DNA from: Spinacia oleracea
Lineage: Eukaryota > Streptophyta > Magnoliopsida > Caryophyllales > Amaranthaceae
Direction: 5' to 3'
Assembly (NCBI RefSeq): GCF_020520425.1
Contig: NC_079491.1
Coordinates: 3,782,001 to 3,846,000, forward strand
Length of the DNA stretch: 64,000 nt
Below are positions 1-64,000 of this stretch, in pieces (positions within the stretch are counted from its first letter, which is position 1; the number at the start of each line of letters is the position of its first letter). The position numbers and the translations under genes are program-made. A model generated the notes under the pieces. That model did not search any database. It was not told where the DNA came from and saw only the letters and a program-made list of their open reading frames with translations.

Positions 1-302
1 GTTATAAATTAATTGCACAAACTTATCTCACTAGTTAATTTAGTATTATGGAGTACTCCGTAGTACATAGCGGTACACGTCGTTTATTAAGTTAGTGGTA
101 AATAACTGTACACGTCATTTATTGTAGAACTTTCGCTAGCTATAGAGCCCGTAATTGTACTGAATATCCCAGATCAACTATATTTAATATGATTCCCTTA
201 TCGGTTCGGGTACCCCCATCATATTGACAAACCTGGTATTTAACATGTGTTTTACATAAAATGTGATACAATAATATACACAATTTCTCAAAATATTACT
301 TA
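1..302. other. AT-rich intergenic DNA, no gene seen
   Basis: AT-rich sequence without a supported reading frame. It contains scattered TACTCCGTA-like words, typical debris of short DNA transposons in this window. Nothing else is recognised. Confidence 0.5.
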
Positions 303-390
303 CTCCCTCTGTCCCGGAATACTTGCAACGGTTTGACTTTTTGTATTATTCACATAATTCACTTTGACCTTAATTATTTTATTTATAGTA

Positions 391-971
391 CTTCCTCTGT
401 GCCGGAAATATTGCACCATTTATTTTTTACACTATTCATACTACTCACTCCGTATTTATTTAAGAGATACACTTGGCCGGGCACGAGTATTAAGAAGAAG
501 AATTGAATGAAATAAAATAATAAAGCAAGTGGGGTTGGGTAGATATTTTAATAATTAAACAAGTGGGGACCATGTCATTTTGGTGGGTGGGAGGTGGGGT
601 GGGTTTATGAAATTAATTGTTTAATAGGATGGTGAGTCATAAGGTAAATTAGATGTATTATTTAATTAGATGGTGGGGTTGATAAGTTACTAAAAATGGC
701 AAGTGTACCTCTTAAATAAATACGGCCGGAAAAGACAAGTGTATCCCTTAAATAAATACGGAGGGAGCTAGTATGACTTTGGCAAATTTTTGTGATTCGT
801 ACGTAATGAAATTTTAGTCGCGGAGTCATTTTAGATTCGTATCAATATATATTTTCTAAATATTAATTTTTTATAATTTTAACTTGCACACGATTTGAGA
901 TACTAAGAGTCAAAGTAATGACTAGAGGAGTAAAAGTCAACCATGTTGCGATATTTCCGGAACGGAGGAAG
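391..971. mobile_element. Stowaway-like MITE nested in 303-1153
   Basis: The left end is CTTCCTCTGTGCCGGAAATA after TA and the right end is ATATTTCCGGAACGGAGGAAG before TA, so the ends are inverted and TA-flanked. It sits inside the outer element and is itself split by a third element at 444-767. Confidence 0.7.
444..767. mobile_element. Innermost MITE with TATTTATTTAAG ends
   Basis: The left end is CTCACTCCGTATTTATTTAA and the right end is its near-exact reverse complement, TTAAATAAATACGGAGGGAG. A relative of the same family lies at 50144-50460. No coding capacity is seen, so this is a non-autonomous element. Confidence 0.7.
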
Positions 972-1153
972 TATATGAAAAATAAATGTTAGCAATGAGT
1001 AATATATTATTGGCTTTTATCTTAATATATATTTTCAAAATATTAATATTTTATAAGTTTTTATAACATATAATTGAAGATATTGATGGTCAAAGTCGTG
1101 CATTGACAATCTTATCTAATCAAACTGTTGCGAGTATTCCGAGACCGATGGAG

Positions 1154-1478
1154 TATATATACGGAGTAAAAGGAGTGATTGATGAGTATGTGGCAAGTTA
1201 GGTGTATGTGAGTAGCGTGTGACGCGAGGGAAACGATCACAACCGTCGATCATCTAATCTAACGGACAATAAAAATCCTGCGCAATCAATGGTTCGTAGT
1301 TGGTTAATTTCCTAGCTGTCACTTTCAACATTCAAATGAGGTAAGCTGGAAACCACGTGATTTCAACCGTTATTTCATCCCTATCAATTGTCAACTTGTT
1401 TCTCGAGCAACTTACGGAGTACTCATTACTCAACAATGGCGCCGACTTCTTTTATTTCTATCACATCACAATATCATA
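1154..1478. other. Intergenic DNA, nothing recognised
   Basis: A short open frame lies near 1357-1599, but it runs into the neighbouring MITE and resembles no protein I know. Treated as non-coding. Confidence 0.4.
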
Positions 1479-1792
1479 CTCGCTCCGTCCCTTAATACTC
1501 GACCTATTTTCCTTATCGAGTCGTCCCTTAATACTTGACCTGTTTCTAAAAATGAAAATCTTCTACCAATATTATATTATTTCTCACTCCCCCTATTAAC
1601 ACACCTACCCACTACTCTATACAAAAAATAATAAAAAATTCAACACCCCCCTCTACCCTTTACACATTACCCACTAACTACATTAAAATAATACCCCATT
1701 ATTAACTACTACCTATTAAACTAATAAGTCAATTCAAATCCCTTAAACTCTGTGCCGGTCAAACCGGATCGAGTATTAAGGGACGGAAGGAG
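1479..1792. mobile_element. Stowaway-like MITE
   Basis: TA-flanked 314-bp element. The left end is CTCGCTCCGTCCCTTAATAC and the right end is GTATTAAGGGACGGAAGGAG, a strong inverted repeat. It has no coding capacity and is a non-autonomous Tc1/mariner-type element. Confidence 0.85.
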
Positions 1793-2201
1793 TATATGTT
1801 CATGGAAAGTGATCATTTTTCTGATTTCAATCTTGAAATTAAGTGACCCATTGTTAAAAGATTGTGAAGGTTTATTACTAATAACCTCTAATGCATTTTA
1901 AATGTATATCTAGATATCTGTGTTTTTCATGGATGAGAAGGGTGGAGAAGGAGGATGGAGAAAGAGGGAGTATGATTTGTTAGTCTACGATTGTTTGTAG
2001 GGTTATATATGTAAACTCACTTTAGTTTGGAAGTTGGAAGCACGTCTTCGACACATCTAATGTTTTCCTAACACTCTTGAGTCTTGATTTATTATGTTAA
2101 TGTCAACATTTCGGCCCCATTATTTTGGACTTAATTGTAGTTTTGTTTAGTTTAGTTCAGTTCAGTTTAAAAGAACGGCATTGTATTCCGCAAATATGAT
2201 G

Positions 2202-4600
2202 GTGCAGGGGTGTGCACAGTGCTCTTGGTGCACTGGTGTCCAAACGACATGCAATAAATATAAAAAGCGGATATCTTGTTGAATTCGGAGAAGAAAAGAA
2301 CAAACGTTGTTTTTTTGATAAAAAAAGAACAAACGTTGTTCTTTTGTTAAAAAAAAGAACAATGACTGCTATGTCCCTTTTTTTTCGTTCTTTTGTTTTT
2401 CACTCTATTTTTCTGGTATATATACCTTCTTTTTTATGATTTTCAAATCAGAATTTGTGAAGAGGAGAGAGAAAAACTATGAAAATGAGAGAGAAACTGT
2501 GAAGAGGAGAGAGAAAGTAATGGCTTTTTTTTCTTACAGCCTTTGATCCAGTTTCCAGTTCTCAGATATTGGTTGATTTTTCTACTTCAATATCAAATTC
2601 TATTGATTCTTCTTCTTCAAATTTGAATTCCTCTGCTGATAATCCGATTTGTGAAGGTAATTTTTCAATTTTTTAAAACGAATTACTTATTTATGATGAT
2701 TTTGATTTCCATGTTCATTGTTTTCATCATTTCAATTTATTTTGATTTTTTTGATCATTTCGATTTCTGCATTTCTCAATAACCTTGATTAATGTATTTT
2801 GATTCTATATTTTGATAATTTTGATGATTAATGTATCTTGATTATATATTTCTGATGATTTTTAATTTCTGTTCTTTTTTCGATTTTATATGTTCTTTTA
2901 GTCTTATCTTTTGTTCTTTTATATATTGGTTCTCATATATGTATTAAGAGATTGTAATAATACAGAAAATAATTATTGAACATGTTCTTTTTTGCTTTAG
3001 GTTGTTGTTCTTTGTTCTTTTTTGCTTAAGCTTGTTGTTCTTTTGATATTACACACTTCAGATCAAATTGTTCTTTTACCATTTTTGTTGTTCTTTTATC
3101 TTTTTTGTTGTTCTTTTTTCACATGGTTAAAATAAGTGTTCTACATGATATGTTCTTTTCTGCTATTTTTAATGTTCTTTTTCTTTACTTTATTATGTTC
3201 TTTTATGCTCTATTGTTGTTCGTTTTTTTATTGGTAATGTTGTTTTACATGGTTAAAATAAGTGTTCTACATGATATGTTCTTTTCTGTATTTATAATGT
3301 TCTTTTTCTTTATTTATAATGTTCTTTTAGGTTCATCCTCTTTTTGTTCTTTTGAGGAATTGCTCTGTTTATTCAGCCTCTCTTCTTGTTCTCTCAGCTG
3401 TTTTTGAAGATTTAACATCATTTGTTGCTGGTCAAGTAAAAGCTTCATTTGCTCTTCGATACTGTACTTTTTGAAAAAAGAACAAACATAAAAGAACATT
3501 AAGATTTATATCTAATAAACATAAAAGAACAGAACAACAAAACCCAAAAAAAAATTAAAAAAACAAGTGCACCGTTCTTATCATGAACATGGCTTGTATT
3601 TCTTCTCCTTCCCCCTCTTTTTTTTATTTTTTTTATTTTTTATTTTCTGTATATATAATATTTCTCCTATTGGATTCATAACTTCTCATTTTAGAAACAC
3701 ATTCTTGAGAGAGAAAGAGGAGTGCTTTTAGTTTCTCCCAACAAAAGAGATATTTTATGAGAGAGAAAGTTCAAAACAAATTTTCTCCTCCTTCTTTCTC
3801 TGAAATGTGACTTTAATTGAATTACGTTTACAAAAAACTAGTTTATTAAGCGAAATACTATTTCAATTTCGCTATTTTTTGAATCTTTTTATTCATTCAA
3901 AGAGGTTTATGCTGTTGATGAAGGTGCATCGGGTGATTAAGGTAAATTTTCTCGTTCTTAATTCTATGTTCTTTTTAAATTTTAATGTTCTTTTCTTATA
4001 ACTTTCTATTTCTGTGGCATCAAAACAGTGTGTTCTTTTTTAAAATCAGCAATTGTTCTTTTTACATATTTATAGTGTTGTTTTCAGATATCTTTTGATA
4101 AATAAAATAACGGAATTAGAACATAAATTGGTTGAAAAAGAACATTTCCAGAACTTAAAAGAACAAGAAAAAATATAGATCTGGTTTTTAAGTTCATCAA
4201 AGGTTCGTCGTTTTATTTTTTAATTAGAACATAAATTGGTTGGAAAAGAACATTTCCAGAACTTAAAAGAACAAGAAAAATTATAAATCTGGTTTTAAAG
4301 TTCATCAAAGGTTCGTCGTTTTATTTTTTAATTAGAACATACTGTAAATTGGTTGGAAAAGAACATTTCCATAACTTAAAAGAACAAGAAAAAATATAAC
4401 TGCTTTTTATATTTGTACCTTTTGTCTGATTTGTCAATATTAGTGTTCTTTTTGTTAGTGTTCTTTTTGTTAATGTTCTTTTTGTTAATGTTCTTTTGTT
4501 AATGTTCTTTTTTTTGCGATTTTTATTTTTGTTGCGTTTTATTGTTATTTATGTGCGTTTTGGGACAGGTGCACCAAGAGCACCATGCACACCCCTGCAC
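2202..4600. mobile_element. 2.4-kb TIR element packed with GTTCTTTT repeats
   Basis: The ends are inverted repeats of about 32 bp: GTGCAGGGGTGTGCACAGTG at the left, and at the right the reverse complement of GTGCAGGGGTGTGCATGGTG, both continuing into CTCTTGGTGCAC. The interior is very AT-rich and contains dozens of GTTCTTTT words (AAAGAACA on the other strand), including three direct copies of a block of roughly 110 bp around 4100-4390. Flanking 9-mers are only partly alike, so the target duplication is uncertain. No transposase is visible. It is probably a non-autonomous element, perhaps Mutator-like, but the superfamily is not settled. Confidence 0.6.
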
Positions 4601-4687
4601 AATCTGAGCGTTGTTGTATTCATCTTATATTTTAATGATCTTATTTTATTATTATAATGTTAAATATTACTATTAATTATCTTATAA

Positions 4688-4689
<2 letters not shown>

Positions 4690-4757
<68 letters not shown>
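4690..4757. repeat. (ATT)n microsatellite
   Basis: An uninterrupted ATT trinucleotide run of about 68 bp. Confidence 0.95.
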
Positions 4758-4758
<1 letters not shown>

Positions 4759-4846
4759 AATCAAATGCTAACAAAGTCAAATATTTTACCAATAATTAGT
4801 TGGAAGCCGAAATGTCTATAATAATAATAATAATAAACATCATAAC

Positions 4847-5152
4847 CACTACAAAATAATCATTTTATAGAGACGAGGAATTTCGTCTCTATATAGTCCA
4901 AATCCGTCTCAAAAGGATGCTTAGAGACGGATTTGAGACGAAAGTAGGGCGTCTCCATAGAGGGCGTCTCAAAAAAATTTAAGACGGAATTCTTGCAAAT
5001 CCATTACAATTTTGAGACGGAATTTTTGAAACTCTATATACAATTCCATCTCAATTTTAATTTAGAGACGAAATTTAGTAATCCGTCTCAATTGAGACGT
5101 TTATTGTATCCATCTCTAAATCCATCTCTAATTGATACATAATTTTGTAGTG
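4847..5152. mobile_element. CACTA-type (En/Spm) MITE with AAC target duplication
   Basis: The element begins CACTACAAAAT and ends ATTTTGTAGTG. It is flanked by AAC on both sides (4844-4846 and 5153-5155), matching the 3-bp duplication of CACTA transposons. The interior carries many GAGACGGA / TCCGTCTC words in both orientations, like the subterminal repeats that CACTA transposase binds. At 306 bp it has no coding capacity. Confidence 0.85.
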
Positions 5153-6922
5153 AACAAACAACTAATTGTGCCTTAGTGTTAAACAAGCTCTTAGTGTTGC
5201 TTAATTTTAACGTGTTACGGAGCATATACTTCATAAATTGTTCACATTGTAAAAATTAAAAATAAATTGCATTAGATTTTATTTTTAATTCGGATATTGA
5301 TATCCGAAATAATGAAAATCAATATCCAAATAGGTATTTGGTATTTGAATTTTCGGATCGGATATCTGATCCGAATCAATTTTCGGATCAGATACGAATC
5401 GGATTATCAGATATTCGGATTTTCAAATAGTTTAGGTCAGCCCTGCTTATTTGTTTGCCCCATACCTTGTTTAGTTTGTGGTCCCCACATGTCTTTCATC
5501 ACACTCATAATTAATCTAACTAAAAGACAATGGAGCAATCTTGTAGGGACGGAGGGAGTATTGTTTATGTTTCGAGCTTGTAATCTTGAGATTCATTCAG
5601 ATTTTCGAATTTTGAGTGTGAAGATGGGGATGCAAGGTGAAACCCGAGTCTGGGATAGACTCCCCTTATCAGGGCCTTCGACACCCAAATTAGTATATTA
5701 TACAGAGACATCGGAGGAGTCAAGTCCCTCTTACATTATCCCCCCATAGGGATATTTTGTATTTATAGTGGTATGTAGGCTTTAGGTCATGAACCAATAT
5801 TAGATTTCAAGGGCTTAGATCTATGGGCCCTGGGACCCTTAGTTAGGACCAAAGGAGTATCACGTACAACTAGCCTTTAAGAGTAACTGCAGCCGTATGT
5901 ACTGTTGTGCATGCTTTGAAAAAAGGAATTACCTCCGACAATTTGGTTTTGAGTAAAGGAAATACTTCGTACGTAGAACTTTAAAACTTCCTGTTCTCAT
6001 GCTAATCAGACAAACTTTTTAGTTTTATATTGTTTTGACATTAATTACTCATTTGGGGTTGTTTTGTTGTGACAATTTAAATCACATTAGTTATAATTTC
6101 TTAGGAAGTTAGAACTAGAGAGTTGTTGGTTGGCAATGACATGATCACGTGAGTACGAAAAGTAGAATTTAAAAAGTTTATTTCTCACAAAAATAGAACT
6201 ATTTTCTCCTGTAACCCTCTTATGTATAAAGATCAAACTTATCATGGAAATTACAACTTCTTATGTTCAACCAAATAACATTACTCAACTCCTAGAATAA
6301 GGGAAATATAACTCTTCAAGTGCAAACAAACAACTTATTCAAGTGGTATTACGGAGGGCTGCCTAAACTTATTTTTCTTCTTATAAATAAAAAGAAAAGT
6401 GGGATTTTGATAACAAGAGTATTTCTTGTGTGTACTTTGACTCTTTTAGGATTTGTTTTGAGTCTTTTGACCACCATGCATGTTTCAAAAACTTGTGCAC
6501 ACGTATTACTTATTTTAATTGTTGTAAAAATTATTAAAAATTAGACATTTGAAAAAAAAATAAAAAAAATACATGCATCCATACAAATCTTTTAAGACTT
6601 GCTTGATAATGTGTATTCTTATATTTCTTCGCCACGTAATGATGTTCCAATTTAGAATTTTTCCACCATTTAATATTCACCAACTGAAAAGAATCTTCTA
6701 TTTTTTCAACATGTAAGAAAAAACATATTCATACGAGGTCTTGTATTATTAGTCTCAATAAGTACTTTAATAATAACTATTAGTATAATTTTTGCTAATG
6801 TATAATTAGAGATATAATTAATACAAAATACGCATTGACAAACGTGAAAAGTAGAAATTGGAACATCATTATGGAATAAAAAGAATACTATGGGTACATT
6901 TTTACTTAAATACAAATTTTTT
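5153..6922. other. Intergenic DNA with repeat debris
   Basis: Around 5285-5430 there is a patch of TTCGGAT / ATCCGAA words in both orientations, probably a decayed repeat. At 5545-5560 the sequence GGGACGGAGGGAGTA is a lone Stowaway-type right end. Short open frames (for example 5297-5749 and 6320-6544) show no recognisable domain and no codon logic. Confidence 0.45.
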
Positions 6923-7165
6923 TATAAGGCGGTCTTACACAAAAGACCACCTTGATATCATATAAGTTAAGCAATGGAGCCAATTAGTTAAGCACTTGAA
7001 CTAATTAGTTAAGCACTGAAACCAATTAGTTAAGCAAATGAATTAATTAGTTAAGCAATTGAATCAATTAATTATGTAATGTAACCAATTAGTTAAGAAA
7101 TTGAACAAATTAGTTAAGCAACCAAAGTGATCTTTCCGGTAAGGCGGTCTTACACAAAAGTCGCC
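6923..7165. repeat. Minisatellite flanked by AAGGCGGTCTT hairpins
   Basis: At 6925 and again at 7141 the sequence AAGGCGGTCTTACACAAAAG occurs in the same orientation. Between them, 6966-7121 holds about seven imperfect copies of a 20-22 bp unit related to CAATTAGTTAAGCAATTGAA. The left flank folds on itself (AAGGCGGTCTT with AAGACCACCTT). This is probably a small transposon whose centre has expanded. Confidence 0.6.
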
Positions 7166-7271
7166 GTAAAACTTATATTTCCCGAAGACCTTAAAGTTGA
7201 GGTGAACGGACCTTACCACTTCTTTCGCTTGTTGTATCGTCTGCAATTCATTAATCAATCAGGTGTAATTA

Positions 7272-7584
7272 GAGCATCTCCAATGGTTGTAGCTAGGGAC
7301 TAGCTTGAAATTTATAAAAGCTTCAAGCTAATAGCTAGACAATTGGAGTGAAAATAATAAATTAGCTTGGCCAAGCAAATTAGCTTAAACAAGCTAATTT
7401 GCTTGACAACTAGCTACCAAATGTTGCCAATTAATTAATTGACAAGTGGGCCAAATGGGACCAATTTAAATAACAAGCTAGTTGCTAGCCATTGGAGCAA
7501 AAATTAGCTAGACAATGAAATAGCTTGAAATCTTATGTGGCATAAGAAGTTAATTATCAAATTAGCTTACCATTGAAGATGCTC
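7272..7584. mobile_element. Tourist-like MITE, GAGCATCTCCAATGG family
   Basis: The left end is GAGCATCTCCAATGG and the right end is CCATTGAAGATGCTC, flanked by TTA on both sides. A TTA duplication is usual for PIF/Harbinger-derived Tourist MITEs. Relatives lie at 39087-39333 (also TTA-flanked) and 41277-41562. Confidence 0.75.
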
Positions 7585-7628
7585 TTAATGGTATGATTTT
7601 TTAGGTATGTGCCAATTGTTTGATGATA

Positions 7629-8165
7629 GGTGTGTGACCACGAGGTTGTCTACATCGCTGGTAACCAGCGAAATAAGCACCCCATACCCACTTTAAAAAA
7701 TAAAAAAAATTGGAAACATGACCCACCTTCAAATAAATGTGTAAAAGTGTTGTGAACTTGTTATATACTGTCATTTCTAATATAAATATTGTCATTGTTG
7801 TATATATACTGTCATTGTTGTATTAAAATACTGTCACAATCACCCAAAAAAGGAAATTATGTATACAACTGTAATGAAATATAAAAAGTAAAGAGACCAT
7901 TTAACTGAATGGATAAAAGTGTTGCATATTAAATGAATGGGTAAAAGTATGTATACAAGTGTTATATAAGTTTTGTCATCGTTTGCACAAATACTGTCAT
8001 TGTTGTATTAAAATACTGTCATTGTTGTACTAATTACTGTCATTTTTGCTCATATGTAGTACTTTGTTTGACTTTTCAACTCATGAGATGAAATTACCAT
8101 TTTACCCCGGGTATGGAGTAATTGTGCCGCTGGTTACCAGCGATGTAGCCTCCCTCGTGTGACCA
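7629..8165. mobile_element. TIR element with ACATCGCTGGTAACCAGCG ends
   Basis: Both ends contain CATCGCTGGTAACCAGCG in inverted orientation next to GTGTGACCACG. The core GCTGGTAACCAGC is itself a palindrome. The interior repeats a motif like AATACTGTCATTGTTGTA several times (7755-8045). No coding capacity; the superfamily is not assigned. Confidence 0.6.
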
Positions 8166-8418
8166 CGTAGACATTCATGGAATTAATTAGGCAGGGAATA
8201 GGGACCTCAATACATTATACATAGTTATGAATAAAGAGGTGAGCATGGGTCGGATACCCGAATGACATTGAGAATTTGAGATGACAATTCATTTGTACTT
8301 GGCCCAACTATATGAGAAGAGTAGACAAATGAATCAAACTATACAAAGCCCAACTTCCCATATTGGGCCGTCATGAAGCCCAAATTAAACCAACACACAC
8401 AAAAAACGCAAATTTTTG

Positions 8419-9987
8419 GCTATACCCGGGTACAGCTAAAGCTGGCTGTACCCCCATCCAAAACGATGTCGTTTTGTGTTGTTTAAAATGAACATTAATA
8501 TACTGGTACAAAAATGAACATTTAATATTTCGAAAATGAACATTTATTTATTTATTTGGAATGAACATTTACTATTTTGGAAATGAACATTTATTTATTT
8601 ATTTGGAAATAAACTACAAAAATGAACATTTACTATTTCGGAAATGAACATTTATTTATTTATTTGGAATGAACATTTACTATTTTGGAAATGAACATTT
8701 ATTTATTTATTTATTGGGAAATAAACAATATAGACGCTTGTAAAAACATAAAAGACCAATGAAGTGAACAATTTCATTATGAACATTAACCATATATTTA
8801 TTATGAACAAACAAATAAACAAGAAAGGACAAATAATTCAACAAAAAAGAACAAACAATATAAAAAAGAACATAATATTCCAGAAAAAAGAACAGCCAAT
8901 ACTAAAATTATGAACAATTTTATGATGAATTTTAAAGTCAACATGAAAGAACAAACAATACAACAAGAAAGAAAAAATACTGGTACAAAAATGAACATTT
9001 ACTATTTCGGAAATGAACATTTATTTATTTATTTGGAATGAACATTTACTATTTTGGAAATGAACATTTATTTATTTAGAAATAAACTACAAAAATGAAC
9101 ATTTACTATTTCGGAAATGAACATTTACTATTTCGGAATTGAACATTTATTTATTTATTTGGAATGAACATTTACTATTTTGAAAATGAACATTTATTTA
9201 TTTATTTGGAAATAAACAATATAGGCGCTTGTAAAAACATAAAAGACCAATGAAGTGAAAATTTTCATTATGAACATTAACCATATATTTATTGTGAACA
9301 AACAAATAAACAAGAAAAAACAAATAATTCAACAAAAAAGAACAAACAATATAAAAAAGAACATAAAATTCCAGAAAAAAGAACAAACAATACAACAATT
9401 ATGAACAATTTTATGATGAATTTTAAAGCCAACATGAAAGAACAAACAATACAACAATAAGTTTGATGAATGAATTTAAAAAACAACAAGAAAGAACAAA
9501 CAGTACAACAAGAAAGAACAAACAATACAAGAAGAAAGAGTAAAAGATTAATGAAGAGTTTAATTATGAACATTAACCATATGATTATTATAAACAAACA
9601 AATAAACAAGAAAGAACAAACAATATATAAAAGAACATAAAATTCAAAGAACAAACAATACAAAAAGAAAGAATAAAAGATTAATGAAGAGTTTAATTAT
9701 GAACATTATTATTATAAACAAACAAATAAACAAGAAAGAACAAACAATATAAAAAAGAACATAAAATTCCAGAAGAAAGAACAAAAAATACGACAATTAT
9801 GAAAATTTGATGATGAATTTAAAAAACAACATGAAAGAACAAACAGTACAACAAGAAAGAACAAACAGTACAATAAGAATGAACAAACAGTACAATAAAA
9901 AAGAACAAACAGTCGACAAGAATGAACAAACAATATGAGCGTGTCGTTTTTTGGGTACAGCCAGAGCTGGCTGTACCCGGGTACAGC
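8419..9987. mobile_element. 1.6-kb TIR element with palindromic ends and AAAGAACAAAC arrays
   Basis: The inverted ends are related to GGCTATACCCGGGTACAGC, and each is followed inward by AGCTGGCTGTACCC and a GTCGTTTT motif. The right end contains a perfect 18-bp palindrome, GCTGTACCCGGGTACAGC. The interior is built from direct repeats: GAACATTTATTTATTTATTT blocks (8505-9190) and AAAGAACAAACAATACAAC blocks (8812-9935), with a larger duplication near 8505 and 8980. Long open frames on the minus strand are only low-complexity Phe/Cys/Leu translations of these repeats. Non-autonomous; superfamily unknown. Confidence 0.6.
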
Positions 9988-10246
9988 AGTTAGCGATTGC
10001 ACAAAAAAGGGGAAAAAAAGAAAAAGAAAAAAGAAGACGAAGAAGAAGTTGACAATGAACTGATGATCGATGATTGATGACTCACTCGTCAATGCCAACA
10101 CTTCATCATCATCCATCAACCAAATCATGAACGTCAGTGATTATCCGCTCCCTTTTTCAAACTAGTTTAACCTCCTTTTAAATTAATTAATCAATAATTT
10201 CTTTAAAAATCTCCATTTCCAACAATTTCCGGCAGCAAAATCAACA
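9988..10246. other. MCCA upstream region
   Basis: About 260 bp separate the palindromic element from the MCCA start codon. No clear TATA box is visible. The promoter of MCCA must therefore lie either in this short stretch or within the transposon next to it. Confidence 0.4.
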
Positions 10247-13200
10247 ATGGCAACTCTAACTTTCCTACTCCGCCGTAAACTCCACCACCAAAACCGCCAC
10301 ATACTCGCGCAATTTTCTCTCATTCGACAATTCTCATCCTCGGAAAGCTCCGGCGCCGGGAAGAAGCCGATGATTGAGAAGATATTGGTGGCTAACAGGG
10401 GAGAAATTGCGTGTAGAATAATGCGGACTGCGAAGAAATTAGGGGTTCGAACTGTTGCAGTTTACAGCGACGCTGATCGGGATAGTTTGCATGTCAAATT
10501 TGCTGATGAAGCTGTTCGTATTGGTCCTCCACCGGCGAAATTGAGTTATTTGCAAGCGAATTCAATTATTGAAGCTGCTAGGATGACTGGTGCTCAGGTG
10601 ATTTTTTTTATTTTGCTGAATTTTTATGGTTTTTTTTTTGTAATTTAATTAATGTTTTTGGTTTGTAGTTGGATGATATGTGACTAATGTGAGGAAGACG
10701 GCCAATTGATTATCTATTACAATTAGCATTGTCATGTAATTGATATTACTCCATAATTGTTTGCAGCTTGCTGAATTTGAATTTGAGCTTGTTGTTGTTG
10801 TAAGAAGAACCAGTTAGGTTATTCTAAAATTTTAATCAGCACTATGTGCTAGAAAAAATGTGTTTTTTTTTGAGCTTGTTGTTGTTGTAAGAAGAACCAG
10901 TTGGGTTATTCTAAAATTTTAATGAAAAAACGAGTTTTTTTTTTTTTTTTTTTTTTTTTGTAACTGGTAATCTGGTATACTTCGACCTTCCATAACACTA
11001 ATCAATGTGTGATTTAGTAAGACTAGTGTCGTATCAATACACTGCTAAGGAGTAGTGGAGTACCAATAGAGGCATTTGCGTTATCGATCCTGACATATTA
11101 TGTGTTGGTATTAAAAGTAGTTGTATTGGGTGAGGTGTGTGACTCGTGTCCAAATGGACACAAACCACTTGACGTTAAGAAATCCTCATGCGCCTTATGC
11201 ATTTAAAAAGCCGTGTTTTTTACATTTATTTTAAGTTTGCTGGATGATGGTTTGTTTTAGGAAGACGACAATACCATAACTATTTTTCACTTTCTAAATT
11301 TTTACGCCGTAGTTCTCTACCATGTTGCTAGGTGGATTATCTTTAGGATTTCGTAGTTAAGGGCATCAGAATAGTATGAGAAAGTTCAAAGTTAAACTTA
11401 CTATAATATGTTTTGGTCTATTACTTTTACTTGATAAAAGTTAGGAATATGGCTTACATTTTAGGCCTTATTTGGTTGGGAGGAATTGGAAGGAAAAGAA
11501 AATAAATGAAAGGAAAAATAACGTTTCTCGTGTTTGGTTCCAAAAATTATATGGGAAGTGGAAGGAAATGAAGGGAATTGGAAGGACAACTCCTTTATAA
11601 ATTTTCACTTTCCTTTCCTTCCAAGATTGGAGGAATTTGGAAGGAAGGAGAAAATAAAATCTGTCAAATAAAATATTAAATCCTAAACCCACGTTTTACC
11701 TTCCTTTCTCTTCCTTTCCTTTACTAATGTTGTACCAAACATGAGATTCCTATCATTTCCTTTCATCATATCAAACATGGGAAAATATATTTTATTTCCT
11801 TTACTTTCTCTATTATTTTCTTCCTTTCTTTTCTCATCCCTTCCCTTTCATTACTAATATTGAACCAAATGAAGCCTTAGGGATGGAGGCCGGAGGGACT
11901 GAGGAGTAAACACCTATGATCATCAATGCTGCTTCTCCTTCCATCTCAAAGTGTTTGTTATAGTTGAAGTTTCGTAAAGGTTAAAAGAGAGGAAAACCTA
12001 GCAGTATACTAGGTTTTGGAGTTTGCATTGGATGATTAGATTTGTAATGAAGGGTTAGAATATTATTAGTAGGCGTTATGTACAATTACTTACCACTCTA
12101 TCCTCTTGTTTTATAACTTTACAAGTAATATTTTAAGAAATTGTATTGGGAATTGTCTACAATTTCAATAACATTCTTGTAGATGGATGTAGTATGATGA
12201 ACTCTTAGGCATTCGGAACTATCTGCAGTTCTGAAAACAATGGCTGAAATTTTATTTAAATGGGAGTAACCTACAAGAAAATGAGACTTTCGAAGAGGGG
12301 ATACCTTTCAGTGTTTATATGTGCAAATGTTCCTGATAGGATATGACAATGATATGTACAATTTGTATTGAATAAAAGTTAGGTGATCTTGATGTATATA
12401 TTGATGGTGGCTGATGTTACTGCTACAGGAGCTGATTAGTCTTTCAGTTAGTACTATTGTAGTATTGTTAATATTGTACATAGTAGTTGATACTTGACAT
12501 TTCTGTCTGGAATTTTTCATGCAGGCAATCCACCCTGGTTATGGTTTTTTGTCTGAAAATGCGGAGTTTGCCCAGAAATGCGAAGACGAGGGTCTCTCAT
12601 TTATAGGTCCTCCAGCATCTGCAATACGGGATATGGGTGACAAAAGGTAAAACAAGCAATGCCTCATCATATTGTATTGAATTTTAAGTGGTTCACATAT
12701 CTTTTGATTGCTTGGCCCTAATGAGGCTCTAAAAATTGTCAACGTGTACCATTTTGTTGTAGCTTGCTCTACCTGCATGTGTTAGTTGAAGACTATAATA
12801 ATATCTAATTAAGCTAACCTTCATTTGGTTCACAGTGCATCAAAGAGGATAATGGGTGAAGCAGGTGTTCCTCTGGTGCCTGGATATCATGGTATTGATC
12901 AAGATATTGACCTAATGAAATCTGAAGCTGAAAAGATTGGCTATCCTATTCTAATAAAGCCAACACATGGAGGTGGAGGAAAGGTGTGCCATTTTATTGT
13001 GTTGACTATTGTTATAATTGGGTCATCGTTTGTTGCGCTTGCTGGGACTAGTTTTGAGTCTCACAACGGTATTCTAATTTGGTAGACCCTTAAAGTGCAG
13101 CTAAATAGCAAATACCACTATGTTTTGCGTCCTAGCTTCTTCAAATTGGAACCACAATAAACACTTTGTAGGAGACTCTGGGCTAGGGCAAGATTTTAAG

Positions 13201-16200
13201 TACTGTTACATACTATTTAACGTCCGATTCCAACTGTGATTATAGGAAACATGTTAAAGCAGAAAGAAATTATATTGTTTCTATTCTTTTGTTCTTGTGC
13301 TTTTAGCTTATTGAACCAGCTATGTAACCAAGAAATTTTGATATTAAATTAGGAGTGACCATGATTTTCTTTTTTCACCATTGGTTTATACCTGTTCTTA
13401 TTGGCAATGGCAGTTTTTTGAGTGCTTGGTGAAGTACTGGTTGAACACCTACACTTCAGCATCTTTCTAAAGAGAAGAGCATAACAAAATTTGTGAAGTG
13501 CTAACTTGAGTGATTGTTTCCAAGAATGAACCTTTCCTATATGTACTTGAGATTCTCCATGTCTTGCAAATTTCCATATGTCTCATCTGTTTTGTTTTTT
13601 AGGGCATGAGGATTGTGCAAAACCCGGATGAATTTGCTGAAGCATTCTTGGGTGCAAGAAGGGAGGCGGCTGCCTCTTTTGGAGTAGACACAATTTTGCT
13701 TGAGAAATATATCATTCGGCCTAGGCATATAGAAGTGCAGGTACCCCTCCCCTTTTCTTAACTTTTGTACATAACTATTGGCTTTTTGTTGCGCTTGAAA
13801 ATTATCCTCTTTTTTAATTGTAATGACGCCAGACATAAAACTTACATACATAAAACTTACATTCATCTAACTCTGTGAAGTGAAAGACGGGTCCGTCTTT
13901 ATTAATATGGCTAAAGTTCTAAACTTATTAAGTAGGTTTTCTTACTTTCTTTCATCTATCTGCTTTGTAGATTTTTGGCGACAAACATGGCAATGTTATA
14001 TATCTATATGAGAGGGATTGCAGTGTACAAAGAAGACACCAGAAAATAATTGAAGAAGCCCCAGCTGTAATGCCTCTCTATTTTATGTACAACTTCAAGA
14101 TTGTAGTTTGGAATACGTTTTAACTGATGTTCCATCATTGCAGCCCAATGTTAGTAATGATTTTCGCTCCCAAGTGGGTCAAGCTGCTGTTTCTGCAGCC
14201 AAGGTATTCTTCAGAATGTGCTTTGGCACTGGCTTGATAGTATTATTTGTATACCTTTTTCTTTGTATGGATCTCTAATTGGTCCAAAGGTTCTGCAGAA
14301 TGATGTCTGTGAATAAAATAAAATTGACCATAGTATTTCCATGTTCAGAAATATGGAATCATTTCAACTACCTGTCTCCTTATATTGTGAGGAGGTGTCC
14401 ACCATTTACAATAAATGTGATTGGCTAAAATCTATTTCAGTATTTCTTGATTTATGTTCTGTGTGCCTTTTGTAGTTCTGTTACCTGAGAAACATTTAGC
14501 TGATCCTAATTGAAAAGCATTGCCAATTGGGGATTTGCTTTCCAACTTCATAGAATCATAGGTGTCGTAACTTGTACGACCATTTTTTTCAGTTCTGTAT
14601 GCATCCTGCTATGTGAAAATTACAATGTAATATTCAGAGCTTCACTTTGTGTTTATCTCCTTTTCATGGGTATTCTTTAGTTCTTTTATGTTCTGTTCTA
14701 TTTTGTCAGATTAAGCCTCTGTTTCTCTCTTTTACTTTCTTAGGATTGGAGAGGGGAGGGGGGTGCTTTGTCACATTTGCATTCAATTTCCTATAAATGA
14801 AGTGCAGGGCCCCTACAATATATATCGTGGTTGCTTCCTTAGCAGTTGAGCTGAGAATACTGATGGGTTGAGATGTGAAAATTGTTGCTGTGAACGTTCT
14901 TTTCCCCCCTTTAGCTTGGAACTTGACCTCTTTGCACAAGCTCAAATTTATGTGGTTTTGTTTAGTTTGGACTGGACTGCTGGTTTTAGCAACTTTTTAT
15001 TGATAATTAGCATACTTCTCTCAATTCCGAAGCATCATTTTTCCACTTGGTCCTCTAATCCTCAGTCAGCTTTTTTCCTAGTGTTCAACCTGGTCCGCTG
15101 ATATAGCATGTTTTGTGGTGAAAGGCAGTCGGCTATTACAGTGCTGGAACTGTTGAATTCATTGTGGATACTCTCTCAGATCAATTTTACTTCATGGAGA
15201 TGAACACGCGGTTGCAGGTGCTACAATTGGTTCACTTTGTTGGTGTATGTCTACATCTCTACGCTTTTGTGAAGTGGACTCCTAACAAGTGGCGTGCACA
15301 AAATTTTGCAGGTTGAGCACCCTGTGACCGAGATGGTCGTTGGTCAAGATCTTGTAGAATGGCAGATTCGGGTTGCTAATGGTGAGCCTCTTCCTGTTAC
15401 GCAATCAGAGGTTCCATTATCAGGTGAGAATTTCCACACTTAAACAAGAACTCTTCAAAGGTGTCTTGCAGAATTTCTGAGCTGATGCTTTCATTCTGCC
15501 CTTCATATTGCCTGACTGCTCTTAATACTGGGATTTAGAACTAATAATTTCTTGGATAAAAGTAAAGTTAAAATATGTAAAATGGGAATATTAGGATAAT
15601 GATGTTCTTGTACTAAAGATATAGACATTTGAAATAGCACCAAAAATAAATTTAAAACACACTTGAATTGCAATTTTGGTCTTTCTGAGACCATTACAAT
15701 ATGTAGATAATTGAGTTGATATAGATTGATCATGATGACGTGCAAGAAGATGTGCTGACCGGTAGGATGCTTCATAGATTTTGTCATTGACTGTGTTTGA
15801 GGCTTTAGGTACTGCTTGGTGCTGATTTTAATGCTTCAATATTTATATTTTGAATTCTATAAAGCAATAGTGGTTGACTACTTCTTTAAAACAACTTTTT
15901 TGAAGAACTAAATATCACTGTGTTGTTTGGCCAATGGTAGTTAGTGTGGGTTTAATATTTTTTCAAGCATGGTCACACATGGCACACCAGAAGTTTGTTC
16001 TGTAGAGTGTAGATCTTTCTGCTTGTTTGTTAAGTCTGCAGTTTATGAAGTTTACGATATCTCTACTTGGTGATAGGTCATGCATTTGAAGCCCGTATAT
16101 ATGCCGAAAATGTCCAAAAAGGATTTCTCCCAGCTACTGGGGTTCTTCATCACTATCGACCTGTTCCAGAATCAGAAACAGGTTCTGCACCTCTCTTACT

Positions 16201-19200
16201 CTGTATATGCACAATTATAATAGTGCACTTTTTTTTTGTCACAATTTAGGGGCTTACAGGTGATATGTCAGATGTATTTATTTTGCTGTCTCCTACTCTG
16301 TGTATCTCATGTTAATTGTTGCACCAAACACATTCAGTTTCCCCCATCTATCAAAATGATTGATTTCAATATTGGAGAACAACTTAGTTTTTATATTAAT
16401 GGTGTAGATATATGACGCTTGTGTAATCTATCGAGTTTTAACTTAGTTTCTCAAGTAATGGTGTAAACATGTGATGCTTATCTAATCTAGCAAGCTTTTC
16501 AGTATTGTTAAAGAGTTTCTCCGTTATGCGTTGCAATTTATTACTTGTTTATCTCCAAATGCCACTCTTGTTGATCATACTTCCATGTCAAATACTGAAA
16601 TCATTTTCTTTGAACAGTTCGTGTTGAGACGGGAGTTGAACAAGGAGACGCTGTTAGTATGCATTACGATCCCATGATTGCGAAGCTTGTTGTTTGGGGA
16701 GAAAATCGTGCTACAGCATTAGTTAAATTGAAGGATTGCCTATCCAAATTTCAGGCATGGATCTAACACTTCCTTTTTACGCGTTTTACAACTTAACTCT
16801 CAAGGGATTTATTTCTTTGGTAGCATGTCTGTGCAATGGCCTAATAGTATGAAATTATGAATAGAATATCTTTGGAAGGTTCTCATACTTTTGGCTTTTT
16901 TTGCTGTGAAGTTTTCATTTTAGAGGGGTGCTGAACAGTAAAAGCTGGTATACTTGCGTTGTCTGAAATCGTAATGACTCTTAATGTATGTTGGGACTAA
17001 TTTCGGTTGCTTTCTTATTTCAAACGAACATGCAGTCTTGTCTGGTCAAAGTTAATGCCCATGGCACACGTCTTCTCACCTCTCCCATAAAGGACCTCTG
17101 GATCTGTCATGCTCACCACAATTTTGTGTCCTCTAACCTGTAATTAAGTTCATCGTTATTACTATTTGATGTTTGTTTGTAGCATCTTTCTTTTGCATTC
17201 TGCTCTCAGTTATGGAGTATTATTCAATTACTTTTTTTTGTTGATGCAGGTTGCTGGTCTGCCGACTAACATAAATTTTCTACTTAAATTGGCCAACCAC
17301 TCGGCTTTTGAGAATGGGCAAGTTGAAACCCATTTTATTGAGCATCATAAAGATGTGTTATTTGCTGATTCAAGTAATATGGAGCTGGCAGAGGAAGCAT
17401 GCAAATCTGCGACACGTAGTGCAATGCTTGCTGCTGCATGTCTTTGCAAAATGGACATTAACACGGCGAAGGGAATCTGTCAGGGTAAGCATATAGCTGA
17501 TGTATGTTATCATTGCACAAGCAACGCCTTTGACGCACGCACTGAACTTGTAACGACAATTTGACAGGAGAAAGAAGCCCGCTTTCAATCTGGTATTCCG
17601 ACCCTCCATTTAGAGTCAACTATTGTGCAAAGCGTGATATTGAATTCGAGTGGGAGAATGACTATGGTACTACCGGTACAGTGCCCTTGAAGTTGGTTCT
17701 TACATATCAGCAAAATGGGAGCTATCTTGTTGAGGTACCTGTACTTAATACTCTTGCATGGTCATCTTTTAGACCTTTCGTGTGATTTTCTCATATATCA
17801 TTCCTCAGGCTTAGTTTATGAATCTGTTGATTGGCATAACTCAAATTCGGTTTAATTTCACAGGCTGGAGAATGTGGGTCCCCTGGTATGGAAGTTAAGG
17901 TTGTGCAGCTAGGTGATAAAGATTTCAGGGTTGAAGCACAAGGATTAAGTGCGCTTATAACTTTAGCTGTCTATACTAAGGTGTGTATCTTTGCCTCATG
18001 AATTTACTACACTACAGAAAGAAGGAACAGTATACTTTTGCTGCTGTACTAGTCTTTCTGAAAGCATTTCCCGCCCAGCTTCCTCTTAACTGAAACATGA
18101 TGTACCGAAATCTGTTATATCCGTGTACTGAAACTGAAACCAGTCATATGCCTATAAGCCTATTATTATCTTGTATGCTAACAACCTTGATGTAAGATTT
18201 TAGGTGTGCTATTAAGCCTGGATTGTTTTGAAAGGTATGCTACTATCCTGGGATTGTTAAAAAAGTTGTTCCTGCTTCGTCTGCTAAAACTGCCAGTAAT
18301 CTTTTGGTGCTAATTTATTTGTCGTAATTTTTCCCATATAATCTCTTGTGATGATAAAGAGCTACTGAATGTGAAAGTGGAACTCTCTATTTCCTTGCAA
18401 ACAGAATTTCCCCCATGCAAGTTAATATCCCTGAATATTGATTTACTCCCCAAAAGAACCGTCAAGGTCACTAGGTAGCCTATATCAGTATATGCAATGC
18501 ATGCATTTGATTTTCGTTAAGGTTCCATTCTATTCGACTTATTTTGTCTGAACTTATATTATCTGAACTTATTTTATCTTAAATAAACTTATTTTGTCTA
18601 AATAAACTTATTTGTGTGTGAAAATGTCTGAAAAAAACTTATTTTTTCTGAACTGTACTTATCTGAACTTATTTTGTCTGAAATAAGTCAAAATAAGTCG
18701 AACGCCTTAAGTCATTGGCTCATTGCTTGTCCAATTCCTTGTTTTCAGCTAGGGACTTCAGTGTTTATGAATGTTTTTATGGTTTATTTGGCAGGATAAA
18801 AGCAAGCACATATACATTTGGAATGGCCTACAATATCATCACTTTCGGCAAAAAGTTGGACTTGAATCGTCTGGAGAAGATGAAACTGAACATAGACCCG
18901 AGAGGGCTGATATGGCATCTCACTCCCCAGGTTCTGTAACGGCGCCAATGGCTGGTTTGGTGGTCAAGGTACTCAAGAATAATGGAGAGAAAGTAGAAGC
19001 AGGGCAACCAGTTTTAGTCATGGAAGCAATGAAAATGGAGGTCTGTGCCACGTACATCTATCTATTACATTATACTAAAACAGACACCAGAAATGACACG
19101 TGTCACTTCTGGTGAAATATTTTCCCGCCAAAACTTTTTTCCTTTTTTTTCATTTATTTCTTTCAATAATCTTTTATATATTTGACTAAAACTTTATTAA

Positions 19201-20223
19201 TCTTTTGAAAATCTGTCAAAATCTTTTGCACTCCATACTACGGAGTACTTTATTTTCGAACAATTCTTTGTTGCTCAAATATTTTATAAAAAGCTGGTCA
19301 AATTATAATTTTATAATATTCGTGCGTGCATAGGACCTAATCTAGTTTTTCTATAACTTTGAGTAACTGCCCTGAAATTTTTTGTACTTTGTCGTCTTAA
19401 AATGCTGTGCTTCTTGTTCCAGCATGTTGTAAAGGCTCCTTCCTCTGGTTTTATTCACGGGCTTCAAGTAGCTTCTGGGCAGCAAGTTTCAGATGGTAGC
19501 ATTCTCTTCACTGTGAAGGTGTGTCATCTTCCTACTGATCATGCTTTTGTGTTTAAATATAAAGACTTAATGATATAATTGCATAATGTAATTGTGATTA
19601 ACGCTCTGTTTGTTTTGACGGAAATCACTCTTCTGGAAAATGATTTTCCCATTTTCCTTTGTTTGTCTTGTTAAGGGTGGAAAACAATTTCCCAAGGTAG
19701 AAAACCAACTTTCTCTAAAGAAAAACCAATTTTCCCTTTGAAAATGAGGAATCCCACATTTTCCACTCTAATAGCCTAATCCCTTACATTTCCTTTTCTC
19801 TCCTCTAATTCCCACTTCCACCTTTTTTTTTTATTATATAATTTTTCTTGGAAGGAAACAAACAAAAGAAAACTATGTTCCCTTGAAAATCATTTTCCTT
19901 TGAAAATGTTTTCCGTTAAAACAAAAAAATTCCCTTTTAAAAGAAGGAATGCCACATTTTCCACTCTAATCCTTTACATTTCCTTTTCTCTCCTCTAATT
20001 CCCACTTCCATGTTCTTATTTATTTTATAATTTTTCTTGTAAGGAAACAAACAAAGGAAAACTACTTTCCCTTGTTTTTCCCTTGATGTTTTTCCCTTGA
20101 AAATCATTTTCCTTTGAAAATGTTTTCCGTTAAAACAAACGGAACCTAAATTGAAATATTGATGTTGAATATCTATACACTGATTGCTGAATATAAAGCT
20201 CTGCACATTTACAGGAAGAATAA
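10247..20223 (+). CDS. MCCA: Methylcrotonoyl-CoA carboxylase subunit alpha (biotinylated), mitochondrial
   Basis: Biotin-carrying subunit of 3-methylcrotonyl-CoA carboxylase in mitochondrial leucine degradation: biotin carboxylation with ATP and bicarbonate, then transfer with the beta subunit. Sixteen exons: 10247-10597, 12525-12646, 12836-12983, 13603-13740, 13971-14066, 14144-14203, 15125-15217, 15312-15423, 16077-16181, 16618-16754, 17250-17484, 17568-17734, 17864-17980, 18795-19040, 19423-19518, 20215-20223; they join in frame to 743 aa, close to the roughly 734 aa I recall for Arabidopsis. Residues 1-43 are Arg/Ser/His-rich and acid-poor, like a mitochondrial presequence. The biotin carboxylase domain starts at [15 protein letters not shown], with the ATP-grasp GGGGKG (203-208), [11 protein letters not shown] and [15 protein letters not shown]. 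The C-terminal biotinyl domain has MEAMKMEH, with the biotin lysine at 707. Intron 10 appears to use a GC donor (16755). Introns hold several MITEs and a Helitron. Confidence 0.97.
10789..10923. repeat. Two-copy local duplication in MCCA intron 1
   Basis: A block of about 52 bp beginning GAGCTTGTTGTTGTTGTAAG occurs at 10789 and again at 10872, with one or two differences. It is followed by a T run at 10934-10959. Confidence 0.8.
11462..11881. mobile_element. MITE with AGGCCTTATTTGGTT ends in MCCA intron 1
   Basis: The left end is AGGCCTTATTTGGTTGGGAG and the right end is TGAACCAAATGAAGCCTTAG, an inverted repeat. The interior is purine-rich on one half and pyrimidine-rich on the other (GGAAGGAAAAG / CTTTCCTTCC), so the whole element can fold. 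Relatives occur at 51978-52335 and 54119-54918. Confidence 0.7.
18520..18708. mobile_element. Short MITE with TCGACTTATTTTGTCTGAAC ends in MCCA intron 13
   Basis: The left part contains TTCGACTTATTTTGTCTGAA and the right part AATAAGTCAAAATAAGTCGAA, an inverted arrangement. Inner words (CTGAACTTATTT) recur several times. Related elements are at 35716-35847, 36297-36531 and 48302-48395. Confidence 0.6.
19061..19345 (+). mobile_element. Small non-autonomous Helitron in MCCA intron 14
   Basis: The element starts TCTATTACATTATACTAAAA, continues with GACACC and ACACGTGTCACTT, and ends in CTAG. It is inserted between an A and a T. These are the usual features of plant non-autonomous Helitrons: 5' TC, 3' CTRR, AT target, no target duplication. 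A weak GTGC/GCAC stem precedes the 3' end. There is no coding capacity at 285 bp. The Helitron call rests on ends I recognise rather than on a database match. Confidence 0.65.
19602..20148. mobile_element. MITE with GTTTGTTTTGACGGAAA ends in MCCA intron 15
   Basis: The left end is GCTCTGTTTGTTTTGACGGA and the right end is CCGTTAAAACAAACGGAACC, an inverted repeat. The interior contains duplicated GAAAATCATTTTCCTTTGAA blocks (19887 and 20099), so part of the element was doubled. It lies just before the final 9-bp coding exon of MCCA. Confidence 0.7.
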
Positions 20224-20512
20224 GATGGCTTTTGTGAGCAGGGGAATTCCTTCGCCCAGAAACACCGTGTAGTTTAATGTGTAAATGATCTCTTATTCAT
20301 GTAATCATATTATTCATATGTATGTAACCTCTGTGCATCTGTTGAATATCAGAAGCCAAGTCTAAATCAGGATGTAACACAAGTAGACTGTACAGAACTC
20401 AGAAATAATGTCAGGAATTGTTATTTGTATAATCACAGCTATGTTTCCGGCTGATGAATTCTAACCTACTTTATTGGTACAAATTAGTTTATTATTGATA
20501 GTGATGACTACT

Positions 20513-20518
20513 AATAAA
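20513..20518 (+). terminator. Candidate polyadenylation signal of MCCA
   Basis: AATAAA lies about 290 bp after the MCCA stop codon in an AT-rich 3' region. Plant polyadenylation signals are loose, so this is only a candidate. Confidence 0.4.
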
Positions 20519-20644
20519 GATTTTGCATTTACTCACGGGGAAACAATCCGGAGCATCCCCATCTTGTACCCGGCTGAAGATTCTGACAAGCTTAAGGAGA
20601 AACAAGAAGAGAGGATAACTGAGGTTGGCTAAATCGAGAACCAT

Positions 20645-20868
20645 GTTTGTCCAATTATGACGCTAACACGCTTTATTTGTATGAATTAGTTTGCTATTGG
20701 TAGTGATTTACTACCAATAAAGATTTTGCTAGTACCAATAAAGCAAAACACTTATTGGTAGTGATTAGTTGTGTATTGGTAATGCCAATAACATACAAAT
20801 GTATACCAATAACATAGTAATAAGTTTGTACTAATACAACATGTTAGCGTCCAACATGGACAAGTCAG
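20645..20868. mobile_element. MITE with TTGTCCA...GACGCTAACA ends downstream of MCCA
   Basis: The left end is TTGTCCAATTATGACGCTAA and the right end contains TTAGCGTCCAACATGGACAA, its near inverse. The inner part repeats ATTGGTAGTGATT and CCAATAAAG. The MCCA 3' region at 20462-20525 carries a related stretch, so a second, partial copy may form part of the UTR. Confidence 0.6.
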
Positions 20869-21597
20869 ACTCTCGACTCATACTTCCTCGAAATTTTTTG
20901 AATACTATGAGGATATAGTACATGATAAATTAATTAAGACATCATAACTCTTCTGATCACTTGTCAAAACAAAAATATATAATTCTTTTGATCAATTATA
21001 AAAAACCAAATTAATAGGTTTTCGTCTTGAGAGAAAGACTGGCGTATTGAGACGAAGTAGATTAGTCGCTCAATATCATTGTCAGTTTTCAGTTTTTTGT
21101 TTTATGATTCTTGAAGTCATATGATTAGATTGAATCATGAACTTGAAAACTACTTTCAGTTTTTATTTTCGTTTTATGTTTTTTTACAAAATATGAAAAT
21201 CACAAAAAGATGTTTTCAGTTTTTTGTTGTCATTTTCCCAAATTAACATGATTACTTTAAGTATGATTATTTTTTAGTTCATGATTCATTATTAATCATA
21301 TTTCATCCACTTTTTAATACTCTTAACGTTGGTAATTTTCACGCATGTCTATTCACAACTTTGATAATTAATATCTTTAACTCTCTTTAAGCAAAAATTA
21401 TAAAAGTAAATTTTTGAAAATACAAATTGAGACGTATGTAACAAGATCCCACATGATTACGTTTTTATCTTACATATAAATCACCAACAAAGCAATAATA
21501 GTCAAATTAGAATTGTGAATAGTGTAAAATAATCAAACGTTGCTTGTATTAAAAAACGGATCAAGTATAACTTACAAGACCAAAGAACCAAAAACTA
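20869..21597. other. Intergenic DNA between MCCA and SSRP1, nothing recognised
   Basis: AT-rich sequence with no supported reading frame and no clear element ends. Confidence 0.5.
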
Positions 21598-21599
21598 AA

Positions 21600-21925
21600 C
21601 AAAAGGTCTTGTGCGCACTAGGTGTACAATAAATTTATTGTACACCAAGATAACTTTTACCCAATTTTTGTAACTTTAACCTAGTTTTGATTAACTTTTA
21701 TATTAGTAATAAAAAAGTTGATAGATAAACATTTTAAAGGGTTAAATGATTAATTTTATACATTATTTGTCATTTTAAAGAAATAAGTTTTACTAAAATT
21801 AAAAAATTTATCACTAAAAAATACATAACTTTTACATATATTAGCTTAACTTTTAAGCAATTTGAGTTAACTTTTACTTTGGTGTACAATATTTATTGTA
21901 CACCCATTGTAAATAAGAATTTGTG
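21600..21925. mobile_element. MITE with GTGTACAATAAATTTATTGTACACC ends, copy 1
   Basis: Near each end is a palindromic block around GTGTACAATAAAT / ATTTATTGTACAC, with AAAAGGTCTTGTGCGCA outside the left end and CATTGTAAATAAGAATTTGT outside the right. Two more copies in the opposite orientation lie at 38272-38765 (split by a SINE) and 40072-40396. Confidence 0.65.
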
Positions 21926-22037
21926 AAAACTAAAAACTTACAGTGATAACGAACGAACCCACTGATTTTTATACTTTTTTGAAAATTTTAAAAAACAGAA
22001 AAAAATAAATGATATCAAACAGACCCTTACTTCTTTA

Positions 22038-22089
<52 letters not shown>

Positions 22090-22090
22090 T
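22038..22090. repeat. (TTA)n microsatellite upstream of SSRP1
   Basis: A TTA/ATT trinucleotide run of about 50 bp, ending roughly 15 bp before the SSRP1 promoter motifs begin. Confidence 0.95.
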
Positions 22091-22106
22091 GTGGATGGGT
22101 TATATG

Positions 22107-22214
22107 TGGGCTTTGGACCGTAATGAAAAAAGTAGGGAGAATAGCCCATCATACGATAGACCGTAAAGATCGGCAAATTCGCGCCATTCTTCTCCCCCTT
22201 CGAGACTTATATAA
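22107..22214 (+). promoter_or_regulatory. SSRP1 promoter: Site II, E2F-like and TATA motifs
   Basis: In order: TGGGCT (22107-22112), AGCCCA, the reverse of TGGGCT (22143-22148), ATTCGCGC (22177-22184, fits the plant E2F consensus WTTSSCSS) and TATATAA (22208-22214), with the start codon at 22312. Site II plus E2F sites are known from promoters of proliferation genes such as PCNA, so cell-cycle-linked expression is a reasonable inference. Telo-box-like AACCCTA words occur in the following intron (around 22440 and 22720). Confidence 0.55.
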
Positions 22215-22311
22215 CCTCCCCCCTTTCCTTCATTTCATCCATTTTCTCTCTCCCCAAACTCGAGTGTTTCGACACTCTCTCTCACTCTGAAAACCTCGCC
22301 AAAGCGTAACA

Positions 22312-24097
22312 ATGGCGGACCACCTCTTCAACAGCATCTCCCTCGGCGGTCGTGGCGGCACGGTTAGTTTCTCTCTTCATTTGCTGCCTCTTTCTCTCAA
22401 TTTCTTTTAGCTCAGTGGTTTTCGTTTCATTTGCCCCCTTCTAACCCTAATTTTTCATGCAAAAGCTCGAAATTTCTGCGATTTCTTTTCTAGGGTTTGC
22501 TTATAACATATGCTCATCTCTTATTTCTCTTCCTGAGATTAATATTGGTAGCAAAGATGTAATTTTTTTAAAGCTTACTGATAATTTAATGTTTTATAGG
22601 GGTTAGGGTTTTTGTCTGCGTGAAATTAGGGTTTGATAAATTGAAACCGGAAGTATTATGAGAAATGGGACGAATTATACCTTCTTGTCCAGTTGATCTG
22701 ACTTTGCAAATTGCAATTTCAAACCCTAGTAATTGAACCCTAATTTCGCACCATCTAGCTGTAGAAGTTCGAATTTTGTGGTTTCGGATTTATTCGCTTG
22801 AACAATAGGATTCCTGTTTTCACTGCTAGTTATAATTTGTAGAACTTACTTGAATACCCAAGAAGGTAGTTTTCAGAGGTGTATATCGAACTTGCACGGG
22901 AATAGCTGATACAGATATTGGATGCTATTATAGAAAGTAAATACTAGAGGGCTTGCTGGAGAGAGAACGAAAGGGAAAATAGAAAAGAAAAAAATATTCT
23001 CTCTTCATTTCGTCTTTAAGGGCCTGTTACTAAGTGACTGAGTGCATAATATTGTACAATATTTTGTGCTCTATCACTTCGATTAAGAAGCTATTGGTTG
23101 TCATATGGTATCTGGGATTTACAAGTAACTTTATATTGGTAGATTAGACAACTAGTGAGTAAGTAAATGAAGTTGAGAGTAGATTATATTGAAATGTGTG
23201 TGGGAGGTTGCTTTTGTTTTAGCGAATATGGAGTAAGAAAGGAAGGGGAAATTCAGAAGATTAGCTTGCTGGAACACAAAGTAGGATTAGTGAAGAAGCA
23301 CTTCTACAACGTTTCCGCTTTCTTTCCTGTTTTGTATTTCTCTAGCCTGACCAGGCTAAAGATGACCCCCCCTCCCCCCCCCCCCCCCCCCCCACACCCT
23401 TCCTTCCTTTCACTTCTCCCTGCTACCAGTTTGTTGGTGTTTAGAGCATGTAGAATATTTATAGGTAATTACTGAATTTTATGTCTGTATTTATTCTGTC
23501 TTTGGTTTGTTATTGTAATTAGTTAATGCTGATCCCTTTTTTGTCCTGTGCGTGTGTTATGCAGAAGCCAGGGCAGATGAGAATCAATTCAGGCGGGATC
23601 CTGTGGAAAAAGCAGGGAGGTGGAAAAGCTGTTGAAGTTGATAAGAGTAATATCTCTGTGTTATTCTGGATGAAGGTGCAAAGGTCCACTCAACTTGGAG
23701 TTCGAAGCAAAGATGGATTGTACTATAAGTTTATAGGTTTCCGGGATACGGTGTGTTGCTTTTCTCCTGCACATTCTTTATTTCATTTGTCTACATCTGA
23801 TAAAGTCATTTTGAATGTGTTTAATGTTAGTATTGTCTTGTTTCTTTTTTCTTGCCTATGCAAGTCCAACCTAATCTGCAGTTTTGAGTTTACCTCATAT
23901 GTTAACATGAGCAAAGCGAAAGCAGAATATGGAAAAAAAAAATCAAGAACTATACTCTAATCTAGGTAGCACTGATACGGAAACGGGTATGGGGACGGAA
24001 AACGGCAAAACCAAAATATCTAAAAACGGGTACGGTTTGGATTCGGCAAAAAAAAATACATATATATAATTTAAGGTAATATATATATAATTTAAGG

Positions 24098-24137
<40 letters not shown>

Positions 24138-27100
24138 CCTTAAATTAAATATAATACTATGTTTAAATTATATATTACCGAGTAGTATATAACTATCTAT
24201 TACCTAACTGTTTCAAAGGAGTACGGAGTAATAAATAAGGGGTAGAAAGCAAATAGTTGAGTTTTGTAAAAAAAAATCAGTGGCCACGTGACGTGGTACC
24301 ACTTTCCACCTTTTTTTTTTTTGATTTATTATAAGTGGTGAGTGGTACTTTTATTTAAAACAAAAGGTAAAAAGAAGAGATCAAGAAGAAGAAATGGCGA
24401 GGAGTTAGGTCTTCTGACTTGCTGGTTCCTTCAATCGGCGAGGGGCGAGGTGATTCGGTTGGCGGCGGGCCGGCGGCGGCGGCTCTGCAAACGACGATTC
24501 GACCGGAGTTCGCTGGCTAGTTGAGTTGCTGGCCTCCCTGCAGCGCTGCTGCTCTCTGCTCAAGTGCTCAGATGCTAACTTGCTACGAACGGCCGGACCG
24601 GTGGTGGCGAGGAAGAAGAACGGCGGCGAGGGCACAACCGGCGGGCCGCGAAACGACGGGTGAGTAAGGCTTCCAAGAGAGGTGAGAGAGAAAGTGGGGT
24701 ATTTGGAAAATAAAACCCTAAAATTTGAATTTGGGTCTTAAAACTTCAGTAATAGCTGTTGGGTTCGTGGTTTATTTCCAAAAACGTACCCAAACCGTAC
24801 CCACCGCGTACCCAGCCGTACCCAAATTCAACCCGCGTACCCACATTTTGGGTTCGGCCTGGGGACGTTTCCTGGGCGTACCCGTCCCGTACCCGTACCG
24901 TTTCCCGTACCAACAGTACTTCCCAGGCGTACCCGGGCTTCATAGACCCTAATTGTATTAGATTGGATTCATAGGGTATTTTGGCTTGGTTTTAGGATAG
25001 GTCCTTGGATTTCCCTCTGTAAACTGACTTTTACTGCATTTATTGGATATAAAACTGTAGACAAATATGTACTTGTAATTTCTAAGATTCTTTATGTTGG
25101 ATGTTCTTTTGTGTACTAAGTATCAACATCTAATGATGTGGAAGCTCCTGCCAAGGGCAGCATAGAGGTGTCAGAGAGTATAGCTTTTCACTGCATTAAC
25201 AGAGGATTTTCAATTCACGGTCAAGTATAGATACACAAAAGCTGCATGCCATTTCATGTCAATAAGAAATGCAAATAATTGATTGATCTATTTTAATCTA
25301 GTGAATTTTTATTTATTTACAATTGATAAATTTATCTGAGAGGAAATGTCAGCTTTAACAGAAATTCAGAAGTTTTAAATAGGGGTTGGCTGATTTGGAT
25401 TTTGCTAGTATATTGCCTTTTGTCATCGCCTCATATGGAACTGCGAGTTAAACAACATTAGATACATGGTTTTATGAGCCTGGGAATGCTGCTAGTGATT
25501 AGTCCTGTGGCTGATGTTTATATTCTTCTGCATGATCAAGTTCACATTTTCAGTATAAAGACCGAGAGAGCGAGAACCCTTAAATCTTCTGGGTATCTAT
25601 GCCCTATTGGTAGATATTTGGATGTTTTTAAAGTGTACATCTACTCTCTTTAGTCTCGACTGTTGATTGCTTATGCTATTCTCTGCCTTTAAATTTTCTT
25701 TGAGTGAATACTTAGTACATTGCAGTGGTTCCTTTGTTGCAAATGCTTGAAAGTCATATGAATGTCTAGTCGTTCTATTACTGTTTAAGATCTTTTGAGG
25801 GAAAGCTTCTTGGAAGCTGATTAATTCTTCTGGTTTAATAGGATGTTGCCACTCTGACCACTTTCTTCCGAAGCAGCTTTGGAATAACCCCAGAAGAGAG
25901 ACAAGTGTCAGTCAGTGGGCATAATTGGGGAGAAGTTGACTTCAATGGTAACATGCTTTCTTCTTTATCTTCTTATTTAATGTCCCCTTTCTGGCTCTGC
26001 ATTCTTTTTTTTTATCCATTTCAGCCCAGGTGCTAATTACTGTTGACGCCAATAGTCTTTCTCTCTTTTTGGGGTGCTGGTGGGTTAGGTGTTTTGTCTA
26101 TTGGAGGAGCCTGCTATTTTAGTCAGCAGATAGACACTTTTCTGCCATCAAATATGATTTCCTGAAAGCTAGGTGAAACACCATTGAGAGGTCCAGCTTT
26201 GAGTACATCCAGATTCACAATTAATTTTTCTAGGTACATTGTACTTAGTAAAGTTGAGAGACAGGACTGCTTTGCACCTTGTAAACTTTAAGTACTGATT
26301 CAATTGTAGAGGAATGCATATATTGGCAAAATCTGAACACTACTAGGTGCTGCATTTTTAGTTTTTAAAGGGTTGGGATTTGGAGATGACTGGGTCAAAC
26401 CTACTGGAATTGAAGGGGACAAACAGAAAAAGTTTGAGATTGAATCTTTTATGAGAATATCCGTTTGACAATTGGACAACACTAGTTAGCGGTCGTTTGG
26501 TTGTAAAAAGGTGGAAAATTGCAGACACGTTTATGGTTAACAACATACAGGGAGTTACACTCTTGACTCGGAATGGAGGAAGTTGCTAGCCTAAACTCCC
26601 CAAAAATTCAGCCACTAGTATATAACTTCCCACAGGAAGTCCTACTTCCTACAGGCAATAGATTTTTTCAACTTCACAGGAACTGCAATTTCCAGTGAAG
26701 AACGACCCCTTATCCTCTAGAGCTTGGTGTTCAGACTTTGAAGCTCCGTGTAGATATGTTATTGAATAGCCATTTCTAAGTAGCTTCAAATCTTCGATAG
26801 ATAATAGCAGACTGAGCAGCCATTCTTTCATCTTTTCATATTTAAAAGCCTTATCTTTGGAAATCTTGCCTGCCTGCTGATTAGCTGAGTTCATTTGAGG
26901 CACCCTAGATTGGATGTTAGCCTAAAACTGATAGGTATTAATTTTTAGCCTATAGATGACTTACATAAATACTGATAGAGTGTTGACCTTGATTTTGGTC
27001 AAGCACATATGTGTATTTCTTGTCTTTTTTAATGTTAGCCTAAAACTGATAGGTATTGATTTTTAGCCTATAGATGACTTACATAAATACTGATAGAGTG

Positions 27101-30100
27101 TTAACCTTGATTTTGGTCAAGCACATGTGTATTTCTTGTCTTTTTTAAGATTCTTTGTCAACAAAATTATGTTCCTTGATCTATCTGGACTGAGTTGTGT
27201 CTTGTGTTATGGTAAGCTTATTGATATCTTATGCTCTTCTCAGGGAATATGTTGACTTTTCTCGATGGCTCAAAACAAGCATTTGAGCTATCTTTAACTG
27301 ATGTCTCACAAACACAGATGCAAGGAAAAACTGATGCTATATTGGAGTTCCATTTGGATGATGCAGCTGTTGCCAATGAGGTAGTTCTTTTACCATGCAT
27401 TAGAGTGACTTCAATTTGTTAATTCTTTTATTCGTCCCTTTGGTAACGTTGGTTGAGGCAACATTGTTTAGTTTCCTTTTACTGTATCTTGCAGAAAGAT
27501 ACACTTATGGAGATAAGTTTCCACATACCGAATTCGAACACCCAGTTTGTTGGTGATGAAAATCGCCCTTCAGCACAAGTGAGTTCCTTTCTGACTCTCA
27601 GATTCTTTCTGACAGACGTGTCTGTAAGACATTTGAAGATAGAATCTTAACGTTTTCCCTGTTATCTTCTTAGGTGTTCCATGATAAGATCATGTCTATG
27701 GCTGATGTAGATGCAGAAGAAGCTGTTGTCACATTCGACGGTATTGCTATTCTTACTCCAAGGTGTGTGCAACCCAGTCTACCTTTTCTTTCATGAGGAA
27801 ATGATATGAATTGTTGGTTTGTTTTTGTCTTTGCATACTTTTTTATTATGAAATGAACTGCTACTGACTCTCTCTTTATCCAGGGGTCGGTATAGCGTTG
27901 AACTGCATCTTTCATTCTTACGTCTCCAAGGACAAGCTAATGATTTTAAAATCCAGTATAGCAGCGTTGTTCGACTATTCTGTCTTCCCAAGGTTCCTTG
28001 CTTTTGAAACCTCCGTTGGCTTCTTTTGATTGGAATCTTATGCACTCATTGTGTAATGTTTTACTTATTGGTAGTTTTTTTCTATTGCGATGGTTGTTTA
28101 ACTTACGTTGTGTTCTTGCAGTCAAACCAACCACATACATTTGTTGTTATCACTCTTGATCCTCCAATTCGTAAAGGGCAAACGTTGTACCCTCATATCG
28201 TAATGCAGGTATTTGTAGTTCCATTCTCTGTACAATTTCATGCCTTCCCTTGATTGATATATGGTCTGTTTACTTTTAACTTTTTCCAGTTTGAGACCGA
28301 CTATGTTGTTGAAAGCACTCTTTCCATGAATGAAGACCTCTTGAATACCAAGTACAAGGATAAGTTGGAATCTTCGTACAAGGTAATGCATTGTGAAATT
28401 AGTTTTTGAATCATCTTTGCCATTGTCATTTGCGTTTCGTTGGCTTTTCATTATGAGTAATATAGAATTTATTGTTGGTTTCGCCATGACTCAGGGTCTC
28501 ATTCATGATGTGTTTACAAACATATTGCGTGCCTTATCTAGCGCCAAGGTCACCAGGCCTGGGAAATTCCGCAGCTGCCAAGATGGCTATGCTGTCAAGG
28601 CATCACTTAAAGCTGAAGACGGAATTCTATACCCACTTGAAAAGAGTTTCTTCTTCTTACCCAAACCTCCAACCCTTATTCTTCACGAGGAGGTTCTCTT
28701 CATTTATTTTGTGAAATTGTTAATTGTCATCCTGCCATATTTATAAGATAAATATTAATATGGACTAGCTGTCTATCTTCTAACAACATTGACTTCCTCC
28801 TGTATATAGATTGATTTTATGGAGTTCCAAAGGCACGTTGTTGCGGGGTCCAATATGCATTACTTTGATCTTCTTGTAAAACTGAAGACAGATCAGGAAC
28901 ATCTCTTCCGAAATATCCAGAGGAGTGAATACCAGAACTTGTTTGATTTCATCAGGTTTTTAACAAACTTCCACATTTTGGCTTCAACTGAAAGTAACGC
29001 CCACCTGATTTTAATCTGACACTCTTAAATCTGGTTATTTGCAGTGCTAAGGGCTTGAAAATCGTGAATGTCGGAGAAGGTGCTAATCTACCTTCAATCT
29101 CCATTGCACCTCTAAGTAGTGATGATGAAGTTGTGGACCCACATTTGAGAAGAATCAGGGATGCACAAGATGAAAGTGATGAAGAGGTATTAAACCACTC
29201 CCGTCTCTTTAAATATTATGGAGTTTACGGTATGAAAGTTCAAATCAATATCTTGCTTTGAAAACCTTCTGTCTTTTCTTGTTTCCTTCAATTTATTTTT
29301 CTTCTCGTTGTACCTAAGCTTTGCCGGGAAAAGTTTGATCAAATAGCTGTGACTTTTTTTAACAGGATGAAGATTTTGTTATAGACAAGGACGATGGAGG
29401 GTCTCCTACTGATGACTCTGAAGAAGATCATTCAGATGGTAGTGTTAGTGGCGATGAGAAAGAGGTATGTAGCTGTTGACCAAAACATCCATTTTCATGA
29501 GAAATATATCTGTTTTTTCTGATTCAGTTTAATGTGGGTGGGTCGTTACAGAAGCCTGCTAAGAAAGAAAAGAAAGACTCGGCATCATTAAAACCTTCTT
29601 CAAGCAAGAAGAAATCTAGAGACGGGGATGAAGACGGATCGAAGAAGAGGAAAACGAAGAGGAAAAAGGATCCAAATGCTCCTAAAAAGGCAAAAACCGG
29701 TTTTATATTCTTCTCTCAAGCTGAGCGGGAGGTAAAGATGACAACAGATACAATTGTTTCATATTTATTGAAGTATATTCCATTGCCGAGTACTTGATTT
29801 TTAATATTTTGGGTGTATAATGCAGAACACAAAGAAAGAAAATCCAGGGATTGCATTCTTAGAAATGGGGAAGGCTCTTGGAGAGAAATGGAGGAAAATG
29901 TCAGGTATGAATCGTATGATGCTCTATAAATAGTAACAATGGCGGATCCAGGGGGGGGGGAGCTATCTATGCCAAGTCTTTACCCCATTGTTAAAAGTTA
30001 GATATTAGTATTAAATGTTCTTTAACTAAACGCATGAAAAAATCTAGCTCAGTTGGTCTGTACAATAGTTTAAAGGGTCTAGGTTGAATGCGTGGGTCAA

Positions 30101-30898
30101 GGGTTCAATTCCACTTATCCTCATTTTTTGACCTTGCTCTCTACTTGACTCCCTCTTGTTTATTTCTTCCTATAGCATAATATTTACCACCTTTAAAGTT
30201 TCAGTTTTTTGTATTTACCACCTTATAAAATGTATTTTCATACTTACCACCTTAATTTTATGAAACGTTTTAAATTCACCACCTCTTAATGGTTTTCATC
30301 CAACTTTCGGTCCATGTGAACCCTATTTAACTAACTTCATTAATTGGAAACCTAATGGAAGTGGAGGGAAATTAAAGAAGTTGGTTGAAGGCTCATATGG
30401 ACCAAAAATGGGATGAAATCCGTTAAAAAGTGGTAAATACAAAAAAATTCATAAAATTGAGGTGGTAAATATGAAATTACATTTTATAAGGTGGTAAATA
30501 CAAAAACTTGAAACTTAAAAGTAGGTAAATATGAAAATTTTCCAAATTTTAACTGAAATATCTTCTGTATTCATACTATACTACTACGTACTTGAATATT
30601 TCTTATGTTACTCATTAATAGGTTTTAAAAAAAATTACAATTACTTTGATCAATTTTATTTGGCCTACCCTATAAAAAATTTATGGTTCCGCCACTGAAT
30701 AGTAATACATTCTAATATATTTTGTGAAAGTAATTGAGAATTACCTAACACAATCCTAAACTGGTTGCAGCCGAGGAAAAAGAACCCTTTGAAGCACAAG
30801 CTCGCGCTGACAAGAAACGGTACAGTGAAGAAATTGGTGATTACAAGAATCCGCAATCTGTAAATGTGGATTCGGGGAATGATTCTGAAAGCGAATGA
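22312..30898 (+). CDS. SSRP1: FACT complex subunit SSRP1
   Basis: HMG-box subunit of the FACT histone chaperone, which partners SPT16 and helps polymerases pass nucleosomes; nuclear. Sixteen coding exons: 22312-22362, 23565-23750, 25842-25947, 27244-27380, 27495-27578, 27674-27762, 27884-27992, 28122-28208, 28290-28382, 28495-28692, 28810-28955, 29045-29186, 29366-29464, 29552-29731, 29826-29904, 30771-30898. They join in frame to 637 aa, near the plant norm of about 640. The N-terminal POB3/SSRP1 region includes [19 protein letters not shown]. The middle PH-type domain includes [19 protein letters not shown]. An acidic tract (about 460-509) and a Lys-rich stretch (530-550) precede the HMG box (about 548-620, [18 protein letters not shown]). 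The tail [11 protein letters not shown] matches other plant SSRP1 proteins. Introns 2 and 15 carry large DNA transposons. Confidence 0.97.
23964..24950. mobile_element. About 1-kb DNA element in SSRP1 intron 2 with GGGTACGG-rich ends and a GC-rich core
   Basis: The left end begins near GTAGCACTGATACGGAAACG. The reverse complement of the right end begins GAAGCCCGGGTACGCC, a loose terminal inverted repeat. Both flanks are full of GGGTACGG / CCGTACCC words. The middle (24400-24660) is conspicuously GC-rich against an AT-rich background and rich in CGGCGG. An (AT)n run sits at 24100-24136. No transposase is visible. Probably a non-autonomous hAT- or Mutator-like element. Boundaries are approximate and no convincing target duplication was found. 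Confidence 0.45.
26914..27147. repeat. Tandem duplication of about 118 bp in SSRP1 intron 3
   Basis: The block beginning ATGTTAGCCTAAAACTGATA at 26914 is repeated immediately at 27032 with only a few differences, up to the shared end CTTGTCTTTTTTAA. Confidence 0.95.
29937..30697. mobile_element. hAT-type element in SSRP1 intron 15 with AATAGTAA target duplication
   Basis: The left end CAATGGCGGATCCAG and the right end GGTTCCGCCACTG are inverted repeats. The perfect 8-bp direct repeat AATAGTAA flanks the element at 29929-29936 and 30698-30705, as expected for hAT transposons. Inside are tRNA-like A and B box motifs (about 30046-30112) and a nested foldback element (30178-30543). No transposase is seen. 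Confidence 0.85.
30178..30543. mobile_element. Foldback MITE nested in the hAT element
   Basis: The first about 85 bp (TAATATTTACCACCTTTAAA onward) return at the right side as a near-perfect reverse complement ending in AGGTAAATATGAAAATTTTC. The transcript of this intron could fold into a long hairpin. Confidence 0.8.
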
Positions 30899-32357
30899 AT
30901 GATGTTGTGGAAATCTTCCTTTGTAGCTATTTTGAATGAGGATCAATAATCATATGATTATCTTGTGTAGTTAATTTATTCCGTAGTTATTTTCTGTAGA
31001 ATCTGTACCAAGGTAAGTACGGAAATTAGATGTTTACTCGTGTGAACTTGTTTTGGATGAGTTAAACATGGAATTTTGGCAGCTCCCATCTAGTCCTCAA
31101 AATCATTGTGATTATTAAATTATGACAAATTTCAAGTTCTTGATTCTGCCTAAATCATACTTTATTTGTTTAACTTCAAAATTACAAAATTGAAAACTCA
31201 CGAGTGATATCGAACGAGTCTAAAGTCTGCCATCTTAGCATAACAGAGACATGGTCAATTGGTCATGCTTGCAGTTTTGCGAAGATGACTACCTCTTTTC
31301 TGCATGCATCAATTCATATTTGGGCACTATTGATTATTTATTTTTGACAATATTTTTTTCACCATTATGTAAGAAAAAACATAGTTAAGTGCGTTTTTGT
31401 TAAATTTGTATCATAGCGAGGATTTCACATATCAACTTTTTATATATTTTTTTTACTTATATGCATTTAGAGTAGACTTGATCAAATGTCGGGCCAGGTT
31501 CGGGCCGGTTTGAGGCATACAAATCAGTCCGTTGTGCCGGGCCGGGCCAAGATCTGAGCTACAACATTGTACCCAAACCCGCTAATTTGAGCCTAAAATG
31601 GCAGGCTTTTCGGGCTATTTTTGGGTTGGGCCAAATTTATAACTAAAAAGTGTAGTTTTATGTTGTCCAAACCCGTCAAAAAAATACGGAGTATTAAATT
31701 TGGGCAGGGCTCATCTTGATCATCTCTAATTTAGAGATATTAATGTCCAAAGAAGCGTGTTGGAATACGTGTAAAAAGAAAGTTGTATGTATTATGAAAC
31801 AAAAAAAAATATTATCTTATTATACGTACAAAAAGAAATGTTGCATGTATTATAGAACGAAAGTAGTAGTATTACGTGCAAACTCGACTTTGTTGCTTAC
31901 ATCATTTTCTGTTTGTATGATAGCATACAAAAGAGCATGCTCACAATAATGGAAGCAATTACTTGTACACTTAATCAACATCGTTTATGTGGAAAATGTT
32001 GAAAGCTCTTATAATATTTGTCCTTGTCTAATGTTAGGCAACGACCATACCGTTTTGGAAGGGGCGGTTCATTTCTTGCATGGTATTTCATCCTAAAACT
32101 TCCCATTTGTTTTTCTTTTAATACGTCATTAGAATAATGACACAATTTGCAAAGTCTTTATAACATGTTTCACATTCTCTATGGTTCGTTGGAGTTTAGG
32201 GTGGGATTCAGAGTTATATTAATTAATTGGTGGCAAAAATTATGTTTGAATGAGATTTATAACCAGTTGGAGATAGAATATTTTAATCTCGTTGAAATAA
32301 TACGTATAGGCTACGCATTATTAAAAAAGGAATATTACTAAATGAAAGGAGTATTTT
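30899..32357. other. SSRP1 3' flank and intergenic DNA
   Basis: The SSRP1 3' UTR begins at 30899. At 31477-31725 lies a repeat rich in GGGCCGGGCC and AAACCCG with TTGATCA near both ends; it resembles, in the opposite orientation, the CCCGACCCG-rich repeat at 51630-51965. A short frame at 31716-31949 is not recognised as a gene. Confidence 0.45.
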
Positions 32358-32475
32358 TTAATAGGTAAGAAGAAGAGACCATACTTAACCAGCAGCTAGC
32401 ACAATTGAGGTTAGCCAACTCAGTTACGCACGTCAGCTTGAACCACTCCCAAATATTTCGCAGCTGAAAGGAGGT
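32358..32475 (-). repeat. Truncated tRNA-type SINE copy
   Basis: The stretch containing TAGGTAAGAAGAAGAGACCA and CACTCCCAAATATTTCGCAG matches the two SINE copies in the epimerase intron (47404-47587, 47690-47842). It lacks the tRNA-like head, so it is a truncated copy on the minus strand. Confidence 0.6.
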
Positions 32476-33079
32476 GTTTGGTTATCAAATACTCCGTAAT
32501 ACGATTACGATGCGTTTAACTTTATGAAAATACTTAAAATATACTTTTATTTTAATTTTATAAGGACATAAGTTCCTTATGTAATTTAACATCAATTATA
32601 TTTTGTGATCCCATCATTTATTCAAAATCTATAAAATCACTTAAAACCTCATATCATATGAAGCATATTAACAAAAAGAAACAAAAAAACATATCATATA
32701 ATATTAAAATTATATAATGTCCTTTAGTGGCATGATGAGTCACAAAAAAATTGATTTTCCTCCCTTCACATTTGGAAGTAACGTATTGAACCAAAATCAA
32801 ACTTTAAAAAAAAGGTAAAATTAATTTATCACATTGTATAAATATAACCAAAAATAGCTTAAAATAAACTAGCAAAGATTTGGATAACTCTAATATCTTG
32901 CTTGATTTGGTATAATAAATAAGATAACTAGTACATAATTATAGATGACGAGTTAATCTTCCCCACCTAAAATTCTACCCGGATATATCTCTGTTTTTTT
33001 TTTCATTCCAATAAAAACTTATTAACAAAATAACAATTTCAACCTCAAAATAAATACCTCCACCATAAATTACTCACAA
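32476..33079. other. Kinase gene upstream region
   Basis: AT-rich DNA upstream of the kinase leader. A TATAAATA word occurs at about 32836-32843 but is rather far from the presumed leader exon, so the promoter is not fixed. Confidence 0.35.
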
Positions 33080-33200
33080 ACGGTTAAACTTAACACTATT
33101 TTCAGCTCTCTTAAACTTTTGGTTTATTTTGTCATCCACAGATCAGCTAATTTTGCCGGTATTTTTGTCTCTGGTTTCTTCAACTCGTTTCTGCTTTCAG

Positions 33201-33912
33201 GTATTTCTGTCTTCCCAATTTTGTTTTCTAATTAATAAATTGGTTTTTTCTGCTTGAATTTATATGATTTTTTATCTTCTTTTTTTGTATTTTTGTGTGA
33301 AGTGTGAACTTTTTGGAATTTCTTTTTTCCTTGTGTACGTGGGGTGGGATAAAAGTCATTTTCTCAGGGTTTTTTTTGTTGTTGTTGTTGTAGTTTGGTG
33401 ATTATGATTGGTAGAAATTTAGCATCTTTAAGCTTAAGTATTTAATTCTGAATTTGATAGTTTTGTGCTTCAATTAATTCTTGGTGAAAGTTTTTGTTTT
33501 TATTTTTATTTTTTTATATCTTGGTGAAAGTTTTGATCTTTATTATTAATTTTAGAAGAAAAAGGTGGTTTTTAGTTATTCTTGGTGAAAGTTTATTTTT
33601 TTCATAACAACTCTTGGTGAAAGTTTTGATCTTTATTATTAATTTTAGAAGAAAAAGGTTGGATTTTTGGTTATCCTTGGTGAAAGTTCATTTTTTTTTT
33701 AAATAACAATTCTTGGTGAAAGTTTTGATTTAGAAGAAAAAGGTTGGATTTTTACTTTTAACCCTTGTTTGGAATTGTATTTTCTTCTTAATTTTGATTA
33801 GTTTTTACCTTAACCAATTTAAATTTCTTCATTTCCATCAATTTTTGCCAATAGCTGTTTTTCTGGGTTTCTCTGTATCTGAATTCATTGAAATTTTTTA
33901 AAAATTATTTAG
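33201..33912 (+). other. 5' leader intron of the kinase gene, with minisatellite
   Basis: A donor CAG|GTATTT follows a pyrimidine-rich leader (about 33100-33200), and an acceptor TTATTTAG|GGG lies 9 bp before the start codon, giving a likely intron in the 5' UTR. Between 33480 and 33760 the word CTTGGTGAAAGTT recurs at least six times, within imperfect units of about 110 bp that include TTTAGAAGAAAAAGGTT. Leader introns often raise expression in plants; that role here is inferred. Confidence 0.6.
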
Positions 33913-33921
33913 GGGAAAAAA

Positions 33922-36900
33922 ATGGATTCAAAGGGGAAAGAAATGGATTTAAAGAGCAATGCTGGTAATGTGAGTGTTGCTGCAGTAGTTGAGAATTCTT
34001 CTGATAAGCCTGCTGAAGAATCTAGTGGCACCCAGAAGGATTCTCCTTCAAATGTGACGGATTTGGGTTCGGGCTCGGGCTCGGGTTCAAAGAGCAATGA
34101 AGGTGGTGATGTAAGTGGTGTTACAGTAGTTGAGAATTCTTCTGATAAGCCTGCTGAAGAATCTGATGGCACCCAGAAGGGTTCTCCTTTGAATGTGATG
34201 GGTTCGGGCTTGGATTCGGGTTCGGGTTCAAAGAGCAATGAAGGTGGTGGTGTAAGTGGTGTTACAGTGACTGAGAATTCTTCTGGTAAGCCTGCTGAAG
34301 AATCTAATGGCACCCAGAAGAGTTCTCCCTCGAATGTGACGGGTTCGGGCTTGGGTTTGGGTTTGGGTTCAAAGAGCAATGAAGGTGGTGGTGTTACAAT
34401 GACTGAGAATTCTTCTGGTAAGCCTGCTGAAGAAACTAGTGGCACCCAGAAGGGTTCTCCTTCGAATGTGACGGGTTCGGGCTCGGGTTTGGGTTTGGGT
34501 TTGGGTTCAAAGAGCAATGAAGGTGGTGGTGTTACAGTGACTGAGAATTCTTCTGGTAAGCCTGCTGAAGAAACTAGTGGCATCCAGAAGGGTTCTCCTT
34601 CGAATGTGACGGGTACGGGCTCGGGTTCGGGTTTGGGTTCAAAGAGCAATGAAGGTGGTGGTGTTACATTTGTTGAGAATTCTTCTGGTAAGCCTGCTGA
34701 AGAATCTAATGGCAACAACCAGAAACGCTCACTTTCGAGTGCAAATAATTTGGGGAATTCGAGTGCAAAGAATTTGGGGAATTCGAGTGCAAAAAATATG
34801 GGGAATTTGAGTGCAAAGAATTTGGGGAATATGAGTGCAAAAAACATGATGTTTAGGGCTGATATGATTGATTTCAAGAATTTGGACATCCAATTGGATA
34901 AAAGTATGAGCAAGACTATGGCACGAGAACGTAATGCTAATGCTAATGCTAATGCTAATGCTAATGCTAATGCTAAAGCTAATGCTAATGCTAATGCTAA
35001 TGCTAATGCTAATGGTAATGGTAATGGTAATGGTAATGGTAATGGTAATGCTAATTCTATTGCTAATGCTAATGCATTTGAAGAGTGGGAAATCGATTTG
35101 GAAAAACTCGATTTGAAGAGTACTATTGACCGTGGCGCTTTTGGTACCGTCTACAAGGGTGTTTATGATGGAAAGGAGGTTGCAGGTATTGAAAACCTTA
35201 ACCTGTATGATTTTATGATTTGTTTATCTCATGATATTTTTGTTGGATGTTTAACTGTCTAAAATTTAATTAAGTTTTGTTGATAATGATCTTAATGTTG
35301 CTCATATTTCGAAACTGTATACTTTCGTGTATTAATCCTATCCTGATAGAAGTTGATATCATATGTTGTGTGACTTGTGTCTATATACTTGGGAGTTAGG
35401 CCCTGTTCATTTTGGCTTAATTTCAGTTTAAGGACTTATTTCGTAAGTTCAGCTCAGCTTAGCTCTAAAGAACAGGGCCTTAGGGAAAAGTTTATGCATA
35501 TGTTCGTCATAAACTCTACATGTTTTCCACGAATTCTTCATGTGTGCTACTATCAATTACATGACCTTGACTATCAAATTACTGATTATGGATTGATTGG
35601 AATTAGAACAACTTTATCAACCTTATAATCTTTGTTTTTACCTTTGTGATGTAATGATTCAGCTATGTATTAAAATTTTACTCCAAATATTACGAGTCGG
35701 TTACATTTTACTCTAAAGGTGCGTTCTATTCACCTGATTTTCACCTATTTTTCCTGAACTTATCTTATCTGAACTTAACTGAAATTATCCGAACTTATTT
35801 TTTTCCTTAAGTAAGTGGAAATAAGGTGAACAGAACAAAGCCTAAATATACAACCCAATTTCATTTTTTTTTTTTTTTTTGAAATAACAACCCAATTTCA
35901 TTTGAAAGACTAGTAATCTATATTATAGCATGAGAGTTGAAAAGGACATACTCCTATAGTACAATTTTTCTTTTGGGGAGCTGATTGAATCTTTGGGCCA
36001 ATAAACTTTATTTAATTTATTGTGAACTAAGAAAATGAATTACATATCAATCATTGAGAAATATTGTAATTTTCCTTACATATTTGTTTATTGTAAAATA
36101 TTGTAGTGAAAGTTTTGAATTGGGAAGGTATGGCCCCATCTGAAGCTTATGCTGTTCGGGATTCATTTGAGAAAGAAGTTGCTGTTTGGCATAAACTTGA
36201 CCATCCTAATATTACACAGGTATTAGAAATTCAAGCCTCTTTATTCTTGTGACGTATTGGATGAATGCTTTTTTTTCGAATTGTATGGTATAGCTCTAGG
36301 CTCTGTTTTGTTCGACTTATTTCAGACAAAATCAGTTCAGTTAAGTTCAGCTAAGTTCACATAATATAAGTTCAGCAAAAATAAGTTTTTTTCTGACATT
36401 TCACACACAAGACAAAATAAGTTTTTTTGAGATAAAATAAGTTTTTTGAGATAAAATAAGTTCAGCTAAGTTCATGTAAGTTTAGATAATATAAATTCAG
36501 TCAAAATAAGTCTAATAGAACGGAGCCTAAATGCAATATGTTTTTCTAATGTAATGGTATAAATCGCATGCGTTTCTCCATGATACATATCTTCATATCT
36601 ATGTATATAGATAAGTTTTTAATGGTTTGATTTATGTATGTTGTAGTTCATTGGAGCTTCAATGGGAGCCTCGAATCTTACATTTCCTACTCACAGTACT
36701 AGTGGTGAATTGTACAAATCTCTTTCTTCTCGTACATGTTGTGTTGTTCTCGAGTATCTTCCCGGGGGACACCTTAAAAACTACTTAGTTAAAAATTATC
36801 GAAAAAAACTTGGAATCAAAGTTGTCATGCAACTCGTCTTGGACCTTGCTAGAGGGTGAGTTTAGGGTTAGAATGCACTTTTTTTCCTTTCATGTTACAT

Positions 36901-37840
36901 TTTATTGAATAGATTTAGTATTTGACAATTTGTTTTCTCGTATGTGAAGGTTAAGTTACCTTCATTCCAAAAAGATTGTACATCGTGATGTTAAAACTGA
37001 AAATGTGCTACTAGATTCTCATTCGAGATTGAAGATTGCGGACTTTGGTGTTGCCCGAGTTGAAGCACAAAACCCGTCAGATATGACCGGAGAAACGGGT
37101 ACTATTAGTTACATGGCACCGGAGGTACTATTGACTTGCCAATGTTTTCGTTAAAAGTTATTATTGATTTTGTTATAAAATTCCTAACAAATAATTTATA
37201 ATAATTAAAAAAAATACTTACATTAATTAATGATTTATTTTATTTGTAGGTCATTCAGAACAAGCCGTACACCAAGAAGTGTGACGTATATAGTTTTGCA
37301 ATATGCTTGTGGGAAACTTATTGTTGTGATATGCCTTACCCTAATATGAGCTTTGTTGAGATATCTTATGGAGTGGTTCATCTGGTTGGTTATTCCCTAA
37401 TGATTTAAGATGATTTTGTCCGACTTACTCCCTCTGTCCCACATTATTCGTTACACTTATATTTGCACAAAGTTTTAGGTGATGAGTGGTTGTTTGGTTA
37501 TTAATCGTTATTTTATTGAAGAAATAGGCCGGTGTGATAGAAGTTACTTAGTGTAACATGTAATGTGGGACGGAAGGAGTATCATTTTTCATCTGATTGC
37601 TAATTCTTCTATACCATCCCCCTTTTGTAGGGCTTGCGTCCAGAAATGCCGAGATGTTGTCCACCTGCATTAGCGAGCATCATGCGCAAATGTTGGGATG
37701 GTAACCCAAAGAAACGCCCCGAGATGGAAGAGGTAGTGAGGTTGTTGGAAGCAATTGATACGAGTAAAGGCGGTGGGATGGTACGGATGTTCGATGATCA
37801 CGCTAGTCAAAGTTGTTTCTGTTTTGGCCGTGGCTCGTAA
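33922..37840 (+). CDS. Raf-like (MAPKKK group C, MRK1-type) serine/threonine/tyrosine kinase with repetitive N-terminus
   Basis: Exons 33922-35185, 36107-36219, 36647-36855, 36950-37124, 37250-37384 and 37631-37840 join in frame to 701 aa. The kinase domain (about 400-690) has the Gly loop DRGAFGTVYKG, the VAVK lysine (423), the catalytic HRDVKTEN (Asp542), DFG (Asp560), MAPE and the WDGNPKKRPEMEEVVRLLEA segment typical of plant Raf-like kinases; all key residues are present. The tail (GGMVRMFDDH... CFCFGRGS) also matches this group. The N-terminal 300 residues are unusual: six in-frame repeats of 44-47 aa built on ENSSGKPAEESNGTQKGSPS and GSKSNEGGG (about residues 20-260), short SAKNLGN repeats, then an Asn-Ala/Asn-Gly tract (about 338-385). 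I know related kinases only with short N-termini. The substrate is unknown. Confidence 0.93.
33991..34735 (+). repeat. In-frame coding minisatellite, six units of 132-141 bp
   Basis: The unit start GAGAATTCTTCTG recurs at 33991, 34132, 34273, 34405, 34543 and 34675. The spacings (141, 141, 132, 138, 132 bp) are all multiples of three. Length differences come from GGTTCGGGCT-type Gly-Ser codon runs. Confidence 0.95.
34932..35076 (+). repeat. Coding hexanucleotide repeat AATGCT/AATGGT
   Basis: About 23 hexamer units encode alternating Asn-Ala and then Asn-Gly, just upstream of the kinase domain. It is in frame and likely to be length-variable. Confidence 0.95.
35398..35483. mobile_element. Very short MITE in kinase intron 1
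   Basis: Inverted ends AGGCCCTGTTCATTTTGGC and CTCTAAAGAACAGGGCCTTAG enclose only about 85 bp. Confidence 0.6.
35716..35847. mobile_element. Short MITE in kinase intron 1
   Basis: The left end GGTGCGTTCTATTCACCTGA and the right end AGGTGAACAGAACAAAGCC are inverted. Inner CTGAACTTAT words link it to the elements at 18520, 36297 and 48302. Confidence 0.6.
36297..36531. mobile_element. MITE in kinase intron 2
   Basis: The left end AGGCTCTGTTTTGTTCGACT and the right end AAGTCTAATAGAACGGAGCC are inverted, with AATAAGTT/CAGCTAAG words inside. Confidence 0.65.
37428..37579. mobile_element. Stowaway MITE in kinase intron 5
   Basis: 152-bp element with ends CTCCCTCTGTCCCACATTA and TAATGTGGGACGGAAGGAG, flanked by TA on both sides. 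It is the cleanest Stowaway in the window. The host intron is only 246 bp, so the element makes up most of it. Confidence 0.9.
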
Positions 37841-38271
37841 TTCTTAATTTTGGTTCGATCTGTACATGGTAAAGATATTTTCTTGGTACGTGGATGTTTA
37901 TTTATAGGATTTCTTGTGTATTTTTATAGGATTTCGATCTTTTGCTAAATACACACTTTTTGTTGTTGAGTGAAATGGATAGAGATTTTCAAATGTAAAT
38001 ACAAAGGGTATTGTGGTATTTCACCATAAGGACGGCATTTAATTTGTAAGAATAATTATTTGAGAAATATTATAATGTGTTGGGGTTGATTGTACAAATG
38101 AGGAAAATTGTTTATTTGTAGTTGCAAAACTCTCGACACTTTCTATCCATAAACAACTAAAAAGTAAAAACACACCAATGTACAAGTGTTCACACCGACA
38201 TTCTTAACACACCAATGTACAAGTATTCACAACAACATTCTAAAAACAATCCAAGAGCACCAAATATACAC
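37841..38271. other. Kinase gene 3' flank
   Basis: AT-rich presumed 3' UTR and spacer. No other feature is recognised. Confidence 0.4.
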
Positions 38272-38551
38272 AAATTCTTATTTAGAAGTGGTGTACAATA
38301 AATATTGTAAAAAAAATTAATGTTAACTTAAAATACTTAAAAGTTACCTGTATATATGTAAAAGTTATTAATTGTTTAGATAATTTTTTTTTTCATTTTA
38401 ATAAAAAATATTTCTTCAAAATCACTAATACTGTATAAAAACCAATGATGTCTTGGCCTAATGGTTAAGACTGAGGGCATGTGTACAATAGGTCTCAGGT
38501 TCGAATACCCCCGTCCCCATTTGTAATTTATATTGCCCTTGTGGCTCATTT

Positions 38552-38589
<38 letters not shown>

Positions 38590-38765
38590 AATACAGTATA
38601 AAATTAGTTATTTAACCGTTTAAAATGTTTATCTATCATCCTTTTTTGTTATAATATAAAAGTTAATCAAAACATAGTAAAAGTTACAAAAAATTATGTA
38701 AAAGTTATCTTGGTGTATAATAAAATTTATTGTACATCTTATTCGCACAAGATCTTTTGCCAAAT
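38272..38765. mobile_element. GTGTACAATAAAT MITE copy 2, split by a SINE
   Basis: It begins near AAATTCTTATTTAGAAGTGG and ends near TTATTCGCACAAGATCTTTT, and its inner AAAGTTA-rich body matches copies at 21600-21925 (inverted) and 40072-40396. A SINE at 38441-38586 has split it. Confidence 0.65.
38441..38586 (+). mobile_element. tRNA-derived SINE with poly-A tail and target duplication
   Basis: The head contains an A-box-like TGGCCTAATGGTTAAGAC and a B box GGTTCGAATAC with tRNA spacing. It ends in an A run of more than 30. The flanking 17-bp direct repeats ACTAATACTGTATAAAA (38424-38440) and ACTAATACAGTATAAAA (38587-38603) differ by one base, showing insertion by a LINE-type machinery. The body between B box and tail is very short. 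Confidence 0.85.
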
Positions 38766-39086
38766 ATATACCGGTGGATTTCTAAACCTCCTTCTAGAAA
38801 AACGTCTCGACCAATGTGTTCGTTAATCTCAAAATGGGAAGGTCTTCTATAATGCTGGTAAGACCTTTGATATCGTAACATTAAAATATACTTTGTATAT
38901 AACTATTCTAAATAAATTAGAAAATATAACCAATAGATTAAAAAATTATAACTATTTTATTGTAGAGCAGAAACATAAGTATTCAATCATAATGTGTAAC
39001 AATTTGATTAGAATGTTTAACTACTCTGTATGTGGCCAAAAAAACCGGTCTTAGGTTCTACTCTCTTCCCTTATCCTTATTGCTTA

Positions 39087-39333
39087 GAGCATCTCTAATG
39101 GTAAGCTAATTTGACAATTAACTTGTTATGCCATATAAGATTTCAAGTTATTTTATTGTCTATCTAATTTGTGTTCCAAATGACTAGCAACTAGTTTGTT
39201 ATTTAAATTGGTCTCACTTGTCAATTAATTATTTGACAACTTTTGAGAGCTGGTTGTAACAAGCTAATTTTCTTGGCCAAGCTAATTTATTATCTTCACT
39301 CTAATAGTCTAGCTACAACCATTGAAGATGCTC
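39087..39333. mobile_element. Tourist-like MITE, GAGCATCTCTAATGG family
   Basis: Ends GAGCATCTCTAATGG and CCATTGAAGATGCTC with TTA on both sides. Related to 7272-7584, in which the inner part appears in the opposite sense. Confidence 0.75.
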
Positions 39334-39428
39334 TTATTAGTTTTAGAAAATTCAAACCAGAAAAAGCAAAAAACAATCATAATAAAATAAGATCAGGTCA
39401 AATACAAAAATTAAACAAGCCTTTATAT

Positions 39429-39900
39429 CATGGGCAAAGCTACGTGTGGGCCTAGGTAGGCCATGGCCCCCCCTAAGATTACAGAATACTCCGTACTCCG
39501 TATATAATAAAAGTTGCACTTATGAATTACTTCTTCTCCCTTAGCTGAGTTGATATGAATTACTAGCTGCCAAAATGCAGGTTGCATGTTCGATTTTAGT
39601 GACTTGCATTTCTTGGTTAGTTATTTTCTATTTTTTACTTTTTATTTTTTATTTGTAATACTTGATAAATCTATCATTCTTTGTTTACGAAATCCATTAT
39701 GAACTTATATTCGTTTCTCAAACTTCTTTTATTGTTTTCAATACAGTTTATTGTTTTAGTGCTTTAGATTTCTCATAAAGTATTATTCAATGGAAATAGA
39801 GAATAAGTTATGTTTTAATACTTAATTTTAGGGAATTAGATAAGTACTCCCGTAAAAAAAATTTGGCCCCCCTTGTACAAAAGATCTGGCTTCGCCCCTG
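39429..39900. mobile_element. hAT-type element with CTTTATAT target duplication
   Basis: The right end reads GGCTTCGCCCCTG, the reverse of CAGGGGCGAAGCC, and the left end is the related CATGGGCAAAGCTACG. The perfect 8-bp duplication CTTTATAT lies at 39421-39428 and 39901-39908. At 39541-39600 it carries tRNA-like A and B box words (TTAGCTGAGTTGAT, TGTTCGATTTT). No transposase. Confidence 0.85.
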
Positions 39901-40071
39901 CTTTATATATACTGCAATCGCTAAAGCGAATGTTAAACATGTAAACAACCTAAAGCTCGACGTTGAGCTGAATTCTATAAAAATGAAATGTCGCCTAAGG
40001 AGAGAAAACGGGCAATAGAGTCAGACACTTAACTACATCCGCAGAGCCAATTTTTTGTGTTAAAAAATCAC

Positions 40072-40396
40072 AAATTCTTATTTACAATGGGTGTACAATA
40101 AATATTGTACGCTGGAGTAAAAGTTAACTCAAAATGCTTAAAAGTTAAGCACATATAAGTAAAAGTTATCTATTTTCCAGTGATAAATTTTTTTCATTTT
40201 AGTAAAACTTATTTCTTCAAAATAACTAATAATGTATAAAATTAATTATTTAACCCTTTAAAATATTTATCTATCAAATTTTTTTTACTAATATAAAAGT
40301 TAATCAAAACTAGGTTAAAGTTACAAAAAAAAGATTAAAGTTATCTTGGTGTACAATAAATTTATTGTACACCTTATGCGCACAAGACCTTTTGTT
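40072..40396. mobile_element. GTGTACAATAAAT MITE copy 3
   Basis: It begins near CAAATTCTTATTTACAATGG and ends near TTATGCGCACAAGACCTTTT. It is similar along its length to copy 1 (21600-21925) in reverse orientation. It ends about 260 bp before the methyltransferase start codon, so it may lie in that promoter. Confidence 0.7.
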
Positions 40397-40654
40397 AAAA
40401 AATAGGGCGAATCTCAGAGCCAATTTATTTATTTTTAAAATTTCTTCAAAAAGAAAATATACTTCTATATTTATTTTTAAAAAAGAATCGATTCAAATAA
40501 AGATAAAATAAATAAAATGGTGGGGAAAAGAGTCTAGTCACACACATTCCAGATGTAAATCTAAAGTGACACTTCTCCTTCAACTTAATTAAAGAAGCTA
40601 CGCAACGTTAAAAGGTGCACTGAACTACGACAAACGAAAGAAATTTGATCAAAC

Positions 40655-43600
40655 ATGTCGCCGTCGTTGTTATTGTCTCAGTATCTGGAGAATTCCGGCG
40701 GAATCGCCATCGTAGACGGCGGACTTGCGACGGAGCTAGAGCGTCACGGCGCCGATCTCAATGATCCTCTCTGGAGCGCTAAATGCCTCCTCACCTCCCC
40801 TCACCTTGTTCGCCAGGTTTTTCTCTTTCCTAATTTGTTTCAATTTTTTGTTGACTTTAATTAATTTGCAAAGTAGAAGAAGGTGATTGTTTGTGGATTG
40901 TGGTTGGACTTTAATCAATTTTGCAAAGCACTATGTTGAACTTTTGTGGATTTTATGTTATTTAATTTAGATGGATTTGTACTGTTATTGGTTTTATAGT
41001 GTTTGACTTGTGAAGCAGCTACCAGATGAAGACATTTTTGGATTATTTAATTTAGGGTTTTTAAGATCACAAAAACTAAGTTATTTCTTTAACTAGAAGA
41101 GGGTTTCAAAATATAATGTTACTCTAAATCAAGTGTATATTACTAAATTAGGTGTTTGCTTAAATTAGTTGTACTTAATTTGCATATTATGTAGTGGATT
41201 TGGATAATAAAGTATTGGTTTTCTGTCACTTGATCGCTCCATTACCTAATCTAAGGACCCAACAACGATCAGATTAAGCAACTCCAATCGTGGGGGAAGG
41301 GACTTGGTTGTAAATATTAAAAATGTTAAGCCTAGTAGCTAGACTATTGTTGCACATTTTTTAAAATTAGCTTTGTAGAGCTAGTTAGCTTGAAAATTTT
41401 AGCAGACACAAACTTTGCTTAAAAATGTTAAAAAAAAATATAAAAATAACAATTCACAAGTAGCCAACCGTTGGAGCAACAAGTAGCTAGGAATTGGTAG
41501 CTTGAAAAGCTGATGTGGCACTACAAGCTATAAGATAAATTAGGCCACCATTAGAGTTGCTCTAAGTGTAAACTACGAGTATTATGTTATATACGGAGTA
41601 TATATTGACATTAATGGTAAAGTTCCGAACAAAATTCCTTTAAAAGAAAATAAGAAATCATTTTGAGATAGAGGAGTAGTAACACTATTTTATGACTTGA
41701 AATAGCTATACTAGGCCCCTTTTGTGATTTGAATTACCATTTCTGGTGCATTTTCATTCACGAAAAAGGCTTGCCATTCCCTTTCATATACATATGGCCA
41801 CATAACCTTCTTAATTGCATATAACGAAGCTATTCATGATGCTGCAGGTTCACCTTGATTACCTTGAAGCTGGTGCTGATATTATAATATCTGCATCATA
41901 TCAGGTAGCTCCTTCAATGTTGTTATCACTAATACGTAACTATGTACTTCTTCTTTACGGTATTGCAACATTTAGATATTTATAAATTTTCCTGTCAATG
42001 TACCTTGATAGGCCACTATCCAGGGTTTTCGTGCCAAAGGATTATCACAAGAAGAAAGTGAAGCGTTACTTAGGAAAAGTGTTGATATTGCTTGTGAGGC
42101 ACGTGATTTATACTACAAAAACTGTGGTAAAGCTTCTGCGGAGGGCCTGGAGGCTAGACATGATAGCAAGATCCTAAAATCTCGGCCCATCTTGGTTGCA
42201 GCATCAGTGGGAAGTTATGGTGCTTATTTGGCTGATGGTTCTGAGTATAGGTAACCCCAAAATCACTCTTTTGTGGTATTACTATTGTATTCTTCGCCTT
42301 GTTTTGAACCTCTGTTTCCTGTACATTCTAGAAGTACCAGTAAATGTGAGTTGTAACCACTTACCTGTCAAAATCGTTTACTGTGGTACCAAAAATTTTC
42401 ACCTGTGTTCTGTTGCAGTTTTTACTTGTTAAACTGCCTTAATCATTCATTGGTTACAATGTACATCGTCTTTATATGAATGTTAAACTGTCTAAATCAT
42501 TTTTTACATAAATTTAGATGATGTTAAAATAATGTGCCTCTTCCTATGGATGTTTTTCACAGTGGGAACTATGGTGATACAGTGACTCTGGATTACTTAA
42601 AAGATTTTCATCGGAGAAGAGTTCAGGTTTTGGCTGAATCAGGTGCCGACCTAATTGCGTTTGAAACAATTCCAAATAAAGTTGAAGCACAGGTATGTTG
42701 GTGCTCTAAAATTTTATCTGCCAAAAATGTTAGGTTACAAATGCTGGTCACGAGGTTTTTGAATTTTGTTGAATGCCTCTGTTTCACTTCAATTTATCTG
42801 CTTAAAATTTTTGGTGTATGAAATTTTATTGTTCTGGATGCCAATTAACGCAAAGATTTACTAAGCTATAGTACTGTTGCTTTTTTAGAGCTTCTTAAAA
42901 TCATGTCATAGAGGCTTACATTAGTTGTATATTCAACCTGAAATAACCTTTATCCTGTCTGTCATGTTCTATGCCCAGGCATATGCTGAACTCCTTAATG
43001 AGGAAAACATAAAAATTCCCGCATGGTTTACTTTTAGCTCAAAGGATGGTGAGAATGTGGTCAGCGGTGATTCTTTGCTCGAGTGTGCATCAATTGCCGA
43101 GGCCAGCAAGAAGGTTGTTGCAGTTGGGATCAACTGTACCCCTCCTAGATTTATTGAAGGACTGATTTTGTTAATTAAAAAGGTATAGTTTGGTTTTCTT
43201 CTGATCTGTTCCTACATTTGAAAGAGATTTAGGTATCTTTCTTTATTTACAAAACTCTATTGGTTCCAAATAGTACAAAATGAATTTTCTCAATAAATTA
43301 AAACCTGATATTGTCTCTGTATTTTGCTATATTGCTTTATGTATATCAAGCAGCAATCTCGCACTGAAATTCTAATACCTTGGACGGATAATTATTTCAG
43401 GTGGCGACCAAGCCAATTATTATATATCCAAACAGTGGTGAAACCTATGATCCCATTGTAAAGAATTGGGTGGTGAGTTTTCTCCTCTTCGACTTTTTAA
43501 CCAAATGTTATTGTTATTGTTTTTGCTATACGGTTTTTATTTATGGGAATTTACCATTGGATACATTTTCATACTAGATGGAAAATTTTGCAGCAAGTGT

Positions 43601-46118
43601 TGCCCTTACCAAAAAGTATACATATAAAGTAGGAAGAAGAGAAAGAAAAGTAACAGGAGTTATTTCCTCGTATCGTATTAGTTAATGATTCCTTTTGTTG
43701 CCAACTTGCCATACTATATCTTTTGATGAACATCTCTTGGTGATTGGACCATGATTTAGTATATATTTTATGCATATGTTGTTTGATAGCATACCATGAT
43801 GGCACCATGTTAGAAAGCAGAGGATATTCTTTCGGGATTCTAAGCAGCTTCCCGTATTAGGCCAATTCCTGTTTTCTTCATGTATGAGATAGCTTACACC
43901 ACAACCAGAGAACTTATTTTGCCACGTGTTGTCCCTATGGGGCACTATGACACTATCAGTTGGAATTAGAGGGAATTCTAACAAACCTTAATTTGAATGT
44001 TCAATATTTTCTCTTTACATAACCCATTGGTCATGCGGTTCATGCCAATCCATTGCTAACATCACTAGTAAAACTTGTTGCCTGTTTAGACAGTGGATGA
44101 TACTCGGGACCCTGAATTACTTCACTAATACTCCATTTCCAAGGCTATTATTCATTTCTGTTAGACCTAGATCCTAGCCAGAAATGGTGCACAAACTGAT
44201 GGAACCCCATCAAGTTGTCCAATAGTTGATGGAACCTACGACTTTTTTTCCGGAGGCAGGCCTAAAACATTTTTACCAATGGTTTTCAAGTCATGTCCAA
44301 GTTGGCCATTTAAATATTAGACTCCATATGGCCCTAGTGAGTGAGTTTTTGATGTCTTCTGTGGCTGCTTCCATCTATGTCTCCCTACTGCACCCACAAA
44401 GGCTATAAGCTTATAAGTCACACCCTATGTTACTTGGAAACGAATATCCATATTGGACAGTGGTAGGTGTCCAAGTGTCCGACAAGGGTATTTTGTGAAA
44501 AAATTGCATGATTTTGGTCTAAAATGAAGTGTCCAAGTGTCACACACATGTCCGAGTGTCGAGGATCCGACACGGGTATTTGAGGTCAAATGAAGAGTCG
44601 AGGTAAAAGAGGTCACACCATTGAGAACATTTTAAGGGGTAGAATTGACGGGAGATCTTCTGGCATCACCTGGTATACAGTATGACACTGTATCCATACC
44701 TTACTGCTCGTGAATTGGGAAGATCCTTCAGTACGTTCTTGGAAAATTTATTTGGTACAAGGAATTGTGTTGTTACTGAATGGGCCACTTAATCTGTAAA
44801 GGGACTAGATTCTAGGTTTATTACCTCTTTCGCATGCTCTAAGTTATGTTCAGAATACCCATTCTGTCTATTATATTAATCAGAGTGAAAACACCAGTTT
44901 TTTTTAATAGTTTCCTAGGGCTGCCAACTTGTCACGTGCCAACACCAGCTATTTGGATCATCTATGATGTGAACCTGGAATGATCCACAGCACACCTTTT
45001 TTTTTGAAATCTAGAATTCATATTTGTTAGGCCTTTCTCAAACCTGGTAAGAAACTTGATGGACTTTGAGCCTCTTTCAGTTACTTTCTAAATTTTCTAA
45101 ACTGCAAGATGTTATCAGAAAAAATGCAAGGAAGTTTCTCAGGCTGCGCGTTTGAGTTCTAAGCTATTGATGATTGATAATATTTGGTTCATCAGTGTAT
45201 CTCATTTTGAAGACTATAAGTTCTGCCTTTGTGATTGGTAGCATGTAATCATATATGTATATTAGTAAGCACTCTCAGTTCGAATTATTACATTTCCACC
45301 ATTTCTGAACTTGTCAGCACTAGGGAGTGATCATAGGAGTGCAAAAGCTCAAATCTGGCTTAAAAAATATCAGTCCGTAATTTTTACTCTGATTTGGTGG
45401 TTCAGCTAGAACGGAAATTGTCTATATTTACTACTGGTATGGGTGGAAATTGTCTATATTAACTATTATAGGGGTGGAAATTACTGACTTCACTGGCCTT
45501 TTCCTAATATTAACTGCAGAGCATCCCTTCTTTTGGATGCAAATTAAAGAATCGTGAAACTGATTTGAGTAGAAATAAGGTTGTTCTCTTCATATTAAAA
45601 TGATTTGTAAGCCTCTATGGAATTTGTGCCTGTTTAGGAAGCTGTTTCATCTGTAGCGTAGTTTTGATATTTTTCTTTGTGTACTACTCCGTATGATTTT
45701 GTAATTATCTTCTGTAGTATTTTGGTACAATTGGTTCTATCTGTCTTAATGTTAACAACCTGAACTTATGCATGTTGCCTGGTTTTTAAATTATTAAATG
45801 TCTCAGATTTAGTAGAAACAGCATGATCTTGTGATTTATGTTAAGGCATTAAGATTGCTCATTTTCTGTCACTAATGGGTAGCTGAGTTTGACTGTTAAC
45901 TGCTTATTTTGTTATTTCTACAGAAATTTCATTCTTCTGACACAGAAATTTCATTCCTGCAGCAAAATACAGGTGTTCAAGATGAAGATTTTGTTTCTTA
46001 TGTGAAAAATTGGCAGAAGGCAGGCGCTTCTCTATTTGGCGGTTGTTGTAGAACTACTCCAAAGACGATAAATGGCATTTACAGGACTCTCTCAGAGCAT
46101 TCAGTGTCACTGCGTTAA
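40655..46118 (+). CDS. HMT: Homocysteine S-methyltransferase
   Basis: Transfers a methyl group to homocysteine to make methionine; in plants the usual donor is S-methylmethionine. Zinc enzyme, probably cytosolic. Exons 40655-40816, 41848-41904, 42012-42250, 42563-42692, 42979-43182, 43401-43472 and 45963-46118 join in frame to 339 aa, close to the 326-347 aa known for plant HMTs. The N-terminal signature is VDGGLATELERHGADLNDPLWS. The zinc-binding cysteines are present: GINC (Cys249) and GGCC (Cys316, Cys317). SYQATIQGF and IIIYPNSGE are family motifs. Intron 6 is 2.5 kb. The exon 7 start is chosen by alignment to the family (NWV followed by QNTGV); another in-frame acceptor at 45924 would add 13 residues. 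The family has several members and the sequence alone does not say which paralogue this is. Confidence 0.95.
41277..41562. mobile_element. Tourist-like MITE in HMT intron 1
   Basis: The left end AGCAACTCCAATCG and the right end ATTAGAGTTGCT are inverted, a diverged relative of the GAGCATCTCCAATGG family (7272, 39087). Inner TAGCTTGAAA / AGCTAGTTAGC words match that family. Confidence 0.55.
44420..44640. repeat. GTGTCCAAGTGTC / CCGACACGGGTA repeat in HMT intron 6
   Basis: Short words GTGTCCAAGTGTC, TCCGAGTGTCG and CCGACACGGGTATTT are crowded here, next to GTTACTTGGAAACGAATATC. This resembles the ends of an abundant plant DNA-transposon family, but boundaries are not clear. Confidence 0.45.
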
Positions 46119-46661
46119 CAAGTAACTGACACTTTTGTGTTGTAAATGACTAATTCGGAAATATGACCCGGGCATGTGTACTATTGCCTTCATTGACCGA
46201 ATTTCTTGACCGGATTTGTTTACTGAAGAGACCTTCTCGTTTTCTGTATATAAAGGATTTGGATATCTGCACAAAGTCAAGCTTTGCATACAAAAAAGTC
46301 ACCGTTTCCTTTACTTTTTGTCTCAAATTTCTGTACCGAAAACTCTCTCCTCTCAATAAGTTACACCCCCTTGTCCCTTGATAGTTAATCCGTAGTTCAG
46401 AGTATTTACAAGAATAAATTGTTCAGTTGTGCATCATGTATGGCACAAAATATCTGCAAACTAAAATTTTGTAGTTCTCTTTTTCTCCAACATCATTACA
46501 ACCACAAACTGGATAAAGAATGCGAAAATTTGCACAAAAAAGGCAGTGAAAATCACCCATTTATTCATCATTTACGAAATCACAGTCTTTGAACATACTA
46601 CTCTGTAATATACTTCATAATATTTAGCAACTGCAAAATCAAAACCAACATAAAATACAAT

Positions 46662-49600
46662 CTACACAGTTGAGAACTCAAACAACATACTATGCTGATA
46701 CTTTTTACCAGGCTCAACAACAACAGAAGGGAAATTCGGTTGATTAATCGCATTCGGGAATCCTTGAGTTTCAAGACAAAGACCACCATGTTTATCATAA
46801 ACAGCTCCACCTTTCCCAGTAACTCCATTCACATAATTACCAGTATAAAACTGCACACCAGGTGCATTAGTCCAAACATCAAGAACCCTTTTACTTTTAG
46901 GTTCTCTAACTTTAGCAGCATGTTTCAAACCCATCTTTTCATTGCCAGAATCAAGAACATAATTATGGTCATAACCCAAACCAATTACCTTATCAATATC
47001 TTGACCAATCCTCTTTTCTGAAGTAAAATCGAATGGTGTGTTTTTTACTGTGGTAATTTCTCCTGTTGGGATTGTGTTCTTGTCAACTGGGGTGTAGTGA
47101 TTTGCCCAGATTTGAATGTGGTGGTTTAGTACAGAGCCTGAATTGTGTCCTGATAGATTCCAGTATGTGTGTTGAGCGAGATTGACTGGTGTTGCCTTGT
47201 TTAAAGCAATAGCTTCCATGTCTAGTTTCATGGTTGTTTTTGAGGTGAGAGTGTATGTTGCAGTTACAGAAAGATCACCAGGATAGCCTGTTGATTTCAT
47301 AAAGAATATTTGTTAGTGCCTTGTTTGGAGAAGGAAGAGTTTGAACATTCACTAGAATTCTGTTAGAACATATGTCAATATATACTGATTGATTATAATT
47401 GATTTTTTTTTTTAATAGGTAAGAAGAAGGGACCCTAACTGAACCAGCACCTAGCACAGGTTAACCAGCCCAGCTCCGCAGATCATCGCTTGAGCCACTC
47501 CCAAGCATTTCGCAGTTGATGGGGCTCGAACTTGTGACCTCCAGGTCACAAGGTGAGTTCCCCACCAACTCCACCAACTTATGTTGGTTGATTGTAATTG
47601 ATTGTAAATGTTGTAAACGTAATATTATTCTCCCTGTATTATGTATATAATGTATATATATTGACTTTGTCTAATGCTACAACATTTACAATCAACCAGT
47701 ACCTATCACATGTTAGTCAGCCTAGTTACGCAGGTTTTCGATTGAGTCACTCTCAAACATTTCGCAGTTGATGAAGTTCGACCCTGTGACCTCTAAGTCG
47801 CAAGGTGAGTTCCCCACCAACACCACTAACTTGTGTTGGCGAATTCTAAAAACACCCACTAAAGATGCAGTAGAAAGCACAAAAAGGGGAAATGACGATA
47901 GAGAAGAAGAGAAAGCATACCTTCCTCGCCATCTCGGCTGTGATACTTGAAAGTAATTGACGGAGAAGTATCATTTTTCTTGTATTCAACTACATCCCAT
48001 ATCTTCTTATCAAATCCATTTTTGCCACCTAAATGCAAAAGATCGATTATTACAAGAAAACATATCGCTTTTTTTAGTAGGAGTTCAATTCGGATGTGAT
48101 AATACAACTATTGTGCCAGACTGCCAGGAACGCTGTAGGATACGGCAATCAGAACAGATAACAGGAACATAATTTAGTAATTCTGAACTATACCACAGAG
48201 AACTAGAATCCAAACGAACCATGGTGCAGAACAAAGAACATAGCATAGCAGTGTGTTAACTGTAACTTCAATTTGTTAGTTCTTCAAATTGTAATTGGCC
48301 AATACTTATTTTTCCTGAACGTATCTTATTTGAATTTACTTAAACTTATTTTTCCTGAAACAAGTGAAAATAAGGTGAACATAACATAGCCTAAATCTTA
48401 ACCTATGTTGAGGTTAACATGCATGAATATAAACGAACAAAAGCATCATAAAGTATCATGGCATGATTCTCATCAGTTAACAGTAGCAATGTAGCAGATA
48501 TATGCTTACATCAACAGAAAACGGTATACATGAAAATGTGAGATAACACAAGTTTTGAGAATCCCAGAAGTTAAAGTTATTCATACCATGGAGACTATTT
48601 GGGGGGTTGTTCACAGGCAAAGAGTATTCCACTCCATTTAGTGTAAACTTCCCTTCCTTGATTCGATTTGCAACACGACCTACAATGCAGCCATAGTACG
48701 ATCCAGCTCCTTGCTGAAGCACAAATATTAGTATAAGAGTCAAGCACAAAAACTTTGATGATCTTACATCATTACTCGTTCTCGTTTTAGGATCAGGAAA
48801 AAAAACAAAATGAAGGGGTTGATCAAGTACAATTTATAACTGAGATAAGTTTAAGTTCAGATTTGGACTAGACAAACACTTTGAAGATCTTACATCATTA
48901 CTCGTTCTCGTTTTAAGATCGGAAAAAACAAAATTAAGAGTTGATCAAGTACAATTTATAAGTTTATAACTAAAATAAGTTTTGATAAGTTCAGATTTGG
49001 ACTAGTCAACCAAACAACTCCGGAGTTATCTACTTCCTAGGAAGCATTGTATTATCATGTCAATTAACACATACTCTAAGATTCTACATATAATTATGTC
49101 TAGTAAACATCCAAATTAATCGAAATTCATACTATCTTATTACTATAAATTGGTTGAACAATAAAAGCTTCCCTCTTTGTAATTTCTCACAGCTCGATTA
49201 AATCCACCATGTTCCCACAAATTCATGAATTTCACCACATAATTAAATCCAGTTTAATCAAAAATTCCAATAGATCAATCTACAATTTGCCAAATTATCG
49301 ACATTATCTAAATTTGTACTTAAACAATCGATTTTCAAAATAAAAATGCTAAAAAAACAATTAATTAATTAATTAAATGTAGAATCATGTGAAGCAAGAA
49401 ATAGATTACCAAGTAAGGATCAACAGAGTCAAATCCCAATACAACGTCAGCAAATTTACCTTCAAAAAAATTAAACAAAACCCATTAACAATCACGAATA
49501 CAAAAACATAACCCATAAAACAAATTCAGAAAATAATTAAAAAAAAAACTAACTGAAAATATTATTAAAAAACAAAATTGAATTTGATGATCAATTTAAA

Positions 49601-49724
49601 ACGATGTACCATCTTTGTCAGGTACTGATAATGAAGTGATTGTGCAGCCGTAGTTTGAAATTTTGACATGCATTGAACCATTGTCGAGATCAAAGATCTC
49701 AGCTTTTTTTGGTTGATCTGCCAT
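46662..49724 (-). CDS. Aldose 1-epimerase (galactose mutarotase-like)
   Basis: Interconverts alpha and beta anomers of aldohexoses. Minus-strand exons 49610-49724, 49410-49459, 48587-48713, 47921-48028 and 46662-47287 join in frame to 341 aa, the usual length for this family. The protein starts [20 protein letters not shown]. Family motifs are [23 protein letters not shown], a catalytic His in [12 protein letters not shown] (His173), GYDHNYVL and the catalytic Glu in [18 protein letters not shown] (Glu306). No signal peptide is seen, so it is probably cytosolic, although some plant relatives are secreted. The gene is convergent with HMT, with stops 543 bp apart. A TATA box lies about 105 bp upstream. 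Intron 4 carries two SINEs. Confidence 0.95.
47404..47587 (-). mobile_element. tRNA-derived SINE in epimerase intron 4, copy 1
   Basis: Read on the minus strand it has a tRNA-like head (GTTGGTGGGGAACTCACC, then B box AAGTTCGAGCCCC) and ends in an A run (T run at 47403-47413). Flanking direct repeats TTGATTATAATTGAT (47389-47403) and TTGATTGTAATTGAT (47588-47602) differ by one base and fit a target duplication. It lies in the same sense as the host transcript. Confidence 0.75.
47690..47842 (-). mobile_element. SINE copy 2 in epimerase intron 4
   Basis: It matches copy 1 over the head (GGTGGGGAACTCACCTTG, AGGGTCGAACTTCATC on the minus strand) and the TTTCGCAGTTGATGAAG region, with more differences, and lacks a clear A tail. 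A truncated relative is at 32358-32475. Confidence 0.65.
48302..48395. mobile_element. Short MITE remnant in epimerase intron 3
   Basis: CTTATTTTTCCTGAACGTAT and AAATAAGGTGAACATAACAT resemble the two halves of the element at 35716-35847. Confidence 0.45.
48748..49008. repeat. Tandem duplication of about 125 bp in epimerase intron 2
   Basis: The block around CATTACTCGTTCTCGTTTTA through AAGTTCAGATTTGGACTAG occurs twice in tandem (about 48748-48870 and 48872-49008) with scattered differences. Confidence 0.85.
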
Positions 49725-49825
49725 TGGAGAAAGAAACAGAGGAATTCGAGAAGAAGGAAAAACGTTACTGGTTTTTTATTTTTATTTTTCCTTTGAGTTG
49801 AAAGTATTTTAAGGTTGTTTTCAGG

Positions 49826-49836
49826 TTTTATATATA
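49826..49836 (-). promoter_or_regulatory. TATA box of the aldose 1-epimerase gene
   Basis: On the minus strand the sequence TATATATAAAA lies about 105 bp before the start codon, a normal distance for a short plant 5' UTR. Confidence 0.5.
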
Positions 49837-50143
49837 CTGAGAAATAATGTTGATAAATCTGGATAGAAATAGGAAGACAATATGACATAAAGGATAACTC
49901 CAGTTAAACTAGGTTTGTCAGGAATTTCATTGTTTTGTAATCTCTATATAGAATTGTCTTATTGATTGATGATAAAGATCGACTCATTTGCTGACTCGGT
50001 CTTATATTTTATTTACACTATATTAAAATTTTAAATTAACTTTATCCATTAAAATTGATTTTGATTGATTATCTCCTTTAAAAATAAAAATAAAAATAAA
50101 AATAAAAGCATTGTGATCTACAAAATTAATTCATTCATTCATA

Positions 50144-50460
50144 CTCCTTGTGTATTTATGTAAGGGATATACTTGTCTTTGTCGGTCGTATTTATTTAAG
50201 AGATACATTTGTCATTTTTAGTAACGTATCAACTCCACCATCTAATTAAATCATATATCTACACCCCATCTCCACCCCGGCCACTCCCTAAAATGACATG
50301 GTCCCTACTTGTTTTTCTTATTAAAATATCTATTCAACCCCACTTGTTTTTTTTATTAAAATATCTAATCAACACCACTTGTTTTATTACTTTATTTCAT
50401 TCAATTCTTTTTCTTAATACGCGTGTCCGGCCAAGTGTATATCTTAAATAAATACGAAGA
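50144..50460. mobile_element. MITE with TATTTATTTAAG ends
   Basis: The left part includes GTATTTATTTAAGAGATAC and the right part TATCTTAAATAAATACG, inverted. It is the same family as 444-767. The extra leftmost CTCCTTGTGTATTTATGTAA suggests a partial duplication or nested end. Confidence 0.6.
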
Positions 50461-51629
50461 GAATAACGTTTTGGATGGGAAAATGAATTCATTCATAAAG
50501 AGTATTAAGACATCTACAAAAGAAATATAGATCTACAAATATGTAACAAGTTGAATAAAGTAAAAGTTTTTCCAAAAAAATTATAGTCATTGAATAGATT
50601 TTCCACCGTATAACGTCTCCCGAGGAACATGCAACCTTTTCACCAGTGGCGGTGACCGGTTTTAAAAAATAATCCTCCGTATTATGGTTAAGTATATGTA
50701 AAAGCGTTAGATGACAAGAGGCGTTGCAGTGGTTTTGGCTTTAATAACCAAACCAAATGTCAGGTTTTGGCTATTGCCTTCAACCAAAATCCTCAATTCC
50801 CTAGAACCCTAACTCTCCTTTCCTCTTGGTCACTCAGTCGTCGGCACGGCGTCAAGGTGGTCGGCGACAACTCAACAAGGCTCTTCTCTAAATCTCTTTT
50901 CTCCCCTTTAAAGGTATAAACTCTACCTAATAATTCTCTTGCTTAATTTGTAACTACTTTTTGCAAATATATTTAATTGAAATATTGAACTAAATTTGTT
51001 TGAAGAATAGATGAATTCGTGAATGAATGTTCAATAATGTTACTCTAATTTAGTGATGATGTAATAGATCGCTTTCAAAATATGAAAACTCGTCGAGTTT
51101 AATTGTAATTGTTTTAATGTTATCGTAATAGAATATGTGCCCCACGAATTATACAGAGTACAAAATTACAACGCTTTTAGTTTTGCCACCATTCATATAC
51201 CAACTATGACCCAATTTTACTAATTTTATTAAAAACAAATGTTATCAAGTAAAATGTCGATTAATTAATTTAAATATACATACTTTTATGTGCCATTGTC
51301 ATCTTTCAAACACTCCATTTATTTTCACTTTTACATTTCTAAAATAAAGATATTAATTATCTCTAGTTAAATTTTAATTAAAAACCATTTCTATTCATAA
51401 CCTCCCTTCATCACCTTCAACTTCTCATCAATATTTTCTTTTTACTCTTTCAGATTATTTTTGAAGGAAAGATAGAGCGGACATTTTATTATTTATTACG
51501 CTTTTAGATAAGTGTTGAATGGCTTGGTTTTTGTATACTAAATCCATAAGAACATAATTGTAAAAAACACGATAACTTATACGTCGCACGAAGTGGGTTT
51601 AAAACTAGTTTCATTTAAAAACATGGTAC
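50461..51629. other. Spacer with an orphan leader-like stretch
   Basis: At about 50745-50914 there is a less AT-rich, CT-rich stretch with AGAACCCTAACT (telo-box-like) followed by a plausible donor, AAAG|GTATAA. It resembles the 5' UTR of an active plant gene, but no reading frame follows. The rest (50915-51629) is AT-rich and unrecognised. Confidence 0.4.
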
Positions 51630-51965
51630 ATAAACATAAACCACATCGGCGGATCGACCTGATCAACATGAGCCCGACCCAAAATTTGACGAGCTTGGGC
51701 AGATTTTTCCCGACCCAGCCCGTAATTTCAAAAATTTAACGGGCTATAGGCAACGTAAAACTACACTTTAGTTATAAACTCAACCCGGCCCGAATGGCCC
51801 AAAATCCCGTCATTTTAGGACCGAAATAGCGGGTTTGACCCTACAACCCAACCCAAATATTAGCCCGACCCGACACATGGATTGTTTTTTTTTTTTATGT
51901 CTCGGCCCGTCCCAAATCCGGTCCGGCCCTTCTTTGATCCGGTCTAAAACCACATATTTCCGCAG
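51630..51965. repeat. CCCGACCCG-rich repeat
   Basis: Words such as GCCCGACCC, CCCGGCCCG and GGTCCGGCCC are dense, and TGATCAACATGAGCCCGACC marks the left side. The repeat at 31477-31725 is a relative in the opposite sense. Confidence 0.5.
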
Positions 51966-51977
51966 ATCGAGCTCTTT

Positions 51978-52335
51978 AGGCCCTATTTGGTTCATTATTA
52001 GTAAAGGAAAGGAAGAGAAAAGAAAGGAAGGGAAAAGAAAGGAAAAGAAGGGAAGGGAAAGAGATTTTATTTTCCCGTGTTTGGTTTAAGGGAAAGAAAT
52101 GAAGGGAAGAGAAAGGAAATATGAATGACAGCTTTTTAATTTTCTCTTTCCTTCCGAATTCCTCCGATTTTGGGAGGAAAAGAAAGTGAAAATTTTATAA
52201 AGGAACTTTCCTTCCAATTCCCTTCCTTTCCTTCCACTTCCCATATAATTATTTGTACCAAATACAGAAAACATTATTTTACCTTTCCTTTCTTTTCTTT
52301 TCCTTCCGATTCCTCCCAACCAAATAAAGCCTTAG
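51978..52335. mobile_element. MITE with GGCCCTATTTGGTT ends just upstream of the oxygenase gene
   Basis: The left end AGGCCCTATTTGGTTCATTA and the right end CCAACCAAATAAAGCCTTAG are inverted, with a purine/pyrimidine-rich interior. It ends about 105 bp before the start codon, so it forms much of the proximal promoter. Confidence 0.7.
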
Positions 52336-52441
52336 GGTCGAAACAGAGAAAGCAAGTTGAGTGACAACTGACAAGGAAAAAGGTATTCCCCATTCCCCCA
52401 ATACCAGTAGCGTTTAGGAAGAAGAAAATTGCAGAGAAGAA

Positions 52442-55400
52442 ATGGAGAAGTTTCCGGTAATAGATCTGGAGCCGTACTTGGAATTGGAGAGAAGCGGGAA
52501 TGGGAATTCCGATGAAATGAAGAGGTTGTGTATGGAGGTTAGCCGGACATTGAAGGAGACGGGAGCTTTACTGGTAAAAGATCCCAGATGTTCTGCGCAA
52601 GACAACGACCGTTTCCTTGATATGATGGAGAATTATTTTCAGCAACCTCCCGATTTTAAGCGCCTTCAAGAACGCCCTCTTTTGCATTATCAGGTTTTGC
52701 AATTGAATTTCCTTTCAATTTTTGACCCCTCTTGTCATTCAATTCATATTTTTTGATTAAATTTGCCTTTGAATTTGATTCCTCTTGTCATATTTTTTGA
52801 TTTGCCTTTGAATTTGATTCCTCTTGTCACCGAATCCCTTTGAATTGATCGTTTCATCAATTCCCTTGTCATTGGAATGCTCATGTATGTTTAATTATAT
52901 TCATACAATTATCAGGTTTTTCTTTCTTACCACCTATTTTTTCGACAATTGAATTTCCTCTCAATTGAACCCCTCTTGTTATTGAATTCATATTTTTTTT
53001 TTATTTGCCTTTGAATTTGATCAAAACAAGTGACATCTGGAGCCACATTCTTTGGCTGTATCGTGGGATTTTGAAAGATATCTGTTGTTCCTGTAAATTT
53101 TGTTCGTGATATATGTTAACTTTAAATATAACTATATGGAGTGACTTTCGAGTTTTCTGAAGTGAATCCAGGAGTTTGGCATTGTTGCTTGTGATTTGAG
53201 GGCTCAGTTATGGAGTTTATTTTATGCTGCTTACTTTTTGTTAGCTTTCTGTTTTTTGGTCCAGATTTTGATTAGTTTTTACCTTAACCAATTTAAATTT
53301 CTTAATTGTTAAATACCTCTTCATCACTCTCATCTTGTGCATCCCTGATTCTTCTCAAATGTTGATCCACAACTTCATCATCACTACTTAGAGGTGCAAT
53401 GGAGATTGAAGGTAGATTAGCACCTTCTCCGACATTCACGATTTTCAAGCCCTTATGACTGCAAATAACCAGATTAAGAGTGTAGATTAAAATAAGTTGT
53501 TACTTTCAGTCGAAACCAAAATGTGGAAGTTTGTTAAAACCTGATGAAATCAAACAAGTTCTGGGTATGCTTACTTTTTGTTAAATTTCTCAGTAGGCCG
53601 TAAATAGAAAGTGTGACAATTAAATTGGGACGGAGGGAGTAACCCATTGGTCATGCAGCTCATACCAATCTATTGCGAACACCACTTGTGCATATTCATC
53701 CTTGTCATTGGAATGCCCATGTATGTTTAATTGTATTGATAGGTTGGAGTTACTCCAGAAGGAGTTGAAGTCCCCCGGAGTTTGGTGGATGCAGAAATGC
53801 AAGAAAAGCTAAAAGCTATGCCGTCCGAGTATCAGCCTTCGACTCCAACAGGGCCTGATCCTAAGTGGAGATATATGTGGAGGATCGGTCCTCGCCCATC
53901 TAATACCAGCTTTAAGGAATTGAATGCTGAGCCTGTTATTCCGCAGGGATTCCCAGAATGGAAAGATACCATGGATTCATGGGGTCTCAAAATGATATCA
54001 GCTGTTAATGTTGTGGCTGAGATGGCGGCTATTGGATTTGGCTTGCCTAAGGATGCTTTCACTTCTCTCATGAACCAGGTAAATCTTTTTTGCTGAAAAT
54101 ATTAATATCCCCTTGTGTAGGCCTTATTTGGTTGGAAAAGAATAGAAAGGAAAGGAAAAATAACTTTTCCTATGTTTGGTTCCAAAAATTATATGGAAAG
54201 TGAAAGGAAGGGAAGGGGAGTGGAAGGAACACCTCCTTTACAAAAGTTTCACTTTCCTTTCCTCCCAAAATTGGAGGAATTTGGAAGGAGAGAGAAAACT
54301 AAGGGCCTATTTGGTTCATTATTAGTAAAGGAAAGGTTCGCCCGCTGTTTAGCCTCTTTTATTCTCTCATCGGAAATTGCCTTCCAAATCTCTTCAAAAA
54401 TGTTTGTTCCAGAACCTTCCTTCTGCAACTTCCATATTACTATGTCTAACACGATGCTCAACTAATCTAGAAAGATTGGTAATAGATTTACATCAAACTC
54501 CCAAGATGTCATTCAAAAATCTACATATGTAAATAAGATCCCCAAACAAGAAAGATTTGTGGAAGAAAGTAGACCAGGATAGTCTTTTCGCATGGATAAA
54601 CTACAACATTGATAGTATGTGACTATTTTTTTTTTTGAGATAATATGTGACTATTGTTTGCAATTTTGCATAGGCGAGAGTAAAATGTACATGAGAGGTA
54701 TTTGTTTTTAGTTTTTTTAATTTTGTTTTTCATTCCCTTGTCTTTCTTTCCTTTACTAATGTTTTACCAAACGTGGGATTTCTATCATTTCCTTTCATCT
54801 AACCAAACATGGGAATTGGAAAATTATAGTTTATTTCCTTTCTTTTCTCTTCCCTTCCCTTCCTTTCTCTTCCTTTCCCTTCCCTTCCTTCACTAATATT
54901 GAACCAAACGAAGCCGTAGTATTTATAGTACTGCATTCAAAGTATGGATACTCGACTACTATGATTCTTATTGGAATTTTCCTGGTTCTCAGGGGCCTCA
55001 TCTTCTTGCTCCAACTGGGAGTGACCTTCATCATTATGGGAAGGAGGGGACTGTCTTTGCAGGGTATCACTACGACCTTAACTTCTTAACTATCCATGGG
55101 AGGAGTAGGTTTCCAGGACTGAACATTTGGCTCAGAAATGGGGAAAAGGTGGAAGTTAAAGTTCCCATTGGATGTCTTCTTATTCAGACCGGAAAACAGG
55201 TAAGCCAAATACAATACAACATAGCATTGAAATTATTCATTGTTTTGGAGTGGATGGTTTCGTCTTAACAAATGCTATTAAGAGAATGATATGACAACTG
55301 TAAGCCAGCTCAATCCTACAAATGTGGACTGATATGAAAACTTCCAGGCATTATTTGTAAAAGCTACCTATTGTGTATTGTCATGGTTGACGGAACTGCT

Positions 55401-56482
55401 ATCTTTATAGTGTGTAGCAGTAACAGGTCATTCATTCTTCCTTTGCCTGGAAATTTTGTACTTTGAGATTTTACAGCAAGACTATACTCCGTACTTTCCC
55501 ATCTAATTGTCGTATGATTAACAACATTCAAATTTCCATTGTAAAAGATACCCTACTGTTACACAACCATTGCTAATCTGAATGTTTTACTATATTTCTG
55601 GTGTCCCGGGCCAAGATGCAAGGAACCCATGGTTTGCTTCCGCATTATGCTATTAGATGTGTCCAGTTTTGGCCAGCACTCTTTCCATCTACTATACATA
55701 CACCTTACATCCCACGTGCAACTAAATGATTGAAACATTGAATGTACCAAATAGATCATCTTTTTACTAGTAAAGTGAGAGTGATGAGTTTTACTTGACA
55801 CAAGTGAATTGTAACAACAAACAAATCAAGTATTCCATTCATGTAAGGCTGTAAGCATAGAATGTTCCAACAGAAACAATATTAACTCCATTACTGCTTA
55901 ATTAAGTGTTCATTAACAGCACTGCAATTTGAGTTTTAGATTTTTAGCCAGTTTTCTGAGTAGACTTCTATTGTGCTAATGGGTTAACTTTGTCTTCTTG
56001 ATTGATGTCTTTTGTTCAGATGTCATGAGCATTTTAACTCATTTGCTCCTCTTAGCCGTACAATTGTTTCACTGTCACATGACTGAATTTGCAGATAGAA
56101 TGGTTGACTGCTGGCGAATGCATTGCTGGCATGCATGAGGTTGTCGTGACTAAAAGGACTCTTGAAGCAATTAGATTAGCATCTGAACAAAGTCGCAGTC
56201 TATGGAGGGTATCTTCAACTGTGAGTAGACGGACTTATTACTCATGCAATTGTTTGATTTAAACTTTTTGGAGTTAAGAAGTTAACACATTTCTAACCAG
56301 ATAATTCTTGTGCTCATATCGTGTCTCAGTTGTTTGCACACGTAGCGTCAGATGCTGTCCTGAAGCCGTTAGGCCATTTTTCCAACTCTGCTCTTGCAAG
56401 TACGTATCCTCTCATGTGTGCTGGGGAATTTGTTGAAAAAGAGCTTGCGGTGATTAATCTGAAAGGAAATTCTCCACCGTAG
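52442..56482 (+). CDS. 2-oxoglutarate/Fe(II)-dependent dioxygenase-family protein
   Basis: Exons 52442-52693, 53743-54078, 54993-55199, 56095-56220 and 56330-56482 join in frame to 357 aa. The N-terminus MEKFPVIDLEPYLE is the DIOX_N type found in gibberellin- and isopenicillin-synthase-like oxygenases. The iron-binding triad is visible: GYHYDLNFLT (His222, Asp224) and AGMHEVVV (His279). An Arg-x-Ser (RVS, Arg303) fits the 2OG carboxylate site, although it is 24 residues after the distal His instead of about 10, so the family is an unusual clade. Conserved stretches GPHLLAPTGSDL, FPGLNIWLRNG and VASDAVLKPLGHF recall a single, well-conserved plant group whose substrate I do not know. Introns 1 and 2 are full of inserted DNA; intron 1 is a mosaic with an SSRP1 piece. 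Confidence 0.92.
53063..53262 (+). repeat. Dispersed repeat, copy 1 (oxygenase intron 1)
   Basis: A block beginning near TTTTGAAAGATATCTGTTGT and ending near TTTGTTAGCTTTCTGTTTT is found again at about 58375-58580 and 63549-63755, all in the same orientation and highly similar. Confidence 0.9.
53312..53568 (-). pseudogene. SSRP1 gene fragment (end of exon 11, intron 11, exon 12), antisense to its host
   Basis: The minus strand matches SSRP1 28929-29191: the end of exon 11 (AGAACTTGTTTGATTTCATC), the whole 89-bp intron in shortened, diverged form, and all of exon 12 up to its donor. The exon part differs at only about six positions; the intron part differs more. Because the intron is kept, the copy came from DNA rather than from mRNA. 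It lies inside intron 1 of the oxygenase gene, opposite to its transcription, so it cannot make SSRP1 protein. Confidence 0.92.
54119..54918. mobile_element. GGCCTTATTTGGTT MITEs, interrupted, in oxygenase intron 2
   Basis: A left end AGGCCTTATTTGGTTGGAAA is at 54119, a second left-end-like GGGCCTATTTGGTTCATTAT starts at 54303, and a right end ATTGAACCAAACGAAGCCG is near 54897-54915. Between 54340 and 54700 lies unrelated sequence. It looks like one element broken by, or joined with, another. Confidence 0.55.
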
Positions 56483-57099
56483 TAGTCCGAGCAGAACATG
56501 TTGATCCTATCTAAGTTACAAACAGGGAACATTATTTACGGGCATCTTGCTTAAATCATATTGTGCAATACAAGAGCGGGGGAAATCCGGAAAGCATCAA
56601 TGAGGAGTTGTTATAAAGTGGTTGTTTCTACTAGGCTACTACCACTGAGAACTATGAATGTACCGATAATGGTAATATTTTCTGTTCATTGTTTGACGAA
56701 ATCATTGCCGAAAAGCTGATTTCCCCTGATTTATGTTGGATTTGAGAAATCGATAATATTCATGCCATTTTTTTGGACTTTTGTTTCTCTGTCTTAGTTT
56801 CTTTTATTATGATTTTTGAGTAAAAGCTAATGTAGTATGAAACTTCTAGATGGCTTTACTCAACCCCTCCCCCTGTTTAACTTTATTGCGTTGGTCCGTT
56901 TGATGTGTGTGCATCACATATGAAGTGTGCAGTGTCACAGAATTTGGGTTTTCAAACTGTCTACTATAGGCAGGCATGATCTATGTGATAGCATTAGGAG
57001 TACAGTTGGCAGAACTCAGCACCAAAATGGTGATGTGAAGAAGTAGGATGGAGATGCACATTAGCATGAGTGAATGTTATTACCGATCTCTTTCCCCTT

Positions 57100-57108
57100 T
57101 ATATATAA
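57100..57108 (+). promoter_or_regulatory. TATA box of the lipid transfer protein gene
   Basis: TATATATAA lies about 57 bp before the start codon, implying a 5' UTR of about 30 bp. Confidence 0.5.
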
Positions 57109-57164
57109 TTTGATTCCTGAATATTGGTATGCATCCCGAAATTTTTCACTCTAGTTGTTGAATC

Positions 57165-58020
57165 ATGAAGCTATACCTTTGCAAGGGAAAGGCTTTTGTT
57201 TCTTTGGTAGTCGTGTTGTTAATCATGACAGTGATGGTACGGAAGGGCGAAGGGCACACGTGTGGGAATACGTTCTTCTCGGCACTGGTGCAGCTAATAC
57301 CATGCAGGACATCTGTTTCTCCGTTTAGCCCTGTCCCACCAAGCCAGACATGCTGCAACGCCATCAAAACTCTTGGACAGCCTTGTTTGTGTGTGCTTGT
57401 TAATGGCCCTCCTATATCTGGTGTTGATCGAAGCATGGCCTTGCAGCTTCCTGACAAGTGCGCCACCAATTTTGATCCATGTAACACTCTCCCTAACTTC
57501 ACTTTTTTTTTTTTTTTTTTAAATTTATTGTTCAACAATTCAAGCAAATTCAATGATGCTGTTTTTATTGCTTTGGAAAAATTGAAATGAACAATCCCAA
57601 CTTTCACCAGTCTTTTAGAAGTAATCCCAAGTTTGGATTATTTTAGAATAATCCCAACTTTAGGGGGGTACCTTCTCAAAGTAATTCGGACTATTAATTT
57701 TCTATATATTATAAACTTAAAACAGTTTGGTGTAGCCGTGTAGGCAAGAAAAGTGATAGTTTGGTTTATTTTGAGAAGATCCCCTCAAAAGTTAGAATAA
57801 TCCAAAGTTGAGATTATTCATTATTTTGAGAAAAAGGTGAAAGTTGGGTTTATTCATGTCAAATTTACCTATTTCTTTCTATTTTTATTTATTTATGAGA
57901 ATTCAATGATACCGTTGCATATATACTTGTTCTAAGCTATTTGCGCCTATTGTGAAACAAAGAGGTCTTTTTAATTTGTGTTATACATTATGTGGTGCAG
58001 GCGAATTAGCAAGGAAGTAA
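57165..58020 (+). CDS. Secreted non-specific lipid transfer protein-like (8-cysteine motif)
   Basis: Exons 57165-57480 and 58001-58020 join in frame to 111 aa. The intron splits the codon of the eighth cysteine, and the second exon adds only ELARK and the stop. Residues 1-30 form a signal peptide with a Leu/Val/Ile/Met core (FVSLVVVLLIMTVMV). The mature part has all eight cysteines with spacing C-X13-C-X15-CC-X9-CXC-X22-C-X6-C. As I recall the plant classification this is the type IX pattern; it is clearly not type I. The middle residue of CXC is Leu, as in lipid-binding members. No GPI signal is visible. It probably binds lipids outside the cell; the ligand is unknown. Without the intron the frame would run on past 57480 and lose Cys8. 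Confidence 0.88.
57586..57862. mobile_element. MITE in the lipid transfer protein intron
   Basis: The left end TGAACAATCCCAACTTTCACC and the right end GGTGAAAGTTGGGTTTATTCA are inverted, and AATAATCC / GGATTATT words recur inside. It occupies more than half of the 520-bp intron. Confidence 0.7.
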
Positions 58021-58261
58021 TATTGTGCAGTGAAGATCCAGTAATAAACATGAGGTCGTTGCGTGAAGTAATAAGGGGTAGAATAGGAATTAGCTTCTTC
58101 GCCGTAGATGGCTTCTAATAATTAGCAGCTAATGTTCAAGTTCCGGAAAACATTAGGATGAATTACAATAAGTTGTATAAGTAGTGAAGTAGTACACAGT
58201 CATTTGCAAATGCAGAGCAAGCCAAATGTTACTCGGCTTTTAACATTTTAGGCATGTTGCT

Positions 58262-58600
58262 GGTCTTGTTTTGGTTTTGGATGTGGCTGTTCTGTTTTGT
58301 TCTGTTCTGAGCTGCCTGGTTGAAGTGAACGGCTTAAGCTTTGCTTCTTCTTTTTTTTTTTCTTTGGTTGAATCCTGAAATTTTGAAAGATATCTGTTGT
58401 CCCTGTAAATTTTGTTCGTGATATCTGTTCACTTTAAATAAAACTATATGGACTGACTTTCGAGTTTTCTGAAGTGAATGTAGGAGTTTGGCATTGTTGC
58501 TTGTGATTTGAGGGCTCAGTTATGGAGTTGGATTTTATGTTGCCTACTTTTTGTTAGCTTTCTGTTTTCTGGTCCCTTTTTTATGAGGGTATAGTAAGGG
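58262..58600 (+). repeat. Dispersed repeat copy 2, 3' flank of the lipid transfer protein gene
   Basis: It contains GAGCTGCCTGGTTGAAGTGA, AAGCTTTGCTTCTT and then the block shared with 53063-53262, ending near ATGAGGGTATAGTAAGGGTT. The longer version returns at 62950-63785. Confidence 0.9.
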
Positions 58601-59720
58601 TTATTAGAGGTTACTCTACAAAAAATTTTGAGTGATGAAAAATCAAGTGATGATGTATGTAGAAGTATGTTAGTCATGTGATGTGCAATTATGTAATATT
58701 AGACAAGTGTAGAAAAATCTAGAAACTAGGATACACCAACTATAAATATGTTGTATGCATAAGTTGAGAGATGAGCCAATCAAGGGTTTTACCAAAGAGC
58801 TCAGTGAAAGACATAAGCTCTCGCAAATATTATCGTACAATTCTTATTAAGATAATCAATGATAAAAATACAATTTTGTTATATTATTTAGGTTCATCAA
58901 AACTTCCGCGTGCGTCCTCAAATTTCTATCAAGGGTTTGCTTTTATTGTGGTTGAACATTACCTTAAACTAAAAAAAACTTGCGAGAGACAACCTTTTTG
59001 TCTCAATTCAATCAATCTCAACACTCTTCATCTAAAATTTGATAAGTTTGGTTAATTGATTTTGTGTAATTGCAATGTAGGAAAGTTAAATAGAATTTTA
59101 TCCCAATTGTTTGAATTGAATTGAATTTATGGATGAAAACAACATTGAATCAATTCCCTATTGTTTGAATTGAATCAAATTAGAATCCGAATCATGTTAT
59201 ATAGCACCTTTTACTCTTCAGCATCCTTCGCCCATGAACATCGAATTAAACCTAAACTAGTGAGTGCATGAAATTAAGGTTTTTACTCTACTAAAACATC
59301 AAGTATATTGTTAATTTGATTGGAAAATGGTGGTGAAATTAGGTGTTTATTCTTGTATGTCGAGGTTATATGTAAAATGCTAAACAATGTAATTTTGTGT
59401 TGCGGAGAGGCAATTAGCCTGAGATTACATCTACCATATGCATGAAGTTTATAAAGATAACGGCTTCGAAATAAGGAGATATCTAAGTATACCATTAATC
59501 AATTGTAATTTTTTTTTGTTAGGTTTTAATCAACTACTTTAATATGAGGGAATATGGAGGAAAATGGATGTAAATAAGAAAAAACGAAAACATGTGACCT
59601 GCACATGGGAAGTCAAGGCCGTAAGTTAGTGGTCAACGCAAGAAAACCCAAAATGTCGTTTGTCTCTTGCATGTTTTTTTTTAGTTTAAGATCATTTTTC
59701 GCAATTTGTTTTTTTTAAAT
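58601..59720. other. Spacer, no gene recognised
   Basis: AT-rich sequence. A CTATAAATA word at 58740 and a short open frame at 58771-59055 are present, but no protein family is recognised. A weak resemblance to a solitary long terminal repeat was noted but not supported. Confidence 0.4.
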
Positions 59721-60483
59721 GGGAAATATGGCAAATAAGCCCCAAGAGTTAACTCTCATGTGCAAATTAGCCCTCTTACTATTAATTGTAGCAGATTAAT
59801 CCTATTACTTTAAAAGTTGTGCAAATTAAAACTCCCATTTAACATACCAATATTTTCCGATGAGATACAATCTGAATGAGAAAAAGCCCAACGGAAAACC
59901 ACCATTATTATTGACCAAAAAGAAGATCACAGCGGGAAAATCTAAACTATGCAGTACTCTTATTAATTAGAAACTTAAATGCATAATTACAAAACAAGTT
60001 GTCAAAAACTCAAATCTTCTAAAGGCGGGGTTGAAAGCACTTAGTCTTCGTCCGCTTATAATTTCTAATTGAGTCAACCAATTGGGAAGGAAGCAACAAG
60101 GGGTTGGTGAGTTTTGTCTTGGGGTGGACACGGAAGGTTGCAGGATTCGATCAACCCATGCCCCGTGAAGGAAGACAAAAAAATGTAGGAGGAGATGAAA
60201 GAGGTTTGGGATGGCAGAGATGAAAATACGAAATGGAGGAGATGACTCATGATTGCAGGAGGAGAAAGAAAATTGTGTAATTATAATATTCCGGTGAAAT
60301 TGAAAATGTACGGTTATATTCCGGCTAAATTATAAATTTCAGGTTAGATTGGGCCGTAAAATAACGTTTAGGTGTTAATTGAACATATTACAAAAGATAT
60401 GGGGTTGATTTGCTTTAATTAATAGTAAGAAGGCTAATTTGCACATTAGAGTTAACTCTTGGGGCTTATTTGCCACATACGCC
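59721..60483. mobile_element. Mutator-like MITE with 9-10 bp target duplication
   Basis: The ends share TGGCAAATAAGCCCCAAGAG, continuing as TTAACTCT.ATGTGCAAATTAGCC in inverted orientation, so the terminal repeat is about 50 bp. TTTTTTAAAT flanks it at 59711-59720 and 60484-60493. Long terminal repeats plus a 9-10 bp duplication fit Mutator-like elements. No transposase is present. Confidence 0.8.
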
Positions 60484-60499
60484 TTTTTTAAATGTTATT

Positions 60500-60740
60500 T
60501 CTTGCAAAAAATGGGTTATAAAAGTTTTTTTTTTTTTGGCAAATTTGCCTTTTGGTTTTAAGGGGAAAAGGGTGAGCTTAGCAAAACCGGCGAAGTCAAT
60601 GCCGGAAATGAGTAGTCAACGCCAGAAAAGACAAAAAGGTTGTCTCTCGCAAGTTTTTTTTTTTCGCAAGTTTTTTTAAAAGGTTGTTTCTCGAAAAAAA
60701 TGGGTTATAAAAGGTTATTTTTAGCAAATTTGCCTAAAAA
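60500..60740. repeat. Partial local duplication around AAAATGGGTTATAAAAG
   Basis: AAAAAATGGGTTATAAAAG and GCAAATTTGCCT each occur twice within 230 bp (60508/60698 and 60540/60723). GTCAACGC...AGAAAA recurs at about 59632 and 60612, suggesting that DNA flanking the Mutator-like MITE was copied. Confidence 0.6.
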
Positions 60741-61309
60741 CCGTTAAAAACAAAGTAAATTGAAAAAAAGTCCTCTTTTTTTTCTCTCCCTTTCCTCTCT
60801 TCCTCTTTTTTGAACCTAACTTTTTAGGCGCTATCACCAACCATAGGTTGATGGTAAGCCCCAATTTTTTTTTTTTTCCATAGCTTTTGATTTCATGTTC
60901 GGAAAACTCCATTCTCCTCTATTGGAGAGCTTTTTTACCCATTTATTGGGTTATCTGAGAGTTTGGAGCCATGTGTTTAATTTCGCAGAAAAAGTTAATT
61001 TATTGATGAAGATTTGTGCGGGGTTACAACGGATGTCATTCTTACGTCTACAATCAATTGAATCAGATTTAATTCAATACCAAAGCTACAACAGAACGAA
61101 AGGCCCCCCTCGTTAAAGGTTGTATCAAACATCGATGTGAAAGAGGTATTCATCATTGTCAGATCTCATCTACAACGATCGTGGTTTTGCCGGATTAGAA
61201 TTTTGTTTGAGCCAAATTATTTTGTATTTGCTAGTTTTGATTTTTATCGTAAATGTTGTATGTGAGCTAATTTTTACCCAAAAAAAAATTAAATCGAGGA
61301 AAACAGTTT

Positions 61310-61500
61310 CTCAAACGAAACACAGCCTTCCCGCTTACAAGTTACAACACTCCCCCGTCCGGCCTCTTCCACCCTCTTCCCTGAACTCAGTCTTCTGCAG
61401 GTCTGCTGTCCGTCGTTCTTCGTCGCCATTGAAATTCTTCCATTCGCTGAGGTTTTCTCTCTCTTCAGTTCGTCAATTTTATAACTTTTTCTCATTTTGA
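61310..61500 (+). other. Leader-like CT-rich stretch, possible 5' UTR of a downstream gene
   Basis: This part is less AT-rich than its surroundings and rich in CT (CCGGCCTCTTCCACCCTCTT), as in many plant 5' UTRs. A short open frame on each strand is present but unrecognised. If it is a leader, the coding part lies beyond 64000 or has been lost. Confidence 0.35.
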
Positions 61501-62949
61501 TGTTGTTCTATTTTGTAAATGTAACCCTAATTTCCTCTGAAATTTAAGTGTTTCAATCGGAAAGAATACAATTAATTAATTTCGTTAAAATTTGTAATTT
61601 ATGAGCGTTTTTCCTGAGAAAGAAGAAGATGAAGGTGTGTTAGTCTCTTTTTTTTAAATTAATTAATCTTATTAGGTGTTATCGACATAGGAGAACAATT
61701 ATTGGTCAAATACTATAAAACAGCACATCAGCTCATTTCCGATAGGAGTAGACAACATCAACGATTGTAGCGTAGCTAGGAGTATATTTAGGATTAGTTT
61801 TAGGTTTTAATTCTTGAATTTAAACACTAGACTTTCTCTTTTCCTTCATCAAATTCGTAGCCTAGTTCCTCAATTTTCGGAATTTTTGTTCAAGTTCTTC
61901 GCAACTTTTGATTTTCAATTACAAGATTCATTGGTATATTTCTACTATTCTCTATAATAGTATAATTCGTTGTTCTTTGATTCTTTAATTGAATGCTAGA
62001 TTAGTTTATGCTTTGAGTTTGTTAATTGATTTTGAATTTGTAGACTGAATTGTTCATGTCAAAATAAATAAATAATGTAGATTGAATTGTTCATGTCAGA
62101 AAAGATTGGGTATTTGTTAACATTTTGGGTTGTTTTCAGTTAGAAGCATAACTGAATTCAGTATTAGCAGTTTGATTTGTTGAAGCTTGAATATTTCTCT
62201 TTTGATTGAGTTCTAACTTTAGATTTTTATTGGAAAATAAATGTTAATTGAAATGGTTGATGAAATTATTTGAAAAATCAATAATTGATTGCACCGGGCT
62301 TAGTGAAATTTATGCCACATGTTCGATGAAATGCTCAGAAGAGTTTGATAAATAAATTGTAGTTCATATTACTTATCAAATCTATAATTTATCTGGGTTT
62401 TGCTAATTCAGTAACTTGGTTCTAGAAAATATTATCTCAACTTTCATTAGATGATTGTGATTCCTGTTTCTTTTTTATCCTAGAGCTACTAGTAGGCTTT
62501 CATACATTGTGTGCCTTTTAAGGCACATGTATATTGGAGATAGGGATCTTCCTCCTAGGTTTGGGAATTAACAGAACTACAAACCTTGAATGTCTTCATA
62601 GTAGGGCAACATAATAGGTTAGATGTACTGGCCAACTGCATTCATCTTGCTGGGAATCTAAAGATTAGGTATCAGGAAGGTTGTAAGGAGCATGAATTAA
62701 CAGAGGGCGCAACATTTTTGAAGAAAAATAAGCTTCGTGAGTTCTCATTAGAATGGTCATGTGCAAATTATTGCTGGTCTGGTTAGTGCCGTGGCATTAG
62801 GTTTGGTTAACTAGATGGTAGGTTACTAGGTTTGGTTAGTGTCGTGGTCATCTTGCTGGTCTGGTTAGTGCCGTGGCATTGATTGCTACTAGGTTTTACG
62901 TTCAGCTGTCCTGTGGCAGGTTAACAGATTGTGATGAATAGTTGATCTT
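61501..62949. other. AT-rich, intron-like sequence with a short unexplained frame
   Basis: It looks like plant intron or spacer. At 62586-62786 a 66-codon frame (MNVFIVGQHNRLDVLANCIH...) is somewhat more protein-like than its surroundings, but I do not recognise it. Near 62767 and 62850 the phrase TTGCTGGTCTGGTTAGTGCC is duplicated. Confidence 0.3.
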
Positions 62950-63785
62950 GGGGCTGCAGTTGTTCTGTTCTGTTTGCTGTGAGCTGCCTGGTTGAAGTGA
63001 GAGGCTTAATTCTTAAGCTTTGCTTCTTTTTTTTTCTTTGGTTATATTTTCATGAGTAGTTGTATATCTGGTATTGAAGTGTTTTTTTTTTTTGAAGGAA
63101 TAACTGGTGGTGTTTTATTTGTATGGTTTTATTTGTTGCTAATTTGTACCAAACAAGAGATTCATTTCCTTATTACTTACCATAGATCAAGTAAGGGAAT
63201 CACACATAAGTATTACCAAACAACCAATAATTGTAATAGTTAACATTACCCGTTCTCCTTCTTATTTGTTTACATTCCACTCCCTTTCCAACATTCATAT
63301 CAAACCTGCACAACACTTAATATGAATGCATCTCATTAATTATTACATAGATAGATAAAATAGTTTTGATTTATATGGTTATGTTGATCGTATTTTCTAT
63401 TGAAGTTCAACATCAACAGTCTATGGTGTACAGCTCTTCGGCTGACATTCATTTTTAGGAGTTAATAGACCCCCCCCCCCCCCCCTAACGAGTCCTTGTT
63501 AAGTGGACGCATATAATTTCTGTCTTTCAAATTTTATCTGGTTTCTTATTTCCTGGAATTTTGAAAGATATCTGCTGTTCCTGTAAATTTTGTTCATGAT
63601 ATATGTTCTCATTTAAATATAACAATATGAAGTGACTTTTGAATTTTCTGAAGTGTACCTAGGAGTTTGGGGTTGTTGCTTGTGATTTGAGGGCTCAGTT
63701 ATGGAGTTGATTTTATGCTGCTTACTTTTTTGTTAGCTTTCTGTTTTCTGGTCCCTTCTTTATGAAGGCATAGTAAGGGTTTACT
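62950..63785 (+). repeat. Dispersed repeat copy 3, with an insertion
   Basis: It matches 58262-58600 at both ends (GAGCTGCCTGGTTGAAGTGA near 62986; TTTTGAAAGATATCTGCTGT near 63553), but about 500 bp of unrelated DNA (about 63046-63548, including a C run at 63473-63486) separates the two halves. Confidence 0.85.
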
Positions 63786-64000
63786 TTGACTGTGGCTGTA
63801 CCAGTAGTGTGCTAGGCAAAGATGAGTCAAACAATCTAATCCATTGCTGATGCTGTGATTTGAGGATTTTCTGTGTTATATGATCATGTTGCATTTGAGT
63901 CAGCAATTTCTATGAAACGGCCCACCTTTATGCCACTCTTGTTTTTTGTTGCTTTAGCAGTGTATAATGACTTGGATTTCAGTTGTTCTCTTTCTTTTTC

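Follow-up and report, generated by a model that had tools for sequence, protein, structure and literature searches.

A 794-bp mosaic block in intron 1 of a spinach oxygenase gene, probably complex filler DNA templated by nearby loci

Intron 1 of an oxygenase gene of spinach (Spinacia oleracea) contains a 794-bp block composed of pieces of the intron itself and of neighbouring loci. With a probability of about 0.73, we consider this block to be complex filler DNA produced by serial template switching on nearby chromatin during the repair of a break. More than one template was used, and the templates are nearby: the intron itself and four loci lying 5.3 (our best guess for tract A), 9.6, 19.5 and 24.4 kb away. 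Because the donor sequences are still in place, the block was copied and not moved. All positions refer to the window, the whole stretch of 64,000 nucleotides that was analysed, and the features are collected in Table 1.

Table 1. Acceptor intron, tracts of the inserted block and donor loci (window positions)
Feature	Position	Strand	Remarks
Oxygenase exon 1	52442-52693	+	open frame ending HYQ (...LHYQ); DIOX_N match
Intron 1 (acceptor)	52694-53742	+	1049 bp, GT...AG, from sequence
Left copy of intron's own 3' segment (c)	52864-52905	+	39/42 identical to 53700-53741
Inserted block	52906-53699		794 bp; templates assigned for 698 bp
Exon-1/intron-1 boundary copy	52908-52920	+	13/13 vs 52686-52698; makes AG/GT within the intron
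Copy of intron's own start	52946-53021	+	86% vs 52700-52779
Tract A	53048-53262	+	215 bp; likeliest donor 58360-58575 (92%)
Tract B	53265-53307	+	42/43 vs 33791-33833; sole other genome place among matches listed
Tract C	53308-53564	-	257 bp; inverted SSRP1 29195-28932; 94% over 264 columns
Possible short echo of tract A	53568-53590	+	21/23 vs 53228-53250; weak: E 0.001 in window, 0.08 in 264 kb
Tract D, lone right end of Stowaway MITE	53596-53641	+	from 53596/53599; at most 96% to copies elsewhere
Tract E	53640-53689	+	43/50 vs HMT locus 44020-44069; sole other genome place among matches listed
Right copy of intron's own 3' segment	53700-53741	+	adjoins 3' splice site
Donor of tract C	28932-29195	+	SSRP1
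Donor of tract B	33791-33833	+	upstream of kinase frame
Donor of tract E	44020-44069	+	HMT locus; begins at empty TA
Likely donor of tract A	58360-58575	+	~0.8 kb downstream of LTP-like frame

The oxygenase label comes from DIOX_N, which matches exons 1 and 2 together at 25.7 bits (E 2e-5), slightly below the Pfam cut-off of 27.3; exon 2 begins at 53743 (VGVTPEG...). The tracts, their order and their matches are established. The block is framed by a 42-bp segment of the intron's 3' part, present once on each side, and runs in order through 2 bp, a 13-bp copy of the exon-1/intron-1 boundary, 25 bp, a 76-bp copy of the intron's own start, 26 bp and tract A, and after it through 2 bp, tract B, tract C, 31 bp, tract D, tract E and 10 bp. 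The spacers between successive tracts A to E are 2, 0 and 31 bp and none, and the joints share ~0-4 bp as judged by eye in ungapped views. A previous, sequence-only reading of this DNA had described intron 1 as a mosaic of pieces from neighbouring loci. The pieces that it named are indeed present with small corrections of coordinates, among them the two copies of the 3' segment, whose borders and 39/42 identity are now those of Table 1. The alignment of the intron to the window and the genome that it proposed assigns donors for 698 of the 794 bp, 46 of which belong to a high-copy MITE (tract D) with no known donor copy, and leaves 96 bp without a template.

Several short parts of the intron are less clear-cut. 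By itself the 13-bp boundary copy reaches only E 0.5 in the window, and it is credible through its position beside the copy of the intron start; the AG/GT that it creates at 52908-52920 is a possible recursive or alternative splice site. The 31 bp between tracts C and D have no firm donor, and 23 of them resemble part of tract A, while for the 25-bp and 26-bp stretches the best match within the window had E ~0.05 and no convincing donor was found in 264 kb. Outside the block, 88 bp in the left part of the intron (52744-52829) match C3 at 139.92 Mb with 82% identity in the whole-genome search and overlap the template of the own-start copy, so the content of intron 1 is partly non-local and the older intron partly non-unique. 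A paralogue search for the ancestral intron 1 gave, besides the oxygenase itself, only C5:25101756-25102196 among the matches listed; this is a broken, intronless-looking oxygenase fragment, perhaps a retrocopy, and was set aside as uninformative on intron 1. A single repeat, in largely inverted copies, also borders exons 1 and 2 on both sides (51978-52332 and 54128-54336; main parts 85-87%), and a third copy lies at 11463-11880.

This is a clean natural case: three tracts have a single other genome place among the matches listed, which allows most templates to be identified together with their distance and orientation. We searched 894,210,420 bases in 242 contigs, the large contigs met being C1-C6, and intron 1 as query returned 45 listed matches, with 40 of 57 candidates scored. 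The 39-bp exact run to the kinase region (33791-33829) noticed earlier is real and lies within the 43 bp of tract B, which match at 42 positions. Across the whole genome, a 251-bp query around the donor lists itself, intron 1 (98%, E 1e-11) and its own neighbouring repeat; the kinase label derives from the motif HRDVKTENVLL...DFGVAR in the frames. For tract E, a 171-bp query around the donor lists itself and intron 1 (E 1.4e-7) in the whole genome. Some 50 bp had been likened to HMT, and 43 of 50 do match, although at 44020-44069 rather than at 44030-44079, a shift of 10 bp. The HMT label rests on Pfam matches above the cut-off, whereas NCBIfam scores fell below the full-length cut-off with single exons as query. 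This HMT match was listed with the donor as query and not with intron 1 as query, so 'only', when said of donors, means only among the matches listed.

Tract C provides the direction of copying. With intron 1 as the query, SSRP1 in the window is its only other genome place among the matches listed, and the inverted piece, earlier placed at 28929-29191, runs from 29195 to 28932 at 94%. Splice signals and frame indicate that it runs, in antisense, from the end of an SSRP1 exon through an intron and the next exon into the beginning of the following intron. Since intron and exon are both included, tract C was copied from genomic DNA of SSRP1. This content establishes the direction for tract C; for tracts B and E copying presumably also ran from donor to intron. 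The 29-kb gene carries an Rttp106-like middle-domain match upstream, and we take it to be SSRP1. When 22500-31500 was searched against the genome (40 of 1112 candidates scored), the part at ~26.5-30.2 kb otherwise listed only intron 1, and other stretches matched C1, C4, C6 and a high-copy element. A palindromic high-copy element of ~360 bp with copies on C1-C6 lies beside SSRP1 at 30180-30541. The antisense SSRP1 sequence in intron 1 (53308-53564) could give rise to trans-acting antisense or small RNA. Selection on it was considered and rejected, as the changes in the exon part (5/166) and in the intron part (5/91) do not differ significantly (Fisher p 0.33), and a 90-base exact run to SSRP1 29048-29137 is, as sequence, insufficient for claiming a function.

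Tract A belongs to a small family, which the genome search found at 58.4 kb and 63.6 kb in the window, at 100.5 Mb on C1 and, more distantly, on C3, C5 and C6. The repeat had been described as shared with 58375 and 63549; the refined pairs are 53048-53262 with 58360-58575, and 53061-53262 with 63551-63754 (91%). Over the shared part, the intron tract has 14 mismatches to the 58-kb copy and, by blastn, 17 to the 63-kb copy and 20 to the C1 copy, and the remaining members are 69-82% identical to the intron copy. In addition, 13 further bases at the left of tract A match the 58-kb copy at 11 positions; the 63-kb and C1 copies show no similarity there. Our best guess is that the donor was the 58-kb copy, 5.3 kb away, which has a narrow lead; the 63-kb copy, 10.5 kb away, is a possible donor too. 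The margin over the C1 copy is modest, and on these matches the local origin of tract A is the weakest link of the local reading. The 63-kb copy of the repeat is interrupted by ~507 bp (63044-63550) and the C1 relative by ~474 bp at the same point, and the 58-kb copy is uninterrupted.

Tract D is, as had been proposed, the lone right end of a Stowaway element. It carries the Stowaway terminal GGGACGGAGGGAG and the TA target site, and a second end is absent from tract D, which holds 43-46 bp of the right end only. Such ends account for 34 matched places or parts of places among the 45 genome matches listed. Four relatives were fetched, three of which also have the left end TACTCCCTCCGTCCC (lengths 167, 283 and 284 bp, with one or two changes in the right end) and one of which has the right end only. 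The claim that all donors are local, within about 25 kb, holds for tracts B, C and E, found only there among the matches listed; for tract A, however, the margin is narrow, and the Stowaway end could have come from anywhere.

The joint of tract D with tract E is informative. Tract D ends exactly at the terminal base of the element, the next TA is the TA that opens tract E, and the HMT locus itself reads ...TTTACATAACCC... with an empty TA. Judged from these sequences, the joint is a MITE insertion joint with a shared TA, and two random switch points would rarely coincide at a MITE terminus and a TA. A single copying event from an HMT allele that carried a Stowaway at TA 44020-44021 probably produced both tract D and tract E. 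An explanation restricted to the MITE is that the Stowaway entered the HMT tract when this had already been copied into the intron, and that a later break there removed its left part; breakage of the MITE itself may even have triggered repair. The MITE does terminate exactly at the TA common to the HMT tract, and excision of DNA transposons in rice is reported to accompany filler insertion (PMC4423477). Nevertheless, this course of events requires an extra step, and today's empty TA at HMT fits a MITE that was polymorphic in the donor equally well; we regard it as unlikely.

The sequence-only reading had named occurrence of the same segments at many places as the sign of an ordinary dispersed repeat. 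The kinase, SSRP1 and HMT segments do not behave in this way, whereas the Stowaway end does and tract A does in part, with relatives on several chromosomes. We find it hardly credible that the whole block consists of dispersed repeats that became adjacent in the intron by chance. This would be true of the Stowaway end, with its 34 matches among those listed, and agrees with the tract A family on C1, C3, C5 and C6 and with the C3 match of 52744-52829; tracts B, C and E, however, occur nowhere but at their donor and in intron 1 among the matches listed, and for these three the explanation is refuted within the reach of the searches.

Plant mobile elements carry gene fragments, Pack-MULEs being an example, and a Pack-MULE, Helitron or Stowaway-related element might have captured the fragments and brought them into the intron. 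Such an origin seems to us very improbable. A Stowaway end is present, and a 9-bp inverted match joins the end regions with its left arm (52903-52911) on the left border, but its right arm (53728-53736) lies ~30 bp beyond the right border. Searches with exact 8-bp words found no Pack-MULE or TIR signature (terminal inverted repeats, target duplication) at both block ends, and no Helitron CTRR 3' end occurs near the right border (53650-53739, plus strand). At 42 bp, the flanking direct repeat does not resemble the target duplication of a transposon. Among the genome matches listed, the composite occurs at no other place, and tracts B, C and E each have one donor among those matches, all less than 25 kb away. 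Of the two origins offered earlier, template-switching repair is the best reading, whereas element capture, with no matching ends and no second composite listed, fits poorly.

The filler reading is supported by the short duplication of the broken segment, by ordered and abutting tracts in either orientation, by joints of ~0-4 bp and by donors retained nearby; the break, the polymerase switching and the single episode are the parts of it that we infer. A chromosome break close to the 3' end of oxygenase intron 1 would have been the first step, and the 42-bp segment at the break would have been duplicated by fill-in of the staggered ends. Before joining, a free 3' end would have primed synthesis in turn on several templates, namely the intron's own start, the 58-kb locus, the kinase region, SSRP1 in the opposite orientation and the HMT locus. 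The switches would have used ~0-4 shared bases, with all templates less than 25 kb away and in cis, and the Stowaway end and the HMT tract would probably have been taken together from a Stowaway-bearing HMT allele at TA 44020. We think that tracts from kilobases away suit SDSA or MMBIR-like synthesis better than polymerase-theta fillers.

The block might instead have accumulated stepwise, through separate local repair events over time or through a tandem duplication of the whole intron followed by insertions in the second copy. This is possible, if doubtful. The own-locus pieces (52908-52920, 52946-53021 and 53700-53741) could equally represent a second intron copy with its middle replaced, divergences of 2-14% are spread among the tracts, and a second local mosaic nearby, described below, suggests that the process recurs. 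On the other side, there is almost no spacer between tracts, no tract interrupts another save for the weak echo of tract A, and the divergences are compatible with one age. Differences amount to 16/215 in tract A, 5/91 in the SSRP1 intron part, 1/43 in tract B, 7/50 in tract E, 3/42 in 3' segment c and 7/76 in the own-start copy, or 39/517 when pooled, with tract B (2%) and tract E (14%) as the extremes. A common-rate test across tracts gave p 0.35 by chi-square and permutation, at low power with 1-16 differences per tract, and the tract divergences can be said to fit one age with that low power. The SSRP1 exon parts (5/166) are close to the share of one freely changing copy if both copies together make up 7.5%. 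At a substitution rate of 6.5e-9 per site and year, ~4% change per copy would place the event at ~5-6 million years, which is a rough guess.

To cover the surroundings, intron 1 was compared, using short words, with 264 kb (the window and 100 kb on each side). No better donor was found within 100 kb on either side of the window at E < 0.01, and the tract matches fall between 29 and 64 kb in the window. Matches for tracts A, B, C and E and the 3' segment had E values of 1e-92 to 7.6e-10 in this search. A naive value of 1e-17 for four donors in 50 kb was discarded, as it assumes independence. Self-comparison of the 264 kb for low-copy pairs of 35-800 bp gave 39 pairs less than 1 kb apart, 15 at 1-5, 15 at 5-10, 13 at 10-25, 13 at 25-50, 8 at 50-100, 10 at 100-150 and 5 at 150-264 kb. 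Normalised to pair area, this amounts to an approximately tenfold fall from 5-10 kb to more than 50 kb. Paralogues and tandem copies are among the pairs, so the fall cannot be read as patching alone.

Clusters of low-copy matches (35-400 bp, at least 80%) with two or more donors numbered seven at 1-30 kb, two at 30-60 kb and none at 60-264 kb in the 264 kb. Intron 1 is the richest of the seven; its five matches include the 63-kb relative of tract A. Two more, at 58.4 and 63.6 kb, arise from tract A when its donors are taken as the starting point, the pair at 131-133 and 135 kb resembles collinear paralogues, and one at -26 kb and the second mosaic complete the seven. The 30-60 kb band holds the oxygenase-flanking repeat at 11463-11880 and 7215-7585. 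At the latter, two low-copy matches with partners at -24081 and 39086 lie adjacent, perhaps as another composite.

The second, smaller local mosaic lies at C5:3770407-3770670 (about -11593 to -11330 in the window), 64 kb upstream of the intron mosaic, and adjoins a high-copy repeat. It sets pieces of window 8305-8412 (8352-8371 being present twice) side by side with 15619-15692 and 15792-15836, from donors that are separated by 7 kb and lie 20-27 kb from the acceptor. No other places for its pieces were found among the genome matches listed; for one of them, a further match (48 bp, 83%) turned up at -20238 in the 264-kb search. With two cases, the second mosaic speaks for a recurring local process. 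We tentatively raise the idea that breaks in this genome are regularly patched from one ~30-kb chromatin neighbourhood, leaving many local mosaics. If this were true, each mosaic would preserve, like a fossil, which sequences had touched within one nucleus; no relatives would be needed to read this record, and it could be set against contact maps.

Longer fillers have reportedly been seen in tobacco and in T-DNA studies, and work by Vaughn and Bennetzen (2014) is cited in connection with rice tandem duplications by patch repair. In a maize paper on p2/p1, R-r, wx and bz1, filler is termed simple or complex and sizes of 1-131 bp are quoted (PMC2686159). The spinach block resembles the complex maize filler in being an intronic, nearby-copied insertion that is a mosaic of several origins (p2/p1 intron 2). 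It differs from the 50 bp and two sites given there for p2/p1 by its 794 bp and its at least five templates including its own locus, four of them 5-24 kb away and one inverted (PMC2686159). For rice DNA-transposon excision sites, 58 filler cases with a mean of 13 bp and a range of 1-123 bp are reported. There, too, foreign segments are copied into a break, SDSA being the explanation given, but the rice filler sits at excision sites, whereas the spinach block has no demonstrated excision site (PMC4423477). The way in which a short segment of the intron was directly duplicated at the break recalls the tandem duplications by patch repair in rice, as these are summarised in PMC7971508, although the spinach copies are parted by 794 bp that come mostly from other loci. 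Polymerase-theta insertions in Arabidopsis, likewise called 'fillers', also involve repeated primer-template switching on molecules in the vicinity, but their templates are often the break flank or T-DNA, in contrast to spinach tracts of 43-257 bp from kilobases away (PMC10923293).

No earlier description of this locus was found in titles or abstract openings of the open-licence literature. The mosaic had been called unusual, which is right for its size and for the number of its distant-in-cis templates, whereas complex filler DNA as a kind is known; with 794 bp and five or more templates as far as 24 kb away, the block exceeds the filler sizes quoted in the consulted parts of these papers. 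A simple search for low-copy fragments within 30 kb could count such scars genome-wide. Taken together, our results suggest that filler synthesis in plants can extend over hundreds of bases and draw on several loci in cis at distances of up to 24 kb, and they show how an intron can lengthen and pick up antisense sequence from a nearby gene when no transposon delivers it.
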